Source: Hypericibacter adhaerens (lineage in GTDB: Bacteria; Pseudomonadota; Alphaproteobacteria; Dongiales; Dongiaceae). Taken from it: DNA of 64,000 nt. Both the position numbers and the translations under genes were made by a program. Of this stretch, positions 1-64,000 are shown piece after piece (position 1 is the stretch's first letter; each line of letters opens with the position of its first letter). The stretch spans positions 620,001 to 684,000 of the forward strand of contig NZ_CP042582.1 in NCBI RefSeq assembly GCF_008728835.1, written 5' to 3'. The notes under the pieces were generated by a model that saw nothing but the letters and a program-made list of their open reading frames with translations, was not told the DNA's origin and did not search any database.

Positions 1-1193
1 TCAAGGGTCTTACCGTGCTCGATATCACGCGGGTGGTTGCCGGTCCCTTCTGCTCGATGCTGCTCGCCGATCTGGGCGCGACGGTCATCAAGGTCGAGCA
101 TCCGGACGATCCGGACTATGCGCGCACCTTTCCCCCCTTCGTCAGCGGCGACGACCAGCAGGAGCTCAGCGCGTTCTTCGCCCAGTTCAATCGCAACAAG
201 CTGGGAATCACGCTGAACATGAAGTCGGAGGAGGGAAAGACCCTCCTCAAGAAGCTGGTGCGGCGGACCGACGTGCTGGTGGAGAACTTCCGGCCCGGGA
301 CCATGGACAAGCTGGGCCTCGGCTACGAAGTCCTGAAGCAGGAGAATCCGCGGCTGATCTATACGGCCATCAGCGGGTTCGGCCGCACGGGGCCGAACGC
401 CTCGCGTCCCGGCTTCGACAATTCCGGCCAGGCCGTCGGCGGGCTCTGGTCGATGAACGGCTATCCCGACCGGCCGCCGGTGCGGGTCGGCACCATCATC
501 GGCGATCTGGCGGCTTCGCTCTATGCGGCGATCGGCACGCTGGCGGCCCTGCGCGAAGCCGAACGCAGCGGCGAAGGCCAGGTGGTCGACATATCGCAGC
601 AGGATTCGATCCTGACCCTGACCGAGAACGCGGTGGTCCGATACACCACCAAGGGCGAGGTCGCGTCCCCCTTGGGCAACGAGCACCCGTTTGTCCGGCC
701 CTATGGGCAGTTCCCCTGCAAGGACGGGTATGTCTTCTTCGGCGGCTACACCGACAAGTTCTGGAAGATCACCTGCGAGATCTTCGGCGAGCCGGAGATC
801 GCCTCCGATCCCGAGATCGACACGATGGAGAAGCGCTTCGACAAGGCGGTGTCAGAGCGCCGGGTCAGGCCCATCCTCGAGCGCTGGTTCAGCCGATACA
901 CCAAGGCCGAGCTCGAAGCGCTCGCCGGCGATCGCATTCCGCTGAGCGCCATCAAGACCATCGCGGAGGTGGTCGAGGATCCGCATATCGCCGCGCGCGA
1001 GATGATCGTCAAGGTGCCCATCGCCGGAAAGCTGGTGCGGATGTTCGGCCTGCCGATCAAGCTGTCGCGCACGCCCGGCAACGCCTACGCCAAGGCGCCC
1101 GCCCCCGGCGAGCATAACGGGTTCGTCTATTCGCGGCTGGTCGGGCTCACGTCCGAGGAAGTGGGCGAGCTCGCCGAGCGCGGGGTCATCTGA
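1..1193 (+). CDS. CaiB/BaiF family (class III) CoA-transferase, 5' end outside window
   Basis: This enzyme should move a CoA group between carboxylic acids. The reading frame is open to the window edge and codes for the typical N-terminal start of the family (LKGLTVLDITRVVAGPF) before the first GTG at 15, so the true start lies upstream and the gene is partial by only a few residues. LLADLGATVIKVEHP and VENFRPGTMDKLGLGY are family hallmarks. The Asp codon at 504-506, in IGDLAASLYA, is the likely catalytic aspartate that forms the acyl anhydride. The stop is followed after one base by the enoyl-CoA hydratase start, so the two are co-transcribed and likely act on the same CoA ester. The substrate cannot be read from the sequence. 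Confidence 0.9.
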   Translation, partial: KGLTVLDITRVVAGPFCSMLLADLGATVIKVEHPDDPDYARTFPPFVSGDDQQELSAFFAQFNRNKLGITLNMKSEEGKTLLKKLVRRTDVLVENFRPGTMDKLGLGYEVLKQENPRLIYTAISGFGRTGPNASRPGFDNSGQAVGGLWSMNGYPDRPPVRVGTIIGDLAASLYAAIGTLAALREAERSGEGQVVDISQQDSILTLTENAVVRYTTKGEVASPLGNEHPFVRPYGQFPCKDGYVFFGGYTDKFWKITCEIFGEPEIASDPEIDTMEKRFDKAVSERRVRPILERWFSRYTKAELEALAGDRIPLSAIKTIAEVVEDPHIAAREMIVKVPIAGKLVRMFGLPIKLSRTPGNAYAKAPAPGEHNGFVYSRLVGLTSEEVGELAERGVI

Positions 1194-1194
1194 G

Positions 1195-1968
1195 ATGTCG
1201 ATCGAGCTCCATCGCTCGGGCGCCGTCGCGACCATCAGGATCGCGAGGCCGGAAAAGCTCAATGCCTTGACGCTGCGGATGTACGAGGATCTCGGCCGCG
1301 CCTTTGCCGAGGTGAGGGAGGACGACAGGGTCCATGCCGTCCTGCTGACCGGGGCCGGCGACCGCGCTTTCTGCGTCGGCGCCGACATGACCGAATCGAT
1401 TCCGGCCCTGGCCGAGAACCGCTTCGACATCAGCGCCTGGGACCCGGCCCATCTCAAGCGGGTGGCCTTCTACAAGCCCATCGTCTGCGCCATCCGGGGC
1501 CTCTGCATCGGCGGCGGATTCGAGCTCATGCTGGGCACGGATATCCGCATCGCCTCGACCCAGGCGGTCTTCCAATTGCCGGAGCCTACCCACGGGTTCG
1601 TGCCCGCCGGCGGCACGCTGGTCCGGCTGGTCCGTCAGATCGGCTACGCCGATGCGATGGAGATCCTGCTGACCGCCCGCCGGTTTTCAGCGGACGAGAT
1701 GCTGGCGAAGGGTGTGATCAATCAGGCGGTCGAGCCATCCATCGTGGAATCGACGGCTCTTGAGATCGCGGAGCGGATCGCCAGCCTCAGCCCGACGGCG
1801 ATCCAGACCATCAAGGAAGCGGCCCTGACATTGCAGGACTATGGCTGGGACGAGGCCTTCGCGCGGGAAGCCGCCCTCGGCCAGAGGACCTTCACCAGCG
1901 ACGATGCCAGGCGGGGACTGGCGGCCTTTGCGAGCCGATCCGCCGGTTCGGGCGGGAAGAAGCCATGA
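1195..1968 (+). CDS. enoyl-CoA hydratase/isomerase (crotonase) family protein
   Basis: A 257-residue crotonase-fold protein of normal length. The oxyanion-hole regions are visible: GAGDRAFCVGADM near residues 53-65 and IRGLCIGGGFELMLG near 99-113, followed by LPEPTHGFVPAGG, which carries a candidate catalytic glutamate. It probably hydrates or isomerises the enoyl-CoA made downstream of the preceding CoA-transferase. Its stop overlaps the start of the next gene (ATGA at 1965-1968), which suggests translational coupling to an importer permease. This pairs uptake of a compound with its activation and beta-oxidation-like breakdown. A dehydratase role for a hydroxyacyl-CoA is equally possible. 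Confidence 0.9.
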   Translation: MSIELHRSGAVATIRIARPEKLNALTLRMYEDLGRAFAEVREDDRVHAVLLTGAGDRAFCVGADMTESIPALAENRFDISAWDPAHLKRVAFYKPIVCAIRGLCIGGGFELMLGTDIRIASTQAVFQLPEPTHGFVPAGGTLVRLVRQIGYADAMEILLTARRFSADEMLAKGVINQAVEPSIVESTALEIAERIASLSPTAIQTIKEAALTLQDYGWDEAFAREAALGQRTFTSDDARRGLAAFASRSAGSGGKKP

Positions 1969-2990
1969 CGCAGCCGGAACCGGCCGCCTCGGTACCCCGG
2001 GGGCCCTCGATGTCGTCCTGGCGCCGATTCCGCCTGACCCAGGAGATCATCGTCGCGCTCACCGCCGCGGCGCTCTTCATCGTCTTCGCGCTGACATTGG
2101 ACAATTTCCTGTCGCAGGGGAACATCCTGACGCTGATCCGCAATGTCGCGGTCCTGGGGATGCTGAGCGTCGGCATGGCGGTCGTGGTCATCGGCCGGGG
2201 CGTCGACCTGTCGCTGGTCGCCGTCATGGCCGTTTCGCTGACGCTGGCGATCGTGCTGGCGAATGTCGGCTACAGCTTTCCCCTGGCGCTCCTGATCGGC
2301 CTCGCCTTCGTTCTCCTGGTCGCCCTCGTCACCGGTTTCCTGATCGCCTATGTGGAGATCCCGGCGATCTTCGCGACCCTGGCCATCGCGGCGATCGTCT
2401 ACGGACTGGGACGCGGCGTCATCGCGGAGCTCGACGTCAACAACGTCCCGGACGGCCTGAACTGGTTCATCTTCCTCGGGCGCGGCAGCTTCCTCGGCGT
2501 GCCGCTGCCGATCTGGGTCTTCGCCGCCATGGCTCTGGTGGTGCACCTGTTCCTGCGCAAGACCGGCCTCGGCCGCTTCATCTACGCCATCGGCGACAAT
2601 CTCTCGACCGCGCGCATCTCCGGCATTCCGGTGCGACCGATGATCATCGCGCAATACGCGCTGTCGGGACTGATGGCATTTCTCGCCGGTGCCGTCACCG
2701 CGGCATCGGTTGCCAGCATGAACATGCGCGTCGTCAACTCGACGATGATCTACGACGTGCTGCTGGTCGTGATCCTGGGGGGCATCGGCCTGTCGGGTGG
2801 CCGCGGCGGCGTGCGCAACGTCCTGGTGGGAACGGTCCTGATCGGGCTGCTGCTCAACGGCATGACCATCATGGACATCTCCTACACCGTCCAGAATCTC
2901 ATCAAGAGCACCGTCCTGCTGGGCGCGCTCGTCGTGGATGCGTTGCTCAATCCCCGCGACGAGCAGACCTCGCAGCAGGGCGACATCTGA
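1965..2990 (+). CDS. ribose/xylose-type ABC transporter permease
   Basis: A 341-residue inner-membrane permease of the RbsC (BPD_transp_2) family. It has about 8-10 hydrophobic helices and two family motifs: VIGRGVDLSLVAVMA near residue 75, and GGIGLSGGRGGVRN near residue 270, which corresponds to the conserved loop that contacts the ATPase. The start at 1965 overlaps the upstream stop (ATGA). The substrate-binding protein follows after 37 bases. With the second, fused permease at 4097 it would form a heterodimeric channel for the importer encoded by 1965-8855. The ligand is unknown, but the linked CoA enzymes argue against a plain sugar. Confidence 0.92.
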   Translation: MTQPEPAASVPRGPSMSSWRRFRLTQEIIVALTAAALFIVFALTLDNFLSQGNILTLIRNVAVLGMLSVGMAVVVIGRGVDLSLVAVMAVSLTLAIVLANVGYSFPLALLIGLAFVLLVALVTGFLIAYVEIPAIFATLAIAAIVYGLGRGVIAELDVNNVPDGLNWFIFLGRGSFLGVPLPIWVFAAMALVVHLFLRKTGLGRFIYAIGDNLSTARISGIPVRPMIIAQYALSGLMAFLAGAVTAASVASMNMRVVNSTMIYDVLLVVILGGIGLSGGRGGVRNVLVGTVLIGLLLNGMTIMDISYTVQNLIKSTVLLGALVVDALLNPRDEQTSQQGDI

Positions 2991-3027
2991 TCGGCGATAA
3001 CAAACATCAACCATGGGAGGTTTTCGA

Positions 3028-4032
3028 ATGACGACGATATTGAAAGCCGCGGCGGCTGCGGCGGCGATCCTCGTCGCCGCGGGCTCGCTGCATGCGGAGG
3101 AGGGCCTGGTCGACCAGCTTCGCCAGCCGACCCTCGATGCGCTCAAGGGAAAGACCGTGGCGTTCGTGCCGATGTCGATGAGCTTCGACCTGCCGGAAGG
3201 CTGGGCGGCGGTGATGCAGAAGGAGGCCGACCGGCTCGGATACAAGCTCGACATCCGGGACGCGAACTGGAGCACCGATACCGGCACGCGCGCGATCACC
3301 CAGCTCATCACGGAGAAGCCGGACATCCTCGTGGTCCAGAATTTCGACGTCACGTCCTATGCCCGCACGCTCAAGCGCGCCGAGGAGGCGGGCATCAAGG
3401 TCATCCAGGTCAATATGCGGTCGAGCTACCAGACCGACGCCTTCGTCGGGGCCGACTGGTACGGGATCGGACAATACGCCGCCAACCGCATGATCGAGAA
3501 ATGCGGCACGGGCGCCGGCAAGAGCGGGAAGATCGCCATCATCCAGGGGCCGGCCACGGCCGCGGCGAGCGTCTATCAGCTCAATGCGATCACCGAGACC
3601 CTCAAGGGCCGCGACGACATCAAGATCGTCTCGAGCCAGACCGGCGACTGGGACCAGTCGAAGGCCCGCGGCATCGCGCAGACCGTGATCCAGCAGAACC
3701 CAGACCTTTGCGGCATCATCGGCTTCTGGGACGTGATGGATGCCGGGACGGGCGCGGCCATCGCCGAATCCGGCAAGGACATCTATCTGATCACCTCCGG
3801 CGGCGGCAACAAGACGGCGTGCCAGGGTATCCAGAACGGCACCTTCGACGAGGTCATCTCCTACGATGTGCCCGGACAGGGGCGCGACCTGAACAACACC
3901 ATCAAGGTTCTGCTGCAGTCGGGCTCCAGCGCCAACGGCCTGAAGTTCGCTCTCTATACGCCCAACAAGATCCTGACCAAGGACACGCTGCAGCCGGACA
4001 GCTGCTGGGATCTGGACGAGTTGAAGAAGTAG
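3028..4032 (+). CDS. periplasmic substrate-binding protein of a ribose-type ABC importer
   Basis: A periplasmic-binding-protein-like domain of the type found with sugar ABC importers (334 residues). I chose ATG 3028 rather than the in-frame ATG at 3013, because GGAGG at 3016-3020 lies 7 bases upstream of 3028 and a clean signal peptide follows (alanine-rich core, cleavage after SLHA). The mature part begins with a short extension and then KGKTVAFVPMSMSFDLPEGW, the first beta-alpha unit of the fold. RGIAQTVIQQNPDLCGIIGFWD belongs to the second lobe. It delivers ligand to the permeases at 1965 and 4097. A strong hairpin follows its stop, as with the other two binding proteins in the window. Confidence 0.9.
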   Translation: MTTILKAAAAAAAILVAAGSLHAEEGLVDQLRQPTLDALKGKTVAFVPMSMSFDLPEGWAAVMQKEADRLGYKLDIRDANWSTDTGTRAITQLITEKPDILVVQNFDVTSYARTLKRAEEAGIKVIQVNMRSSYQTDAFVGADWYGIGQYAANRMIEKCGTGAGKSGKIAIIQGPATAAASVYQLNAITETLKGRDDIKIVSSQTGDWDQSKARGIAQTVIQQNPDLCGIIGFWDVMDAGTGAAIAESGKDIYLITSGGGNKTACQGIQNGTFDEVISYDVPGQGRDLNNTIKVLLQSGSSANGLKFALYTPNKILTKDTLQPDSCWDLDELKK

Positions 4033-4040
4033 CTGCGCGC

Positions 4041-4068
4041 GCCGGCCGCTGCTTCGGCGGCGGCCGGC
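4041..4068 (+). terminator. stem-loop after substrate-binding protein gene
   Basis: GCCGGCCGC at 4041-4049 pairs perfectly with GCGGCCGGC at 4060-4068, giving a 9-bp all-GC stem with a 10-base loop. No T-run follows. It lies between the binding-protein gene and the next permease gene of the same operon. An mRNA-stabilising or partial-termination hairpin that keeps the binding protein in excess is therefore more likely than a full stop. Confidence 0.6.
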
Positions 4069-4096
4069 CGCCGCAACCCGCTTGGCATTGGTGACG

Positions 4097-6211
4097 ATGG
4101 AAACGATCGAGCGTCTGTATTTTCGATACTTCCCGGAAAAGCTTCTGGGCGAGGTGCTGACGAAGCGCTGGAGCGACAATGTCGTTCCCGTGCTGGCGGC
4201 CGTCTGCGTCGTGGCCTTCTTCCTGTGGCACGATCTCGGGTTCTTCACCGTCGCCAGCCTGACCGAAACCTCGCGCCAGCTTTCGGAGTTCGTGCTCGTG
4301 GTCGTCGCCATGGGCATCGTGCTCCTGGCCGGCGGCCTCGACCTGTCGCTGGGGAGCGTCTTCGCGCTCGCCAATATCACCGCCCTGATCTGCATGAACC
4401 TGCTGGGCTGGCCGGTCTGGGCCAGCATCGCGGCGACGCTGGCGGTGGGGGCGCTGTGCGGCGCCGTCAACGGATTCCTCATCGGTTACCTGCGCATCCG
4501 CGCCTTCCTGACCACCCTCGTCACGCTGATCATCATCCGCTCGATCGTCGACATCATCCTCCTGCGCTACGCCGTGCAGATCTCGGCGGCGTTCCCCGAC
4601 TCCGACGTCTGGGACTTCCTCGGCGAAGGGATGGTCCTGGGGGTGCCGTTCTCCTTCATCGTGGCGATCGTCGTGATCGCGGCCTGGCATGTGGTTCTCA
4701 CGCGGGCGCGCGCCGGCTGGCACATCACGGCGGTCGGCGGCAGCCGGCGCTCGGCCTTCAATGCCGGGCTGAAGGTCAAGTTCACGGTGTTCATGACCTA
4801 TGTCTGGTCGAGCCTGCTGGCGTCGGTCGCGGGCATCTTCTTCGCCGCGCGCCTGGGGAGCGCCGGCTCGGATACCGGCGTCGGCCTCGAGATCGCCGCG
4901 CTGACGGCCGCGGTGCTGGGCGGCAACAGCCTCGGCGGCGGCCGCGGCTCGGTCGCCAAGTCGGTTCTGGGCGCCATCGTCATCATCATCCTGACCGACA
5001 GCATGGTCCGCATCGGGATCAGCGGCGGCATCAGCTCGACGATCCTGGGGCTGGTCCTGCTGCTGGTCGTCGCCATCGATGTCCGGTGGCTGAAGAACCG
5101 GAGCAAGATCCTCAACAAGGTCTATGTGTCGCCCGCCTATTTCAGGTTGCCGCCGGCCCCGGAAACCGATGCCGGCACCGTCAGCCCCTATGCGCTGAAC
5201 GACCGGCTGCGTGAGGTGTCCCTGATCGGCAAGGGGAAGATCGAGGGTCCCGAGGACGTCATCTTCGACCGGCGGGACAACCTCTATTGCCCGAACCGCC
5301 ATGGCGACATCGTCCGCTTTCTGGCGCCGGACTACGAGAGATGGGAGATCTTCGTCCATATCGGCGGGCATCCGCTCGGCATGGCGTTCGACGCGGACGA
5401 CAATCTCGATGTCTGTATCGGCGGCATGGGGCTCTATCAGGTCTCGCCCGACCGCCAGGTGCGCAAGCTCACCGACGAGACCAACCGCAGCTTCCTTTCC
5501 GTGATCGACGATTCGCGCCTCAAGCTCGCCGACGATCTCGATATCGCGCCCGACGGCCGGATCTTCTTCTCCGAAGCGACGATCCGCTACGACATGCATG
5601 ACTGGGCCTATGACGCCCTGGAAAGCCGGGGCAACGGCCGGCTGATCTGCTACGACCCGCGGGACGGCTCGACCCGGACGGTCCTCCGCAATCTGCAGTT
5701 CCCCAACGGCGTGTGCATGGCGGGCGACGGCCAGTCCTTTTTCTTCGCCGAGACCTGGGGCTGCCGCATCAATCGCTATTGGTTCGACGGGCCGAAGAAG
5801 GGCCAGTGCGAGGTGGTGATCCCGGATCTTCCCGGCTATCCCGACAATATCAACCGGGCGTCCGACGGCAATTTCTGGGTCGCCCTCGTGGGCATGCGCT
5901 CGCCGGCCATGGACCTCGCCTTGCGCATGCCCTCCTTGCGCAAGCGCATGGCGAAGCATGTCGCGCGCGACGAATGGCTGTTCCCGAACATCAACACCGG
6001 CTGCGTGCTGAAGTTCGGGGAGGCGGGGCAGGTGCTCGAATCGCTGTGGGACCTGGGCGGGATCAACCATCCCATGGTGACCTCGATGCGCGAGCACAAG
6101 GGCTACCTCTATCTGGGCGGTCTCTATAACGATCGGATCGGCCGCCTGAAGCTTCCCGGCGCCGATCCGAACTGGACCTCGCAGGAATTCTACTGGGGCC
6201 GGAAGCCATGA
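4097..6211 (+). CDS. fusion protein: ABC transporter permease + strictosidine synthase/SMP-30-like beta-propeller
   Basis: A protein of about 704 residues in one uninterrupted frame. Residues ~1-335 are an RbsC-type permease (GIVLLAGGLDLSLGSVFAL; LGGNSLGGGRGSVAKSVLG). After the last helix and a short linker, residues ~370-704 form a strictosidine-synthase-like propeller. Its markers are GKIEGPEDVIFD, LQFPNGVCMAGDG, FAETWGCRINRYW and LPGYPDNINRASDGNFWVAL, which include the Glu and Asn positions that bind metal in this fold. ATG 4097 is preferred; TTG 4082 and GTG 4091 are in frame, and no start has a strong ribosome binding site. The C-terminus of RbsC-type permeases is cytoplasmic, so the propeller should face the cytoplasm, where it could hydrolyse a lactone or sense the imported ligand. 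Such fusions exist in Hyphomicrobiales genomes, but their role is not established to my knowledge. Confidence 0.88.
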   Translation: METIERLYFRYFPEKLLGEVLTKRWSDNVVPVLAAVCVVAFFLWHDLGFFTVASLTETSRQLSEFVLVVVAMGIVLLAGGLDLSLGSVFALANITALICMNLLGWPVWASIAATLAVGALCGAVNGFLIGYLRIRAFLTTLVTLIIIRSIVDIILLRYAVQISAAFPDSDVWDFLGEGMVLGVPFSFIVAIVVIAAWHVVLTRARAGWHITAVGGSRRSAFNAGLKVKFTVFMTYVWSSLLASVAGIFFAARLGSAGSDTGVGLEIAALTAAVLGGNSLGGGRGSVAKSVLGAIVIIILTDSMVRIGISGGISSTILGLVLLLVVAIDVRWLKNRSKILNKVYVSPAYFRLPPAPETDAGTVSPYALNDRLREVSLIGKGKIEGPEDVIFDRRDNLYCPNRHGDIVRFLAPDYERWEIFVHIGGHPLGMAFDADDNLDVCIGGMGLYQVSPDRQVRKLTDETNRSFLSVIDDSRLKLADDLDIAPDGRIFFSEATIRYDMHDWAYDALESRGNGRLICYDPRDGSTRTVLRNLQFPNGVCMAGDGQSFFFAETWGCRINRYWFDGPKKGQCEVVIPDLPGYPDNINRASDGNFWVALVGMRSPAMDLALRMPSLRKRMAKHVARDEWLFPNINTGCVLKFGEAGQVLESLWDLGGINHPMVTSMREHKGYLYLGGLYNDRIGRLKLPGADPNWTSQEFYWGRKP

Positions 6212-7356
6212 ACGTCCTGAGGCTGTTCCGCCGCGCCTGTGATCGTTTCATGGGAGGCCGGGGCGAGTTTTCGATCACGGTGCCGGTGATGGACGGCCCG
6301 CTCAAGCCGAACGACAGGCTCGAGCGCGCTCGCTCGGTCGCGGTCTTGCCGGCGGTCGACAATGCGACCGTCGTCGGCGGCAGGCTGCTCGTGACCGCTG
6401 GAGACGCCGTCCTGTCGCTCGAGGCGCCGGGAACGCTGCAGCCTCATTCCCGGCATCAGGCGCCGATCAGCTGCCTCGCCGCTTCCGAGGCCGGTGCCCT
6501 TGCGGTCGGCCTCGACGGCACGGGCGTCAGGATCCTGGGCGGCCGCCACGACGGCCTGCTGCTCGACCGGCTCGGAAGCGTCGTGCTGCGCTGCCCGACC
6601 GCCGCTCTCTTTCTCGGCGAAGACACACTGATCGTGAGCAACGGCTCCGCCCCGTTCACGGCAGCGCAGTGGAGCCACGACCTGTTGCATCACGGTCGAT
6701 CCGGAACCGTGCTGCGCATCGACCTCGGGTCGAAGAAGGCGACGGTTCTGGCCGCGGGGCTGGCCTTTCCGTCCGGGCTTTGCCTGGCGGGGGACGGGAT
6801 CGGCGGCCTGCTGGTGTCGGAGGCCTGGCGCCATCGGGTGATCGCCCTGGACAAGGAGCGGCAGGCTCCGCCCAGGGAGATTCTCGCCGGCCTGCCGTCC
6901 TATCCCGGCCGGATCTGCAGGGCCGGCGCCGGCGGCTATTGGCTCGCCCTGTTCGCTACGCGCTCGCAGCTGCAGGAGTTCGTGCTGCGCGAGGACAGGT
7001 TCCGGCGGCAGATGATCGCCGAGATCGATCCGGAATTCTGGATCGCCCCGTCCCTCTCGAGCGGCCACAGCTTCAAGGAGCCGCTGCAGGCGGGCGGCGT
7101 GATCCGCCTGGGCGTTCACAAGCCGTGGGCGCCGACGCGGTCCTATGGGCTGGTCGCGCGGCTCGACGAGGATTTCCAGCCGGTCTGGAGCGCCCATAGC
7201 CGTGCCGACGGCACCCGGCATGGGATCACCTCGGTGGCGGAGCGGAGAGGGGCCCTCTTTGCCACATCCAAAGGGAAGGGCGAGATCGTCGCGATCGACG
7301 ACGTTTCCCTCGACGAGCCCGAGGATTTCGCGGCGGCGCCGGGGCATGCCGCATGA
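6208..7356 (+). CDS. strictosidine synthase/SMP-30-like beta-propeller protein
   Basis: A 382-residue protein overlapping the fusion gene by four bases (ATGA). The C-terminal half keeps the same pattern as the propeller of the fusion protein (FPSGLCLAGDG, SEAWRHRVIAL, GLPSYPGRICRAGAGGYWLAL), so it is a diverged paralogue. The metal-binding motif PDNI is replaced by PGRI, and the Glu of GPEDV is not evident. It may therefore be catalytically impaired and act as a binding or regulatory partner. No signal peptide is clear; the N-terminal MNVLRLFRRACDRF is basic-amphipathic. The downstream ATPase gene overlaps it by four bases. A lactonase role cannot be excluded. Confidence 0.75.
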   Translation: MNVLRLFRRACDRFMGGRGEFSITVPVMDGPLKPNDRLERARSVAVLPAVDNATVVGGRLLVTAGDAVLSLEAPGTLQPHSRHQAPISCLAASEAGALAVGLDGTGVRILGGRHDGLLLDRLGSVVLRCPTAALFLGEDTLIVSNGSAPFTAAQWSHDLLHHGRSGTVLRIDLGSKKATVLAAGLAFPSGLCLAGDGIGGLLVSEAWRHRVIALDKERQAPPREILAGLPSYPGRICRAGAGGYWLALFATRSQLQEFVLREDRFRRQMIAEIDPEFWIAPSLSSGHSFKEPLQAGGVIRLGVHKPWAPTRSYGLVARLDEDFQPVWSAHSRADGTRHGITSVAERRGALFATSKGKGEIVAIDDVSLDEPEDFAAAPGHAA

Positions 7357-8855
7357 CCGCGATCGTCGAGCTGAGAAACGCCACCAAGGAATTCCGAGGG
7401 GTTCCGGCCTTCTCCAACGTCGATTTCAGGTTGGAGGAGGGCGAGATTCACGCGCTGCTCGGCGAGAACGGCGCGGGCAAGTCGACGCTGACGAAGGTCA
7501 TCGCCGGCGTCTACCCCTTGAGCTCGGGCACGCTGCTCATCCGCGGCCGGCAGGAAACCCTGGCGACGCCGGCCGAGGGCCTGGAAAAGGGCATCGCCAT
7601 GGTCTACCAGGAGAACAGCCTGGTGCCGTCGATGACGGTCGCCCAGAACATCTATCTGGGGCGTGAAAAGGCCTTCAACCGCCTGCGCGGAATCTACATC
7701 GCCGCCCAGCAGTTCCTGCAGTCGCTCAATTTCCATGTCGATCCGTCGGCGATCGTGGGATCGCTGGGCGCGGCCCAGAAGCAGATGGTGGAGATCGCCC
7801 GCGCCGTCCATCACAAGGCGCGTGTGATCATCTTCGACGAGCCCACGGCGACGCTCACGCCCGAGGAGAAGAGCTACTTCTTCAAGCTGATCGCGAAGCT
7901 GAAATCAGAGGGCGTGTCGGTCATCTTCATCTCGCATGCGCTGGAGGAGGCGCTCCAGGTCGCGGATCGCATCACGGTGCTGCGCGACGGCAAGCTGGTC
8001 GCGTCGGACAAGGCGAGCAGCTTCGACCGCCAGAAGATCATCCAGGCCATGGTCGGACGCAGCCTCTCCAACGAGATCTATGGCGACGCGGCCCGCGCCC
8101 ATCCGCCGCGCAGGCGCGGCCGCAAGGTGCTCTCCATCGAGAATCTCTCGATGGGCAGCATGGTCCGGAACACCTCCTTCTCCATCTATGGCGGGCAGGT
8201 CACGGGGATCTTCGGCCTCGTCGGCTCCGGCCGCACGGAAACCATGAAGGTCGTCGCGGGCGTGTTGAAACGCGACTTCTTCCATGGCGGCGAGATCAAG
8301 CTGGGGGGCGAGCCGGTCCGCTATCGGGTTCCGGCGCCGGCCGTGCGGGACGGCATCGTCTATGTGACCGAAGAACGGAAGGCCGAAGGCTTCTTCGAGA
8401 CGATGAGCATCGCCGAGAACATCTATATGGGGAAGATCTCGGGCGAGGCCTATGGCGGCCTGCAGATCATGTCTCTGGCGAACGCCCGCCGGCTTGCGGA
8501 GGAGTGGCGCAAGCGCCTGAACATCCGGGCCATCGACCCGAACGCCAAGGTGATCGAGCTCTCGGGCGGCAACCAGCAGAAGGTGGTCATCGCGAAGGCG
8601 CTCGTCCAGCAGCCCAAGGTCGTGATCTTCGACGAGCCCACCCGCGGCGTCGATGTCGGCGCGATCGTCGAGATCCACGGCTTCATCGATCAGCTCGCGG
8701 ACGACGGGATCGCGGTGGTCGTGATCTCCTCCTACCTGCCGGAGATCCTGGCGCTGTCGGATCGCATCCTGGTCGCGCGTCAGGGGAAGATCGTCGAGGA
8801 GATGGATCGGCGCACCGCGACCGAGGAAGGCATCATGTACGCCGCCGTCCATTGA
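7353..8855 (+). CDS. ribose-type ABC transporter ATP-binding protein (tandem nucleotide-binding domains)
   Basis: A 500-residue RbsA/MglA-type ATPase. Domain 1 has Walker A GENGAGKST near residue 38, the family-typical relaxed signature LGAAQKQMVE and Walker B VIIFDEPTATL. Domain 2 has the usual degenerate Walker A (GLVGSGRTE), a canonical signature LSGGNQQKV and VVIFDEPTRGVDVG. This matches the family norm of one active and one altered site. It energises the permeases at 1965 and 4097 and closes the operon. The start overlaps the preceding stop by four bases (ATGA). Confidence 0.95.
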   Translation: MTAIVELRNATKEFRGVPAFSNVDFRLEEGEIHALLGENGAGKSTLTKVIAGVYPLSSGTLLIRGRQETLATPAEGLEKGIAMVYQENSLVPSMTVAQNIYLGREKAFNRLRGIYIAAQQFLQSLNFHVDPSAIVGSLGAAQKQMVEIARAVHHKARVIIFDEPTATLTPEEKSYFFKLIAKLKSEGVSVIFISHALEEALQVADRITVLRDGKLVASDKASSFDRQKIIQAMVGRSLSNEIYGDAARAHPPRRRGRKVLSIENLSMGSMVRNTSFSIYGGQVTGIFGLVGSGRTETMKVVAGVLKRDFFHGGEIKLGGEPVRYRVPAPAVRDGIVYVTEERKAEGFFETMSIAENIYMGKISGEAYGGLQIMSLANARRLAEEWRKRLNIRAIDPNAKVIELSGGNQQKVVIAKALVQQPKVVIFDEPTRGVDVGAIVEIHGFIDQLADDGIAVVVISSYLPEILALSDRILVARQGKIVEEMDRRTATEEGIMYAAVH

Positions 8856-8915
8856 CCCTGCGGGTCATGGACCGGACGCGAGCCGAACGTTCGCACGGCA
8901 GAGATCCTGTGCGTG

Positions 8916-9320
8916 TCACGCCTCGAGCAGCTTCTTCAGGGTATCGAGATCGCGGTGCACCCAGTCGGCATCGGCGGCGAATTTCTCGTCGCTCATGCCC
9001 GGCTGCCGGAACAAGGTGAAGGTGACCAAGCTGCCGGTGCCGTCGGCATTGGCGGTCACGCGCATCGGCACATAGACCTCGACGCCCGGCGCCACGGTCA
9101 CGACATGGTCGAGCACGCCATATTCGTTGCGCGGCGCGAAGCGGATCCGCACCGGACCTTCCGGCCCTTGCGCGGTCCATTCCGTGCCGGAGGGCTCCAG
9201 GCCCGCGCCCAGTCCCGAGGCCCATTTCGCGAAGTTCCGCGGATCGGCGAGGAAGCCGTAGACCTCGGCTCTGTCGCGCTCGATCGACTGGGTGAGGACA
9301 CGAACCTCGGGGTCGGTCAT
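8916..9320 (-). CDS. SRPBCC (START/polyketide-cyclase-like) family protein
   Basis: A 134-residue protein with the helix-grip pattern of SRPBCC domains: VRVLTQSIERDRAEVYGFLADPRNFAKW at the N-terminus (split here as the beta-1 strand and the first helix), then alternating strands and a long C-terminal helix ending DLDTLKKLLEA. The family binds hydrophobic ligands; no enzyme motif is visible. It is transcribed with, and 11 bases downstream of, the DUF1275 gene on the same strand. It converges with the ABC operon end at 8855. Confidence 0.75.
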   Translation of the reverse strand: MTDPEVRVLTQSIERDRAEVYGFLADPRNFAKWASGLGAGLEPSGTEWTAQGPEGPVRIRFAPRNEYGVLDHVVTVAPGVEVYVPMRVTANADGTGSLVTFTLFRQPGMSDEKFAADADWVHRDLDTLKKLLEA

Positions 9321-9331
9321 GGCCGCCCCCG

Positions 9332-10066
9332 TCAGCGTGCCGGCGCGGCCCGGGCGGCGAGCGCGGCCCAGAGCACCGCCGATGCCGTCAGGATCGGAAC
9401 CGCGAGGCAGGCGAACCCGATGAAACGGTAGCCGAGCGCGCCGGTAAGGGCGCCGGCCGTGAAGGTCGCGACCGGCAGCCCGATCTTGCGCAGCCGCGCG
9501 GCGGCGGCCGCGCGGTCGGCGTGGCTGTGCATCAGCTCGACCAGATCGATGACGAGCTGGGTCACGTTGCCGGTCATGATCGTCGTGGGCGACAGGCTCG
9601 CGAAGAGGCTGCGCGAGGCGGCGTTCTGGATCCCCATCGCGGTCACGCCCAGCATGCCGGTCAGGATCGTCAGCGGGGCATCGCCGCTGGCGAAGGGCGA
9701 GGCGCCGATGCCCACCAACAGGAACAGGGTCAGGAAGAAGATCTGGCCCCCCAGGACCCAGCAGACCGTGTGCCGGCTGACGCGCCGGTGATTGAGCACG
9801 AAGAGATGGGTGAGGGCCACCGCCAGCACGAAGACCGGCAGGGCCAGGAGCTTGTCGACGATGCCCTGATGCTCGGTCGCGATATAGGCGCCGATCAGCA
9901 CGAAGTTGCCGGTGACATGGGCGGTGAACAGGCCGAAGAGGGCGATGAAGCCGCAGGTATCGACGAAGCCCGCCGTATAGGCCAGCAGCGCCGCGGTGAC
10001 GGCCGGCCTGGCAACGGCGGGCGGAGGAGAGGCGGCGGCCGGTACGGCGGCGGCGCTGGAGACCAT
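9332..10066 (-). CDS. YoaK/DUF1275 family membrane protein
   Basis: A 244-residue integral membrane protein with about six helices and the family opening AYTAGFVDTCGFIALFGLFT followed by HVTGNFVLIG. ATG 10066 is chosen over longer in-frame forms because GGAGGAG lies about 10 bases upstream and the extra upstream codons give a low-complexity Arg-rich stretch. The function of the family is unknown. An alanine/proline-rich cytoplasmic N-terminus of about 25 residues precedes the first helix. Confidence 0.82.
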   Translation of the reverse strand: MVSSAAAVPAAASPPPAVARPAVTAALLAYTAGFVDTCGFIALFGLFTAHVTGNFVLIGAYIATEHQGIVDKLLALPVFVLAVALTHLFVLNHRRVSRHTVCWVLGGQIFFLTLFLLVGIGASPFASGDAPLTILTGMLGVTAMGIQNAASRSLFASLSPTTIMTGNVTQLVIDLVELMHSHADRAAAAARLRKIGLPVATFTAGALTGALGYRFIGFACLAVPILTASAVLWAALAARAAPAR

Positions 10067-10104
10067 GCCTCGTTCTCTCCTCCGTTGCTCGCGTTCCGTT
10101 CTCT

Positions 10105-12054
10105 CTACACCGCCCAGCAGCCGCAGCCCAAGGCGCCCCAGAAGCTGCGCTCGTCGCTCACCGGAACCCGGCTCGCCCAGGCGCTCGCATGGTCGTGGCC
10201 ATGCACGGCGCATTCATGGCCGCAGCCGCAGGCCGCGGCCAGGGTTTTCTGCTGCTGGCCCGTCTTGCGATCCTGATAGCCGCCGAAGAGGCGCACCGGC
10301 GACCAGTCGGGGGCGGCGGCCGGCAGGGCCGGGGCGAGCGTCGAGAAATCGTCGGCACCATGGACGACCTTGCCGCCCAGGAGCGTGAGCACCGAGGAGA
10401 GATGCGCGATCTCGTCCTCCGGCACCGACATATAGTCGCCCGAGAGCACCGCGAGATCGGCGAGCTGGCCCACCGCGATCCGGCCCTTCTTGCCCTGCTC
10501 GGTTGAGAACCAGGCATTGGCCTCGGTCCAGAGCCGCAGCGCCTGCTCGCGATCCATCCGGTTGCCGGGCGGATAGAGCCGGGTGCCGCCGACCGTCTTG
10601 CCGGTCACGAGCCAGGCGAGCGAGACCCAGGGATTGTAGCTCGAGACGCGGGTGGCATCGGTGCCGGCGCCGACGGGAACGCCTGCCGCCAGCATCCGCT
10701 TGATGGGCGGGGTGCCCTCGGCCGCCTCGGCGCCGTAGCGCTCGATGAAATATTCGCCCTGGAAGGCCATGCGGTTCTGGATGGCGATGCCGCCGCCCAG
10801 GGCCGCGATGCGGTCGATGTTGCGCGGCGTGATCGTCTCGGCATGGTCGAAGAACCAGTGCAGCCCCTGGAGCGGGATCTCCTTGTTCACCTTCTCGAAC
10901 ACGTCGAGCGCACGGCCGATGGTCTCGTCATAGGTGGCGTGGAGCCGCCAAGGCCAGCGGTTCTGGGCCAGGATGCGCACCACCTGCTCGAGCTCGCCCT
11001 CCATCTTCGCCGGCATGTCGGGGCGCGGCTGGCGGAAGTCCTCGAAATCGGCCGCGGAGAAGACCAGCATCTCGCCGCCGCCATTGACGCGATAGGTATC
11101 GTCGCCCTGGCCCGGCTTCACCATGCCGACCCAGCGGCTGAAATCGTCCACCTCGCCGCCCGGCTTCTGGGTGAAGAGGTTGTAGGCGATGCGGATCGTC
11201 AGCTCCCCGTCCTTATGGAGCTTCCCGATGACCTGATAATCCTCGGGATAGTTCTGGAAACCGCCGCCGGCATCGATGGCGCCGGTGACGCCCAGCCGGT
11301 TCAGCTCGCGCATGAAGTGGCGCGTGGAGTTGAGCTGGATCTCGGGCGGCAGCTTCGGGCCCTTGGCGAGCGTCGAGTAGAGAATGGTGGCGTTGGGTTT
11401 CGCCAGCAGGAGCCCGGTCGGCTCGCTCGCGGCGTCGCGGACGATCTCGCCGCCCGGCGGGTTGGGCGTGTCCTTGCCGTAGCCCGCGGCGCGCAGGCCC
11501 GCGCGGTTGATGAGCGCCCGGTCGTAGAGATGAAGGATGAAGACCGGCGTCTCCGGCGCCACCGCATTGATCTCGTCCAGCGTCGGCAGCCGCTTCTCGG
11601 CGAACTGATGCTCGGTGAAGCCGCCCACGACCCGCACCCATTGCGGCGGCGGCGTCACCGCCACCTGGCGCTTCAGCATCGCCATCGCGTCGGCGAGCGT
11701 CGGCACGCCGTCCCAGCGCAGCTCCATGTTGTAGTTGAGGCCGCCGCGGATCACATGGAGATGGCTGTCGACCAGCCCGGGGATCGCGCGCCGTCCGCCG
11801 AGATCGAGGATCTGCGTGCCGGCGCCCTTCGTCGCCAGGATGTCGCGCGCGTCGCCGACGGCGCTGAAGCGGCCTTGGGTGATGGCCACCGCCTCGGGAT
11901 TGGGGTTGCCGCGGTCGAGCGTGGTGAAGCGGCCGTTGGTCAGGATCAGATCGGGTTGCATGGCGGCTCCTTGAACGGAATGGGGTCGGCTGGCGAGAGC
12001 CAGCGCGAGCGTGGCGGCGGAAGCGAGCAGATGGCGGCGCGAAGGACCCTTCAC
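10105..12054 (-). CDS. exported YtcJ-like amidohydrolase
   Basis: A 649-residue metal-dependent hydrolase of the YtcJ/amidohydrolase-3 type. LTNGRFTTLD near residue 39, GLVDSHLHVIRGG near 93-105 (the HxH metal motif), the conserved histidine-bearing FDHAE near 390 and the AGTDATR segment near 460 are visible. From GTG 12054 there is a twin-arginine-like signal (SRRHLLASAATLALALASR), implying Tat export. An alternative ATG at 11961 has a better ribosome binding site (AAGGAG) and would give a cytoplasmic form, so the start is uncertain. The C-terminus carries a Cys/His-rich tail (CGCGHECAVHGHDH) that could bind metal. The substrate is unknown. Confidence 0.85.
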   Translation of the reverse strand: MKGPSRRHLLASAATLALALASRPHSVQGAAMQPDLILTNGRFTTLDRGNPNPEAVAITQGRFSAVGDARDILATKGAGTQILDLGGRRAIPGLVDSHLHVIRGGLNYNMELRWDGVPTLADAMAMLKRQVAVTPPPQWVRVVGGFTEHQFAEKRLPTLDEINAVAPETPVFILHLYDRALINRAGLRAAGYGKDTPNPPGGEIVRDAASEPTGLLLAKPNATILYSTLAKGPKLPPEIQLNSTRHFMRELNRLGVTGAIDAGGGFQNYPEDYQVIGKLHKDGELTIRIAYNLFTQKPGGEVDDFSRWVGMVKPGQGDDTYRVNGGGEMLVFSAADFEDFRQPRPDMPAKMEGELEQVVRILAQNRWPWRLHATYDETIGRALDVFEKVNKEIPLQGLHWFFDHAETITPRNIDRIAALGGGIAIQNRMAFQGEYFIERYGAEAAEGTPPIKRMLAAGVPVGAGTDATRVSSYNPWVSLAWLVTGKTVGGTRLYPPGNRMDREQALRLWTEANAWFSTEQGKKGRIAVGQLADLAVLSGDYMSVPEDEIAHLSSVLTLLGGKVVHGADDFSTLAPALPAAAPDWSPVRLFGGYQDRKTGQQQKTLAAACGCGHECAVHGHDHASAWASRVPVSDERSFWGALGCGCWAV

Positions 12055-12238
12055 GGCGGGAATCCTATCCGGCGGCTGGCGGGGCGTCGTTGGAAGAGGA
12101 AAGTGGGGCGGCCGGCTCCGGCAGCAACGGGACGCGGGAACGGCTCAACGGCTCTCCGACCAGCGGAACGATAGAAGGTTTCATCACAAGCTCCTTTCGT
12201 CCGGTGCAGGGCCATCGCATGTGGCGAGGTGCTTAAAT

Positions 12239-12310
12239 CCCCTCCCCCTCAAGGGGGGAGGTGAAGAAAGCACCTTATGCGATCGCCCTCCCCCGTTCCG
12301 GGGGAGGGGA
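12239..12310. repeat. REP/BIME-like paired palindrome
   Basis: Two GC-rich palindromes 24 bases apart: CCCCTCCCCCT..AGGGGGGAGG at 12239-12261 and CCCTCCCCC..GGGGGAGGGG at 12286-12309. The same core appears at 18542, 48601, 56055, 58252 and, in a variant, 32095. It lies between the amidohydrolase promoter side and the end of the pirin gene. It probably acts at the mRNA 3' end or is a passively dispersed element. Confidence 0.75.
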
Positions 12311-12339
12311 TAATGTATCGATGCCAGTGGAATTCCGGG

Positions 12340-13038
12340 TCAGGCGGCGTCCACCAGGACGAGCTCGGCATCCTCGAGCGCGGTCACGCGCAAGACCGAT
12401 TCGTTCTGGATGGCGGCGCCGTCGCGGGCGTCGATCGTCACGCCATTGACCTCGACCTTGCCCTTGGCCGGCACGAGATAGCCGCGGCGGTTCTTGCCCA
12501 GCGTATATTCCGCCGTTTCGCCGGCCTTGAGCGTGGCGCCCAGCACGCGCGCATCGGTGCGGATCGGCAGCGCCTCGGTATCGGCCTCGTAGCCGCTGGC
12601 CAGCGTGACGAAGCGGCCCGAGCGCTCGCCCTTGGGGAAGGGCTTGGCGCCCCAGGAGGGAGTGCCGCCCCGCTTGTTGGGCAGGATCCAGATCTGGAAG
12701 ATCCTCGTCTGGCCCTGCTCGAGGTTGTATTCCGAATGGCGGATGCCCGAACCCGCGCTCATGACCTGGACATCGCCGGCCTCGGTGCGGCCGCGGTTGC
12801 CCTGGCTGTCCTGATGCGTGATGGCGCCCTCGCGGACATAGGTGATGATCTCCATGTCGGCGTGGGGATGCGCCGGGAAGCCGGAGTTGGGCGCGATGGT
12901 ATCGTCGTTCCAGACCCGCAGGCTGCCCCAGCCCATGCGCTGGGGGTCGTAATATTCCGCGAAGGAGAAGTGATGCTTGGCGTCGAGCCAGCCATGGTTG
13001 GCGCCGCCCAGCGATTCGAATGACCTGCGATCGATCAT
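12340..13038 (-). CDS. pirin family protein (YhhW/quercetinase-type)
   Basis: A 232-residue bicupin. The metal-site segment HPHADMEIITYV (two His) and GSGIRHSEYN (His and Glu) match the conserved Fe/Ni-binding site of pirins; SFAEYYDP at the start is also typical. ATG 13038 gives MIDRRSFESLGGANHGWLDA, the expected N-terminus. Longer in-frame versions run into non-coding sequence under the LysR gene. Members of this group have quercetin 2,3-dioxygenase activity in vitro. The gene is divergent from the LysR gene at 13162, a common arrangement in which the regulator controls pirin. Confidence 0.92.
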   Translation of the reverse strand: MIDRRSFESLGGANHGWLDAKHHFSFAEYYDPQRMGWGSLRVWNDDTIAPNSGFPAHPHADMEIITYVREGAITHQDSQGNRGRTEAGDVQVMSAGSGIRHSEYNLEQGQTRIFQIWILPNKRGGTPSWGAKPFPKGERSGRFVTLASGYEADTEALPIRTDARVLGATLKAGETAEYTLGKNRRGYLVPAKGKVEVNGVTIDARDGAAIQNESVLRVTALEDAELVLVDAA

Positions 13039-13126
13039 GATGTTCCGTCCTTTCCGACGCCGGCCGCCTCTCGGGAGGGCCGGCCCGTTTCCATGGCTTG
13101 ACAATGGGGTGGGCCGGCGGTTACCG

Positions 13127-13158
13127 AAATAGAAAGCATAGAAAACTATTGTTTCCAG
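13127..13158. promoter_or_regulatory. AT-rich candidate LysR operator between pirin and lysR genes
   Basis: An AT-rich island in GC-rich DNA with repeated ATAGAA half-sites facing CTAT (ATAGAAAGCATAGAAAAC followed by TATTG), ending just before the LysR start. The position between divergent genes and a loose dyad of T-N11-A type suggest a LysR binding site. I cannot define the exact half-sites. Confidence 0.4.
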
Positions 13159-13161
13159 AAA

Positions 13162-14094
13162 ATGGCCAAGCTGCCGGACTTCGAAGCCTGGGCGATCTTC
13201 GCCCGCGTTGCCTATCTCGGCTCCTTCTCGGGGGCCGCCGAGGAACTGAGCCTGTCGAAGGCGACCGTCTCGAAGGCGGTGAGCCGCCTCGAGCAGAACC
13301 TCGCCACGCCCCTGTTTCACCGCACCTCGCGACGGCTGTCGCTGACCGAGAGCGGCCGCGGCGCGCTCGAGCGCGCGGAACGGATCCTGGCGGAAGGCGA
13401 GGCGGTCGAGGCCGAGGTCAAGGCGCAGTCCGCGGCACCGCGCGGGCGCGTGCGCCTGGCAGCACCCATGTCCTTCGGCGTGGCGCATCTGTCGCCGATC
13501 CTGCCCGATTTCCTCAAGGCCTATCCGGAGGTCTCGATCGAGCTCAGCCTGAGCGACGAGCAGGTCGACCTCGTCAGCGAGAATTTCGACCTGGCCCTGC
13601 GCATCGCGACCCTGGTCGATTCCTCGTTGATCGCCCGGCGGCTCTGCGAGGTCCGCATCCTGCTGGTGGGGGCGCCCTCCTATTTCGCGGCGCATGGAAG
13701 GCCGAAGCATCCGAAGGACCTGGCCCAGCATCGCGGCCTCTTCTACACGCTGGGCCGGTCGCGGGATGCCTGGCGCTTCGTCCATAAGCGGCATGGCGAA
13801 TACGCGATCGGGATCGAGAGCCCGCTGCGCGTCAACAATGCCGAGCTCCTGACGCCGACGCTGCTGGCGGGGCTGGGCCTGGCGCTCCAGCCCGAGTTCC
13901 TGGTCTGGCGCGAGCTTCGCGCCGGCACGCTCGAGACCGTCATGACCGATTGGACCGTGCCCCCGATCGCGCTCCATCTGGTCACCCCGCCGAGCGCGAT
14001 CCGGCCGGCGCGCGTGCAGGTTCTGATGGATTTCCTGGTCAAGCGCTTCTCGGGCGGGACGGCACCCTGGGAGGCGCCGCCCCGGAAGCGCTAG
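13162..14094 (+). CDS. LysR family transcriptional regulator
   Basis: A 310-residue regulator. The N-terminal winged helix-turn-helix is clear ([20 protein letters not shown] then [19 protein letters not shown], residues ~13-51). A periplasmic-binding-like effector domain starts near residue 90 ([20 protein letters not shown]). It probably controls the divergent pirin gene and itself from the 123-base intergenic region. The effector is unknown. Confidence 0.93.
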
Positions 14095-14121
14095 GAACGG
14101 CCCTGCCGGCGGGCGGGGAGG

Positions 14122-14490
14122 TCAGACGGGAAGACCGTAATGGCGCCGGGCCGTGAGGCATTCGGGGTCGCCGGGCTGGCAGGCGCGGCAGACATCGGGG
14201 CGGACCTCGTAGATCGAGCAGGCGGTCGATCGGCCGATCTCGCCGGTGAGGGCGGCGCAGCGATCCCCCTCGCAGCGCATCTTGCCGCGGCCGGCATCGA
14301 CCAGCGCCTCGGGAATCCGCGCCAGCGCCTCCTCGCTCTCGAGCGAGAAGCGCGGCCAGTCGGCCGAATAGGCGCAGCAGGCGCCGCAGCTCTGGCAGAG
14401 CATCGAGGCGGTCTCGGGCGAAAGTCCGGTTTCGATCACGGGCTCAAGATCCCTGCTCGTCGCCTTGGCGCCGAGCCTGGGGCCGATCAT
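14122..14490 (-). CDS. YkgJ-like cysteine-cluster (Zn/Fe-chelating) protein
   Basis: A protein of about 122 residues with a cysteine pattern CQSCGACCAYS, then CEGDRCAAL, CSIYEVRPDVCRACQPGDPEC. This is the CxxCGxCC..C..YxxRPxxC layout of the YkgJ family (UPF0153), whose metal ligand and role are not settled. ATG 14490 gives a short leader before the first cysteine; longer in-frame forms overlap the cold-shock gene and are rejected. It is read in the same direction as the cold-shock gene, downstream of that gene's terminator. Confidence 0.8.
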   Translation of the reverse strand: MIGPRLGAKATSRDLEPVIETGLSPETASMLCQSCGACCAYSADWPRFSLESEEALARIPEALVDAGRGKMRCEGDRCAALTGEIGRSTACSIYEVRPDVCRACQPGDPECLTARRHYGLPV

Positions 14491-14504
14491 GCCGGCTGGC
14501 AACG

Positions 14505-14535
14505 AAAAAGCCGCCCCCAGGGCGGGGGCGGCTTT
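14505..14535 (-). terminator. rho-independent terminator of the cold-shock gene
   Basis: AAAGCCGCCCCCGCCC pairs with GGGGGCGGCTTTTT on the reverse strand: an AT-closed GC-rich stem with a short loop and a T5 tail, about 22 bases past the stop of the cold-shock gene. Confidence 0.9.
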
Positions 14536-14557
14536 CACAGTCCAGGCTGGTGCGCTC

Positions 14558-14767
14558 TTAGAGGGCCTTGAGCGTGCCGACGGCGGTCTTGCCGGTGCGG
14601 CGGTCTTCCTGGGTGTCGAAGGAGACCTTCTGGCCTTCATTGAGGGTGCGGATGCCCGCCCTCTCCAGCGCGGTGGCATGGACGAACACGTCCTTGCCGC
14701 CGTCGTCCGGCTGAATGAAGCCATAGCCCTTCTGGGTGTTGTAGAACTTCACAGTACCCGTCTTCAT
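14558..14767 (-). CDS. CspA-family cold-shock protein
   Basis: A 69-residue single cold-shock domain. RNP1 (KGYGFIQ) and RNP2 (VFVHATAL) are both intact, which indicates binding of single-stranded nucleic acid as an RNA chaperone. ATG 14767 is preceded by an AAAGGA ribosome binding site. The gene is followed by its own terminator, so it is probably monocistronic. The long non-coding region upstream could include the long 5' leader typical of cold-inducible csp genes, but I cannot show that it is thermoregulated. Confidence 0.96.
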
Positions 14768-15231
14768 AACTCTATCCTTTGTAGGTGACGTGGGTGCGTT
14801 GAGGGCCGAGCCCGCGCAAGATAACGCCATGCCCGCCCGAATCGTCGATGTTTGGTGGGGATCAGAACCAGCGCCCAGCGTCTGCAAAGGCGAAACGGCC
14901 CGGTAGTCCGGCCAAATGTCGATGGCAGCAAGATGGGGGCGGGCGCCCGGTTTTGCAAGCGGGTCCTTGCCGGGGGCGATCTCCCGGTCCGACCGGTTCC
15001 GCCCCGCCCCGCCGGCAATTGCCGGTTGCAAAAAGACCCTGGCCTCGTGATCCGGCGCTGCAGCGCCCGCGAGCCCGGCCGGAGCGCGGGCCGCCGCGGA
15101 AAATGCGACGCGCGGCTATGCATGCGCCGATGCTTTGCATTAACATTTGCCCGCGAATGTCGGCGCCAAGCGCTTCGGATGATTTCCGGGGCTCTTCGCC
15201 ATCACCCTGCCGGCCATCCGGGGTGAGGCAT
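14768..15231. other. 464-base intergenic region with no recognised gene
   Basis: Between the cold-shock gene and the repeat block of the second ABC operon. No open frame here has plausible coding character. It probably holds the csp promoter and leader (reverse strand) and upstream control DNA for the importer. The stretch near 15125-15180 is less GC-rich than its surroundings. Confidence 0.6.
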
Positions 15232-15300
15232 TACGCAACTGCAGCAAGGCTCACTGTGCAGCTGCAGCATGGGCCATTGTGCAACCGCAGCATGAACTGT
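15232..15300. repeat. three 23-bp direct repeats upstream of the opsin/ABC operon
   Basis: Units start at 15232, 15255 and 15278. Each has the core GCA-R-CY-GCAGCA-W-G: GCAACTGCAGCAAG, GCAGCTGCAGCATG and GCAACCGCAGCATG. The period is exactly 23 bases, close to two helical turns, so the cores lie on nearly the same DNA face. This favours a cooperative regulator-binding array located 178-246 bases before the first start codon. The regulator is unknown. Confidence 0.75.
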
Positions 15301-15316
15301 TCGATCTTGAATAGCC

Positions 15317-15378
15317 TTGACGGGTCAATGACTCGGTGCAAAGGTTCATTCCCCCGATAGCTGTTCAATAGAATGAAC
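15317..15378. promoter_or_regulatory. nested palindromes in the promoter region of the opsin/ABC operon
   Basis: TTGAC-GG-GTCAA at 15317-15328 is a perfect palindrome. GTTCATTC (15344-15351) is repeated inverted as GAATGAAC (15371-15378), and GTTCA at 15363-15367 pairs with TGAAC at 15374-15378. With the three direct repeats just upstream, this is an operator-rich control region for the gene at 15478. No confident -35/-10 pair could be chosen. Confidence 0.55.
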
Positions 15379-15477
15379 GAGCACCTCGGGCGGCCGGCGC
15401 CACCGCCAGCCGCCCCGCTGCAGCAAGAAGCCGCGACCAGCCGGCCACTGTCGGAAAACGCAGGGAGGAGTGACCAT

Positions 15478-16650
15478 ATGAAGCTGTTTCGAAGACTGAC
15501 TTATCTGTTGGCTTTGATTCCCTTGCTGTTGTCCGGCGCGGCAATGGCCGAGGGCTTGGATGAATTGCCGGCCGACCTCGTGGCGAAGCTCTACAACAAG
15601 GACATGCTCGATCCGCAGCAGCCGATCGGGCCGAGCGCCTATCGCGACTGGAAGGCGAAGCGTTCGCCGCCCTGGACCATCGGCTATGCCAGCTCCTATG
15701 CCGGCAACACCTGGCGCGCCATGGCGATGGACCGCCTGCAGAACGAGATCATTCCGAAATGGAAGCAGCTCGGCCTGCTCAAGGACGTGATCATCACCCA
15801 GTCGAACCTGAAGGACGCGGTGCAGATCCAGCAGATCCGCCAGCTCGTCGATCAGGGCGTGGACGCGATCATCGTCTGCTGCTCGAACCCGACCGCGCTC
15901 AACGCCTCGGTCAAATACGCCTATGACAAGGGCGTGCCGGTCTTCTCCTTCACCGGCTACCTGACCTCGCCCTATGCGGTGAATTCCTCGAACAACTACC
16001 AGCTCGGCGGCTATCAGGTCGGCAAGGCGCTGGTCGATCAGCTCGGCGGCAAGGGCAACGTCCTGGTCGTCGAAGGCATCACCGGCACCTCCGGCTCCGA
16101 TTCGCAGGACCGCGGCATGAAGGCGGGCCTGGCCTCCAGCAAGGACATCAAGATCGTCGGCGACGTGGCCGGCATGTGGACCGACCAGATCGGCCAGGCC
16201 GAGGTGCAGAAGTGGCTCGCGACCCATCCGGGCCAGCTCGACGGCATCATCGTCCAGTCGGCGGCGGAGCTGGGCGTGCTGCGCGCGCTCCAGCAGTCGG
16301 GCCGCAAGATGATCCCGATCACCTTCGGCGGCGAGACGGGCGCGCTCTGCTACTGGCGCAAGAACCCGGACTATCTCAAGGAGTCCTATCAGCTGTGGCC
16401 TCCCGGAGACGATATCGAGCTGATCTGGAACATCATGATGCGCACGCTCCAGGGCCAGGGCCCGAAGATCCAGTCGATCCTGGTGGACTCGGTCAAGTTC
16501 ACCTATGACGACGTGAAGACCCGTCTGCCCGAGAACTGCGACGAGAATTCGGACAAGTGGGAGAATGTCGGCATCGAGAATTGGGGCGGGACCAGCTATC
16601 TCGACCAGTTCTTCCTGCATCCGGCCGATCCCGAGAAGTACAAGCCGTAA
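15478..16650 (+). CDS. periplasmic substrate-binding protein of a ribose-type ABC importer (opsin locus)
   Basis: A 390-residue exported binding protein. ATG 15478 is preceded by GGAGGAG at 15464-15470 and followed by a standard signal peptide (RRLTYLLALIPLLL, cleavage after AMA). The first ATG in the frame (15373) is rejected because it lacks a ribosome binding site and precedes the signal peptide. The fold shows in PWTIGYASSYAGNTWRAMA, QLVDQGVDAIIVCCSNP and the hinge segment GTSGSDSQDRGMKAGL. The protein is about 60-80 residues longer than typical ribose-binding proteins, with an extension at each end. It starts the operon that contains the lysine-less opsin; its ligand would be the best clue to the operon's job. 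Confidence 0.9.
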   Translation: MKLFRRLTYLLALIPLLLSGAAMAEGLDELPADLVAKLYNKDMLDPQQPIGPSAYRDWKAKRSPPWTIGYASSYAGNTWRAMAMDRLQNEIIPKWKQLGLLKDVIITQSNLKDAVQIQQIRQLVDQGVDAIIVCCSNPTALNASVKYAYDKGVPVFSFTGYLTSPYAVNSSNNYQLGGYQVGKALVDQLGGKGNVLVVEGITGTSGSDSQDRGMKAGLASSKDIKIVGDVAGMWTDQIGQAEVQKWLATHPGQLDGIIVQSAAELGVLRALQQSGRKMIPITFGGETGALCYWRKNPDYLKESYQLWPPGDDIELIWNIMMRTLQGQGPKIQSILVDSVKFTYDDVKTRLPENCDENSDKWENVGIENWGGTSYLDQFFLHPADPEKYKP

Positions 16651-16665
16651 GACATCGCCCGATCC

Positions 16666-16694
16666 GGCCGCCGGCGCATGCGTCGCCGGCGGCC
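16666..16694 (+). terminator. stem-loop after the second substrate-binding protein gene
   Basis: GGCCGCCGGCG (16666-16676) pairs perfectly with CGCCGGCGGCC (16684-16694) with a 7-base loop, followed by CTTTTC. It sits 24 bases before the ATPase gene of the same operon. It could be a partial terminator or an mRNA 3'-protecting hairpin that favours the binding protein. Confidence 0.65.
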
Positions 16695-16717
16695 CTTTTC
16701 GGGATCGATCCCGCGAG

Positions 16718-18460
16718 ATGGCTTCACCCGTTCAACAAGCATCGACACGCCAGCCCGGCGCCGCGGCCGGAAGCGCTCCGGCGGCGACCCTGGTCTCGCT
16801 CGGCGGCGACATCACCGTCACCGAGGTGCGCAAGACCTTCGGCGTGACGCGCGCGCTCGACGGCTGCAATTTCAGCGCCTCGCTCGGCGAGATCCACGCC
16901 ATCGTCGGCGGCAATGGCTGCGGCAAGAGCACGCTCGCCAAGGTCATGTCCGGCGTCCTGCCGGTCGATTCCGGTAAGGTCTCGGTCGTCGGCCATACCC
17001 CCAGCTCGCCGCACGACGCCCGCCATGCCGGCATCGCCACCGTGTTCCAGGAGGTGCTCGTCGCCGACGAATGCTCGGTCGTCGACAACCTCTATCTCGG
17101 CGCCGACCATCTCTGGTCGAAGACGCTGCCGATGCGGGCGAAGATCCGCGACGCCGAGATCATGATGAAGGAGCTGGCCGCGGTCGACATCGACGTCGAG
17201 GGGCCGGTGGGTCTTCTTCCCCTTTCCATCAAGCAGTGGATCACCATCGGCCGCGCGCTGCTGCAGCGGCCCAAGGTGCTGATCCTCGACGAATCCTCGG
17301 CCGCCCTCGATCTCGATTCGACCGAGCGGCTCTTCGCCAAGATGCGCGAGCTGCGCGACCAGGGATCGGCGGTGCTGATCGTGACGCATCGCATCGCCGA
17401 GCTCATCCGCATCTCCGACCGCGCCACGGTCCTGCGCGACGGGCGCGACGTGGGCGTGCTGAGCAAGGGCGAGATCACCGAGAAGAACCTGCTGGGCCTC
17501 ATGACCGGCCGCAGCGAATCGCCCCATATTACGACGGCGGTGGCGCAGGAGGTGCTGCACCACGACGTCGTCATGAAGACCGGCAAGCTCAAGGTCTGGC
17601 CGGAAAGCCAGCCGATCGATTTCGCGCTCCACAAGGGCGAGGTGCTCGGCATCGCGGGTCTCGACGGCCAGGGGCAGAGCGATTTCGTGACCGTGCTGGC
17701 GGGCGTGCGCAAGGCGGCCGAGGGCTTGCCCATGGTCCGCACCGCCGGCAACGGTTTCACGGAGATCCGGGATCTCCTGGACGCGACGCGCAACGGCGTC
17801 TCCTATGTCTCGGGCGACCGCAAGCGCGAAGGCATCTTCGCGAACATGAGCATCTACGAGAACCTGCTGATGCCGCTCTACCGGCGCCTGGCGCGGGGCG
17901 GGAAGGTGGCGGTCATCGACTGGAGCAGCCTCAGCGCGATCTTCGACTGGGAGGTCGAGCGGCTCGCCGTGCGCATGGGCGAGCGCAGCAACAAGATAAC
18001 CTCGCTCAGCGGCGGCAACCAGCAGAAGGTCCTGATCGGGCGCGCCTTCGCGCTCAATCCGGACATCCTGGTCCTGAACGATCCCGCGCGCGGCGTCGAT
18101 GTCGGCGCCAAGGCCGAGCTCTACAAGCATCTGACCGCCTTCGCCCAGCGCGGCAAGTCGGTCATCTATCTGTCGAGCGAGATCGAGGAGTTCGTCGGCT
18201 TCGCGACCCGCGTCGTGGTGTTCCGCAACGGCAGCATCTTCGACGAGTTCGCCGGCGATGCGATCGAGCCCGCGAACATCCTCGAGGCCATGTTCGGCCA
18301 GGCGCGCGGCAACCGGCGCCAGCGCGAGGACCGTGCCGCGACCCCGGGCGAGGCCCCGCCGGCCCGCCGCAAGGTCAACGGCCTCGTGCCGGGCAGCGCC
18401 GGCCTGCCGCCCTGGATGAGCCGGAACGGCCGCGACTGGCAAGGCACCCCGGGCGAATGA
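16718..18460 (+). CDS. ribose-type ABC transporter ATP-binding protein with atypical active sites
   Basis: A 580-residue tandem ATPase, some 80 residues longer than usual. Domain 1: Walker A GGNGCGKS (64-71, usually GENGAGKS), signature LSIKQ (169-173), Walker B LILDESSAALD and H-loop His 224. Domain 2: the Walker A loop is GLDGQGQSD, without the usual Lys, as is common in this family. The signature LSGGNQQKV is normal, but Walker B reads LVLNDPARGVDVG, so the usual Asp-Glu pair is Asn-Asp. ATG 16718 is used; longer versions overlap the binding-protein gene. There is an unusual charged C-terminal tail. It would pair with the permeases at 18720 and 20182. Confidence 0.88.
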   Translation: MASPVQQASTRQPGAAAGSAPAATLVSLGGDITVTEVRKTFGVTRALDGCNFSASLGEIHAIVGGNGCGKSTLAKVMSGVLPVDSGKVSVVGHTPSSPHDARHAGIATVFQEVLVADECSVVDNLYLGADHLWSKTLPMRAKIRDAEIMMKELAAVDIDVEGPVGLLPLSIKQWITIGRALLQRPKVLILDESSAALDLDSTERLFAKMRELRDQGSAVLIVTHRIAELIRISDRATVLRDGRDVGVLSKGEITEKNLLGLMTGRSESPHITTAVAQEVLHHDVVMKTGKLKVWPESQPIDFALHKGEVLGIAGLDGQGQSDFVTVLAGVRKAAEGLPMVRTAGNGFTEIRDLLDATRNGVSYVSGDRKREGIFANMSIYENLLMPLYRRLARGGKVAVIDWSSLSAIFDWEVERLAVRMGERSNKITSLSGGNQQKVLIGRAFALNPDILVLNDPARGVDVGAKAELYKHLTAFAQRGKSVIYLSSEIEEFVGFATRVVVFRNGSIFDEFAGDAIEPANILEAMFGQARGNRRQREDRAATPGEAPPARRKVNGLVPGSAGLPPWMSRNGRDWQGTPGE

Positions 18461-18541
18461 TCCGCGCAGGCCTCATAGCGGCGCCGCGGCGTCGCGTTTT
18501 GTGTCGGGCAGGGGTGGAATCACGGCAGCGTCACCTTCACT

Positions 18542-18675
18542 TCCCCTCCCCCCTCGAGGGGGAGGGTCAGAGAGGGGGAAGACGCGATAGCGGATACAGC
18601 GCGAGGCCGCTTCGCTCCGGCTTCATCGACCGAGCGGCCCCCTCCCTCGCCCTCCCCCGGAGACGGGGGAGGGGA
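18542..18675. repeat. REP/BIME-like composite palindrome
   Basis: TCCCCTCCCCCCTCGAGGGG followed by GAGGGTCAGAGAGGGGG (18542-18578) and the inverse unit CCCCCTCCCTCGCCCTCCCCC...GGGGGAGGGG split over 18638-18675. The two halves can pair with each other as well as form their own hairpins. It sits inside an operon, between the ATPase and first permease genes. Confidence 0.75.
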
Positions 18676-18719
18676 CAAGAGCGAGCTCGCATCTGCAGCG
18701 CCATGCCGGGGAGGCGCTG

Positions 18720-20165
18720 ATGGCGGCGACCCCCGCTCGTTCCTCCTCGGCCGCCGGCAGCGCCTATCTGCTGGTGCCGATGGTGCTGTTCTTCGCGCTG
18801 CTGATCGTGGCGGTGCTGCGCAGCCAGAGCCTCGTCACCATGGCCGGCCTCGGCAGCGCCATCATCGTCGCGGCGCCCTTGATCCTCGCGACCTATGCGC
18901 TGATGGCCACCGTCATCGCCGGGCGCGGCACCGTCGATCTCTCGATCGGGCCGCTGATCGGCTTCATCAACGTCACGCTGGTGCAGCTCTTCGGCCAGGA
19001 CCTCATCTCCTCGCCGATCGCCTTCTTCCTCTACGCGCTGGCCGTGGGCGTCGCCTATCAGCTCCTGATGGGCCTCATCATCGTCTTCATCCGCGTGCAG
19101 CCGATCATCGTCTCGCTCAGCGGCTACCTGGCGCTCTCGGGCATCAATCTCGTGATCCTCGAGCGCCCGGGCGGCACCGCCCCCGACTGGATGATGAGCT
19201 GGGCCGAGGGCATCTCGATCTTCTCGCCGGTGACGGCGATCCTGATCGTCGCCACGGTGGCCTGGCTGCTCTTCACCCGCACCGCCTTCTACGGCCATCT
19301 GCGGCTGATGGGCTCGGACGAGCGCGCCGCCTTCACCAGCGGCGTGCGCATCAACCTGGTCCGGCTGGGTGCCCATGCGATCTCGGGCCTCTTCGCGGGC
19401 CTCGCGGCGCTCACCTACACCTCGCTGATCAGCTCGGGCGACCCGACCCAGGGCACCACCTATACCCTGATCGCGGTCACGGCGCTGGTGCTGGGCGGCG
19501 CCAGCCTCGCGGGCGGGCGCGGCGGCGCCATCGGCTCGCTGCTCGGCGCCGTCAACATCTATCTGATCACCTTCGTGCTCGCGACCTTCAATTTCGGCGC
19601 GGTGCAGAGCTTCGTGACCGATCTCGCCTACGGCACGATCCTGGTGCTGTCGCTCCTGCTGACGATCGTGCTGCCCTATATCCGCGACGTGGTGCGCAGC
19701 ATCTCGCCGCTGCTCTTCTTCGTGATCCTCTCGATCATTGGGCTCGGCGTCATCATCCACGCCACCTACGACTATTCGGCGCCGCCACCGGCGGCGGCAG
19801 CGGCCGCCTCGACAGGCAGCGGCGAGGCGACGGCCGCCACCGGCACGGCCTCTGCTGCCTCGAGCGCCACGACCGCGCCGGCCGAGACCGCCGCCGGCAC
19901 CGGCTTCATCTTCGAGCAGACCGGCGAGGCCGCGGCGCTCGCCGGCGGCTCGAGCCTGGCCGGACCGCTTGCCGTCGCCGCGCTGCTGATCCTCTCGGTG
20001 CTGGTCATCCTGCGCTCGATGGTGGCACAGGCCGGCCGGGTCCGGACGCTGTCGCCCCTGGTCTATGTCGTCGTCGCGGCCTTCGTCCTGCTGGGCGTCT
20101 ATGTCGCCGCCAATCACGACGTCATCGCGGGCCTGCGCGCGCCGGCGGCCGAGAGCTCGCCGTGA
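18720..20165 (+). CDS. ribose-type ABC transporter permease with long low-complexity C-terminal extension
   Basis: A 481-residue membrane protein. Residues ~15-320 are an RbsC-type core (AGRGTVDLSIGPLIG; LVLGGASLAGGRGGAIGSLL). Beyond the normal end there is another helix (~328-346). Then comes an Ala/Thr/Ser-rich stretch of about 50 residues (~350-400), followed by two more hydrophobic helices (~410-430 and ~440-460). Usual family length is about 320-350. ATG 18720 follows GGGGAGG. It forms the channel together with the permease at 20182. The extension may be a loop or tether to a partner such as the opsin or flotillin, but that is inference. Confidence 0.88.
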   Translation: MAATPARSSSAAGSAYLLVPMVLFFALLIVAVLRSQSLVTMAGLGSAIIVAAPLILATYALMATVIAGRGTVDLSIGPLIGFINVTLVQLFGQDLISSPIAFFLYALAVGVAYQLLMGLIIVFIRVQPIIVSLSGYLALSGINLVILERPGGTAPDWMMSWAEGISIFSPVTAILIVATVAWLLFTRTAFYGHLRLMGSDERAAFTSGVRINLVRLGAHAISGLFAGLAALTYTSLISSGDPTQGTTYTLIAVTALVLGGASLAGGRGGAIGSLLGAVNIYLITFVLATFNFGAVQSFVTDLAYGTILVLSLLLTIVLPYIRDVVRSISPLLFFVILSIIGLGVIIHATYDYSAPPPAAAAAASTGSGEATAATGTASAASSATTAPAETAAGTGFIFEQTGEAAALAGGSSLAGPLAVAALLILSVLVILRSMVAQAGRVRTLSPLVYVVVAAFVLLGVYVAANHDVIAGLRAPAAESSP

Positions 20166-20181
20166 GACGGGGGAGATCGGG

Positions 20182-21576
20182 ATGAGCCAGTCGACCCTCG
20201 CCGCGCTCAAATGGACCGGCCTCGCCGTCGCCTTCATCGTGGCCGGCATCGGGCTCATCTTCGGCTTCTACCAGGGCCTGCCGGCGCAGCAGGTGATCCT
20301 CTATACCGCGGCCACCTTCGCGCTGGTCGCCTGGGCCTGGCGCGCCTTCGCCATGCGCTGGTCGGAGGGAACCAGGACCGCGGCGCCCGAGATCCGCGAT
20401 GCCGACGGCAACCTGGTCGCCCCCTCGGGGCGCGCCGCCTGGCGCGGCTTCGTCCGCAAGAACCGCGCCGTCATCGCGGGATTGATCATCCTGCTGCTCG
20501 TGTTCGGCATCTGCTCGATCACGATCGAGGGCTTCTTCTCGGTCCTCAACATCATCTCGCTCCTGGTGCTGGTGGGCCTGCTCGTCTTCTCCGCCTTCAT
20601 GAGCAAGTTCGTGGTCGAGAACCGCTCGGCCTTCATCGGGCTCACGGTGCTGGTCGGGCTCTTCGTGGTGGGCTCGCTCAAGATCGACGGCTTCATCTAC
20701 CCGGCCAACATCAAGTCGATGCTGCTCTTCGCCTCGTTCCTGGGGCTGGCCTGCGTGGGCCAGACCATGGTGGCGCTTCTGGGCGGCCTCGATCTCTCGA
20801 TCCCCTTCGTCATTGGCGCCGCCAATGTCGGGTTGCTCTACCTGATCGGGCTCGGCATGCCGGGCTGGATCGCGGTCATCATCATCACCCTGGTGGGGGT
20901 GCTGATCGGGCTGCTCAACGGATTCCTGAGTTTCAGGCTTCAGGGCCAAGCCCTGATTCTCACGCTCGGCATCGGCTTCGCCACCTCCGGCATCACCCAG
21001 ATCCTGACCAGCCTGGGCTCGCGCTTCGCCGGCAACGTGTTCGGCGCGGTTCCCGAATGGCTCAGCAACCTCGCGGCCATGAACGGCACCACCTTCGGGC
21101 TCGATTTCCCGCCCGTGATCCTGGTCTGGCTGGTCGTGGCGGCGGCGCTCATCGTCGGCATGAAGAACACGGTCTATGGCCGCTATCTCTATGCGCTGGG
21201 CGGCAACCGCACCTCGGCCTCCCGGCTCTCGATCTCGGAGCGGCGCTACTGGGTCGCGGCCTATGCCATCAGCGGCGGCGTCTCGGCCCTCACCGGCTGC
21301 CTGCTCCTGGGCTGGAGCGGCGGCGGCTTCATCGGCGTCGGCCAGCCCTACCTCTTCATGACGCTGGCGGCCGTGGTGATCGGCGGCACCTCGCTCCTGG
21401 GCGGGGCCGGCGGCTACGGCTTCACCGTGATCGGCGTGCTCGTGCTGCAGGTGCTGACCTCGTTCCTGGTCGGCATCGGCCTGAACTACCAGTGGCAGCA
21501 GTTCATCTTCGGCCTGCTGATCCTGCCCATGGTGGCCCTCTATGCGAGGTCGCCGCATATCCGGACCCAGGTCTAG
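20182..21576 (+). CDS. ribose-type ABC transporter permease with duplicated N-terminal segment
   Basis: A 464-residue permease. The canonical core occupies about residues 165-464 (LGGLDLSIPFVIGAANVG; GGTSLLGGAGGYGFTVIGV). In front lie about 160 extra residues with four or so helices. Residues 93-126 and 146-179 align without gaps (13 of 34 identical; both have ENR/KNR at the start and (E/D)GF....NI.S at the end), so the first unit of the core is duplicated. ATG 20182 has GGGGGAGAT just upstream; the gene follows the previous stop by 16 bases. Partner of the permease at 18720. Confidence 0.88.
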   Translation: MSQSTLAALKWTGLAVAFIVAGIGLIFGFYQGLPAQQVILYTAATFALVAWAWRAFAMRWSEGTRTAAPEIRDADGNLVAPSGRAAWRGFVRKNRAVIAGLIILLLVFGICSITIEGFFSVLNIISLLVLVGLLVFSAFMSKFVVENRSAFIGLTVLVGLFVVGSLKIDGFIYPANIKSMLLFASFLGLACVGQTMVALLGGLDLSIPFVIGAANVGLLYLIGLGMPGWIAVIIITLVGVLIGLLNGFLSFRLQGQALILTLGIGFATSGITQILTSLGSRFAGNVFGAVPEWLSNLAAMNGTTFGLDFPPVILVWLVVAAALIVGMKNTVYGRYLYALGGNRTSASRLSISERRYWVAAYAISGGVSALTGCLLLGWSGGGFIGVGQPYLFMTLAAVVIGGTSLLGGAGGYGFTVIGVLVLQVLTSFLVGIGLNYQWQQFIFGLLILPMVALYARSPHIRTQV

Positions 21577-21630
21577 TTCCGTTTTGCTCGAACGATTGAC
21601 AAGAAAGCGCGTTGCCTCGGGAGGCATCTG

Positions 21631-22332
21631 ATGGAAGTGAAGCTGCTGCAGTCGACCGATGTTACCGGCGGGACATTCACCCTGCTCCTGATCGGCATGA
21701 TCGGCACCGCGGTGCTGCTGTTTCTCGGGACCGGCTGGGTCTCGCGGAAATGGAAGCTCCCGGTGGCGCTGGCCGGCATCGTGGCGATGCTCGCGGCCGC
21801 CTATTACTGGCAGGCGCGCGAGGTCTGGCTGACGGCGGGCCAGATGCCCGTCATCTACCGCTATATCGACTGGCTGATCACCGTGCCGATCCAGGTGCTG
21901 GCGCTCTATTTCTTCATCGGCACCGTGGCGCGCCCGCCCACGGGCCTGTTCTGGCGGCTGCTCGTCGTCGCCATCGTCATGATCCTCGCGCGCTACATGG
22001 GCGAGGTCGGCTTCATGCACCCGACGCTCGGATTCCTGATCGGGATCGTCGGCTGGCTCTACATCCTGGGCGAGGTCTATTTCGGCAAGCTCGGCGAGAT
22101 CAACACGAAGAGCGCCAGCGAGACGGTGCAGACCGGCTTCTTCTGGCTGCGGCTGGTGGTGACGATCGGCTGGGCGATCTATCCGCTCTGCTACTTCATC
22201 GGCAGCTTCGCCGGCGGGGTGGACGAGGGCACCCTCAGCATCGTCTACAACCTCGCCGACTTCATCAACCAGATCCTGTTCGGCCTGATCATCCTCTATG
22301 CGGCCGCGAAGGAATCGGCGACCGCGCGATGA
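21631..22332 (+). CDS. microbial (type 1) opsin lacking the retinal-binding lysine
   Basis: A 233-residue seven-helix protein clearly related to proteorhodopsin. Helix 3 reads YRYIDWLITVP, helix 6 LVVTIGWAIYPLCYF, and helix 7 YNLADFINQILFGLI. By alignment with proteorhodopsin (from memory), Arg77, Asp80, Trp81, Thr84, Trp181, Tyr184, Pro185 and Asp210 match its R94, D97, W98, T101, W197, Y200, P201 and D227. The Schiff-base lysine (K231) is Gln214 (codon CAG, 22270-22272), the proton donor E108 is Ala91 and H75 is Tyr58. The tuning position 105 is Gln88. Lys227 is 13 residues too late to replace it. So it cannot bind retinal covalently in the standard way and is unlikely to be a proton pump. 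Lysine-less opsins are known, but their function is not. It lies 54 bases after the permease and before a flotillin gene. ATG 21631 follows GGGAGG. Confidence 0.95.
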   Translation: MEVKLLQSTDVTGGTFTLLLIGMIGTAVLLFLGTGWVSRKWKLPVALAGIVAMLAAAYYWQAREVWLTAGQMPVIYRYIDWLITVPIQVLALYFFIGTVARPPTGLFWRLLVVAIVMILARYMGEVGFMHPTLGFLIGIVGWLYILGEVYFGKLGEINTKSASETVQTGFFWLRLVVTIGWAIYPLCYFIGSFAGGVDEGTLSIVYNLADFINQILFGLIILYAAAKESATAR

Positions 22333-22451
22333 AACGGACAGAGGTCATGAAGCGACAGCAACCACACCGGCAGCCGCCCGCGCGTCAGTTCGACGGGCCG
22401 GCCTCGGCACGGGACGCGGACCCCGCAGGCCGCCGTCCCGCGAACGATTAG
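22329..22451 (+). CDS. possible 40-residue microprotein coupled to the opsin gene
   Basis: A short open frame whose ATG overlaps the opsin stop (ATGA at 22329-22332) and which ends just before the GGGAGG of the flotillin gene. The product is basic, very polar and rich in Arg, Gln, Pro and Asp, with no helix or known motif. The overlap would allow translational coupling, and the frame fills the gap between the two genes. The composition could equally be chance GC-rich sequence. The function is unknown and whether it is real is uncertain. Confidence 0.3.
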   Translation: MKRTEVMKRQQPHRQPPARQFDGPASARDADPAGRRPAND

Positions 22452-22464
22452 GGAGGAACGACAT

Positions 22465-24165
22465 ATGAACGGCGCAAACATCATTGCCATCATCATTCTG
22501 GCGACGATCGTCATTGCGGTGGCCGTCTATCTGCTGCACTGGCTCTACCGGCGCTCCACGAAGGACATCTCCTTCGTCCGCACCGGCTTCGGCGGCGAGA
22601 AGGTGGTCATGGGCGGCGGCGCCCTGGTGCTGCCGATCGTCCATGACGTGACCGAGGTCAGCATGAACACGCTGCGCCTCGAGGTCCGCCGCGGCAAGGA
22701 GCAGTCGCTCATCACCAAGGACCGCATGCGCGTCGAGGTCACGGTCGAGTTCTTCGTCCGGGTCATGCCGCAGCCCGAGGCGGTCGCGACGGCCGCCCGC
22801 ACGCTGGGACAGCGCACGATGAACCCCGAGAGCCTCAAGGACCTGGTGCAGGGCCGCTTCGTCGACGCGATGGGCATGGTCGCCGCCACCATGACCATGG
22901 AGGAGATGCACGAGCATCGCGGCCGCTACATCAAGGGCGTCAAGGAGCAGGTCGCGGGCTCGCTGACGCAGAACGGCCTGGAGCTGGAGACCGCCTCCCT
23001 CACCAGCCTCGACCAGACCGACATCAAGCTCTTCAACCCCTCCAACGCCTTCGATGCCGAGGGTCTGACCCGCCTGACCGAAGAGATCCAGACCCGCAAG
23101 AAGAAGCGCAACGACATCGAACAGGACACCGCCATCGCGGTCCGGAACAAGAATCTGGAATCGGAGAAGCTGGCGCTCGATATCGACAAGGAGAGCGAGT
23201 ATTCGCGTCTCGAGCAGGAACGCGAGATCGCGCTGCGCCGCGCCCAGCAGAAGGCCGAGATCGCGATCGAGCGCACCGAGCGCGACCGCGAAATCGAGGA
23301 GGCCCAGATCCGGGCCTCCGAGGAGATCGAGCGGGCCCGCATCCGCCAGGAGCGGGTGCTCGAGGCCGAGCGCATCGAGCGCGAGCGGGAGACCGAGAAG
23401 CTCGAGGTGCAGCGTCGCCGCACCCTCGAGATCGAGGAGCAGGAGCGGGTCATCGCGGTGGCCGAGAAGTCGAAGTCGCAGTCCGAGGCCCAGGCCGCCG
23501 CCGAGAAGGCGCGCTCGCTGATGATCGAGGCCCAGGAGAAGGTCACGACCCTGCGCGAGAAGGAGATCGCCGACCGCCGCAAGCTGATCGAGCTTATCGA
23601 CGCCGAGCAGCAGGCGGAGCGCGAGGCGATCAAGCTGACCACCATCGCCGAGGCCGAGAAGAAGGCCGCGATCGAGCGGGCGGCCGCGGACAAGGCGGCG
23701 TCGGACGCCGCCAAATACCGCTACGCGGTCGATGCCGAGGGCCAGCGCGCCCTCAACGAGGCGGAGAATCTCCGTTCCGATGCGAGCCGGCGCTCGGCCT
23801 TGCACCGCCGCCTGGTCGAGAACCTGCCGGAGATCATCCGCGAAAGCGTCAAGCCGATGGAGCGGATCGAATCGATCAAGATCCTCCAGGTCGACGGCCT
23901 GCCGGGCTTGAGCAGCGCCGGCGTCGATGGCGTCATCGCCGGCCCCGGCGGCGGCGACCAGGGCGGCGGCGACGGCGGTCCCAAGGGCCGCAGCCTGGCC
24001 GACAGCGCGGTCAACGCCGCGTTACGCTACCGGGCGCAGGCGCCCTTCGTCGACGACCTGCTGCACCAGATCGGCATCCAGGGCGGCGCCGTGGGCGGGC
24101 TCGGGAACCTGCTCAAGGGCCATGCCGCCACGCCGCCGGAACCCAGCCCGCGCGACAAGAGCTGA
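22465..24165 (+). CDS. flotillin-like SPFH/band-7 membrane scaffold protein (YqiK type)
   Basis: A 566-residue protein: one N-terminal helix (~5-27), an SPFH domain (~30-200, with GGEKVVMGGGALVLP and VFF-type strands), then a long coiled coil (~205-450) of Glu/Arg/Lys heptads. The end has a glycine-rich linker (GPGGGDQGGGDGGPKG) and a short hydrophobic tail. This is the layout of bacterial flotillins, which organise membrane microdomains and oligomerise through the coiled coil. ATG 22465 has GGGAGG 9 bases upstream. The usual NfeD partner is absent; the next gene encodes a four-helix protein instead. Its place right after the opsin suggests it assembles the opsin or transporter in the membrane. 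Confidence 0.92.
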   Translation: MNGANIIAIIILATIVIAVAVYLLHWLYRRSTKDISFVRTGFGGEKVVMGGGALVLPIVHDVTEVSMNTLRLEVRRGKEQSLITKDRMRVEVTVEFFVRVMPQPEAVATAARTLGQRTMNPESLKDLVQGRFVDAMGMVAATMTMEEMHEHRGRYIKGVKEQVAGSLTQNGLELETASLTSLDQTDIKLFNPSNAFDAEGLTRLTEEIQTRKKKRNDIEQDTAIAVRNKNLESEKLALDIDKESEYSRLEQEREIALRRAQQKAEIAIERTERDREIEEAQIRASEEIERARIRQERVLEAERIERERETEKLEVQRRRTLEIEEQERVIAVAEKSKSQSEAQAAAEKARSLMIEAQEKVTTLREKEIADRRKLIELIDAEQQAEREAIKLTTIAEAEKKAAIERAAADKAASDAAKYRYAVDAEGQRALNEAENLRSDASRRSALHRRLVENLPEIIRESVKPMERIESIKILQVDGLPGLSSAGVDGVIAGPGGGDQGGGDGGPKGRSLADSAVNAALRYRAQAPFVDDLLHQIGIQGGAVGGLGNLLKGHAATPPEPSPRDKS

Positions 24166-24199
24166 GGCGGGGCTGCGGCCTTAGCGGCGAGGAGAAACG

Positions 24200-24610
24200 A
24201 TGCTCACCATCAGGCAGACGGAGCGGCGGCTGGCCGTGATCGCGAACTGGGGGCTGTTCGGCACCTTCGGGCTCGGCCTGATCCTGTCGGGCGTCAACGG
24301 CGGCACGATCGCGCTCGGCCTCCTGGGCTTCGCGCTGATCCTGGTGGGGTTCATCGCGCAGGTGATCATCAACCAGGTCTATGGCCGGGGCTTCACCCCC
24401 GGCGAGGTGGCGCTGGGCTTCATCGGCTTCGGCATCGCGGTCCTGGGCTTCGTGGCGAGCTGGATCTTCGATCCGACCTTCGGCACGACCGACATCGTGG
24501 TCGGGCTCTCGGGCTTCGCCGCGATCATCGTCGCCTTCCTCGTCTATCTGGTGACCCGATACGGACTGAAGGGCTCGTTCTCGATGTTCCACCACAGAGG
24601 CCGGCATTGA
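24200..24610 (+). CDS. four-helix membrane protein of unknown function
   Basis: A 136-residue protein with four hydrophobic helices (about 15-33, 38-60, 70-90 and 98-118) joined by short loops, and a basic C-terminus. I do not recognise a family. The helix-2 and helix-3 sections share a Gly-Phe-rich style (LGLLGFALILVGFIAQ, LGFIGFGIAVLGFVAS), suggesting internal duplication. It starts 34 bases after the flotillin stop with GGCGAGGAG as ribosome binding site. Its position resembles that of NfeD-like partners of flotillins, but no OB-fold is present. It may be a membrane partner of the flotillin. Confidence 0.75.
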   Translation: MLTIRQTERRLAVIANWGLFGTFGLGLILSGVNGGTIALGLLGFALILVGFIAQVIINQVYGRGFTPGEVALGFIGFGIAVLGFVASWIFDPTFGTTDIVVGLSGFAAIIVAFLVYLVTRYGLKGSFSMFHHRGRH

Positions 24611-24682
24611 TGCGGCGATCGGCACATCGTCGGCCGGCGTTCCCGCGCGGCGTAGCCGCCTCGGTCGGGGAGGGCCGCCTCC

Positions 24683-26722
24683 TTGTCTGAGAGCGTGATC
24701 TGGCTGCTGGCCTGCGTCGGCGCCTACTGGGCCTATTGCGTCTATTGGGGGGCCGCGAGCGCCAGGCTCGTCGGCACGGCCAACGACTATTTCCTGGCCG
24801 ACCGCGGCATCTCGCCCTGGATCTTCGTGCTGGCCGCGACCGCGACCTCCTTCTCCGGCTGGATCTTCCTCGGCCATCCCGCCTTCATCTTCGAGGACGG
24901 CTTCTCCTTCGCCGAAAGCTCCTTCGCCGCGATCGTGATCCCGCTGACCGGCGTGCTCTTCCTCAAGCGCCAATGGCTGCTCGGCAAGCGCTTCGGCTAT
25001 GTGACGCCGGGCGACATGTTCGCCGACTATTTCGGCAGCGAGGGGATGCGCCGCCTCACCATCCTGATCGCGCTGGTCTTCTCCGTGCCCTTCCTTGCCA
25101 TGCAGCTCACGGCCTCGGGCTTCCTGATCCAGATCCTCTCCGAGGGCACGGTCGACCGTCATGTGGCGATGTGGGTCATGACCGCGGTGCTGTTCCTCTA
25201 TGTCTGCGTCGGCGGCTTCCGCGCGGTCGCCTATGTCGGCACCTTCCAGGGGCTGCTCCTGGCGGCCGGCCTCGCCGCGATCGGGCTCGTCGCCTATGGC
25301 AAGCTGGGCGGCCTGGTGCCGTTCAACGCGGCGCTCGCCAAGCTCGGCGCCAGCGCGCTGGGCGATGGCGGCACCACGGCTGCGGGCTACAACGCCAACC
25401 TCGCGATCCCGGGCGTGGTCCAGTTCACGGCCGGTCTCGGGCAGGAGGCGCCGGTGGGCGGCCATTGGACCGCCTCGATGATCTTGAGCTACAGCTTCGC
25501 GCTGATGGGCATCCAGGCGGCGCCCGCCTTCACCATCTGGGCCTTCGCCTGCCGCAGCGCCAAGGGCTTCGGCATCCAGCAGGTCTGGGCCTCGGCCGCG
25601 GCGGTCGGCGTGATCCTCGTCTTCTTCGCCGTGCTGATCGGCATGGGCGCGCATTTCCTCGGCGCCTCGCCTTCCATGACCGAGGCCGGCATGGCCGTCT
25701 CGATCTGGCTGCCGTCGACCGCGGGCCAGGACCCGGCCAACCTCATCGCCTATTACATCCAGGCGATCGGGAAGAACGATCCCTGGTTCACGGGCCTTCT
25801 CGCCGTCTGCGCGCTGGCGGCGATCCAGGCGATGGTCGCCTTCTACGCCTCGACCGCCGGCACGATCCTGTCGCGCGACGTCTATAAGCGCTATCTCAAC
25901 CCCGCCGCCGGCGACCGCGAGCTCAAGCTCTATGGCCGCATCAGCGTCGGGCTGGTGCTGCTGGCGGCGCTGCTGACGGCCTCCTACCTGCCGCGGACCG
26001 AAAGCGAGCTGGGCGCGCTGGCACTCTCCTTCGGCTTCCAGCTCTGGCCGGCCTTGGCCGCCGTCTGCTGGTTCCCCTGGCTCACCCGCCAGGGCGTGAT
26101 CGTGGGGCTGGTGTTCGGCCTCGTCGCCGTCGTCTTCACCGAACCTTTCGGCCAGTCGATCTCCAGTTTCGTCGGGCTGCATCTGCCCTGGGGCCGCTGG
26201 CCCTGGACGATCCATTCCGCGGCCTGGGGCATGTTCTTCAACCTCGTCACCTGCCTGATCGTGTCGGCCCTGACCTATGGCGGGCCCGAGCGCGCCCATC
26301 GCGCCCGGTTCCACGCTTACCTCGCGGAGAAAGCCGGCGTTGCGCCGGAGCGCCGCCCCTTGCGCGCGGCCGCCTGGGCGATCGCGCTCGCCTGGATCTT
26401 CTTCGCGATCGGGCCGGGCGCGGTCTGGGGCAACGATCTCTTCGGCAAGCCCAATGGCGGCCCGGCCGATTGGGGCCTGAGCCTGCCTTCGATCTGGGCC
26501 TGGCAGATTCTCTGGTGGGCCTTGGGCGTGCTGATGATCTGGCTGCTCGCCTACCGGATGGGGCTCTCCACGGTGCCGCTCGGCAGCGTCGAGTTCCATG
26601 TCGAGCACAAGCCGGCGCCGCTCTCGAAGGCGGCGCTGGCGTCGGACTGGAAGAATTGGTTCTGGGGGCTCGTGATCGCCTTGGCGGCGCTGACGGCCGC
26701 ACATTGGATCTTCGGGCAGTGA
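24683..26722 (+). CDS. sodium:solute symporter (SSS) family protein
   Basis: A 679-residue membrane protein with about 13-14 helices. The N-terminal segments VGTANDYFLADRG and TATSFSGWIFLGHPAFIF (helix 1 region) and the helix-4/5 glycine-rich AGLAAIGLVAYG stretch fit the LeuT-fold SSS family. It is longer than PutP (about 500 residues), with an extended C-terminus. It probably couples Na+ entry to solute uptake; the substrate is unknown. TTG 24683 is used because GGGGAGG lies just upstream; GTG 24695 is an alternative. It is the sixth gene in the same direction after the second binding protein. Confidence 0.88.
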   Translation: MSESVIWLLACVGAYWAYCVYWGAASARLVGTANDYFLADRGISPWIFVLAATATSFSGWIFLGHPAFIFEDGFSFAESSFAAIVIPLTGVLFLKRQWLLGKRFGYVTPGDMFADYFGSEGMRRLTILIALVFSVPFLAMQLTASGFLIQILSEGTVDRHVAMWVMTAVLFLYVCVGGFRAVAYVGTFQGLLLAAGLAAIGLVAYGKLGGLVPFNAALAKLGASALGDGGTTAAGYNANLAIPGVVQFTAGLGQEAPVGGHWTASMILSYSFALMGIQAAPAFTIWAFACRSAKGFGIQQVWASAAAVGVILVFFAVLIGMGAHFLGASPSMTEAGMAVSIWLPSTAGQDPANLIAYYIQAIGKNDPWFTGLLAVCALAAIQAMVAFYASTAGTILSRDVYKRYLNPAAGDRELKLYGRISVGLVLLAALLTASYLPRTESELGALALSFGFQLWPALAAVCWFPWLTRQGVIVGLVFGLVAVVFTEPFGQSISSFVGLHLPWGRWPWTIHSAAWGMFFNLVTCLIVSALTYGGPERAHRARFHAYLAEKAGVAPERRPLRAAAWAIALAWIFFAIGPGAVWGNDLFGKPNGGPADWGLSLPSIWAWQILWWALGVLMIWLLAYRMGLSTVPLGSVEFHVEHKPAPLSKAALASDWKNWFWGLVIALAALTAAHWIFGQ

Positions 26723-26753
26723 CGGCAGGGGCCATGAGACCAGGAGGCAGAGG

Positions 26754-27911
26754 ATGAAACCGTTCAACTTCAATACCGCGCCCCGGATCGTGTTCGGCGA
26801 GGGCTCGCTCGCCCGCATCGGCGAGATCACGGCCGCCCAGCTCGGCAAGCGCGTGCTGCTGGTGACCGATCCCGGCCTGATCAAGGTCGGGCTGATCGAG
26901 CCGGCGCTGATGTCGCTCGAGGCCGCGGGCGTGGCGGTGTCGCTCTTCTCGGATGTCGAGGCGGATCCGCCGGAGCATGTGGTGATGGCCTGCACCAAGG
27001 TCGCGCAGGACCTGAAGGCGGAGGGCGTGATCGGGCTCGGCGGCGGCTCCTCGATGGATGTCGCCAAGCTCGCGGCGCTGCTGGCGCCGGGCACGGAGAA
27101 GCTCGCCGATGCCTATGGCGTCGGCAACGCCAAGGGGCCGCGCCTGCCGCTCCTGCTGGCGCCGACCACGGCCGGCACCGGCTCCGAGGTGACGCCGGTC
27201 TCGATCGTCACCACCGGCGCCAGCGAGAAGAAGGGCGTGGTCAGCCCGGTGATCCTGCCCGACGTGGCGCTGCTCGATCCGGACCTGACGCTGGGCCTGC
27301 CGCCGGCGGTGACCGCCGCCACCGGCATCGATGCGATGGTCCATGCGATCGAGGCCTATGCCTCGGCCAGCCCCGCCAACAACCCCGTCTCCCGCGCGCT
27401 CGCGCGCGAAGCGCTGCGGCTCATGGGCGCGGCGCTGGAGCGCGCCGTCCATAACGGCAAGGACAAGGCCGCGCGCGGCGACATGCTCCTGGGCGCCATG
27501 CTGGCGGGCCAGGCTTTCGCCAACTCGCCGGTCGCGGCGGTCCATGCGCTGGCTTATCCGCTGGGCGGCCATTATCACATCCCGCACGGCCTCTCGAACG
27601 CGCTGATGCTGCCCCATGTGCTGCGCTTCAACGCCGAGACCTCGTCGGCCGCCTATGTCGAGATCGCGCCCGACGCCTTCCCGGAACTGGAGGAGGTGGG
27701 CAGCCAGGTGCGCGCGGCGGCCTTCGCCGACAAGCTCGCCGGCCTCTCGACCCGCTGCGGGCTGCAGCAGCGCCTGCGCGACGTCGGCATCCCGGCCGAC
27801 GCGGTGCCGATGCTGGCGCGCGACGCGATGAAGCAGACCCGTCTCCTGGTCAACAATCCGCGGCCCGTGACCGAGGCGGACGCGCTGGCGATCTATCAAC
27901 AGGCCTGGTGA
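26754..27911 (+). CDS. iron-type alcohol dehydrogenase
   Basis: A 385-residue group III alcohol dehydrogenase. The cofactor region GLGGGSSMDVAKLAAL (near 94-110), PTTAGTGSEVTPVSI (near 137-152) and the metal-binding HALAYPLGGHYHIPHG (near 263-280) are intact. It probably oxidises an alcohol or reduces an aldehyde with NAD(P). ATG 26754 is preceded by AGGAGG. It closes the long forward-strand run that starts at 15478. A link to the imported compound is likely but not proven. Confidence 0.93.
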   Translation: MKPFNFNTAPRIVFGEGSLARIGEITAAQLGKRVLLVTDPGLIKVGLIEPALMSLEAAGVAVSLFSDVEADPPEHVVMACTKVAQDLKAEGVIGLGGGSSMDVAKLAALLAPGTEKLADAYGVGNAKGPRLPLLLAPTTAGTGSEVTPVSIVTTGASEKKGVVSPVILPDVALLDPDLTLGLPPAVTAATGIDAMVHAIEAYASASPANNPVSRALAREALRLMGAALERAVHNGKDKAARGDMLLGAMLAGQAFANSPVAAVHALAYPLGGHYHIPHGLSNALMLPHVLRFNAETSSAAYVEIAPDAFPELEEVGSQVRAAAFADKLAGLSTRCGLQQRLRDVGIPADAVPMLARDAMKQTRLLVNNPRPVTEADALAIYQQAW

Positions 27912-27934
27912 GGAGCGAGACCGTCCCGATGCGT

Positions 27935-28384
27935 TCAGCCCGTCATCAGTTGCTGCAGCTTGGCCCGCATGGTCTCGTCGATCGCGACCGGGCGGTTGCG
28001 GGCACGCTCGACATAGACATGGATGAAATGGCCGGCCGCCGCGACCGTGGGCTCGTCGCTGCGGAAGAGTCCCACCTCGTAGCGCACGCTGCTGCGGCCG
28101 ATATGGGCGACGCGGATCCCGGCATCGATCCGGTCCGGGAAGGCCAGCGGGCGGAAATAGCTGCAGGAGGTCTCGACCACCAGGCCGATGACCTCGCTCT
28201 TGAGGTAGTCGAGCAGCCCCTGCTCGATCAGCCACTGGTTCACGGCCGTGTCGAAGTAGCTGTAATAGACGACGTTGTTGACGTGGCCGTAGACGTCGTT
28301 GTCCATCCAGCGCGTCGGGATGGACAGGAAATGCCGATAGGCTTCGCGGGTCTCGTCACGGGAAGGCGGGGCGCTCACGGGCAT
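27935..28384 (-). CDS. acyl-CoA thioesterase (4-hydroxybenzoyl-CoA thioesterase-like hot-dog fold)
   Basis: A hot-dog fold protein of about 149 residues. WMDNDVYGHVNNVVYYSYFD carries the catalytic aspartate and the conserved GHVNN turn of this thioesterase family, followed by the central strand SEVIGLVVETSCSYFRPL. ATG 28384 is preferred; ATG 28420 adds 12 residues without a good ribosome binding site. It is convergent with the alcohol dehydrogenase (24 bases apart) and opposite in direction to its neighbours, so it is likely transcribed alone. The exact acyl substrate is unknown. Confidence 0.88.
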   Translation of the reverse strand: MPVSAPPSRDETREAYRHFLSIPTRWMDNDVYGHVNNVVYYSYFDTAVNQWLIEQGLLDYLKSEVIGLVVETSCSYFRPLAFPDRIDAGIRVAHIGRSSVRYEVGLFRSDEPTVAAAGHFIHVYVERARNRPVAIDETMRAKLQQLMTG

Positions 28385-28606
28385 ACCTCGGATGAGGAAG
28401 GGAACCGGCCCGCGCCGCATCGTTGGGCGCCACGCGAGTCCGGAATGGCGCGCAGTCTATCGAAAAACCGTCTGTCGAAAAACCGCCGGCGCGCCGAAGG
28501 GCGGGCGCCGGCACGGCATCGCACCGGTGCGAGACCGGGCCCGCTGCGCGCGGGCGGCTCGCGCCGGCAGGAACGTTACTGAGGACCGAGAGGAAAGAGG
28601 CAAGCC

Positions 28607-28996
28607 ATGGCAATGGACGTCAAGGGATGGGCGAGCAAATACAAGAGTCTCACGGACAACGACCCGACCATTCAGGCGATGGGCAAATACTATACCTGCA
28701 CGTTCATGTACGACATGGGCGAGCGCAAGGTCATCGTCGAGATGCATGACGGCAAGGTGAAGAACATCAACACCAACCCGCAGCCGCTCGACGCCTACGA
28801 TTTCGCGCTGCGCGCCAGCGCCCAGACCTGGCGCGAGTTCGGCCAGCCGATGCCCAAGCCGATGTTCCACGGCATCTGGTCCGCCAGCTTCCGCGAGGAC
28901 CTCAAGCTCGAGGGCAACCTGCTGGTGCTGATGCAGAACCTGCGGAATTTCACCGTGCAGTTCGAGCTGCTGCGCAAGAGCGGCGTGCCCGTCTAG
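28607..28996 (+). CDS. small SCP2-like protein, function unknown
   Basis: A 129-residue protein. The pattern of alternating strands (YYTCTFMYDMGERKVIVEMHD) and the last part FREDLKLEGNLLVLMQNL resemble the SCP2 sterol/lipid-binding fold, where a lysine-glycine turn precedes the final helix. This is pattern recognition, not a firm assignment. A ribosome binding site (AGAGG) precedes ATG 28607. It is followed after 57 bases by the alpha/beta hydrolase and should be in the same transcript. A lipophilic-ligand carrier for that enzyme is possible. Confidence 0.55.
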   Translation: MAMDVKGWASKYKSLTDNDPTIQAMGKYYTCTFMYDMGERKVIVEMHDGKVKNINTNPQPLDAYDFALRASAQTWREFGQPMPKPMFHGIWSASFREDLKLEGNLLVLMQNLRNFTVQFELLRKSGVPV

Positions 28997-29053
28997 GGCG
29001 GCGCCCACGAAAACCGGATGCAGACGAAACCTCTGGCTTAAGGATCACGCAAG

Positions 29054-29908
29054 ATGGCACGACACTCGCCAGTCACCGGCCGCTACGTCACGATCGATGT
29101 CGACGGCCTCGAGTACAAGGTCTTCTATCTCCATAACGGCCAGGGCCAGCCGCTGGTCTGCCAGCACACGGCCGGCTGCCACAATCATCAGTGGCGCGGC
29201 CTGCTCGAGGACGAGGAGATCACCAAGGACTACAACGTGATCGCCTACGACCTCGCGCGCCACGGCAAGTCCGACCCGCCGCACAATGTCGAATGGTGGA
29301 AGAGCGAGTACAAGCTCACCGCCGAGCACTATGTGAACTTCATCGTGAAGTTCTGCGACGCGCTGGAGCTGAAGAACCCGATCTTCATGGGTTCCTCGTT
29401 CGGCGGCAATGTCGCGCTGCAGCTGGCCCTTCGCCGGCCGGACCGCTTCAAGGCGGTGATCCCGGTCGAGGCGGCCGACTATGCACCGGGCTTCTTCCTC
29501 GACTGGTGGCGCCATCCCCATGCCAATGCGGCGCAGGTCTGCGCGTCCGGCGTGTGGGACCTGATGGCGCCGCAGTCGCCGGAGATGGATCGCTGGCTCA
29601 CCTGGCACTACTACACGCAAGGCTCGGAGGCCTTCAAAGGCGACCTCTATTTCTATTCGGTCGATCACGACCTCCGGAAGCAACTGGCCGACATCGACGG
29701 CAAGCGTTGCCCGGTGGTGATGATGACCGGCACCTACGATTATCTGACGCCGCCCGAGGCGACCGAGAACACGGCCCGCCAGATCAAGAACGGCGTCTAT
29801 ATCGAGATGACCGATATCGGCCATTTCCCGATGAGCGAGAACTATCCGCTGTTCCGGGTCTATCTGAAGGAAGCCTTGCGGATCATCCGCGAGCGGACCG
29901 GCGGCTGA
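29054..29908 (+). CDS. alpha/beta hydrolase
   Basis: A 284-residue alpha/beta hydrolase. The nucleophile elbow GSSFGG contains Ser115 (G-x-S-x-G at 113-117). An oxyanion-forming HTAGCHNHQW segment follows strand 3, and the C-terminal catalytic His is likely in DIGHFPMSEN. The acidic residue is probably the Asp in MTGTYDYLTP. It may cleave a C-C or ester bond. It lies between the SCP2-like gene and the lactonase gene, which suggests a small pathway degrading an ester or lactone. Confidence 0.9.
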   Translation: MARHSPVTGRYVTIDVDGLEYKVFYLHNGQGQPLVCQHTAGCHNHQWRGLLEDEEITKDYNVIAYDLARHGKSDPPHNVEWWKSEYKLTAEHYVNFIVKFCDALELKNPIFMGSSFGGNVALQLALRRPDRFKAVIPVEAADYAPGFFLDWWRHPHANAAQVCASGVWDLMAPQSPEMDRWLTWHYYTQGSEAFKGDLYFYSVDHDLRKQLADIDGKRCPVVMMTGTYDYLTPPEATENTARQIKNGVYIEMTDIGHFPMSENYPLFRVYLKEALRIIRERTGG

Positions 29909-29994
29909 GACAGTGAAGAGTCGAGAGGAGGCGCCGCCCTTCGCCGGGCGGCACCTCCTCCGGGCGGAAATCTCGAAGACAGGATGAGGGTGGC

Positions 29995-31068
29995 ATGAAG
30001 ATCGTCGATTTCGCCAAGGACCAGGGCGGCAGCAAGAATGGCGGGAACGCCCGCCCCGATCGGATGAAGATCCTCGAGTTCGGCGACGGTGCGAACAAGG
30101 CGCGCATCGCCCCGGCGATCGAGGTCAGGCCCGCGGCCGCGCCGGCCCCGGAACCGCGCTGGGAGCCGGTATCGGCCCCGACGGCGAGCCTCGCGGCTGC
30201 GCCCAAGCCGAAGGCGCGCAGCCCCTTCGTCGGCACCCGGTCGCTCAAGATGCATGTGCTCGATCTGGGCAAGCTCCGGCTCGACAAGAACTTCATGGTG
30301 GCCAACTCGACCGTGGCCATGGCGAAGAATCCCAACCCGCCGGGCAAGCTGATCGATATCCCGGTCTCCGCCTTCTATATCGAGCATCCGGACGGCAACG
30401 TCCTGTTCGACACCGGCTGCCATCCCGACTGGGCCGGGCCGAACGGCCGCTGGCCGCAGAATCTCCAGGATGTCTTCCCGGTGATCGGCCCCGACGATTG
30501 CTACCTGCCGCACCGGCTCGAGGCGATGGGCATCGGTCCCAACCAGATCCGGCATGTGGTCCTGTCGCATCTCCATTGCGACCATGCGGGCTGCATCGAG
30601 TTCTTCCGCAAGTCGAACATCATCGTGCATGAGGACGAGTTCGCCGCGGCCGCGACCCACTATGCCAAGCGCGACCACAGCACGCCCTATGCGCTCCGCG
30701 ATTTCGAGACCTGGACCCGGCTCGATCTCAACTGGCGCGAGGTCGGAAAGCTCGAGCCCGATCACAACATCGTCGACGGGGTGAAGCTCCTGAATTTCGG
30801 CCCCGGCCATTCCTACGGGATGCTGGGCCTGCTGGTCTCGCTGCGCGACAACCCCAACGTGATCCTGGCGGCCGATGCCTGCTACACGTCGGAGAATTAC
30901 GGGCCACCGATGAAGCCGCCGGGCATCAGCTACGATTCCATCGGCTTCGCCCGCACCATCCAGCGGATCCGGGCGCTCGCCGAGCACAACAAGGCCGACG
31001 TCTGGTTCGGCCACGACATCCCGCAGTTCGAATCGCTGCGCAAGGCGTCGGAAGGCTGGTACGAGTAA
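29995..31068 (+). CDS. metallo-beta-lactamase-fold lactonase (N-acyl-homoserine-lactonase-like)
   Basis: A 357-residue protein with the dinuclear zinc motif HLHCDH at 192-197 and later metal ligands (PGHSYGMLG; LAADACYTSENYG; GHDIPQFE). These match the AHL lactonases of the AiiA/AttM group, which open lactone rings and can quench quorum signals. An N-terminal extension of about 80 residues rich in Ala and Pro is not part of the fold; an internal start (MHVLDLGKL near residue 85) would give the canonical length. ATG 29995 follows a modest AGGATGAGG. The neighbouring IclR regulator could control it. The true substrate is not known. Confidence 0.88.
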   Translation: MKIVDFAKDQGGSKNGGNARPDRMKILEFGDGANKARIAPAIEVRPAAAPAPEPRWEPVSAPTASLAAAPKPKARSPFVGTRSLKMHVLDLGKLRLDKNFMVANSTVAMAKNPNPPGKLIDIPVSAFYIEHPDGNVLFDTGCHPDWAGPNGRWPQNLQDVFPVIGPDDCYLPHRLEAMGIGPNQIRHVVLSHLHCDHAGCIEFFRKSNIIVHEDEFAAAATHYAKRDHSTPYALRDFETWTRLDLNWREVGKLEPDHNIVDGVKLLNFGPGHSYGMLGLLVSLRDNPNVILAADACYTSENYGPPMKPPGISYDSIGFARTIQRIRALAEHNKADVWFGHDIPQFESLRKASEGWYE

Positions 31069-31264
31069 GCGCCGCTTCGTTGGATGATCGACCAAGGATC
31101 CGGCGCGGCGGTGTCATCATGAGGAGCATCATCATCGTGCAGCGTCGAGAATTGGGATAGGCCGCGGGGTCTGCGGCTGGCGTGGAGCGAATCGCCCGGG
31201 GGCTTCCGCTTGCCCCGAAGAGAGCGGGCGATCTAGGATCATTTTCTAGCTGCGCGGGTATATC

Positions 31265-32083
31265 GTGCCGGAATTCGGATCGAAGAAGCAGCTCACCAAA
31301 TTGCCGTTGGCCAGCGAAAAGGGCGTTCCCGCCCTGATCCGCGGCAGCCGGGTGCTCGATGCCGTGGTGGCGTCGGACCAGCCGCTGACCGTCTCGGATC
31401 TCGCGCGCCGGTTGAACCTGCCCAAGAGCACCGTCCACGGTCTCTGCGGCACGCTGGTCGATCTGGGGCTGCTCTCGCGGCGCAACGGGAATTTCCTGAT
31501 CGGGCCGCATGTGATGCGCTGGGCCAACGCGTTCCTGGCCCAGACCGACCTGACGGCCGAGTTCGCGGCGCTGTGGGACAATCTCGCTGTCCTCTCCAAC
31601 GAGACCATCACGCTCTCGGTGCTCGACGGGGCCGAGGTCGTCTATATCGCCTGCCGCAACAGCTCTTCCTCGCTGGGCATCACCTTCCGCATCGGCATGC
31701 GGCTGCCGGCGCCCTTCACCGCGACCGGCAAGTCGATCCTGAGCACGATGCCGGACGCGCAGGTGCGCAAGCTCCTGGCCGGCCATTGGCCCAAGCCATT
31801 GACGCGCCGCTCCGTGCAGAACATCGATGCGCTGATCGGCGAGCTCGACGAATGCCGGCGCCGCGGCTTCTCGATCGATGACGGCCAGACGCGCGAGGGC
31901 ATGTATTGCTTCGGCACGCCGGTGCGCGATTCCTCGAACCAGGTGGTGGCGGGCGTGGCGGTGAGCCTGCTCGCGACCCGCGTCGACGAGCACACCACGG
32001 AGCTCGCGGCCGAAAGCATCCAGACCATCGCCCACCAGCTCTCGATGCGCCTCGGCGCCGACATGAAGAAGCTGCAGGCGTGA
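31265..32083 (+). CDS. IclR family transcriptional regulator
   Basis: A 272-residue regulator: winged helix-turn-helix near residues 24-75 (LTVSDLARRLNLPKSTVHG), then the GAF-like effector domain with the family end pattern NQVVAGVAVSLLATRVDEH. GTG 31265 is the start. The gene is in the same orientation as, and 196 bases after, the lactonase gene, so it may regulate the 28607-31068 genes and itself. The inducer is unknown. Confidence 0.92.
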   Translation: MPEFGSKKQLTKLPLASEKGVPALIRGSRVLDAVVASDQPLTVSDLARRLNLPKSTVHGLCGTLVDLGLLSRRNGNFLIGPHVMRWANAFLAQTDLTAEFAALWDNLAVLSNETITLSVLDGAEVVYIACRNSSSSLGITFRIGMRLPAPFTATGKSILSTMPDAQVRKLLAGHWPKPLTRRSVQNIDALIGELDECRRRGFSIDDGQTREGMYCFGTPVRDSSNQVVAGVAVSLLATRVDEHTTELAAESIQTIAHQLSMRLGADMKKLQA

Positions 32084-32094
32084 TCGCTTGTCTT

Positions 32095-32199
32095 TCCTCT
32101 CCCCCTTGGGGAAGAGGGTAGAGTGAGGGGGCTCTTTCAGGAAAGAGCGCCGCGAGCGTCACCCCCTCGCCTTGATCCTCTCCCCCAAGGGGGAGAGGA
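32095..32199. repeat. REP-like palindromes between converging genes
   Basis: CCTCTCCCCCTTGGGGAAGAGG (two hairpin arms around 32095-32118) and CCTCTCCCCCAAGG followed by GGGAGAGG (32177-32198), with a GTGAGGGGGCTCTTTCAGG segment between them. It is a variant of the palindrome family seen five more times in the window. It sits between the 3' ends of the IclR gene and poxB, a place where it could act as a bidirectional terminator. Confidence 0.7.
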
Positions 32200-32208
32200 A
32201 TCTATTGA

Positions 32209-33936
32209 TCACCGCCGCAGATTCGTCTCCGCCAGTTCGACCACCTGGTCGCCGCGGCCGTTGATGATGGCCTTCAGCATGAAGAGGCTGAAGCCGCGCG
32301 CCTGCTCGAGCTGGATCTTGGGCGGGATGACGAGCTCCTGCCGTGCGGTCGTGACATCGACCAGGGCGGGGCCGTCATGGGCGAAGGCCTTGCGCAGCGC
32401 GCCCTCGATCTGCTCCGGCCGTTCGACCCGGATCCCCAGAATGCCCATGGCTTCGGCCATGGCGGCGAAGTTCGGGTTCTTGAGGTCGGTGCCGGAATCG
32501 AGGAAGCCCGCCGTCTTCATCTCCATCTCGACGAAGCTGAGCGCGCCGTTGTCATAGAGGACGATCTTGACCGGCAGGCCGAGCTGGGTGAGCGAGAGGA
32601 AATCGCCCATCAGCATGGTGAAGCCACCGTCGCCCGAGAGCGAGATCACCTGCCGCTTCGGGAAGGCCGCCTGGGCGCCGATCGCCTGCGGCAGGGCGTT
32701 CGCCATCGAGCCATGGTTGAACGAGCCGAGCAGGCGGCGCTTGCCGTTCATGGCGAGATAGCGCGCGGCCCAGACGGTGGGCGTGCCGACATCCGCGGTG
32801 AAGATCGCATCCTCGGGCGCGAGCTCGCTCACGAGGCGGGTCAGATGCTGCGGATGGATGCGCTTGTCGCTGGCCGGCGGCCGGGCGAGATCGTCGAGCC
32901 CGGCGCGGGCGGCGGCGTAGTGCTTGCGCGCCGCGGTCAGGAAGCTGCCGTCCTTGCCGCGCTTGAGACGCGGAAGCAGCGCCTGGATCGTGCTCTTCAC
33001 GTCGCCGACGAGGGCGAGGTCGAGCGGCGTGCGCCGCCCCAGCGCCTCCGACCTGATGTCGATCTGCGCCACCTTGGCCCGGGTGGGATAGAAGGGCCGA
33101 TAGGGAAAATCGGTGCCCAGCATCAGGAGCGTGTCGCAGGAGAGCATCGCGTGATAGCCGGAGCTGAAGCCGATGAAGCCGGTCATGCCGACATCGAAGG
33201 GGTTCTCCCATTCGACATGCTCCTTGCCGCGCAGCGGATGCACCACGGGCGCCTGCAGCGCGTCGGCCAGCGCCACGACCTCGTCATGCGCCCCGGCGCA
33301 GCCGGCGCCGCAGAGCAGCGTCACCGCGTCGGAACCGTTCAGGAGCTGGGCCAGGCGATCGAGCTCGGCTTCGCTCGGCGTCACCTGCGGGGCGGCGGGC
33401 AACGCCCAGCTTGTCCCGGCCTCGGCCGGCGCCGGCTTCAGCGCGACGTCACCCGGCAGGACGATGACGGCCACGCCCCGCTTCTGCACGGCGGTACGGA
33501 GTGCCGTCTGCAGCACCCGCGGCATCTGCTCGGGGCTCGAGACCAACTCGACATAGTGGCTGCATTCCTTGAACAGCGCCTGCGGATGGGTCTCCTGGAA
33601 ATAGTCGAGCCCGATCTCGGAGGAGGGGATGTGGGCCGCGATCGCCAGCACCGGCACCTGGTTGCGGTGGCAGTCATAGAGGCCGTTGATCAGATGGAGG
33701 TTGCCGGGCCCGCAGCTGCCGGCGCAGACGGCGAGCCGCCCCGTGACCGCGGCCTCGGCACCCGCGGCGAAGGCCGCCACCTCTTCGTGCCGCACATGCA
33801 TCCATTCGATCTTGCCGAGCCGCCGCAGGCTGTCATTGAGCCCGTTCAGGCTGTCGCCCGTGACACCCCAGATGCGCGTGACGCCGGCATTGGCCAGCGT
33901 CGCAGCGAGGAGATCGGCGTTGGTCATCTTGGCCAT
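32209..33936 (-). CDS. poxB: pyruvate dehydrogenase (quinone), pyruvate oxidase
   Basis: A 575-residue thiamine-diphosphate/FAD enzyme that decarboxylates pyruvate to acetate and passes electrons to ubiquinone at the membrane. Long stretches are nearly identical to E. coli Pox[65 protein letters not shown]. The TPP-binding [15 protein letters not shown] segment is intact. The lipid-binding C-terminus ([15 protein letters not shown]) is present, so membrane activation is expected. It is a single gene with a repeat on its 3' side. Confidence 0.95.
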
Positions 33937-34319
33937 GACAGGGATTCCTTCGAAGGAGATGCGAAGCGGTCCGGTGCGGAAAGAGAGCCGGGACCGGGCG
34001 CGGGGGCGATAGGAGGATCGGCGCGCATTCGGAACGAAGTGCCGGTCATCTCATCACAATGCCGGCCCCGACCGCGCCTGAATTGCGCGTCAGGTTGGGT
34101 CGGCCACAGATTTCGTTCGATTGGGCAGCCTTGCCTCGTTGCCCGGAAAGCAGGCAGGGCACCGACGGTTTTCTCCGTCATGCCGGCTCTATGCCGGCAT
34201 CCATGAACGCTGCATCCCGCCCGAATAGGCTCGATGGGTGTTCATGGATCCCGCCTTCGCGGGGATGACGAGAGAGTGAATGCGTCCGTCCTGGAGGCGG
34301 GGCCAAGAAGAAGGCAGGT
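33937..34319. other. 383-base intergenic region upstream of poxB with an inverted-repeat element
   Basis: Lies between the poxB start and the end of the M24 gene (both read leftwards). Besides the inverted repeat at 34177-34269 no open frame with coding character is visible. The poxB promoter should be in the part next to 33937; I cannot pick -35/-10 boxes with confidence. Confidence 0.6.
34177..34269. repeat. intergenic inverted-repeat element (about 93 bases)
   Basis: Left arm at 34177-34208 (GTCATGCCGGC...GCCGGCATCCATGAAC, which itself folds) and right arm at 34240-34269 (GTTCATGGATCCCGCC...GCGGGGATGAC) are inverted complements ending in GTCAT/ATGAC, with short internal hairpins in each arm. 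The form matches the dispersed repeats with GTCATNCCCGC...GCGGGNATGAC ends that are common in alphaproteobacterial intergenic DNA. No coding capacity. Confidence 0.75.
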
Positions 34320-35555
34320 TCAGTCGTAACCGTCTTCGAGCGGATAATCCGAGAGCAGCAGCGGCCCCTCGGCGGTGATCCAGACCGGCTGCTCGAGCTT
34401 CACGCCCTCGGGGCCGCCGACGGCGCCGACATAGCTCTCGCAGCAGACCACCATGTTCTCCTCGAACAGCCCGTCATAGGCGCCCCATTCCTCGTCCTCG
34501 GGATACCAGATCAGCGGGTATTCGACATTGAGCCCGCAGCCATGGGCCACGTCGGCATAGCGGTTGGGGTGGTAGATCTCGGGCAATGCATAGGCCCGGG
34601 CCGAGAATTCGAGAAAGCGGATGCCGGGCTTCAGCAAGGCCATGTTGTGGTCGAGCTGGGCGCGCGCGGCCGCATAGAGCCTGCGCTGCGCGTCGCTGGG
34701 CTTGCCGCCATCGACGGTCCAGGCCCGCGAGATGTCGGTGTAGAAGCCCATCGGCCCGATCAGGTCGGTGTCGAAGGAGAGCATCTCGCCCCGGCGCATC
34801 GGCCGGTCCGAGGCCTCCTGGAACCAGGGATTGGTGCGCGGGCCCGCCGTCAAGAGCCGGGTCTCGGGATATTCCCCGCCGCGGGCCAGGATCGCCTTGA
34901 GCAGCAGCCCGAACGCCGCCTGCTCGGTCATGCCGGGTTCGATCCCGTCCCGCATTTCGGCGACCGCCGCGTCGCAGGCCTCGAAAGACCGCTTGAGGGC
35001 GCGGATCTCCTCGAGCGATTTCCGCGCCCGGGCCCGCTCCAGCATGATCTTGCCGTCGACCAGCGTCAGCCCCTGCGCCTGGAGGGCGAGCGCGGTCGGC
35101 ACATCGAAGCGGTCGACGGCGAGCCGCCGGTTGGCGCCGCCATGGGCGCGAACGAGCTCCGCGATCTCGGCCGCCCATCTGCCGGCGATCTCGGGCGCGC
35201 GCTCGGCCACGATCACGTAGTCGGCCGACCAGGCGGGCCTGATCTCGTCGACGGTCTCGAGGCCCGCCGCCAGATGCTTGCTGGTCATGAGGTCGAACAG
35301 GATGCAGGGTCCGTTCGCCGCCACGAACCCGTAGCGGACGAAATTATGCATCGTCCAAACCTGCATATTCCGGCTGCCGGTGGCATAGCGCAGATTGATC
35401 GGATCGAAGATGAGGGCGGCCGCGACGTCATGCTCGGCGAGCTGGCGCCGCAGGCGCTCGAGGCGGCCATGCCGGATCGCCGCCTCGTCGATGGGCCGGC
35501 GGTCCGCGAGCAGCGCCTTCGCCTGAGGGAGCGTGCAGGAATTGGCCTTTGTCAT
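34320..35555 (-). CDS. M24-family metallohydrolase (creatinase/Xaa-Pro peptidase fold) with DddP-like metal-site spacing
   Basis: A 411-residue two-domain protein. Candidate metal ligands are Asp262 and Asp264 (FDTDLIGP), Asp274 (TDISRAW), His338 (HGCGLNVEYP), Glu373 (CESYVG) and Glu388 (KLEQP). From memory, the DMSP lyase DddP uses D295, D297, D307, H371, E406 and E421, exactly the same spacing. However the residue equivalent to its catalytic D377 is Val344 here, so lyase activity is doubtful and a peptidase or related role is equally possible. ATG 35555 gives the family-like start MTKANSC; the much longer reading frame upstream is antisense to the ATPase gene. Confidence 0.82.
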   Translation of the reverse strand: MTKANSCTLPQAKALLADRRPIDEAAIRHGRLERLRRQLAEHDVAAALIFDPINLRYATGSRNMQVWTMHNFVRYGFVAANGPCILFDLMTSKHLAAGLETVDEIRPAWSADYVIVAERAPEIAGRWAAEIAELVRAHGGANRRLAVDRFDVPTALALQAQGLTLVDGKIMLERARARKSLEEIRALKRSFEACDAAVAEMRDGIEPGMTEQAAFGLLLKAILARGGEYPETRLLTAGPRTNPWFQEASDRPMRRGEMLSFDTDLIGPMGFYTDISRAWTVDGGKPSDAQRRLYAAARAQLDHNMALLKPGIRFLEFSARAYALPEIYHPNRYADVAHGCGLNVEYPLIWYPEDEEWGAYDGLFEENMVVCCESYVGAVGGPEGVKLEQPVWITAEGPLLLSDYPLEDGYD

Positions 35556-35590
35556 CGGGACAACCGTACTAAGGTCAGGTGCGGCCGGGG

Positions 35591-38404
35591 TCACGGTCCG
35601 GGCTCCGGTTGTGGGCCGTCCGGGGGCCCGGCCCGCCGGGGCGGCATTCCGAGACCAGTCTGGAAGAGCCCGAGGCGAACGAGCAAGGCCTTCTCGATCT
35701 CCAGGACCGCCATCAGGAGAATGCCCGCCGCCATGACGATGGCGCCGTCGGCGACGGACAAGGGCCGGCTCGAGAACAGCCGCTGCATCGGCGGAAGATA
35801 GGTGAAGGCGGCCTGAGCCGCGATCACCGTCGCGAGCGAGATCAGCACCGGTCTGGTGCCGAGCACGCCGCGCCAGGTGATCGACGCGCCGGTCAGGTAG
35901 CGCACATTGAAAAGATAGAAGATCTCCAGCACCACGATGGTGTTCACCACCATGGTCCGCGCACCCTCGAGCCCGAGACCCCGCGCGATCGCCAGATCGA
36001 AGATCGAGAAGCTCGCGACCGTGAAAAGCAGCGAGACGAAGATCACCCGCCAGACCAGGAAGGGCGACAGCAGGGCGTTGTGCCGGCCGCGCGGCGGCCG
36101 CTGCATGATGTCGGGCTCCGCCGGCTCGAAGGCCAGCACGAGCCCCAGCGTCACCGCGGTCAGCATGTTGATCCAGAGGACTTGCGCCGGGGTCAGCGGC
36201 AGCGAGAAGCCGAGCAGGATCGCGCTCACGATGACCATGGCCTCGCCGCCGTTGGTCGGCAGGGTCCAGGCGATGACCTTGCGCAGATTGTCGTAGACCG
36301 TCCGCCCCTCGCGAACGGCGGCGACGATCGACGCGAAGTTGTCGTCGGCCAGCACCATTTCCGCCGCTTCCTTGGCCGCCTCCGTGCCCTTGCGGCCCAT
36401 GGCGATGCCGATATCGGCCTGCTTGAGCGACGGGGCGTCGTTCACCCCGTCGCCCGTCATGGCCACCACGTCTCCCGCGGATTGCAGGGCCTGGACGATG
36501 CGCAGCTTGTGCTCCGGGCTGGTCCGCGCGAATACGGTGGCGCGGCGCGCCAGGGCCGGCAGCTCGCGGGGTCCGACCCGGTCGAGCTCGGCGCCGAGCA
36601 GCGCCTCGGGCTTGTCGGCGAGGCGCAGCTGGCCGGCGATCGCCAATGCCGTCGCCGCATGATCGCCCGTGATCATCTTGACGGCGATGCCGGCCGAGCG
36701 GCATTCGGCGACCGCGGCGATGGCCTCCTCGCGCGGCGGGTCGATGAAGCCCACGATGCCGAGAAAGAGAGCGCCCTCGACATGGCCGGGGGCGAGCCGT
36801 TGCGGGGCCGCCGCGAGCGGCTTTACGGCGAAGCCGAGCACGCGCTGGCCTTCGGCCGCGGCCTGCGCGATCGCCCGGGTCCAGCGCTCGTGGTCGAGCG
36901 CGGCCGTGCCCTCGGGACGGGCTTCGGCGGCGCACAGCGACAGGAGCTTCTCCGGCGCGCCTTTGACATGGATGACGCTCCGGCCGTCGCCGCCGCGGTT
37001 CAGCGTCGCCATGAACCGATGCTGCGAGTCGAAGGGAATCTCGTCGAGGCGCGTCCAGGCTTGCCGTGCCGCCTCGATATCGAGCCCCGATTTGATGGCG
37101 AGCGCGATCAGCGCTCCCTCCATCGGATCGCCGACGACCTGCCACCGGCCGTCATGCTCGGCCAGCCTCGCGTCGTTGCAGAGCAGGCCCGTCCGGATCA
37201 GATCGTTCGCCGGCATCGTCCGGTCGGCGGTGATCGTCTTTCCGTCCAGGGACAGCGTCCCGGCGGGGTCGTAACCGGACCCCGAAGCTTCGATCCGGCC
37301 GGCGGCGGTCACGAGCCGCGCCGCCATCATCTCGTTGCGGGTCAAGGTGCCGGTCTTGTCCGAGCAGATCACCGAGGTCGCGCCGAGCGTCTCGACCGCG
37401 GGCAACTGGCGGATGATGGCGTTTCGCCGCGCCATGCGCTGGACGCCGACGGCGAGCGTGATGGTCATCACCGCCGGCAGCCCCTCCGGGATCGCGGCGA
37501 CGGCCATGCCGACGACCGACATCAGGGCGTCGGCCCATCCCATGTTGCGGATCAGGTGCGCGAACAGGAAGACCAGGACCGAGATGGCGACGATGATTCC
37601 GGTCAGCCAGTGGCCGAACCGGTTGATCTGGCGCAGCAACGGCGTGGTCAGCGGCTGGACCTCGTGCAGCAAGGTGCTGATCTTGCCGATCTCCGTGCCG
37701 GTGCCGGTGGCGACGACCACGCCGGTGCCCTGGCCGGTCGTGACCAGGGTGCCCGAAAAGCACATGCAGAAGCGGTCGCCCAGCGGCGCATCGCCGGAGA
37801 CCGCGCCTTCATGCTTGTCGGCCGGCACCGATTCGCCTGTCAGCAGCGATTCGTCGATCGCGAGCCCGCGCGCCCGCACGAGCCTCAGATCCGCCGGAAC
37901 GCGGTCGCCGGCCTCGAGGACGACCATGTCGCCGGCGACGATCCCGGCGGCATCGACACTGACGCGATGCCCGTCGCGCAGCAGGTTCGCCCTCGGCGCG
38001 ATCAGGTTCCGGATGGCGCCGAGCGCCTCCTCGGCCTTGCCTTCCTGCACATAGCCGACGATGGCGTTGATGACGACGACGGCGACGATCACGCTCGCGT
38101 CGATGCCATGGCCGAGAAACCAGGCGGTCGCGGCCGAAACCAGCAGAAGCCAGATCAGCACATTGTTGATCTGGGCCAGAAGCCGCGCCAGGCGGCTCCG
38201 CGGCCTGACGGCCGGCAGTCGGTTCGGTCCCTGCCGGCGCAGCCTCTCGGCGGCGTCGCTGCCGGTCAGTCCGCGAGGCGAAGCATCGAGGGCCTTCAGC
38301 ACCTGTTCGATCGGTTGCGCGTGCCAGCCGGGTGCCGCCGTCGCGTCCGAGGGGCGCCCGGCGGGGGCCGCCCTCGACGCGGCATTCTGCGAGGGATCTG
38401 TCAT
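35591..38404 (-). CDS. P-type cation-transporting ATPase (P2 type, CtpF-like)
   Basis: A 937-residue membrane ATPase. The actuator motif TGES is at 189-192, the phosphorylation motif DKTGTLT has Asp349, the hinge GDGVNDAPSLK is present, and helix 4 reads PEGLP (306-310). Together with NGGEAM in helix 5 and NMLTAVTLGLVLAFEP in helix 6 this points to the P2 Ca2+/Mn2+-type group, like mycobacterial CtpF. The helix-6 Asp of SERCA-type Ca2+ pumps is Ala here. The N-terminus has a cation-ATPase N domain (residues ~25-75). It is read in the same direction as the M24 gene, 36 bases away. The transported ion is not certain. Confidence 0.92.
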   Translation of the reverse strand: MTDPSQNAASRAAPAGRPSDATAAPGWHAQPIEQVLKALDASPRGLTGSDAAERLRRQGPNRLPAVRPRSRLARLLAQINNVLIWLLLVSAATAWFLGHGIDASVIVAVVVINAIVGYVQEGKAEEALGAIRNLIAPRANLLRDGHRVSVDAAGIVAGDMVVLEAGDRVPADLRLVRARGLAIDESLLTGESVPADKHEGAVSGDAPLGDRFCMCFSGTLVTTGQGTGVVVATGTGTEIGKISTLLHEVQPLTTPLLRQINRFGHWLTGIIVAISVLVFLFAHLIRNMGWADALMSVVGMAVAAIPEGLPAVMTITLAVGVQRMARRNAIIRQLPAVETLGATSVICSDKTGTLTRNEMMAARLVTAAGRIEASGSGYDPAGTLSLDGKTITADRTMPANDLIRTGLLCNDARLAEHDGRWQVVGDPMEGALIALAIKSGLDIEAARQAWTRLDEIPFDSQHRFMATLNRGGDGRSVIHVKGAPEKLLSLCAAEARPEGTAALDHERWTRAIAQAAAEGQRVLGFAVKPLAAAPQRLAPGHVEGALFLGIVGFIDPPREEAIAAVAECRSAGIAVKMITGDHAATALAIAGQLRLADKPEALLGAELDRVGPRELPALARRATVFARTSPEHKLRIVQALQSAGDVVAMTGDGVNDAPSLKQADIGIAMGRKGTEAAKEAAEMVLADDNFASIVAAVREGRTVYDNLRKVIAWTLPTNGGEAMVIVSAILLGFSLPLTPAQVLWINMLTAVTLGLVLAFEPAEPDIMQRPPRGRHNALLSPFLVWRVIFVSLLFTVASFSIFDLAIARGLGLEGARTMVVNTIVVLEIFYLFNVRYLTGASITWRGVLGTRPVLISLATVIAAQAAFTYLPPMQRLFSSRPLSVADGAIVMAAGILLMAVLEIEKALLVRLGLFQTGLGMPPRRAGPPDGPQPEPGP

Positions 38405-38495
38405 GCCTGGCCTCCTCGGCGGTGCGCAAAACCGGGCATGGCCCGCGGGCCCTCGCGCTCGTTCCCTGGCGTTCGGGAAGGCGGTCCGGCGGCGG

Positions 38496-39620
38496 TCAGG
38501 ACCCGCCCACGGCGAAGAAGGGCACTCCCAGCGCGGTCTCCTCGACCTCGATGCCGAGGCCCTTGCCGCGGGGCGCCGTCATGGAGCCGCCGCGCGCGTC
38601 GAAGGCCTTGTCGGCAAAGCCCGGGCGGGTGTGGCGGCTCGTGACCCAGTTGTAGAAGTCGCAGGTATGCTGGCGCACGGACTCCGGTGTGGAGAGCATG
38701 AGGTGAGCGGTCACGGCCGTGTTGATCTCGGCCCCGCCGGTATCCTCGATGGTGACGCCGATGCCGAGGCCCGCCGCCGCGTCGCGGATCAGCTTGGCCT
38801 TGGTGATGCCGCCGACGCGCGTCACCTTGATGGTGATGCCGTCGATCAGCCGGTCGCTCCAGGCGCGCATGAAGCTCGAGAGCCCGTCGATGGTCTCGTC
38901 CAGAACCAGCGGCCGGTCGCAATGGGCGCGCACGGCCAGATTGGCCTCGTAGGAGGCGCAAGGCTGCTCCAGCACATAGTCGAGATCGCGCGTGGCGCGC
39001 AGGAACTCGAGCGCCTGCTGCTGGCGCCAGGCGGCGTTGGCATCGGCGAAGATCACGGTGCCGGTCGGCACCGCGTCCAGCACCGCTTCCATGCGCGCGA
39101 TGTCGTCCTTCACCTCGAGCCCGACCTTGACCTGCAGCCGCCGATAGCCTTCGGCGATGTATTTCTTCGCACGCAGTGCCATGGCCTCGGGTGCGGCTTG
39201 GGGCACCGAGCGGTAGAGCGCCATGCGGTCGCCGAACCGTCCGCCCAGCGCCTCGGCGAGCGGGATGCCGGCCTGCTTCGCCTTGATGTCCCAGCAGGCC
39301 ATGTCGAGCGCCGCCTTGGCGTAAGGATGGCCGTTCAGCAGCAGATCCATGCGCTGGTTGATCGCATCCACCTGGGCCGGGTCCTGCCCGATCAGCGCCG
39401 GTGCCAGCTCCGCGAGGCCGGCCCGCGCGCCGCCGACGAAGGCGGGATCGTAGAAGGAGCCTAAGGGCGCCATCTCGCCCCAGCCGGTGATGCCCGCATC
39501 GGTCTCGATCTTGGCGATGCTGGATTCGAAGCCCTCGGCCGAGCGCCCGCCCGAGCAGGTATAGGTGCCGTCGCGGAAGGGCTGGTCCTGAGCAAAGAGG
39601 CTGATCCGCGTGATCTTCAA
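38496..39620 (-). CDS. enolase-superfamily (mandelate racemase/muconate-lactonising) enzyme, hydroxyproline-dehydratase/epimerase-like
   Basis: A protein of about 374 residues. TTG 39620 is the chosen start: it gives LKITRISLFAQ, the family N-terminus, with GGGGAG 8 bases upstream; a longer frame to 39770 has no domain. TCSGGRSAEGFESSIAKIET and the capping domain are typical of cis-3-hydroxyproline dehydratase or 4-hydroxyproline-betaine 2-epimerase relatives. The catalytic-region LQVKVG, the metal ligands (FADANAAW, VLDETI region) and EDTGGAEI are visible. The exact reaction is not decided by the sequence alone. Next to it is a divergently arranged LysR/oxygenase unit, possibly using the same type of amine or amino acid. 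Confidence 0.83.
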   Translation of the reverse strand: MKITRISLFAQDQPFRDGTYTCSGGRSAEGFESSIAKIETDAGITGWGEMAPLGSFYDPAFVGGARAGLAELAPALIGQDPAQVDAINQRMDLLLNGHPYAKAALDMACWDIKAKQAGIPLAEALGGRFGDRMALYRSVPQAAPEAMALRAKKYIAEGYRRLQVKVGLEVKDDIARMEAVLDAVPTGTVIFADANAAWRQQQALEFLRATRDLDYVLEQPCASYEANLAVRAHCDRPLVLDETIDGLSSFMRAWSDRLIDGITIKVTRVGGITKAKLIRDAAAGLGIGVTIEDTGGAEINTAVTAHLMLSTPESVRQHTCDFYNWVTSRHTRPGFADKAFDARGGSMTAPRGKGLGIEVEETALGVPFFAVGGS

Positions 39621-39681
39621 GACCCTGCTCCCCGGGTTGGCGGCAATGCGGGCCCAGCCTGCCACAATGGACCGGGCATCA

Positions 39682-40587
39682 CTACCGCAACTCCTGCCGC
39701 AGCCACTCGACGAAGGCCGATACCGTGCGCTGGCTGGCGCGCGAATGCGGATGAACCGCGCAATAGGCATAGCCCAGCGGCAGCGCCTTGCTGAAGGGTG
39801 TCACCAGCCTTCCATCCGCGAGCTCGTCGCGGGCGAGAAGCGTCTGGCCGAGGGCGACGCCGAAGCCGGCGGCGGCGAGGTCGATCGCGAGGCTCGACAT
39901 CCGAACCATATGACCGAGGCCGATCTGCGGCGTCCGCGCGATCCCGTTCGCGTGGAACCATGCGGCCCAGGTCGGATAGGAGGCGAAGCTCGCCCCCCAA
40001 TCGACATGGATCAGGTCCTGGTCCGCGATCGCCTCGGGGCCGTCATTGCCATGAGGCTGGCGCGCGAGAAATGCCGGCGAGCAGAGCGGCAGCACCTCAT
40101 CCTGCAGCAAGGGCAGGGTCACCAGCTCCGGATAGAGATGCTGGCCATAGCAGATGCGCAGGTCGATATGGTGGCGCGCGAAATCCACGGGGTCGTCCTC
40201 GACGCGGATCTCGTAGCGCAGGTCGGGCTCGCGCGCGGCGAAAGCCTCAAGACGGCGGTTGAGCCAGCGCACCGCGACCGAGGGCAGCGTGCTGATGACG
40301 AAGCGGGAGGGCGGATTTCCCTCCAGCATCCGTTGCGTCATGGCCGCGAGCCGGTCGATGATCTCCGCGCTGTCTGCATAGAAGGCGAGGCCGGCATCGG
40401 TGAGCTGAAGCTGGTTGTTGCGCCGGACGAAGAGCTGCTTGGAGAAGAATTCTTCGAGGATCTTGACCTGCTGGCTGATCGCGCCCGGCGTCACGCCGAG
40501 CTCTCGGGCCGCGAGGCTGAAGCCGCCGCAGCGGGCGCTCGCTTCGAAGGCCTTCACGGCATTGAGGGGCGGTAATCGACGGCTCAT
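39682..40587 (-). CDS. LysR family transcriptional regulator (GcvA-type)
   Basis: A 301-residue regulator. The opening LPPLNAVKAFEASARCGGF and SLAARELGVTPGAISQQVKI helix-turn-helix are typical of the GcvA subgroup. An effector domain with LYPELVTLP follows. It is divergent from the Rieske oxygenase gene, and the 118-base gap contains a perfect palindrome (40611-40623) that it likely binds. It also lies in the same direction as, and 61 bases upstream of, the enolase-superfamily gene, so it may be part of that operon. Confidence 0.93.
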   Translation of the reverse strand: MSRRLPPLNAVKAFEASARCGGFSLAARELGVTPGAISQQVKILEEFFSKQLFVRRNNQLQLTDAGLAFYADSAEIIDRLAAMTQRMLEGNPPSRFVISTLPSVAVRWLNRRLEAFAAREPDLRYEIRVEDDPVDFARHHIDLRICYGQHLYPELVTLPLLQDEVLPLCSPAFLARQPHGNDGPEAIADQDLIHVDWGASFASYPTWAAWFHANGIARTPQIGLGHMVRMSSLAIDLAAAGFGVALGQTLLARDELADGRLVTPFSKALPLGYAYCAVHPHSRASQRTVSAFVEWLRQELR

Positions 40588-40610
40588 GACGCTTCCGGCG
40601 GGTCACTCTT

Positions 40611-40623
40611 ATAGAAATTCTAT
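40611..40623. promoter_or_regulatory. candidate LysR operator
   Basis: ATAGAA-A-TTCTAT, a perfect 13-base palindrome between the divergent LysR and Rieske oxygenase genes, 24 bases before the regulator start. It fits the T-N11-A form expected for LysR sites. A second related half-site (ATAATTTCT) follows about 10 bases downstream. Confidence 0.65.
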
Positions 40624-40705
40624 CGGTATATGATAATTTCTGCGGTGTTCAGAAAGTTTTACTAAGGATAGCGTGAGCGGCAGAAAGGGCAAGGGAGAGA
40701 AGCCC

Positions 40706-41845
40706 ATGGGGGAGGCCGTCCTGCGGGAGCTCGGCGAAGCGCTCGAACGCTGCCAGGACCAGCGCTATGACCGCGCCTGGTCGATGCCGCGCGGCTTCTA
40801 TATCGACCCTGCGGTGCTGGCGCTCGAACGCGAGCATCTGTTCCTGCGGGAATGGGTGTGCGTCGGTCGCGTCGAGGAGCTGGCGCGGCCCGGCGATTAT
40901 CTGACCTTCCAGATCTGCAACGAGCCCGTACTCCTGGTCCGTGGCGAGGACGGCGCGATCCGCGCCTTCTCCAATGTCTGCCGGCATCGCGGCGCGCTCG
41001 TCGCCGGCGGCAAGGGCAACCGGCGGCGCTTGGTCTGCCCCTATCACCATTGGTCCTACGACACGCTCGGACGCCTCGTCGGCACGCCGGGGATCGGCGA
41101 ACGCGAGGATTTCGACCGTCGCGACTGCAAGCTGCCCGAGTTCGCCTGCGAGAGCTGGCAGGGCTTCCTCTTCGTCTGCTGCGCCGACCGGCCGCCGCCG
41201 CTGGCGCCGCGCCTCGCCGCGCTCGAGGCCCGGATCGGGCATTACCATCTCGAGCAGATGGCGCTGCGCTACCTGGCCGACGAGGTCTGGGAGACGAACT
41301 GGAAATGCCTCGTTGAGAACTTCATGGAAGGCTATCACCTCACGCCGCTCCATCCCGAGACGCTGCATCCGGTCAACCCGACGCGGCTCTGCCGCCATTT
41401 CGAGCCCGGCGACGCCTATTTCGGCTATAACGCCGGCTTCTCGCCGACCTTGCCGCGATCGCAGAAGGGCCATCCCGACCTCACCGACGCGGAGGTCGAC
41501 AATTGCGTGATGTTCGCGCTGCCGCCGGGCCTGGTGGTGGGCTGCGCCGGCGACTACAGCTCCTTCCTCTGCGTCCAGCCCGAAGCGACGGACCGCGTGC
41601 GCGTGAAGATGGGCCTCATCTTCTTCGGGGCCGACTGGCCGCAGGACAAGGTGGAGTGGGCGGTCGACCTGTTCCAGCGCACCATGGCGGAGGACAAGGC
41701 CGTGCTGCTGCAGCTCATGCGCGGCCTGAATTCCCGCCATCACGGCGCGGGTCCGCTGGCACCCGCCGACCTCGAAGGACCGGTCCTCGATTTCTACAAA
41801 TATCTGGGCGCCCGGCTCGCGGCCCCGCTTCAGGAATGCCGATGA
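40706..41845 (+). CDS. Rieske-type ring-hydroxylating/demethylating oxygenase, alpha subunit
   Basis: A protein of about 379 residues. The Rieske cluster motif is C92-x-H94 ... C111-x2-H114 (VCRHRG, CPYHHW). The catalytic domain has WKCLVENFMEGYHLTPLHPE, which holds the histidines of the mononuclear iron. It looks like the group that includes glycine-betaine, stachydrine and carnitine oxygenases rather than ring dioxygenases with a beta subunit; this is inference. ATG 40706 with GGGAGAG upstream is preferred over GTG 40673. No reductase gene is nearby. The next gene overlaps it by four bases. Confidence 0.9.
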   Translation: MGEAVLRELGEALERCQDQRYDRAWSMPRGFYIDPAVLALEREHLFLREWVCVGRVEELARPGDYLTFQICNEPVLLVRGEDGAIRAFSNVCRHRGALVAGGKGNRRRLVCPYHHWSYDTLGRLVGTPGIGEREDFDRRDCKLPEFACESWQGFLFVCCADRPPPLAPRLAALEARIGHYHLEQMALRYLADEVWETNWKCLVENFMEGYHLTPLHPETLHPVNPTRLCRHFEPGDAYFGYNAGFSPTLPRSQKGHPDLTDAEVDNCVMFALPPGLVVGCAGDYSSFLCVQPEATDRVRVKMGLIFFGADWPQDKVEWAVDLFQRTMAEDKAVLLQLMRGLNSRHHGAGPLAPADLEGPVLDFYKYLGARLAAPLQECR

Positions 41846-42642
41846 CGCGGCCCCTGAATCATCTGCTCGATCTGGAGCGCTATCCGCTCGACCGGCCGGA
41901 GGCGCCGGAAACGAAGGCGCTGATCGCGCGCTGCCAGGCCGATCTCGAGGCCGAAGGCATGTTCGATCTCGAGGGGTTCGTCCGCCCGGCCGTCATCGCG
42001 GCCTGCGCCGAAGAGCTCCGGCCGCGGATGGCGACGGAATCCTTCACCCATCAGCGCTGGCACAATGTCTATTTCCGGCCGGAGGTGCCGGGTCTCGCGG
42101 CCGACCATCCCGCGCTGCACCCGGTGAAGACGGTTCACCACACTCTGTGCGCGGATCAGCTCGGGAACTCGGCGCTGAAGCCGATCTATGAATGGCCGGC
42201 GCTGGCGCGCTTCCTGGCGACGGTGCTGAGGCTTCCCGAGCTCCACACCATGGAAGACCCGCTCGCCAGCATCAATGTCATCACCTATCGCGCCGGCGAA
42301 ACCCTGAACTGGCATTTCGACCGCTCGCAATTCACCACGACCTTGCTGATCCAGGCGCCCGAGGCCGGCGGCGAGTTCCAGTATCGCAGCGATCTGCGCT
42401 CGGAGAACGACCCGAACTATGACGGCGTCGTCCGCGTGCTGCGCGGCGAGGATCCCGCCGTTCGCACCCGTGGCGTGACCCCCGGAACGCTCAATGTCTT
42501 CAAGGGCCGCAACACGCTGCACCGGGTCACGCCGCCCGTTGGCCCGCGCGAAAGGCTGATCGCCATCTTTTCCTATTACGAGCGGTCCGGCGTCCGCTTC
42601 AGCGCGGAGGAACGTCTGGGCTTCTACGGGCGTGCGGATTAA
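41842..42642 (+). CDS. 2-oxoglutarate/Fe(II)-dependent oxygenase (HalD/BesD-like fold)
   Basis: A 266-residue protein with the facial triad His158-x-Asp160 (NWHFDRSQF) and His227, plus Arg238, which would bind 2-oxoglutarate. The flanking pattern NVITYRAGE...TTTLLIQAPEAGGEF resembles the HalD/BesD amino-acid halogenase clan. Since the Asp is kept rather than replaced by Gly, hydroxylation is expected and not halogenation. The start overlaps the Rieske gene (ATGA at 41842). Two different oxygenases acting in sequence on one amino-acid-like compound is a reasonable reading of this pair. The identity of the substrate is unknown. Confidence 0.85.
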   Translation: MTRPLNHLLDLERYPLDRPEAPETKALIARCQADLEAEGMFDLEGFVRPAVIAACAEELRPRMATESFTHQRWHNVYFRPEVPGLAADHPALHPVKTVHHTLCADQLGNSALKPIYEWPALARFLATVLRLPELHTMEDPLASINVITYRAGETLNWHFDRSQFTTTLLIQAPEAGGEFQYRSDLRSENDPNYDGVVRVLRGEDPAVRTRGVTPGTLNVFKGRNTLHRVTPPVGPRERLIAIFSYYERSGVRFSAEERLGFYGRAD

Positions 42643-42969
42643 GGACCGGTCATGAGCGGACGAGCGTTCGGACGCGGCGTCGCCGATTGCAAACCGCTCG
42701 CAAGGTAAGAACGCCCAAGACGGGCGATCCTGATTTCCCGGACAGGCTCCCGACGGGCTTGGTCGTCAAGAAGCGGGTCTTGGCGGCTCCGGCGCCGATA
42801 TTTTCTTGTGGGCAGGGGGCCCGCGCCTCGCGCTAGGATGATCCTCGGGGAATTCGGGAGCATCGCCATCGATAAGGGCCCAAGGGCGGAAGCGGCTCGA
42901 CCGATCTTCCGCGACCGGGCGGCCCTGTGATAACGTGTTGAAAACAAACACAGACTGGGAGACTTCACA
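42643..42969. other. 327-base intergenic region before the peptide ABC operon
   Basis: No gene is visible. It should hold the promoter of the operon that starts at 42970; the sequence TTGAAAACAAACACAGACTGG just before the ribosome binding site is a local AT-rich stretch. I cannot define boxes. Confidence 0.5.
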
Positions 42970-44631
42970 ATGGCCAAAGACCATCGCCTGCTCGACCTGC
43001 TCCGGCGCCGGCGCACGGAGCATGAGAACCACCTGATCGACATGCTGCTGAACGGTCAGGTCAACCGGCGCGAGTTCATGCGCCACGGCGCGGTGCTGGG
43101 CATGTCGATCCCGCTGCTCGGCGGCATCGCGGCCGCGGCCGGCGTCGGCACCTTCCCCAACCTCGCGCGCGCCGCGACCGGCGGCGGCACGGTCAAGATC
43201 GCCATGACGGTTCCGGCCGCCGCGATCGAGCCCGTCAGCGTCGCCGACAATGGCGGCCTCTGCATGCTGAGCCAGGTGGGCGAATATCTTTGCGTCGACG
43301 GCGCCGACCTCACCCTGCGCCCGGTGCTGGCCAACAGCTGGGCGCCCAACAAGGACGGCTCGGTCTGGACCTTCAAGCTCCGGCAGGGCGTGAAATTCCA
43401 TGACGGCACGCCGATGACGGCGAACGACGTGGTCGCGACCATGGACCGGCTGGCGGACCCCGCCAACTCCTCGAACGCGCTCTCGGCCTTCACCGGCTAT
43501 CTCTCCAAGGGCGGCACGAGGAAGGTCGATTCCTACACGGTTGAGTTCCATCTCGACGCGCCCAACGGCAACTTCCCCTACCTGGTCTCGTCGGACAACT
43601 ACAACGCGATCATCATCCCGGCCGACTACAAGGGCGACTTCGAGGCGCATTTCAACGGCACCGGCCCCTTCAAGCTCGAGAAATACACGCCCAAGGTCGG
43701 CGCCTCCTTCGTGCGCAACGACGATTACTGGGGCCCGAAGGCGCTGCCCGACCGGCTCGAATTCACCTTCTACTCGGACATCCAGCCGCAGATCCTGGCG
43801 CTCCAGGGCGGCCAGGTGCATGTCGTGCAGCAGACGCCCGTGCTCGCGGCCGTGCCGATCATGAAGGACCCGAAGATCGAGATCATGAGCCTGCCCTCGA
43901 TCGCGCATCAGCAGGTGCACATGCGCACCGACATGGAGCCCTTCAAGGACAAGCGCGTCCGCCAGGCGATCGCGCTCTGCCTCGACCGGCCGAAGCTGAT
44001 CAAGGGCCTGATGCAGGGCCGCGCGCAGATCGGCAATGACAGCCCCTTCGCCGCCGCCTATCCCTCGACCGACAAGACCGTGCAGCAGCGCGAGAAGAAC
44101 ATCGCCGAAGCCAAGCAGCTCATGGAGGCGGCGGGGATGAAGAAGGGCTTCGAGGTCACGCTGACGACCGAGAAGTATCTCGAGATCCCGGAATATGCGC
44201 AGCTCATCCAGAGCGCCGTGAAGGAGATCAAGGGCAAGATCACGCTCAAGATCGAGGATCAGGGCGCCTATTACGGCGATGCCGTCTATGGCAAGTCGGA
44301 TTGGCTCGATTCGACCATGGGCATCACCGACTACGGCCATCGGGGCGTGCCGAACGTCTATCTCTCCGCACCCTTGCGCAGCGACGGCACCTGGAACTCG
44401 GCGCATTTCAAGAACCCGCAGTACGACCAGATGGTCTCCAGCTACATCGCAGCGCTCGACCTTCAGGCGCAGCGCGACGTGGCCGGCAAGATCCAGCGCC
44501 TGCTGCTGGATGAGACGCCGGTGATCTTCGCCTACTTCTACGACTACCTGACCGCGATCCGGAAAGGTGTCATCGGCGTGCAGCCGACGGCGATGGGACA
44601 TCTGTTCCTGAGCCAGACCACCGGCGTCTGA
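42970..44631 (+). CDS. peptide/nickel-type ABC transporter substrate-binding protein, Tat-exported
   Basis: A 553-residue family-5 solute-binding protein (DppA/OppA type). An unusually long N-region precedes the twin-arginine motif NRREFMRHG, then a hydrophobic stretch and cleavage after LARA, so Tat export as a folded protein is likely. Family motifs in the mature part are WTFKLRQGVKFHDG and TANDVVATMDRLADP. It should bind an oligopeptide or another small molecule; lobe I and lobe II look complete. A perfect hairpin follows its stop. Confidence 0.93.
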   Translation: MAKDHRLLDLLRRRRTEHENHLIDMLLNGQVNRREFMRHGAVLGMSIPLLGGIAAAAGVGTFPNLARAATGGGTVKIAMTVPAAAIEPVSVADNGGLCMLSQVGEYLCVDGADLTLRPVLANSWAPNKDGSVWTFKLRQGVKFHDGTPMTANDVVATMDRLADPANSSNALSAFTGYLSKGGTRKVDSYTVEFHLDAPNGNFPYLVSSDNYNAIIIPADYKGDFEAHFNGTGPFKLEKYTPKVGASFVRNDDYWGPKALPDRLEFTFYSDIQPQILALQGGQVHVVQQTPVLAAVPIMKDPKIEIMSLPSIAHQQVHMRTDMEPFKDKRVRQAIALCLDRPKLIKGLMQGRAQIGNDSPFAAAYPSTDKTVQQREKNIAEAKQLMEAAGMKKGFEVTLTTEKYLEIPEYAQLIQSAVKEIKGKITLKIEDQGAYYGDAVYGKSDWLDSTMGITDYGHRGVPNVYLSAPLRSDGTWNSAHFKNPQYDQMVSSYIAALDLQAQRDVAGKIQRLLLDETPVIFAYFYDYLTAIRKGVIGVQPTAMGHLFLSQTTGV

Positions 44632-44660
44632 AGGGTTTGACGCAAGTCGATTGATCGTTT

Positions 44661-44688
44661 CCGCGGCCGGCCTGAAGGCCGGCCGCGG
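44661..44688 (+). terminator. perfect stem-loop after the peptide-binding protein gene
   Basis: CCGCGGCCGGCC (44661-44672) pairs perfectly with GGCCGGCCGCGG (44677-44688) around a TGAA loop. There is no T-run, so an mRNA-stabilising or attenuating role inside the operon is likely, like the two other binding-protein genes in the window. Confidence 0.65.
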
Positions 44689-44715
44689 GACCTTGCGGCA
44701 TCGGGAGAGCGAGCC

Positions 44716-45669
44716 ATCGCCGGCTTCATCCTCAAACGCATCCTCCTGTCCCTGATCACGCTCTGGGTCCTCAGCGTGATCGTCTTCGCGGGCTCCCAGC
44801 TTCTGCCGGGCAATGTCGGGCGTGCCATGCTGGGGCCGCTGGCCGACCAGCGCGCCGTCGACAATCTCAATCACGAGCTGGGCGTCGACCGCCCGGTGCT
44901 GGTGCAATATACCGACTGGATCGTCCATTTCGCCGAGGGCGACATGGGCATGTCCTACACGCTGCGCCATCCGGTGACGGATTTCGTGGTCGCGGCGATG
45001 AAGAACTCGCTGAAGCTGGCGCTGGTCGCGTTCGTGCTGGTCGTGCCGCTCAGCATCTTCGGCGGCGTCTGGGCGGCCCTCCATGTGGGAAGGCCCATCG
45101 ACCGCATCATCACCATCTTCGGTCTCTCCACCACGGTGCTGCCGGAATTCGTCTCCGGCATCGTGCTGATCCTGGTCTTCGCCGTCTGGCTGCAATGGCT
45201 GCCGATCTCGGCGAGCTGGCCCGAGGGGGCCGGCATCCTCACCCAGGTCTATTACCTGATCCTGCCTTCGATCCCGCTGGTGCTGGTGCTGTTCGGCTAT
45301 ATCGCGCGCATGGCGCGGGCGGGCACGGTCGAGGCGCTCGATTCCGACTACACTCGCACCGCGGTGCTGAAGGGCCTGCCCTTTCCGGTGGTGATCTGGC
45401 GCCACGTGCTGCGCAACGCGCTGCTGCCGACCATCACCGTCATCGCCACCCAGACCGGCTACCTGATCGGCGGCCTCGTGGTGGTGGAGACGCTGTTCCA
45501 CTATCAGGGCATCGGCGGGCTGATCTACGCCGCCGCCAAGAGCAAGGACTTCCCCATGCTCCAGGCCGGCGTCCTCTCCGTGGGCATCGTCTATATGGTG
45601 GCGACGCTCACCGCCGACATTCTCTATTCGGTGTTCAATCCCCGCATCCGCTACGGAGCCCAGGGATGA
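44716..45669 (+). CDS. peptide/nickel-type ABC transporter permease (DppB-like), apparent ATC start
   Basis: A protein of about 317 residues with the DppB layout. The first helix begins AGFILKRILLSLITLWVLSV. The only in-frame ATG/GTG/TTG upstream of residue 20 is absent, and the first GTG (44776) would cut off helix 1. ATC at 44716 follows GGGAGAG by 6 bases and matches the expected N-terminus, so an unusual ATC initiation codon is proposed; a sequencing error there is the alternative. FGYIARMARAGTVEALDSDY, the EAA-type loop that touches the ATPase, is intact. The stop overlaps the next start (ATGA). Confidence 0.85.
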   Translation: MAGFILKRILLSLITLWVLSVIVFAGSQLLPGNVGRAMLGPLADQRAVDNLNHELGVDRPVLVQYTDWIVHFAEGDMGMSYTLRHPVTDFVVAAMKNSLKLALVAFVLVVPLSIFGGVWAALHVGRPIDRIITIFGLSTTVLPEFVSGIVLILVFAVWLQWLPISASWPEGAGILTQVYYLILPSIPLVLVLFGYIARMARAGTVEALDSDYTRTAVLKGLPFPVVIWRHVLRNALLPTITVIATQTGYLIGGLVVVETLFHYQGIGGLIYAAAKSKDFPMLQAGVLSVGIVYMVATLTADILYSVFNPRIRYGAQG

Positions 45670-46550
45670 GCGTCGGCACCACCACGCCCGCCGCCGCCTC
45701 CGCGCTCGGCGCCAGCCGCCTCAAGGAATGGGGCGAGATCGCGCGCCAGCTGCTGCGCTCGCCGACCTTCCTCGCGGGCGCGCTGATCCTGGGCTTCTGG
45801 ATCTTCTGCGCCCTCTTCGGCGACCTGATCGTGCCCTACGACCCGCTGGAGACCGATCTCCTCGCCGTGCTGGAGCCGCCCTCGGCCGACCACTGGTTCG
45901 GCGCCGACCAGCTCGGCCGCGACGTGTTCTCGCGCGTCATCACCGGCTCGCGCGACATCCTGACGGTGGCGCCGCTGGCGACCCTCCTCAGCACCATCCT
46001 CGGCACGCTTCTGGGCCTGGTGACCGGCTATTTCCGCGGCGTCGTGGACGACGTGCTGAGCCGCATCATCGACGCGCTCCTGTCGCTGCCGACGGTCCTG
46101 ATCGGCCTCGTGGCGCTCACCTCGCTCGGGACGTCGAACACCACGGTCATATTCGTCATCGCCTTCAGCTTCGCGCCCATCATCGCCCGCACCGTGCGCG
46201 CAAGCGTGCTCTCCGAGCGCGAGCTCGACTATGTTGCGGCCGCCCGGCTCCGGCGCGAGAGCAGCCTCTACATCATGCTGGCCGAGATCCTGCCCAACGT
46301 GCTGCCGCCGATCCTGGTAGAGTTCAATGTGCGGCTGGGCTACGCGATCTTCACGGTCGCGACCCTGAGCTTCATGGGTTTCGGCATCCAGCCGCCTTCG
46401 CCCGACTGGGGCCTCACCATCTCCGAGAATTACGGTCTCGTGGGTGGCGGCTACTGGTGGACGGTGATCTACGACGCGGTCGCCATCGCCTCGCTGGTGG
46501 TGGGCGTCAATCTCATCGCCGATTCCATCCAGGGGGTGCTGGATGGCTGA
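45666..46550 (+). CDS. peptide/nickel-type ABC transporter permease (DppC-like)
   Basis: A 294-residue permease of the DppC type: an N-terminal helix after a cytoplasmic leader, PSADHWFGADQLGRDVFSRV (the conserved periplasmic segment of this group), and RTVRASVLSERELDYVAAAR as the ATPase-contact loop. ATG 45666 overlaps the DppB-like stop; the next gene starts 8 bases before its end. It forms the channel with the preceding permease. Confidence 0.95.
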   Translation: MSVGTTTPAAASALGASRLKEWGEIARQLLRSPTFLAGALILGFWIFCALFGDLIVPYDPLETDLLAVLEPPSADHWFGADQLGRDVFSRVITGSRDILTVAPLATLLSTILGTLLGLVTGYFRGVVDDVLSRIIDALLSLPTVLIGLVALTSLGTSNTTVIFVIAFSFAPIIARTVRASVLSERELDYVAAARLRRESSLYIMLAEILPNVLPPILVEFNVRLGYAIFTVATLSFMGFGIQPPSPDWGLTISENYGLVGGGYWWTVIYDAVAIASLVVGVNLIADSIQGVLDG

Positions 46551-48588
46551 GACGGCCACCGCGCAATCCGTCAGCCTCGCGGCCGCGTCGGCCGATGCGC
46601 TCGAGGTCGAGAATCTCGACGTCGTCTACGAGGTCCGCGGCCGCGACCGGCAGGTGCTGAGCGGCCTGAGCTTCCGCATCGGCCGCGGCGAGGCCTATGG
46701 GCTGGTCGGCGAATCCGGCTGCGGCAAATCGACGGCGGCGCTGGCCGCCGTGCGCTACCTGCCGCGCAACGGCCGCGTCAGCGCCGGGAAGATCCGCGTC
46801 GACGGCCGCGACCTGCTGACGATGGGCCCGGCCGATCTGAGGGCTTTGCGCGCGAAATCGGTCTCGATGGTCTATCAGGACCCCGGCCGCGCGCTCAATC
46901 CCTCGATCAAGGTCGGCGAGCAGCTGGCCGAGGTGTTCGAGTTCGCCGGATTGCGCCGCAAGGAATCGCTCGACCGCTCGGTCGCCATGCTCGAGCGCGT
47001 GCGGATCGTCGATCCCCGGCGCGTCATGGAGCGCTATCCGCACCAGCTCTCGGGCGGCATGCAGCAGCGCGTCTCGATCGCCATGGCGCTCGCCACCAAC
47101 CCGGCGCTCCTGATCCTGGACGAGCCCACCACCGGCCTCGACGTCACGGTCGAGGCCGAGGTGCTCGACCTGGTCGAGCAGCTGCGCGGCGAGTTCCGCA
47201 CCTCGATCCTCTTCATCAGCCACAATCTCGCGGTGGTGTCGCGGGTCTGCGAGCGGGTCGGCGTGCTCTATGCCGGCAAGCTGGTGGAGGAGGGGCCGAC
47301 CCAGGCGGTCTTCAACGACCCCCGCCATCCCTATTCGGTGGGACTCCTGCGCTGCCTGCCGCGGCGCGGCCGGCGCAAGGATCACGGCCGCCTCGACACC
47401 ATCCCGGGCTTCCTGCCGCTGCCCGGCAGCCATGTGACGGGCTGCATCTTCGCCGAGCGCTGCGGGCTCGCCGACGATCATTGCCGCCAGGTCGAGCCCG
47501 CGCTCGCCGATCTCGGCGGCCGCGCCACCCGCTGCCACTATCCGGACCGCGCGCCCGCTCTGCCGCGCGTGCTGGCCTCCGACGCGCCGGTGGCGAAGCC
47601 GCAGGCCAATGCCAAGCCGATCCTCGCCATCCGCGACCTCTCCAAGACCTTCGAGAGCGGCGGCCACAAGGTGGCGGCGCTGCGCGACGTCAATCTCGAC
47701 CTCAGGCCCGGCGAGACGCTGGGGCTGGTGGGCGAATCCGGCAGCGGCAAGACCACGCTGGCGCGGCTGATCCTGGGCCTGACCGCCCCCGACAAGGGCG
47801 GGAGCATCATGCTCGACGGTGCCATGCTGCCGGCGGCCCTGGTCGGCCGCTCGAGCCGGCAGGTCAAGCAGCTCCAGATCGTGTTCCAGAATCCGGATTC
47901 GGCCCTCAACCGTTCCCACACGGTGCGCGGCCTCATCGGGCGCGCGATCACCAAGCTCGCCGGCATCAAGGGCGGCGACGTGATGGCGCGGCTGCTCGAG
48001 CTCACCCGCGTGGTGCGGCTCGCCGACCGCTATCTCAACGCCAAGCCGCGCCAGCTCTCGGGCGGCTTGAAGCAGCGCGTCGCGATCGCGCGTGCCTTCG
48101 CGGGCGATCCGCGCGTGGTGGTCTGCGACGAGCCGACCTCGGCCCTCGACGTCTCGGTGCAGGCGGCGATCCTCAACCTGCTCGCCGACCTGCAGGCGAT
48201 GCAGGGGGTGAGCTATGTCTTCATCTCGCACGACCTCGGCGTCGTCCGCTATCTGTCGGACCGGATCGCCGTGCTCTATCTCGGCCGCCTGATGCAGGTG
48301 GGCACGGCCGAGCAGGTCTTCGCCGGGCCCTATCACCCCTATACCGAGGCGCTGCTCTCGGCGATCCCCACCCTCGACGGCCGCCAGCCCGAACGCATCC
48401 GCCTGACGGGCGAGATCCCGAGCGCCATCAACCCGCCGAAGGGTTGCGTCTTCCACACCCGCTGCCCGCACAAGATCGGCGCCATCTGCGAAAGCCAGGA
48501 ACCGCCCCTGACCGAGATCGCCGGCGGCGATTTCGTCCGCTGCCATATCCCCGTGGCCGAGCTGCCGAGGGCGCAGGTGGCGGGGTGA
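46543..48588 (+). CDS. peptide/nickel-type ABC transporter ATP-binding protein, DppD-DppF fusion
   Basis: A 681-residue protein with two complete nucleotide-binding domains in tandem. Domain 1: Walker A GESGCGKST, signature SGGMQQRVS, Walker B LLILDEPTTGLD. Domain 2: GESGSGKTT, LSGGLKQRVA and CDEPTSALD. Both have the C-terminal oligopeptide extension with Cys residues (CIFAERCGLADDHC and CVFHTRCPHKIGAIC) typical of DppD/DppF, where an Fe-S cluster is likely. It powers the importer 42970-48588. Fused forms are a known family variant. Confidence 0.95.
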   Translation: MAETATAQSVSLAAASADALEVENLDVVYEVRGRDRQVLSGLSFRIGRGEAYGLVGESGCGKSTAALAAVRYLPRNGRVSAGKIRVDGRDLLTMGPADLRALRAKSVSMVYQDPGRALNPSIKVGEQLAEVFEFAGLRRKESLDRSVAMLERVRIVDPRRVMERYPHQLSGGMQQRVSIAMALATNPALLILDEPTTGLDVTVEAEVLDLVEQLRGEFRTSILFISHNLAVVSRVCERVGVLYAGKLVEEGPTQAVFNDPRHPYSVGLLRCLPRRGRRKDHGRLDTIPGFLPLPGSHVTGCIFAERCGLADDHCRQVEPALADLGGRATRCHYPDRAPALPRVLASDAPVAKPQANAKPILAIRDLSKTFESGGHKVAALRDVNLDLRPGETLGLVGESGSGKTTLARLILGLTAPDKGGSIMLDGAMLPAALVGRSSRQVKQLQIVFQNPDSALNRSHTVRGLIGRAITKLAGIKGGDVMARLLELTRVVRLADRYLNAKPRQLSGGLKQRVAIARAFAGDPRVVVCDEPTSALDVSVQAAILNLLADLQAMQGVSYVFISHDLGVVRYLSDRIAVLYLGRLMQVGTAEQVFAGPYHPYTEALLSAIPTLDGRQPERIRLTGEIPSAINPPKGCVFHTRCPHKIGAICESQEPPLTEIAGGDFVRCHIPVAELPRAQVAG

Positions 48589-48600
48589 ATCAGCTTGCTA

Positions 48601-48735
48601 TCCCCTCCCCCCTCGCGGGGGAGGGTTAGGGAGGGGGAAGTCTCAGTAGGAGATAATCTATCGAGATTTGCGCGCGCCTGCTTCCTCGATCGAGCAGCCC
48701 CCTCCCCAACCCTCCCCCGCGAGGGGGGAGGGGAT
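48601..48735. repeat. REP/BIME-like composite palindrome
   Basis: TCCCCTCCCCCCTCGCGGGGGAGGG followed by TTAGGGAGGGGG, then about 60 bases, then CCCCCTCCCCAACCCTCCCCC and its inverse ending at 48735 (each arm quoted in part). It has the same two-unit layout as 18542 and 58252, and separates the ABC operon from the acyl-activating genes. Confidence 0.75.
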
Positions 48736-48835
48736 GCTTCCTTCACTTCTCGCCGCCCTTGCCATTTCCTCACCGTTTCTTGACCCTTGGGCGCGAGGAT
48801 TCGCGGTTTCACGGGTCAGGGAGCGGGCCCACGCC

Positions 48836-50293
48836 ATGCGTCTGGAGGCCATCGGGTTCGGCAGCGTGACCGACCTCGTCAGCGGCGTGACGCTGACGGG
48901 GGCGGCGCTGCGCGCCGAGGCGGTGCGCCGGGCGGCGATCCTGGCCGGCCACGGGCTGGGGCCGGGGCAGGCGGCCCTCATCACCCATGGCGGCACGCCC
49001 GGTTTCTTCTGCGACCTCTTCGCCGTCTGGCAGTGCGGCGCCATCGCGGCTTGCGCCAACCCGGGCCTGACCCGCGACGAGCTCGCGACCGTGGCGGGCT
49101 TCCTCTCGCCGAAGCTGCTCCTGGCGACGGACGGTTTCGCCCATGGCCAGGGCCTGTCCCTGCCGATCCTCGATCTCAAGCGCGAGCACGGGGCGGCCGA
49201 GGCCGCGGCCCCTGCGGGTCTTCTCGGCGGCGGCCTCGACGACACGGCGCTGCTGCTCTTCACCTCGGGCACGACGGGCGCGCCCAAGGGCGTCGCCCAC
49301 AGCTATCGCTCGATCCTGGCGCGCCTGGCGCTGAACCGCGCCCATATCGGCCTGGCCGATCTCGCGCGCACGCTCTGCGTGCTGCCGACCCATTTCGGCC
49401 ATGGCCTGATCGGCAACTGCCTGACGCCGCTCTTCGCCGGCGGCGATCTCTATCTCCATGGCGCGGGCGGCCTCGCCACGGCGGCCGCCCTGCCGCAGAC
49501 GATCGACGATCACGCCATCACCTTCATGAGCTCGGTGCCGAGCTTCTGGAAGATCGCGCTCAAGGCGGGCAAGCCGCCCAAGGGCGGATCGCTGGCGCGC
49601 GTCCATATCGGCTCCGCACCCTTGGGCGCCGATCTCTGGCGCCAGGTGATGGGCTGGAGTGGCACCGACCGGGTGGTGAACATGTATGGCATCACCGAGA
49701 CGGCGAACTGGGTCGCCGGCGCCTCGGCCGCGGAAGGCGGGCCCGAGGACGGGCTGATCGGCCGGCTCTGGGGCGGTCAGGCCGCGATCCTCACGGGCGA
49801 AGGCCGGCTCCTGGCCGAGGGCGAAGGCGAGATCCTGCTGCAGACCCCGAGCCTGATGCAGGGCTACTGGCGGCGCCCCGATCTGACCGCGCCCGTGCTC
49901 CAGGCCGGCTGGTTCCATACCGGCGATATCGGCCGGCTCGATGCGGCCGGCACGCTGCGCCTGGTCGGGCGCCAGAAGGACGAGATCAACCGCGCCGGCA
50001 TGAAGATCAACCCGGCCGAGATCGATCTCTTCCTCGAGCGCCATCCGCAGGTGGCCGAGGCCTGCTGCTTCGCCATGGCCGACGCGGTCTCGGGCGAGAT
50101 CCTGGCGGCGGCGATCCGCACCACGGACAATGCGAAGCTGGCGCCGGCCGATCTCCGGGCCTGGTGCCTGGAGCGGATCCGGCGCGAGCTGGTGCCGGAG
50201 CGCTGGTTCCTGCTGCCGGAGATTCCCAAGACCGATCGTGGCAAGATCAGCCGCGCCACGGTGCGCCAGCATTGCGAAGGACTGAAACGGTGA
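48836..50293 (+). CDS. AMP-dependent acyl/aryl synthetase (adenylation enzyme)
   Basis: A protein of about 485 residues with the full ANL set: LLFTSGTTGAPKGVAHS, NMYGITETANW, GWFHTGDIGRLD, RQKDEINRAGMKINPAEID and the catalytic Lys in PKTDRGKISR. ATG 48836 is chosen; an upstream ATG at 48734 lies in a repeat. It probably activates a carboxylic acid and loads it on the carrier protein at 51027. The stop and the acyltransferase start overlap by four bases. Confidence 0.88.
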   Translation: MRLEAIGFGSVTDLVSGVTLTGAALRAEAVRRAAILAGHGLGPGQAALITHGGTPGFFCDLFAVWQCGAIAACANPGLTRDELATVAGFLSPKLLLATDGFAHGQGLSLPILDLKREHGAAEAAAPAGLLGGGLDDTALLLFTSGTTGAPKGVAHSYRSILARLALNRAHIGLADLARTLCVLPTHFGHGLIGNCLTPLFAGGDLYLHGAGGLATAAALPQTIDDHAITFMSSVPSFWKIALKAGKPPKGGSLARVHIGSAPLGADLWRQVMGWSGTDRVVNMYGITETANWVAGASAAEGGPEDGLIGRLWGGQAAILTGEGRLLAEGEGEILLQTPSLMQGYWRRPDLTAPVLQAGWFHTGDIGRLDAAGTLRLVGRQKDEINRAGMKINPAEIDLFLERHPQVAEACCFAMADAVSGEILAAAIRTTDNAKLAPADLRAWCLERIRRELVPERWFLLPEIPKTDRGKISRATVRQHCEGLKR

Positions 50294-51024
50294 ACGAGAA
50301 GACGCCATCGCCACGGGCCGCCGCGCCGGTTCCCGGCGCCGCCCAGCCGCCGCGCCTCCAGCCGAAAGCGGCCGCGCCGGCGGCGGCCGGGGCGGCAAAG
50401 CCGCATCCCGGCGTGCCGCTCGCCTCCTGGCGCCCCGGCCAGCCGCTGCGCCTCGAGACCGAGCATTATGTCGTGCGCTCGATGCAGCATGCCGATGTCT
50501 GCCCGGACTATCTCACCTGGACCCGGGACGAGGAGATCATGACCGGCGTCAACAGCGCCCCCAGCTCGATGACGATCGCGGACATCCACAAATATATCGA
50601 CCGCTTCAACAACAAGACCTCGTTCCATTTCGGCGTCTTCCTCAAGGAGACGGGCCGGCTGATCGGCTTCTATTCCTGCTATTGGGACCGCCGGCACAAT
50701 CTCGCCAGCACCAACGTGGTGATCGGCGACAAGGCCTGGTGGGGCAAGGGCGCGGTGCTCGAGACCCGCAACGCCATCATCGATTTCATGTTCGACAAGC
50801 TGAAGGTCGGCAAGATCTGGGGCAACCCGATGGCGCGCAACGTGCCTTCGGTCTTCAACTACCGCGCCCAGGGCTTCCGCTGCGAAGGGGTGCTGAAGCG
50901 CCACCGCATCAACCCCGCCGGCGAGCGCGTCGACCAGTTCATGTTCGGTCTCCTGCCCGAGGACTGGGCCGCGCACAAGGCCAAGCGCGCCGCCGCGAAG
51001 CCCGCGAAGAAGACGGGAGCCTGA
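50290..51024 (+). CDS. GNAT-family acyltransferase with low-complexity N-terminus
   Basis: A 244-residue protein. The first 45 residues are Ala/Pro-rich and unstructured. The GNAT fold follows (FGVFLKETGRLIGFYSCYW, VVIGDKAWWGKGAVLETR with the acyl-CoA-binding QxxGxG-like turn, and the conserved NPMARNVPSVFNYRAQGF). RimJ/RimL-type acetyltransferases look like this. It starts with GTG 50290 inside the ligase stop. With the ligase and carrier protein it may transfer an acyl group from carrier or CoA to an amine. The true acceptor is unknown. Confidence 0.85.
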   Translation: MNEKTPSPRAAAPVPGAAQPPRLQPKAAAPAAAGAAKPHPGVPLASWRPGQPLRLETEHYVVRSMQHADVCPDYLTWTRDEEIMTGVNSAPSSMTIADIHKYIDRFNNKTSFHFGVFLKETGRLIGFYSCYWDRRHNLASTNVVIGDKAWWGKGAVLETRNAIIDFMFDKLKVGKIWGNPMARNVPSVFNYRAQGFRCEGVLKRHRINPAGERVDQFMFGLLPEDWAAHKAKRAAAKPAKKTGA

Positions 51025-51026
51025 TC

Positions 51027-51266
51027 ATGACGACCCGCGCCAAGGCCCTGCTCGCGACCGCGCTCGAGATCGACGCGGCGACGCTGCCCGACGACGCCTC
51101 GATCGCGACACTCGAAGCTTGGGACAGCCTCGCCCATCTGCGCCTCGTCCAGGCGCTCGAAGCGGCCCTCGGCCGCGAGCTTCCGGCCGAGCATATCTTC
51201 GCGATCGCAAGCCTTGCGGACGTGGCGGCGGTGCTGGAGGGAAGGCCACTCGCTGCCACGGCGTAG
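51027..51266 (+). CDS. acyl carrier protein
   Basis: A 79-residue four-helix carrier domain. The phosphopantetheine attachment Ser34 lies in AWDSLAHLRLV, and ELPAEHIFAIASLADV is helix 3/4 of the fold. It starts 3 bases after the acyltransferase stop. Lacking ketosynthase or NRPS genes nearby, it probably carries one acyl or aminoacyl unit made by the ligase at 48836. Confidence 0.88.
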   Translation: MTTRAKALLATALEIDAATLPDDASIATLEAWDSLAHLRLVQALEAALGRELPAEHIFAIASLADVAAVLEGRPLAATA

Positions 51267-51276
51267 GCGAGAAGAT

Positions 51277-51756
51277 ATGGTGACGCGGACCTTGGGAAGG
51301 CTCGGTATCCTCGGAAGCGCCGTGATGCTGGCGTTGTCGGTCCTTCTTTGCGGCCCTGCGCGCGCAGATGATCAAGCACAGATCGCCGCCGCCTTTACGC
51401 GCTTCATCGAAGCGGCCAACGCCCATGACCTCGATGCTGTCGGCGCGATCATCCTGGAGTCACCCGAGGTCGTCTGGTACGTCAATCACACGGATGCGCA
51501 GGGTCATGAAGGCGTCATGCGCTACTTTGAGCGCGTATTCGATGGCCGATGGAGCGCCAAGCCCGACCTGTCGCGGGCCAAGTGGACCAGGATGGGACCC
51601 GGCAGCTGGAAGCTGGTGTTGCCGATCGTCATCGCGGAGGGGTCGTCCGACGGGCCCGCTCAACCCCTCGATTTTGAAGTTTCGCAAGCCTGGCTCTTAA
51701 CGGCCGAGGGGTGGAAGCTTCTGGGCTTCGTCACCCGCTCCGAACCGGCGCCATAG
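51277..51756 (+). CDS. exported SnoaL/DUF4440-like (NTF2-fold) protein
   Basis: A protein of about 159 residues. ATG 51277 is followed by a signal peptide (LGILGSAVMLALSVLLCGPARA) and a cone-shaped NTF2-like domain with AAFTRFIEAANAHDLDAV, LESPEVVWYVNHTDAQG and VSQAWLLTAEGWKLLGF. Such proteins are often ligand-binding or small isomerases; no catalytic set is clear. The GC content of this gene is somewhat lower than that of its neighbours, which may indicate a different origin. Confidence 0.7.
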   Translation: MVTRTLGRLGILGSAVMLALSVLLCGPARADDQAQIAAAFTRFIEAANAHDLDAVGAIILESPEVVWYVNHTDAQGHEGVMRYFERVFDGRWSAKPDLSRAKWTRMGPGSWKLVLPIVIAEGSSDGPAQPLDFEVSQAWLLTAEGWKLLGFVTRSEPAP

Positions 51757-51759
51757 CCT

Positions 51760-52680
51760 CTATCCCCCGGCCCGTGCGGGACTCGCTGCCGGCCGCTTCG
51801 CCGGTCGCAGCAGCACCAGCGCCAGCCCCGAGAGCACGCAGGCGAGCGCCACCACGATGTCGAGGCCGATGGTCTCGCCCGTGAGCAGGCTGCTGCTGAC
51901 CACGCCGACGATGGGGATGGCGAGCGAGCTGATCGCCGCGAGCTGGGCGGGGAAGGTCGCGACCACCTTGAACCAGGCCCACTGGCAGAACAGCATCGCG
52001 ACCAGGATCGTGTAGGCGAGGGCGATCCAGCCGCGCCCATCGACATTGTCGAAACCGTAACCCCAGTCGAAGATCGGCGCACCGATGATGACCGGGATGC
52101 CGCCCAGCAGGATCTGCCAGCCGGTGAGCACGGTGGTGGGCATCGTCCAGCGCCAATATTTGACCCCGACCGTGCCGGAGGCCCAGCCGATGGCGGCGCC
52201 GATCATCGCCAGCACGCCATAAGGGGCCGCCGCGATGCTCTCCCATTCGGGAACGATCAGGGCGGCGATGCCGGCCAGGCCCAGCCCCAGCCCGCCCAGG
52301 CTGCGAACCGTCGGCCGCTCGCCCAGCACCGGCCAGGCGATCAGCCCCGCCCAGAGCGGCATGGTGAAGGCGATGATCGAGGCCCGCCCCGCCGGCAGCA
52401 GCTGCAGCCCCGCCGCCGACAGCAGGTGCCAGGCGGTGATGTTGAAGAAGCTGCAGATCAGGAGCGGCCGCAGCTCGCGCCGCGGAATGCGCAGGGAGGC
52501 CCTGCCGGCGAGCGAGATCGCGAGCAGCCCGGCGCCGCCCAGCGCGAGGCAGAGCGCGCGGAAGGTCCAGACCGGGATTTCCGTGAGCGCGATCGACATC
52601 GCCGGCCAGTTGGCGCCCCAGCAGAGCGTCAGCGGCACCATGATCAGGATGCCGTCGCGCTTGGAGAGCGGCGCGCTCAC
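51760..52680 (-). CDS. EamA/DMT-family transporter
   Basis: A protein of about 306 residues with ten helices in two EamA repeats (WGANWPAMSIALTEIPVW at the start of repeat 1; WASGTVGVKYWRW at the start of repeat 2). It probably exports amino acids or metabolites. GTG 52680 overlaps the preceding DUF1289 stop by four bases; a longer form through 52863 is antisense to that gene's frame and is rejected. Confidence 0.88.
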   Translation of the reverse strand: MSAPLSKRDGILIMVPLTLCWGANWPAMSIALTEIPVWTFRALCLALGGAGLLAISLAGRASLRIPRRELRPLLICSFFNITAWHLLSAAGLQLLPAGRASIIAFTMPLWAGLIAWPVLGERPTVRSLGGLGLGLAGIAALIVPEWESIAAAPYGVLAMIGAAIGWASGTVGVKYWRWTMPTTVLTGWQILLGGIPVIIGAPIFDWGYGFDNVDGRGWIALAYTILVAMLFCQWAWFKVVATFPAQLAAISSLAIPIVGVVSSSLLTGETIGLDIVVALACVLSGLALVLLRPAKRPAASPARAGG

Positions 52681-52991
52681 TTCTGCTTCTCGTCCGGCTT
52701 CACCGCGGGTGCCGCGCCGGGATGAGAACCCGCCCCATGCGCGGCGGCGGGCGATTGCGAGGCGCGGCGCTGCTTCAATTCCTCCAGCAGCCGGTGCCGC
52801 TCGGCCGGCGGCATGATCATCCACTCGCGGATCTCGTCGATGTTGCGGAAGCAGCCGATACACCAGCCGCTGCGGTCGTCGATCCGGCAGACGCCGATGC
52901 AGGGGCTGGGCGGCCCCTCCGCCAGCGCCTTCAATCGCTCGGCACGCCGGCGCTCGCGCTCGAGAAGGCGGCGCGCCCGCTGATCATCCAT
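52677..52991 (-). CDS. DUF1289 family small cysteine protein
   Basis: A 104-residue protein with the family motif SPCIGVCRIDDRSGWCIGC, then NIDEIREWM. The cysteines suggest metal binding. The C-terminal tail is Ala/Lys-rich. It is translationally coupled to the DMT transporter gene (overlap of four bases) and follows the dpaL gene on the same strand. The function of the family is not known. Confidence 0.82.
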   Translation of the reverse strand: MDDQRARRLLERERRRAERLKALAEGPPSPCIGVCRIDDRSGWCIGCFRNIDEIREWMIMPPAERHRLLEELKQRRASQSPAAAHGAGSHPGAAPAVKPDEKQK

Positions 52992-53006
52992 GACGGGGCT
53001 TTCCGG

Positions 53007-54242
53007 TCACGCCGCCGCCCGGACCTCGGCGCCGCTGCGGCCCACCAGCCGCTCATAGAGCTCGGGATCGGTATCGCTCTCGCTGCCGATGACGAGGACG
53101 CGCGACAGCGGACCCAACGCCAGCTTCTGCGCCGATTGCGGATCGCCCATGACCGCGATCAGGCCCGCGAGCCCGCCCACGCCGGCCTCGCCGCCGACGA
53201 TGGGCGTGTCGCCGCCCACACCCTCGGCGAGCGCCCGCATGGCCGAGATCGCGGCTTCGTCGGGCACGGTCACGAAACCGTTGGCGCCGCGATCGAGGAT
53301 CTCCCAGGCGAGCAGGGAGACCTCGCCCGCGGCGAGACCCGCCATCAAGGTGTCGAGATTGCCTTCGACCTTGGTGGGCTTGCCGTGAAGGGCGCTCTGG
53401 AACAGGCAGTCGGCCGCATCGGGCTCGACCACGACGATCTGCGGCCGTTCGGGGCCCAGCTTCTGCCAGAGGAGCGCCGTCAGCGCGGCGGCGAGGCCGC
53501 CGACGCCGCCCTGGACGAAGAGATGCGTCGGCCGCTCGTCGACGGGAAGCTCGTCGAGCGTCTCCTGCGCGACGAGGCCATAGCCGGCCATCACCGCCTT
53601 CGGCACCTCCATATAGCCTTCATAGGACGTATCGGAGACGACGAGCCAGCCGTTCGCGGCGGCGTCGGCCGCCGCCTGATGCACCGAATCGTCGTAGTTG
53701 CCTTCGATCCGGCGCACCTCGGCGCCATACTGCGCGATGGCGTCGCGTCGTCCCTCGCTGACGCCGGCATGGATATAGACGATGCAGCGGCAGCCGAAGA
53801 GCTGCGCGCCCCAGGCGACCGAGCGGCCGTGATTGCCGTCGGTCGCGGTCGCGACGGTGATGCCGGCGGTGATGTCGCGGTGGGCGCCCGCCATCAGCTC
53901 GGCCGAGCTCGGCGCGTGGCCGGTGGCCGCCTTCACCCTTTCCGCCAGCAGACGATAGACCGCATAGGCGCCGCCCAGGGCCTTGAAGCTGCCGAGGCCG
54001 AAACGCGAGCCCTCGTCCTTGTACCAGATGCCGCCCAGCCCCAGCGACGCGGCCAGGCCGGCCAGGCTCACCAGATTGGTGGGGCGATAGCCGGGCCAGC
54101 CGCGGATCTCCTGCCCGGCCGCGGCGAAGCCCTCGGGACCGAGGATCGGCGACAAGCCGGGCGGGTAGGGCGCGTCGCTCGGGAGCGCGCGCGGGTTCAC
54201 TTCGACGCGATGGGCGAAAGGGTCGGGTTTCCAGTGAGTCAT
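53007..54242 (-). CDS. dpaL: diaminopropionate ammonia-lyase
   Basis: A 411-residue PLP enzyme of the tryptophan-synthase-beta fold that splits 2,3-diaminopropionate into pyruvate and ammonia. The PLP lysine is in RFGLGSFKALGGAYA. TATDGNHGRSVAWGAQLFG and the glycine loop FVQGGVGGLAAAL bind the cofactor; the EGNYDDSV segment is family-specific. The start at 54242 (MTHWKPDPF) is preferred over long frames that continue into the cyclase region. The gene comes 15 bases before DUF1289 and is likely co-transcribed with it and the DMT transporter. Confidence 0.9.
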   Translation of the reverse strand: MTHWKPDPFAHRVEVNPRALPSDAPYPPGLSPILGPEGFAAAGQEIRGWPGYRPTNLVSLAGLAASLGLGGIWYKDEGSRFGLGSFKALGGAYAVYRLLAERVKAATGHAPSSAELMAGAHRDITAGITVATATDGNHGRSVAWGAQLFGCRCIVYIHAGVSEGRRDAIAQYGAEVRRIEGNYDDSVHQAAADAAANGWLVVSDTSYEGYMEVPKAVMAGYGLVAQETLDELPVDERPTHLFVQGGVGGLAAALTALLWQKLGPERPQIVVVEPDAADCLFQSALHGKPTKVEGNLDTLMAGLAAGEVSLLAWEILDRGANGFVTVPDEAAISAMRALAEGVGGDTPIVGGEAGVGGLAGLIAVMGDPQSAQKLALGPLSRVLVIGSESDTDPELYERLVGRSGAEVRAAA

Positions 54243-54311
54243 GGCCGCGTCTAATATCACGTCGCGGGGACCGGGAAAACCGTGCCGGCCCCAGGGAGAG
54301 GCGATAGACCC

Positions 54312-56045
54312 ATGCGGGCCAAGGTTATCGTGCGACGGGTGCGGCTCGTCACCGGCCTGACGCTCTTTGCCTATCTCCTGACCCACTATCTCAATCATGC
54401 GGCCGGATTGATCTCGCTCGATGCGATGGAAGAGGGCCGTGGGCTCTTCCTGCTGCTTTGGCGCAACGGGCCGATGACGGTGCTGCTCTATGCGGCGATC
54501 CTCGCGCATCTGGGCCTGGCCTACGGGTCGGTCTATCAGCGCCGCTCCCTGCGCATGGCGCCCTGGGAGGCGGCGCAGCTCCTGCTCGGGCTCGCGGTGC
54601 CGCCGCTCATCGTCACCCACGTGATCGGCACCCGGCTCAACGCGACGCTCTTCGGCACCAACGACAATTATGCCTATGAGCTTCTCGTCACCTGGCTGTG
54701 GAGCCCGAAGGACGGCCTGCTGCAGGCACTGGCGACGGGAATCGCCTGGATCCATGGCTGCATCGGCCTCTATTTCTGGCTGCGGCTGAAACGCTGGTTC
54801 CCGCGCTGGGCGCCCTATCTTTTCGCGCTGGCGCTGCTGCTGCCGGTGCTGGCGCTCCTGGGCTTCACCCAGGCTGGCCGCGAGGTGGCGCGGCTGGCCG
54901 AGGATCCGGACTGGCTTGAGGCGGCGAAGATCATCATCCGTTTCCCCAGCAACGACGAGGCGGCGCTGCTCTATCGCATCCGCGACGGGCTGCTCTGGCT
55001 CTTCGCCCTGCTCCTGATCGCCACCCTGCTCGCGCGGGGCCTGCGCGCCTGGATCACCCGCCACCGCGCGCTCTACGTGACCTATCCCGACGGGCGCAAG
55101 GTGATGATCCAGCCCGGCACGACGGTGCTCGAGGCGAGCCGGATCGGCGGCATCCCGCATGCCAGCGTCTGCGGCGGGCGCGGGCGCTGCTCGACCTGCC
55201 GGGTGCGGATCCTCGCCAGCGATGAAGCCCTGCCGGAGCCGGGACCCGAGGAGCGCCGCGTGCTCGATCGCGTGGCGGCCGAGCCCGGCGTGCGCCTCGC
55301 CTGCCAGCTCCGGCCGCGCGCCAACCTGACGGTGCTGCCGATGCTCCCGCCGACCGCGAGCCCGCGCGATTCCCATGCGCGGCCCGGCTATCTCCAGGGC
55401 CACGAGGAGGAGATCGCGATCCTGTTCGCGGATCTGCGCGCCTTCACCCGCTTCGCCGAGCGCAAGCTGCCCTATGACGTGGTGTTCCTGCTCAACCGCT
55501 ATTTCCGCGCCATGGGCACGGCGGTGGAGCAGGCGGGCGGGCATCTCGACAAGTTCATCGGCGACGGGGTGATGGCGCTGTTCGGCGTCGGCGGCAGCCC
55601 GGAAGAAGGCTGCCGCCTGGCCCTCGAGGCGGCCCGGCGCATGGCGGTCAATCTCGACGAGGTCAATCGCGTGCTGGAGCATGATCTGCCGGAGCCGCTC
55701 CGGATCGGCATCGGCATCCATGTGGGGCCGGCGATCGTGGGCGAGATGGGCTATGGGCGCGCCACCTCGATGACGGCGATCGGCGATTCGGTGAACACGG
55801 CGAGCCGGCTCGAGGGCCTCACCAAGGAATTCGCCTGCCAGCTCGTCGTCTCGGCCTCGGTGGCGGAGCTGGCGGGGCTCGATCTCGCCGATGCCGCCCG
55901 CCACGAGATCGCGGTCCGCGGCCGCTCGCAGCCCCTGACCGTGCTGGCGCTTGCCGACGCGCGCACGCTGCCGCCCTTCACCGGCGGCGTCATGAGAAGA
56001 TCGCGCCGCGCGAAGGCGACGGAGGAAAGTGCAGCGAGGCGCTGA
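54312..56045 (+). CDS. membrane class III adenylate/guanylate cyclase with 2Fe-2S ferredoxin domain
   Basis: A protein of about 577 residues. Residues ~1-250 hold about six helices with histidines at 25, 29, 66, 103 and 148 (possible heme ligands, as in SdhC-like cytochromes). Residues ~255-345 are a plant-type ferredoxin domain with Cys287, 293, 296 and 331 (SVCGGRGRCSTCRV; ACQLRP). Residues ~365-560 are the cyclase domain with FADLRAFTRF (Asp374) and FIGDGVMALF (Asp418) as metal ligands. It is a redox-sensitive nucleotide cyclase architecture found elsewhere in alphaproteobacteria. ATG 54312 is preferred over GTG 54282. Confidence 0.9.
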   Translation: MRAKVIVRRVRLVTGLTLFAYLLTHYLNHAAGLISLDAMEEGRGLFLLLWRNGPMTVLLYAAILAHLGLAYGSVYQRRSLRMAPWEAAQLLLGLAVPPLIVTHVIGTRLNATLFGTNDNYAYELLVTWLWSPKDGLLQALATGIAWIHGCIGLYFWLRLKRWFPRWAPYLFALALLLPVLALLGFTQAGREVARLAEDPDWLEAAKIIIRFPSNDEAALLYRIRDGLLWLFALLLIATLLARGLRAWITRHRALYVTYPDGRKVMIQPGTTVLEASRIGGIPHASVCGGRGRCSTCRVRILASDEALPEPGPEERRVLDRVAAEPGVRLACQLRPRANLTVLPMLPPTASPRDSHARPGYLQGHEEEIAILFADLRAFTRFAERKLPYDVVFLLNRYFRAMGTAVEQAGGHLDKFIGDGVMALFGVGGSPEEGCRLALEAARRMAVNLDEVNRVLEHDLPEPLRIGIGIHVGPAIVGEMGYGRATSMTAIGDSVNTASRLEGLTKEFACQLVVSASVAELAGLDLADAARHEIAVRGRSQPLTVLALADARTLPPFTGGVMRRSRRAKATEESAARR

Positions 56046-56054
56046 AGAAAACTG

Positions 56055-56081
56055 TCCCCTCCCCCTGAAGGGGGGAGGGGA
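56055..56081. repeat. REP-like single palindrome
   Basis: TCCCCTCCCCCT-GA-AGGGGGGAGGGGA, 27 bases, just past the cyclase stop. The core is the same as in the composite elements. Its place between converging genes (cyclase and TPR gene) suits a transcription end. Confidence 0.75.
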
Positions 56082-56099
56082 CAAGAGAGCTGCAAGCGC

Positions 56100-56642
56100 T
56101 CAGCCCTGCTGCGCCTTATAGCTGTCGATCTTGGCCTTGAGCGAGTTGTATTCGGCACAATTGTTGCAGGTGTTCTGCAGCACGGTCAGCCGCTCCTCGG
56201 CGCCTTCGAGATTCTTCATCTCGAGGAAGAGTTCGCCCACATTCTCGTTCGCGCCGGGATGATCGGGCTTGGGGCCCAGCACTTTCTTGTAATAGCCCAT
56301 CGCTTTTCCAGGCTGCCCCAGCTTCTGGTAGCAGTAGCCGAGCTGGTTGAGGGCGTCGTAGTCGATCGGATTCATCGCCACCAGCTTGTTGAGGGTGATG
56401 ATCGCGTCGTCGTAGCGGCCGTCCTGCATGAGGCTCAGCGCCCTGGCGTAGTCTTCGTTGCGCGGCGTGATTTCTTCGTTGAGCCGCGACCCCGTGGAGC
56501 CGAGCGTGTTCGGTTTCGCGTAAGGGTTCTGCAGATTGAGGCCGCCATTGGGGTCCTGCGCATGGGCGGTCAGCGGCAGAAGCAGGGCGGCGGCGCCGAG
56601 CAGCAGGACGCCGCAAAGGGCGGCGCGAAGACAGGCAAGCAT
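56100..56642 (-). CDS. exported tetratricopeptide-repeat protein (first of a pair)
   Basis: A 180-residue protein. ATG 56642 gives a signal peptide (LACLRAALCGVLLLGAAALL, end at AHA). Two to three TPR units follow (DYARALSLMQDGRYDDAIIT, DYDALNQLGYCYQKLGQPGK, HPGANENVGELFLEMKNLEG). The last part, LTVLQNTCNNCAEYNSLKAK, is shared with the neighbour and includes a CxxC pair. The gene is a duplicate of that at 56776. A scaffold in the periplasm is likely; the partner is unknown. Confidence 0.85.
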   Translation of the reverse strand: MLACLRAALCGVLLLGAAALLLPLTAHAQDPNGGLNLQNPYAKPNTLGSTGSRLNEEITPRNEDYARALSLMQDGRYDDAIITLNKLVAMNPIDYDALNQLGYCYQKLGQPGKAMGYYKKVLGPKPDHPGANENVGELFLEMKNLEGAEERLTVLQNTCNNCAEYNSLKAKIDSYKAQQG

Positions 56643-56775
56643 CAGGGCACGCTCGTCCAAAGTGGCTGGGGGCGCCACTCTGCGGCTTCGCCCTGCCCTC
56701 CGCAATCCCCTCTTTAAGGGTCTGATATCTATAGATATTATGGAAAATCGCCGGGCTGGCGAATCGGTGGCCCGC

Positions 56776-57276
56776 TCAGCTCTGCTGCTTCGCCTTGTAG
56801 TCCTCGATCTTCTCCTTGAGCTCGTTGTACTCCTCGCAGCTGGTGCAGGCCTTCTGCAGCACGGCGAGCCGTTCCTCGGCCTTGGGCAGGTCCTTCATCT
56901 CGAGATAGAGCTCGCCCAGATACTCGTTGGCGCCGAGATGGTTAGGCTCGGTGGCGAGCGCCTTGAGATAGTAGGTCAGGGCCTTGTTCTGGTGGCCGAG
57001 CTTGCGATGGCTGAAGCCCAGCTCGTTGAGGGCATCGGCATCCGCGGGGTTCTTCGCCACCAGCTGCTCGAGGATGGGAATCGCATCGCGATATTTCTCC
57101 TCATCGACCAGCTTCTTGGCCGTCGCGTAATCCGCGGTCGTGGCCGGGGAGTCGCTGGAGCTGTCGCTCGAGCTGCCCATCGACCAGGCCGACGGCGCCG
57201 GCAGGGCGAGCGCGAGGCCGGCGACGAGCCCGAAGGCGGGTCCGACAGCGAGGGCGAAACGGGTGAGTTTGGACAT
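56776..57276 (-). CDS. exported tetratricopeptide-repeat protein (second of a pair)
   Basis: A 166-residue paralogue of the upstream-strand neighbour. Signal peptide at 1-32 (ALAVGPAFGLVAGLALALP), a Ser/Asp-rich linker, then TPR units DYATAKKLVDEEKYRDAIPI, DADALNELGFSHRKLGHQNK and HLGANEYLGELYLEMKDLPK. It ends with the same CxxC-containing helix (KACTSCEEYNELKEKIED). The two genes are on the same strand with 133 bases between them. Confidence 0.85.
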   Translation of the reverse strand: MSKLTRFALAVGPAFGLVAGLALALPAPSAWSMGSSSDSSSDSPATTADYATAKKLVDEEKYRDAIPILEQLVAKNPADADALNELGFSHRKLGHQNKALTYYLKALATEPNHLGANEYLGELYLEMKDLPKAEERLAVLQKACTSCEEYNELKEKIEDYKAKQQS

Positions 57277-57505
57277 CGATCAATCTCCTTTGCGGTGCCA
57301 AGACCGGATGACAGGGTGCCCACCAGTATTATAGAGGCTGAAATGGGACGCGAACTTGCCGCAAGCCAGCACCCGTCGCGTTTTCACGGGCATTTGATGC
57401 CCGGTGAGGGGACGGAGAGAGCCGTTCAGACCAAAGGATCGTAAGGCTGGCCCGGTGACAATCGATGAAGCGCCGGACCGGAACCGTCCGGCCCCGGTAG
57501 CGACG

Positions 57506-58147
57506 TCAGCCGGTCGCCAGCAGGGCGGCCAGGGCGTCGGGCGAGGCGGCGCCCAGCACGGTTTGTGCGGTTCTGCGGTCGAACCCGGCGCGGGCGAAGG
57601 CCGCCCGCTCCTTGTCGGCCAGCGCCTGCAGGGCTCCGGGGCTGCGCGGTCTGGTCCGGCGATAGGGTCCCAGCCGTCGCCGCTTGGCGAAAGCGATGGC
57701 CGCTTCCAGCTCGCGATCGCCGTGGTTCCCGCCGAGCGCTTCCAGCGCCCCGCGGATCAGGTCGGGGGCGATGCCGTCGGCCGCCAGCCGTGCCTCGATC
57801 CAGCGCCGCGACCGTCCCTGACGCGACAGGCTTTCGGCCCTGGCCGCGGCGTAGCGGCCATCCTCGAGGAAACCTTGCGCGGTCAGTTTCGCGACGATGT
57901 CGCCGATGATGCCGCGTGCCGCCTCGAGACCGTCGCGGTCTGTCCGCCGGCGCCTCACCCGCCGCTCCAGCACGCGCCGCAGCCTCGCGCTCGACGCGGC
58001 ATAGCGCGCCAGATAGTCGAGCGCCGCTTCGTGCAGGCTGGCGGCGAGATTCGGCGGCGACGCGGAAGGCGAGGACCGAGCCTCGGCCTCCTTCCGGGCC
58101 GCGGGGCCTGAGGAGGCGGAGGAATCGCCGGACGAGGATGAGGGCAT
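57506..58147 (-). CDS. recX: RecX-like regulatory protein
   Basis: A protein of about 213 residues. The helical repeats AALDYLARYAASSARLRRVL, GFLEDGRYAAARAESLSRQ and GIAPDLIRGALEAL match RecX, which blocks RecA filament extension. The first 30 residues are Ser/Ala-rich and not part of the fold. ATG 58147 gives this form; 20 residues more from 58207 are unlikely. recA is not nearby in this window. Confidence 0.82.
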   Translation of the reverse strand: MPSSSSGDSSASSGPAARKEAEARSSPSASPPNLAASLHEAALDYLARYAASSARLRRVLERRVRRRRTDRDGLEAARGIIGDIVAKLTAQGFLEDGRYAAARAESLSRQGRSRRWIEARLAADGIAPDLIRGALEALGGNHGDRELEAAIAFAKRRRLGPYRRTRPRSPGALQALADKERAAFARAGFDRRTAQTVLGAASPDALAALLATG

Positions 58148-58251
58148 TGCCAGGGAAAACCGTGAATTGAGAGCCCGAGAATGGTATGGCACCGGGGCGC
58201 GGGTCACATCATTCGAGCGGCGCCGACGGCGGGGTCCCTAACTCGTTCTGT

Positions 58252-58348
58252 TCCTTCCCCCGGAACGGGGGAAGGTTAGGAAGGGGGCTGCGCGGTATCG
58301 ATATTGAGCCGCCCCCTTCCTTGCCCTCCCCCCGAAGCGGGGGCGGGG
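58252..58348. repeat. REP/BIME-like composite palindrome
   Basis: CCTTCCCCCGGAACGGGGGAAGG at 58252-58275 followed by TTAGGAAGGGGG, then 36 bases, then GCCCCCTTCCTTGCCCTCCC and its arm ending GGGGCGGGG at 58348. It sits in the 314-base gap between RecX and the ABC-2 genes (58148-58461), where nothing else was found apart from the presumed promoters. Confidence 0.75.
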
Positions 58349-58461
58349 ATGTAGAGAGCCGTCGCAGCCATGCGCCGGCCCGGCAGGGGGCCTGCGGATG
58401 GCGAGGGTTGCTCCGGCTGCGGTCCCGGGCCTAACGTCTCGGCCCGTTCTCGATATCGATC

Positions 58462-59289
58462 ATGACCCTGCCCGCTTCGACCTCCATCCCCCGGCCTGCC
58501 GCACCCGCGACCCGCAGTTTCGGTCCCGTCAACTGGATCGGGCTCTGGACGCTCTATCTCAAGGAGATCCGGCGCTTCATCAAGGTCGCGACCCAGACCA
58601 TCCTGGCGCCGCTGGTGACCACGCTGCTGTTCTACGCGATCTTCACGCTGGCGCTGGGCCGCGCGGTGCAGAATGTCGGCGGCGTCTCCTTCCCGGAATT
58701 CCTCGGGCCCGGCCTGATCATGATGGCGATGGTGCAGAACGCCTTCGCCAACACCTCCTCCTCGCTGGTGATCGCCAAGATCCAGGGCAACATCGTCGAT
58801 CTGGTGATGCCGCCCTTGAGCCCCGGCGAGCTGACCTTCGCGCTGGCCGCGGGCGGCCTCACGCGCGGGCTTGCCGTCGGCATCACGGTCGGGGTCGTGA
58901 TCGCGCTCCTGACGCCGGTGCATATCCACGATCTCTTCTTCGTGCTGTTCCATGCCGTGGCGGCGAGCCTGATGCTGTCGCTGCTCGGCATCCTGGGCGG
59001 GCTCTGGTCGGAGAAGTTCGACCATATCGCGGCCGTGACCAATTTCGTGATCACGCCGCTCTCCTTCCTGTCGGGCGCCTTCTATTCGGCGGAACGGCTG
59101 CCGGGCTTCTGGCACACGGTCGCGCATTTCAACCCGTTCTTCTACATGATCGACGGGTTCCGCTACGGCTTCATCGGCCATGCCGACGGCTCGCTCGCCG
59201 CGGGCCTCATCGTGCTCACGCTCGCCAATCTGGGGCTCTATGCGCTGATCCATCGCCTGTTCGCGATCGGCTACAAGCTCCGGCCCTAG
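58462..59289 (+). CDS. ABC-2 type transporter permease, first of a pair
   Basis: A 275-residue membrane protein with six helices. NWIGLWTLYLKEIRRFIK is the amphipathic leader before helix 1, and FNPFFYMIDGFRYGFIGH the conserved periplasmic-turn sequence of the ABC-2 family (exporters of polysaccharide or drug type). ATG 58462 is used. No ATPase gene is close, so its motor must be encoded elsewhere. Confidence 0.88.
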   Translation: MTLPASTSIPRPAAPATRSFGPVNWIGLWTLYLKEIRRFIKVATQTILAPLVTTLLFYAIFTLALGRAVQNVGGVSFPEFLGPGLIMMAMVQNAFANTSSSLVIAKIQGNIVDLVMPPLSPGELTFALAAGGLTRGLAVGITVGVVIALLTPVHIHDLFFVLFHAVAASLMLSLLGILGGLWSEKFDHIAAVTNFVITPLSFLSGAFYSAERLPGFWHTVAHFNPFFYMIDGFRYGFIGHADGSLAAGLIVLTLANLGLYALIHRLFAIGYKLRP

Positions 59290-59327
59290 AGCGACGCCGA
59301 TACCGCCATGACCCGAGCGTTGCGATC

Positions 59328-60146
59328 ATGACGGATTCGATCGGTCTGCCGGTCCCGGCGCCGCGCCTGCGGCGCTTCGGCCGCGTCAGCTGGCTCGGGC
59401 TCTGGTCGCTGCACCAGCGCGAGTTCGGCCGCTTCATCAAGGGCTATGTCGACAACCTGCTGGGGCCGGTCGTCACCAGCCTGCTGTTCTTCGCCGTGTT
59501 CCGGCTGGCGCTGGGCGGCCGGAGCTGGAGCGTGCCGGGCATCGCGCTCGCCGATTTCGTGGCGCCGGCGCTGGTCATGATGTCGATCGCCGAGCGCGCC
59601 CTCTCCTCGACCTCGGCCTCGATCCTCTATGATAAGCACACCGGGGCGCTGGCCGACGTGCTGATGGCGCCGCTCACGGCGTTCGAGCGCGTGCTGGGCT
59701 ATGCGCTCTCCGCCACCAGCACCGGGCTCGTCATCGGCTTCGTGGTGGCGCTCTGCCTCTGGCCCTTCGCGCATTACGCGCTCGCCGACCTGCCGGCGAT
59801 CCTGCTGTTCGCGGCCGGCGGCGGGCTGCTGTTCGGGTTCCTCGGAATCCTGGTGGGGATGTGGTCGACGCGCTGGGACCACTACACGGCGGCCCACACC
59901 TTCGTCTTCATCCCGACCTCGTTCTTCTCGGGCATGTTTCTGCCGGTGGCGGTGCTGCCCGAGATCGGCCAGAGGCTGGTCTCGTTCAACCCCTTCTTCT
60001 ACGCGCTCGACGGCATGCGCGGCGGGCTCACCGGCTGGCGCGAGGCCGACCCGCTCCTGGGGGCGGCGGTGCTGCTCGGCTGCAACCTCGCGGCCGGCGC
60101 CCTCGTCTGGCGGCTGATGGCGCGGGGCTATCGCATCAAGCCGTGA
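59328..60146 (+). CDS. ABC-2 type transporter permease, second of a pair
   Basis: A 272-residue protein paralogous to the preceding one (GLWSLHQREFGRFIKGYVDN, FNPFFYALDGMRGGLTG). The gap between the two genes is 38 bases. The pair may form a heterodimeric exporter, or two variants sharing one ATPase from another locus. Confidence 0.88.
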   Translation: MTDSIGLPVPAPRLRRFGRVSWLGLWSLHQREFGRFIKGYVDNLLGPVVTSLLFFAVFRLALGGRSWSVPGIALADFVAPALVMMSIAERALSSTSASILYDKHTGALADVLMAPLTAFERVLGYALSATSTGLVIGFVVALCLWPFAHYALADLPAILLFAAGGGLLFGFLGILVGMWSTRWDHYTAAHTFVFIPTSFFSGMFLPVAVLPEIGQRLVSFNPFFYALDGMRGGLTGWREADPLLGAAVLLGCNLAAGALVWRLMARGYRIKP

Positions 60147-60156
60147 CGCCGGCGCG

Positions 60157-60969
60157 TCAGGGCTTCAGCGCCCGGCCGCCCCGCTTGGCCTTCTTCGCCA
60201 TCTTGCGGATCGCCTTGGCGAGATCGGGATCGCAGGGCGGCGGCTTGAGGTCGATGCCGTCGCCCAGCCCCTTGGCGATGATCTCGAGGCCGCGGATCCG
60301 GGCCCACCATTTGAAATCGCTCGCGACGAGATTCCAGGGCGCGTGCGGGCTCGAGGTCTTCTGGAACATCTCCTCGGTCGCCTCGATATACTCGTCCCAA
60401 AGGCTGCGGTTGCGCAGATCGTCGGGCGTCAGCTTCCAGCGCTTGTAGGGCGTTTCCGCCCGCTCCTCGAAGCGGCGGAGCTGCTCCTCCGGCGAAATAT
60501 GCAGGAAGATCTTGATCACCCGGATCTCGTCATCGACCAGCATGCGCTCGAACTCGACGATCTCCCGATAGGCGCGCTTCCAGACCGGCGGCTTGATCAG
60601 CTTCTCGACCCGTTCGACGCGCACGCGGCCGTACCAGGAACGGTCGAACACGGCGAGCTCGCCATGGTCGGGCATGCGCCGCCAGAAACGCTCGAGGTAA
60701 TGCTCGCCCCGCTCGATCTCGTTGGGTGCTGCGATCGGCCAGATATAGCAGTAGCGGGGATCGAGCCTTGCGGAGAGGCGGCGGATCAGGCTGCCCTTGC
60801 CGGCGGCGTCGGGCCCTTCGAGCACCACGATCCCGCGCCGACCCTGCCGCAGATAGGCCTGCTGGATCTGGAGCAGGGCGATCTGGACCGCCTTGAGCCT
60901 GTCCTCGTAGGTCTCCTCGTCGGGCAGCTTGCGGCTGAGATCGGCCTTGGCGAGACGGGGGATCGGCAT
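60157..60969 (-). CDS. ppk2: polyphosphate kinase 2 family protein
   Basis: A 270-residue P-loop kinase. Walker A is GPDAAGKGS (near residues 52-60), Walker B lies in FDRSWYGRVRVERVE, and the lid region follows (ETPYKRWKLTPDDLRNRS). It transfers phosphate between polyphosphate and nucleotides. The class (polyP:AMP or polyP:ADP) is not assignable here. ATG 60969. It converges with the second ABC-2 gene with only 10 bases between them. Confidence 0.92.
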   Translation of the reverse strand: MPIPRLAKADLSRKLPDEETYEDRLKAVQIALLQIQQAYLRQGRRGIVVLEGPDAAGKGSLIRRLSARLDPRYCYIWPIAAPNEIERGEHYLERFWRRMPDHGELAVFDRSWYGRVRVERVEKLIKPPVWKRAYREIVEFERMLVDDEIRVIKIFLHISPEEQLRRFEERAETPYKRWKLTPDDLRNRSLWDEYIEATEEMFQKTSSPHAPWNLVASDFKWWARIRGLEIIAKGLGDGIDLKPPPCDPDLAKAIRKMAKKAKRGGRALKP

Positions 60970-61105
60970 GGCAATGCCTCCAGGACGGGGTTCGGGTGGG
61001 CTTGGCGCGGGCCCCGGGGCCGGGCCTGGGCCAATCGGCTAGAAGGCTGAGCCACCAAGCGAATTTGTGCAAGACAGGGTTGCGGGCCGGGCCCCCTCCG
61101 CTTGG

Positions 61106-61135
61106 TTGACAGGCCGGCCTTCCGCACCCGATAGT
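61106..61135 (+). promoter_or_regulatory. possible sigma-70 promoter for argD
   Basis: A perfect -35 hexamer TTGACA and a 4/6 -10 hexamer GATAGT separated by 18 bases, about 155 bases before the argD start. No experimental support; judged on hexamer match only. Confidence 0.4.
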
Positions 61136-61208
61136 CTCGGGCTCTTCCGCCCTTTCTGCCGGAAACGCCCGGAAAGCCTTGATGAGGCCGCCAGCCTTTC
61201 GAGGGTGT

Positions 61209-61266
61209 CCCCGTTTCGGCCGGGGCGGGAGCGGTCAGCCGGCCCCTTCGGGGGCCTTCGTTCTTA
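61209..61266 (+). promoter_or_regulatory. tandem hairpins in the argD leader
   Basis: First CCCCG (61209-61213) pairs with CGGGG (61221-61225); then GGCCCC-TTCG-GGGGCC (61241-61256) forms a very stable tetraloop hairpin followed by TTCGTTCTT. The second looks like a terminator or attenuator 25 bases before the ribosome binding site. Translation or arginine control through it is a guess. Confidence 0.45.
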
Positions 61267-61290
61267 TCCATCCCAGGGAGGCTACATCCA

Positions 61291-62478
61291 ATGTCTGCGT
61301 CGTCCGCCTCTGCGTTGTTGCCGGTCTATGCGCGCGCCGATCTCGCTTTCGAGCGGGGCGAGGGCGCCTACCTGTTCGGCAATGACGGGCGACGTTACTT
61401 GGATTTTGCCTCCGGCATCGCCGTCACCGCGCTGGGTCATTCCCATCCGCATTTGGTGGCGGCGCTGAAGGACCAGGCCGAGAAGCTCTGGCACAGCTCG
61501 AACCTCTACCGCATTCCGGAGGGCGAGCGGCTCGCCGACCGGCTGGCCGCGGCCAGCTTCGCCGACCGCGTCTTCTTCACCAACTCGGGCGCCGAGGCGA
61601 TCGAATGCGGCATCAAGATGTGCCGCAAATGGCAGGACGATTTCGGCGATCCCAAGCGCTACCGCATCATCGCGACCGAGGGCGCCTTCCATGGCCGCAC
61701 GCTGGCGACCATCGCGGCCGGCGGCCAGGAGAAGCATCTCAAGGGCTTCGCGCCGACGGTCGAGGGCTTCGATCATGTCGCCTATGGCAACCTGAACGAG
61801 CTGCGCAACGCGATCGGGCCCGAAACGGCCGCCGTGCTGGTCGAGCCGGTGCAGGGCGAGGGCGGCATGCGCGCGGCCTCGGTCGAGTATCTCAAGGGCC
61901 TGCGCCAGGTCTGCGACGAGTTCGGCCTGCTGCTGTTCTTCGACGAGGTCCAGTGCGGCATGGGCCGTACCGGCAAGCTCTTCGCCCATGAATGGGCCGG
62001 CATCAAGCCGGACGTCGTGGCGACGGCGAAGGGCATCGGCGGCGGCTTCCCGATGGGCGCCTGCCTCGCGACCGAGAAGGCCGCGGCGGCGCTCACCCCC
62101 GGCAGCCACGGCTCGACCTTCGGCGGCAATCCGCTCGCCATGGCGGTCGGCAACGCGGTGCTCGACGTCATGCTGGCCGACGGCTTCCTGCCGCGCGTCG
62201 AGGCGATCGGCGGGATTCTGCACAAGCGTGTCGCGGCGCTGGTCGCGAAATATCCGAAGCTGTTCGAGGAGCTGCGCGGCAAGGGCCTGATGCTGGGCCT
62301 CAAATGCCGCGTGCCGAACACCGACATGCAGAACAAGCTGCGCGAGGCGGGGCTGCTGACGGTGGGAGCGGGCGACAATGTCGTCCGCCTGCTGCCGCCG
62401 CTCATCCTCGAGGAACGGCATATCGACGAGGGCGTCGCGATCCTCGACGGGGTCGCCAAGGCCTGGCCGGAGCACTGA
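61291..62478 (+). CDS. argD: acetylornithine aminotransferase
   Basis: A 395-residue class III PLP aminotransferase of arginine biosynthesis (N-acetylglutamate-semialdehyde to N-acetylornithine); it may also serve succinyl-diaminopimelate. The PLP lysine is in [14 protein letters not shown], and [14 protein letters not shown] and [13 protein letters not shown] bind cofactor. ATG 61291 has GGGAGG upstream. The next gene, argF, starts 3 bases after its stop, so they are co-transcribed as in many alphaproteobacteria. Confidence 0.93.
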
Positions 62479-62481
62479 ATC

Positions 62482-63417
62482 ATGTCGTCATCTTCGGCGG
62501 GCAAGACCCCGCGGCATTTCCTCGATCTCGACAAGCTCGACACCGCCACGCTCCGGCAGATCCTCGATGCCGGCCATGCCTGCAAGAAGGGCAAGGTCCC
62601 GGGCGGCAAGGACAAGCCTCTCGCCGGCAAGTCGCTGGCCCTGATCTTCGAGAAGCCTTCGACCCGCACCCGCGTCTCCTTCGAGCTCGGCATCAAGGAG
62701 CTGGGTGGCGAGGCGGTGGTGCTGGAGCGCGACGCCATGCAGCTCGGGCGCGGCGAGACCGTGGCCGACACGGCGCGCGTGCTCTCGCGCTATGTCGACT
62801 GCATCATGGTGCGCACCACCAAGGAGGAGAAGCTCCTGGAGCTGGCGGAGAACGCGACGGTGCCCGTCATCAACGGCCTCACCGACCGCACCCATCCCTG
62901 CCAGCTCATGGCCGACGTGATGACCTTCGAGGAGCATCGCGGCCCCATCGCCGGCAAGCGCATCGCCTGGATCGGCGACGGCAACAACATGGCGACCTCC
63001 TGGACCCATGCGGCCGTGCGCTTCGGCTTCGAGCTCCAGATCGCCTGCCCGCCGCAGCTCACCCCGCCCGGCCAGGTGCTGGGCTGGGCCAAGGCGGAGA
63101 AGGGGAAGGTCCATGTCACGGCCGACCCCAAGGAAGCGGTCAAGGGCGCCGATTGCGTCGTGACCGACGTCTGGGTCTCGATGGGCGATACCGACGCCAT
63201 GGGGCGCCATGTGCTGCTGGCGCCCTATCAGGTGACCGAGGGGCTGATGGGCCAGGCCAAGCCCGGCGCCATCTTCATGCATTGCCTGCCCGCCCATCGC
63301 GGCGAGGAGGTGACGGCCGGGGTCATCGACGGCCCGCAATCGGTCGTCTGGGACGAGGCCGAGAACCGCCTTCATGCCCAGAAGGGCATCCTGCTCTGGG
63401 CCCTCGGGGCGATCTGA
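62482..63417 (+). CDS. argF: ornithine carbamoyltransferase
   Basis: A 311-residue enzyme making citrulline from ornithine and carbamoyl phosphate. The carbamoyl-phosphate motif [12 protein letters not shown], the HPCQLMAD segment and the ornithine-binding [11 protein letters not shown] are intact. It starts 3 bases after argD. The gene order argD-argF-hslO is common in alphaproteobacteria. Confidence 0.95.
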
Positions 63418-63439
63418 CGGCGGGTTTACGGATGAGCGG

Positions 63440-63480
63440 GGCCGGGGCGGGTTCGGAAGGAAGCCGCCCGGGCCTTGTTT
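63440..63480 (+). terminator. probable terminator after argF
   Basis: GGCC-G-GGGCGG (63440-63450) pairs with CCGCCC-G-GGCC (63464-63474) with one mismatch, followed by TTGTTT. It lies between argF and hslO, so hslO may have its own promoter or rely on read-through. Confidence 0.45.
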
Positions 63481-63597
63481 CCGAGCGTTTTCCCCTCACA
63501 TGAGGGCGGTAAACTGCTCTGGAGCCGCTCGTTGGGATGCGTTTTCAGCGCGAAAGACCCTTCACCCGGCGCTGACGACGCCCTTTGGGAGCCCGAA

Positions 63598-64000
63598 TTG
63601 AGCCTGGAAACCAGAGTCGAGACCGAGGGCGACGACCGCGTCCTCCCCTTCCAGATCGAGGCCAGCGCGCTGCGCGGCCGCGTGGTGCGGATGGGACCCC
63701 TGCTGGACGAGGTGCTGCGCCACCACGCCTATCCGAAACCGGTGGCCGAGCGGCTGGCCGAGATGCTGGCGCTGGCGGCGCTGCTCTCCGGTGCGCTCAA
63801 GTTCGAGGGCGTTTTCACCCTCCAGATCAAGGGCGACGGGCCGGTCAAGCTGATGGTGGCCGATGTCACCAGCGCCGGCCATATGCGCGGCTATGCGCAG
63901 TTCGACGCGGCGGCGGTGGCGGCCCTCGGCACGGGGCCTGCGCCCTCGGTGCCGCGGCTGTTCGGCGCGGGCTACCTGGCCCTGACGGTCGACCAGGGTG
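63598..64000 (+). CDS. hslO: Hsp33 redox-regulated chaperone, 3' part outside the window
   Basis: The first ~134 residues of the redox-activated chaperone Hsp33, cut by the window end. TTG 63598 is preferred because GGGAG lies upstream and the product starts MSLETRVETEGDDRVLPF. RGRVVRMGPLLDEVLRHHAYP and LAEMLALAALLSGALKFEG are family-specific. The C-terminal zinc centre lies beyond 64000. It is the third gene of the argD-argF-hslO order. Confidence 0.9.
   Translation, partial: MSLETRVETEGDDRVLPFQIEASALRGRVVRMGPLLDEVLRHHAYPKPVAERLAEMLALAALLSGALKFEGVFTLQIKGDGPVKLMVADVTSAGHMRGYAQFDAAAVAALGTGPAPSVPRLFGAGYLALTVDQG

Follow-up and report, generated by a model that had tools for sequence, protein, structure and literature searches.

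A lysine-less FArhodopsin-type opsin encoded between an ABC importer and a flotillin in Hypericibacter adhaerens

The opsin gene and its operon

We examined a 64,000-nucleotide stretch of Hypericibacter adhaerens DNA (contig NZ_CP042582.1, positions 620,001 to 684,000), here called the window, in which a complete ABC importer, composed of a binding protein, an ATPase and two permeases (P1 and P2), lies directly upstream of an opsin gene that is followed by a flotillin gene (Table 1). Between the end of P2 and the start of the opsin lie 54 bases. A scan of positions 15200-32200 was uninformative: it returned no promoter-like sites and 12 terminator-like sites against 6.1 expected, with none of the latter in 21576-21631 or 22332-22465.

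Table 1 Genes of the opsin cassette, with positions counted from the first base of the window.
Feature	Position	Strand	Evidence or remark
Importer substrate-binding protein (Peripla_BP_4)	15478..16650	+	PF13407 8.6e-38
ABC ATPase, two nucleotide-binding domains	16772..18460 (stretch as searched; start codon not fixed)	+	PF00005, two stretches
Permease P1, BPD_transp_2 core with C-terminal extension of ~150 aa	18720..20165	+	PF02653
Permease P2, BPD_transp_2 core with N-terminal extension of ~140 aa, four extra predicted helices	20182..21576	+	PF02653
Proteorhodopsin-like opsin, lysine-less FArhodopsin type	21631..22332	+	233 aa; Gln214, Arg121
Flotillin (SPFH and Flot domains)	22465..24165	+	PF15975 9.9e-33, PF01145 8.4e-14
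Small hydrophobic protein, no Pfam/NCBIfam match	24200..24610	+	Homologue in 59/80 surveyed loci
Sodium:solute symporter family protein	24683..26722	+	PF00474 3.4e-25
Iron-containing alcohol dehydrogenase (Fe-ADH), kin to 4-hydroxybutyrate dehydrogenase among others	26754..27911	+	PF00465/PF25137
4HBT-type thioesterase, opposite strand within the cassette, between Fe-ADH and the 129-aa protein	27935-28420	-	
Conserved 129-aa protein, no family	28607..28996	+	Homologue in 61/80 loci
Alpha/beta hydrolase	29054..29908	+	PF00561 2.4e-20; homologue in 61/80 loci
Metallo-beta-lactamase-fold lactonase, AhlS/AttM type	29995..31068	+	PF00753
IclR-family regulator	31265..32083	+	PF01614 5.1e-34, PF09339

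The opsin frame was free of stops over 233 aa and matched PF01036 in a profile search (E = 2.4e-31; score 109 bits, cut-off 24.6). Codon 214 (22270-22272) is CAG, which places glutamine at the Schiff-base lysine position, and helix 7 reads YNLADFINQILFGL where canonical proteorhodopsin has YNLADIINKIAFGL in the alignment. The intact frame, the codon and a Gln at the same site in the orthologous opsin of a same-genus genome (G001, 88% identical) confirmed the replacement of the retinal lysine, which was the core of the original prediction made from the sequence of the window. Ala91 for the donor glutamate and Tyr58 for the histidine of proteorhodopsin were likewise as claimed in the alignment. 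The further statement that the rest of the pocket is almost entirely retained was correct for the eight residues named (Arg77, Asp80, Trp81, Thr84, Trp181, Tyr184, Pro185 and Asp210 were all present) but overlooked Arg121, where proteorhodopsin has Gly. A sequencing error at codon 214 was considered and is unlikely, because Gln also occurs in G001 and 61 of 67 relatives lack the lysine.

An AlphaFold2 model, proposed as a check of the prediction, gave a confident seven-helix fold (pLDDT 92.9, pTM 0.90). Its top PDB matches were entries 9r21 and 9r23 of PsFAR, a solved flotillin-associated rhodopsin (TM 0.95), followed by proteorhodopsins, and 9r21 was the nearest entry by sequence as well as by fold. 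The window opsin is a lysine-less member of the FArhodopsins (FARs), the flotillin-associated rhodopsins of Haro-Moreno et al. 2023 (PMC10308929), and thus of a known kind.

The binding protein of the window was 68% identical to its paralogue in a second locus of the same genome (L003) and 92% to that of G001, and its best PDB relatives were CUT2-type sugar-binding proteins. Against NF058672 the Fe-ADH scored 243 bits, below the cut-off of 500, and this was not its top NCBIfam match, while the lactonase scored 353 bits against NF047976 (cut-off 475) and 129 bits against NF045700 (cut-off 390). The L003 operon runs parallel to that of the window and contains a second lysine-less opsin at about C1:944,700-945,430 (C1:944760-945425; L003:8698-9432), which was 38% identical to the window opsin and had Leu at the lysine site, Gly for Asp80 and Val for Thr84. 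The ATPase frame of this operon (L003:2254-4437) ends in a phosphatidylethanolamine-binding-protein domain (PF01161). Neither opsin nor flotillin was detected at a third related importer of the genome (L133).

Distribution, residue pattern and ancestry

Relatives were collected by scanning ~85,000 species genomes with an alignment of the binding protein. There were 219 pattern matches and 107 relatives, and 80 loci were retained. An opsin was detected in 68 of the 80. We set apart the loci with an ATPase, P2 at ≥45% identity and 2.5 kb or more of contig past P2; all 65 of them had both opsin and flotillin in a full ABC-importer operon, and none of the 12 loci without opsin belonged to this set. 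Gene order was P2-opsin-flotillin in 67/67 loci. By record or MAG name, the relatives belonged to Alpha-, Beta- and Gammaproteobacteria, unplaced Proteobacteria and one Desulfobacterales MAG, and their records carry soil, root, sponge and groundwater names. When the window's class was sampled evenly, the binding protein was found at E ≤ 1e-60 in 7 of 385 genomes including the window's own; four of the other six had an opsin (L134, L137, L138 and L139, of which the last three are identical or almost identical to L031, L035 and L038) and the stretch was too short in two (L135 and L136). The wider binding-protein family also occurred in 60 plasmid records, 46 of them from Rhizobium and many from Phaseolus vulgaris, while the opsin itself was limited to 6 plasmid records. 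In L134, a locus with a lysine-bearing FAR from a genome of 1.4 Mb, the flotillin was followed by a homologue of the 129-aa protein (72% identical over 76 aa).

Extended permeases accompanied the opsin. Permeases of the opsin-less homologues L133, L149 and L150 measure 324-341 aa, compared to 481 and 464 aa in the window. Length itself was dropped as a marker because first-Met frame lengths are unreliable in GC-rich DNA (468 and 719 in the extension-less L136, 280 for P2 of L071), so sequence match to the extensions was used instead. Among 83 loci with both permeases, 76 had the opsin and both extensions, two (L047 and L134) had the opsin but only the extension of P2, and four (L133, L136, L149 and L150) had neither extension nor detected opsin, while L026 was cut by a contig end. 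The opsin-less controls are few, as the L136 contig stops where the opsin would be and L149 and L150 are close relatives. A model of P2 placed four helices ahead of the core, at modest quality (pLDDT 72.8, pTM 0.64).

The residue at the lysine site was Arg in 34, Leu in 14, Gln in 10, Lys in 6, Glu in 2 and Thr in 1 of the 67 readable opsins, with one more truncated, so that the Gln for which the prediction had proposed searching relatives recurred in 10/67 and a residue other than Lys in 61/67. Five residues, Trp36, Phe94, Arg121, Phe151 and Trp172, were each present in all 64 lysine-less rows of the alignment and in 0/13 lysine-bearing rows, and Phe171 in 63/64 and 1/13, respectively. Position 121 was Gly in 5/5 proteorhodopsins and Ala (6/8) or Gly (2/8) in lysine-bearing FARs. 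One turn further, position 125 was Glu (49/64) or Asp (15/64) in the lysine-less rows, Glu in 5/5 proteorhodopsins and Ala in 8/8 lysine-bearing FARs. Trp81, Trp181, Tyr184, Pro185, Asp210 and Asn213 were invariant or nearly so.

We take Arg121 to correspond to Gly122 of bacteriorhodopsin beside the ionone ring, and thus to lie at the ring end of retinal. Together with the loss of Asp80 and Thr84 within the lysine-less clade, where they remain in 4/64 and 15/64 rows, this leaves the earlier suggestion of a pocket preserved for a retinoid unsupported. Summed pocket side-chain volume averaged 2391 in lysine-less opsins, 2309 in proteorhodopsins and 2225 in lysine-bearing FARs, a weak argument for a filled pocket, so the pocket argument rests on Arg121. 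Trp36, Phe94, Phe151, Phe171 and Trp172 presumably face the cytoplasmic side, given general microbial rhodopsin topology, and mark a place where a partner protein could sit. Arg121 of the window opsin aligns with Glu120 of PsFAR; going by the PDB title and our alignment, the PsFAR double mutant H84V/E120G alters the residues aligned with Val85 and Arg121.

In the opsin tree (77 rows), the 64 lysine-less rows, representing 61 loci, two opsins of the window genome and one of G001, formed one clade (100/100); lysine-bearing FARs branched outside this clade, and proteorhodopsins further out. The FAR clade of 72 rows was separate from the five proteorhodopsin-type rows (100/97). On this tree, the sequences indicate that the lysine was lost once and never regained, with the direction of change depending on rooting with proteorhodopsins or with opsin-less importers. 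The residue at the site changed at least seven times, and L025 has Leu too, elsewhere on the tree than the Leu subclade. When three importer proteins were combined in a tree (39 chosen rows, 1323 columns), opsin-less importers came first and lysine-bearing FARs next, followed by a single lysine-less clade (31 rows, SH-aLRT 97) in which the Leu subclade adjoined L062. The two trees therefore concur in a single lysine-less clade and in the position of the Leu subclade beside L062. A PF01161-like stretch after the ATPase occurred in 19 loci (14 Leu-subclade loci, L062 and four others), a distribution that fits the three-protein tree. Two independent losses of the lysine were rejected, as they were hinted at only by a quick tree of the ATPase, which placed the Leu subclade outside the group with lysine-bearing FARs and conflicts with the concatenated tree.

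Opsin genes were under purifying selection, with dN/dS of 0.014-0.241 in all 25 close pairs (23 lysine-less and 2 lysine-bearing pairs, chosen greedily without overlap at 75-99.5% identity and dS <2.5) and 0.204 for the window opsin compared with the G001 orthologue. These values agree with the original view that selection maintains the protein for a different function and that the gene is not decaying. A pseudogene was rejected, given dN/dS <0.25, the Gln in G001 and the fact that the reading frame closes with a stop inside the contig, at 227-255 aa, in 67 of 68 relatives, the remaining one running off its contig end.

Retinal supply, cargo and candidate roles

We assessed the presence of other rhodopsins and of retinal synthesis in 50 of the 67 genomes of the relatives, together with the window genome (G000) and G001, giving 52 genomes that include cultured isolates and many draft MAGs. 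Outside the opsin-importer cassettes, no PF01036 rhodopsin was found in 51 of them; the exception was G107 (locus L091), in which a canonical rhodopsin and the retinal-synthesis gene Blh both occur. The sole PF01036 match of G110 was its FAR-type gene, which fell under the cut-off. The window genome, a single contig that is 99.5% complete, had two PF01036 genes, both of FAR type, and no pump. No match to heliorhodopsin (PF18761) was obtained in the 52 genomes, which proves little since the same search was blank in all 14 control genomes.

Blh (PF15461) exceeded the cut-off in three of the 52 genomes (G097, partial, G102 and G107), was below it in G076, and was found neither in the window genome nor in the six lysine-bearing genomes; the control search was positive in 2/3 proteorhodopsin genomes. 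Lycopene cyclase (PF05834), the one cyclase family searched, was looked for in 12 genomes and gave long matches (at least 277 of 380 positions) only in G024, G046, G102 and G107. The remaining genomes (G000, G001 and the six with lysine-bearing FARs) had short N-terminal matches (at most 69/380 positions). The earlier statement that the window holds no retinal-synthesis gene thus extended to the whole genome for Blh and for long PF05834 matches, with one carotenoid-oxygenase-family gene elsewhere (C1:2020479-2021819; L154). This gene was under all curated cut-offs and lay between apocarotenoid- and lignostilbene-type models. On these results a retinal route is conceivable at most. Six loci with lysine-bearing FARs (L031, L033, L035, L037, L038 and L047) are in genomes with neither another PF01036 match nor Blh, and their opsins are either retinal scavengers or blind despite the lysine.

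Genes surrounding the operon bear on what the importer may carry. At 48 loci of at least 21 kb, with flanks ending at 10 kb, we found the hydrolase in 41, the 129-aa protein in 40, the lactonase and the IclR regulator in 26 each, Fe-ADH in 20 and succinate-semialdehyde dehydrogenase (SSADH) in 3. On annotated plasmids from Martelella, Hoeflea and Pararhizobium, the opsin operon is surrounded by an IclR regulator, the hydrolase, an 'AttM' lactonase and Fe-ADH, and in Martelella also by SSADH. SSADH was not found in the window, where lactonase, Fe-ADH and IclR are present. Opsin-less homologues of Rhizobium etli p42d (L149) and Agrobacterium have SSADH downstream of them, and the opsin-less sister importers L133 and L149 combine short permeases with this gene. 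We take the activities around the opsin operon to be those of BlcABC/AttKLM. This is the gamma-butyrolactone pathway of Agrobacterium (PMC5924552). The cargo is therefore perhaps a lactone, ester or hydroxy acid. It may differ among subgroups, and, with lactonase and IclR near only 26/48 long loci and SSADH near 3/48, it may not suit all members.

Taken with the linkage above, we consider that the opsin is a retinal-independent ('blind') accessory membrane subunit of the CUT2-like ABC importer, linking the importer with a flotillin microdomain, with a probability of roughly 0.58. The opsin, probably an oligomer like the solved proteorhodopsins and PsFAR, would dock on the extra permease helices and on flotillin and would thereby gather or stabilise the importer in the microdomain; the importer would take up a small lactone, ester or hydroxy acid that the hydrolase, lactonase and Fe-ADH of the cassette would break down. 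Genomic linkage is what suggests contact between opsin, permease and flotillin. Of the roles listed in the original prediction, 'structural partner of the transporter' fits best, given the 65/65 operons, the permease extensions and the agreement of the trees, while its retinoid pocket is not supported. The broader proposal, that a microbial opsin serves across Alpha-, Beta- and Gammaproteobacteria as an obligate light-independent importer subunit, bound to co-gained permease helices and linked to its own flotillin, is more tentative and falls somewhat short of even odds.

Other roles can be weighed against the same data. A possible one, with perhaps a minor share of the probability, is that the old retinal cavity has become a binding site for a lipid, fatty acid or the transported compound, making the opsin a ligand sensor or regulator that alters importer activity in the manner of a GPCR-like allosteric subunit. 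The near-invariant Trp81, Trp181, Tyr184, Pro185, Asp210 and Asn213 suggest a shaped cavity, retinal-free proteorhodopsin is described with decanoate in its chromophore pocket (PMC11322631), and non-light sensing has been proposed in the text by the FAR authors (PMC10308929) and by Becker et al. 2016 (PMC4915679). Arg121 and the Glu or Asp at position 125 may, however, fill part of that cavity, the lysine-site residue varies (Arg, Gln, Leu, Glu, Thr), and no dedicated transducer gene was seen in the annotated cassettes. It is unlikely that the opsin is a membrane organiser or flotillin anchor only, with the importer a mere passenger of the operon: flotillin adjoins the opsin in 67/67 loci, in line with the microdomain idea in the text of the FAR authors (PMC10308929), but this leaves unexplained why extra permease segments occur only in opsin-bearing operons, with few controls, and why the opsin tree agrees with that of the three transporter proteins.

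A residual light function, in which retinal or another carotenoid derivative is bound non-covalently, seems very improbable. The opsin has no lysine and has Arg121 at the assumed ring end in 64/64 rows, and the window genome, G001 and the six lysine-bearing genomes gave only short PF05834 matches, even though Trp81, Trp181 and Tyr184 are retained. A carotenoid oxygenase occurs in G000, G001 and 5/6 lysine-bearing genomes, but in none of the 23 other lysine-less genomes searched (including those of L084 and L091) and in neither of two proteorhodopsin genomes, and the G000 copy is below all curated cut-offs. Light function with scavenged or home-made retinal is disfavoured by the lack of Blh, the short cyclase matches and the sub-cut-off oxygenase. 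The published view, in which a FArhodopsin aids a proton-pumping proteorhodopsin of the same cell through a heterocomplex in flotillin microdomains, is the least credible for these loci. A co-resident proteorhodopsin is reported for marine single-cell genomes (PMC10308929), and one of the 52 genomes surveyed, G107 (L091), has a canonical rhodopsin with Blh. Against this, 51/52 genomes lack PF01036 outside the cassettes, which speaks against the proton-pump-helper idea for the lysine-less clade, and 49/52 lack Blh above the cut-off, many being draft MAGs; the 99.5% complete, single-contig window genome has two FAR-type opsins and no pump, and no heliorhodopsin was found in the 52, though that search was silent in controls too.

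Comparison with known systems

Lysine-less opsins are not unique to the window, as such FArhodopsins, Gln among them, are already published. As described in the text of PMC10308929, they come from freshwater metagenomes, where Gln, Thr, Leu or Arg occupies the lysine site in most FArhodopsins, whereas marine FArhodopsins keep the lysine, with a DTT, DTL or DNI motif, and occur in single-cell genomes with a co-resident proteorhodopsin. The window opsin shares with published FArhodopsins its proteorhodopsin-group affinity, a flotillin gene that follows on the same strand, and, with the freshwater type, its Gln; published clusters, as far as their descriptions extend, also hold a membrane translocator, Na symporter, alpha/beta hydrolases and Fe-ADH. 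In contrast, its motif is DTA (Asp80-Thr84-Ala91; Gly-Val-Ala in the paralogue) instead of the marine DTT/DTL/DNI, its 5.9-Mb genome is non-streamlined and without a co-resident proteorhodopsin, and it differs from published FArhodopsins in a complete ABC importer with extended permeases and in Arg121 throughout the lysine-less clade. From a proteorhodopsin pump it departs in having Gln214 for the Schiff-base lysine, Ala91 for the donor Glu and a genome in which neither Blh nor a long PF05834 match was found.

Opsins without the lysine are known from other settings. Rh-noK (Yamauchi et al. 2019, as cited in PMC10308929) is a xanthorhodopsin-related rhodopsin without the retinal lysine, encoded in tandem with a proteorhodopsin gene; the window opsin shares the lack of lysine but is proteorhodopsin/FAR-like and has no second PF01036 gene nearby. 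The lysine-less halobacterial and fungal opsin-related proteins of Becker et al. 2016 (PMC4915679) include, in the text available, neither a flotillin nor a rhizobial case. With BlcABC/AttKLM the surroundings of the opsin operon have in common an AttM-type lactonase, Fe-ADH, an IclR-type regulator and, in Martelella, SSADH, whereas the accessible descriptions of BlcABC (PMC5924552) mention no opsin or flotillin and the lactonase was not found at 22/48 long opsin loci.

We found no account of an opsin as an ABC-importer component in the literature covered (bioRxiv, most subscription journals and the supplementary tables of PMC10308929 were outside its scope). As far as this literature goes, the new elements are the absence of another PF01036 rhodopsin in 51/52 genomes, the constant importer setting, the permease extensions, the single old loss of the lysine, and Arg121. 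In the text of PMC10308929, the FAR authors could not tell whether genomes of lysine-less members hold further rhodopsins, a point that our survey answers for 52 genomes, in all but one of which no other PF01036 rhodopsin was found. The importer-subunit reading offers an alternative to the pump-helper idea that is testable in isolates; if true, the opsin fold would be long-lived without light, its work done by interfaces instead of a chromophore, and a rhodopsin fold would serve substrate uptake. A precedent for a flotillin-dependent ABC importer is described for IsdF and FloA of Staphylococcus aureus (PMC10147376).
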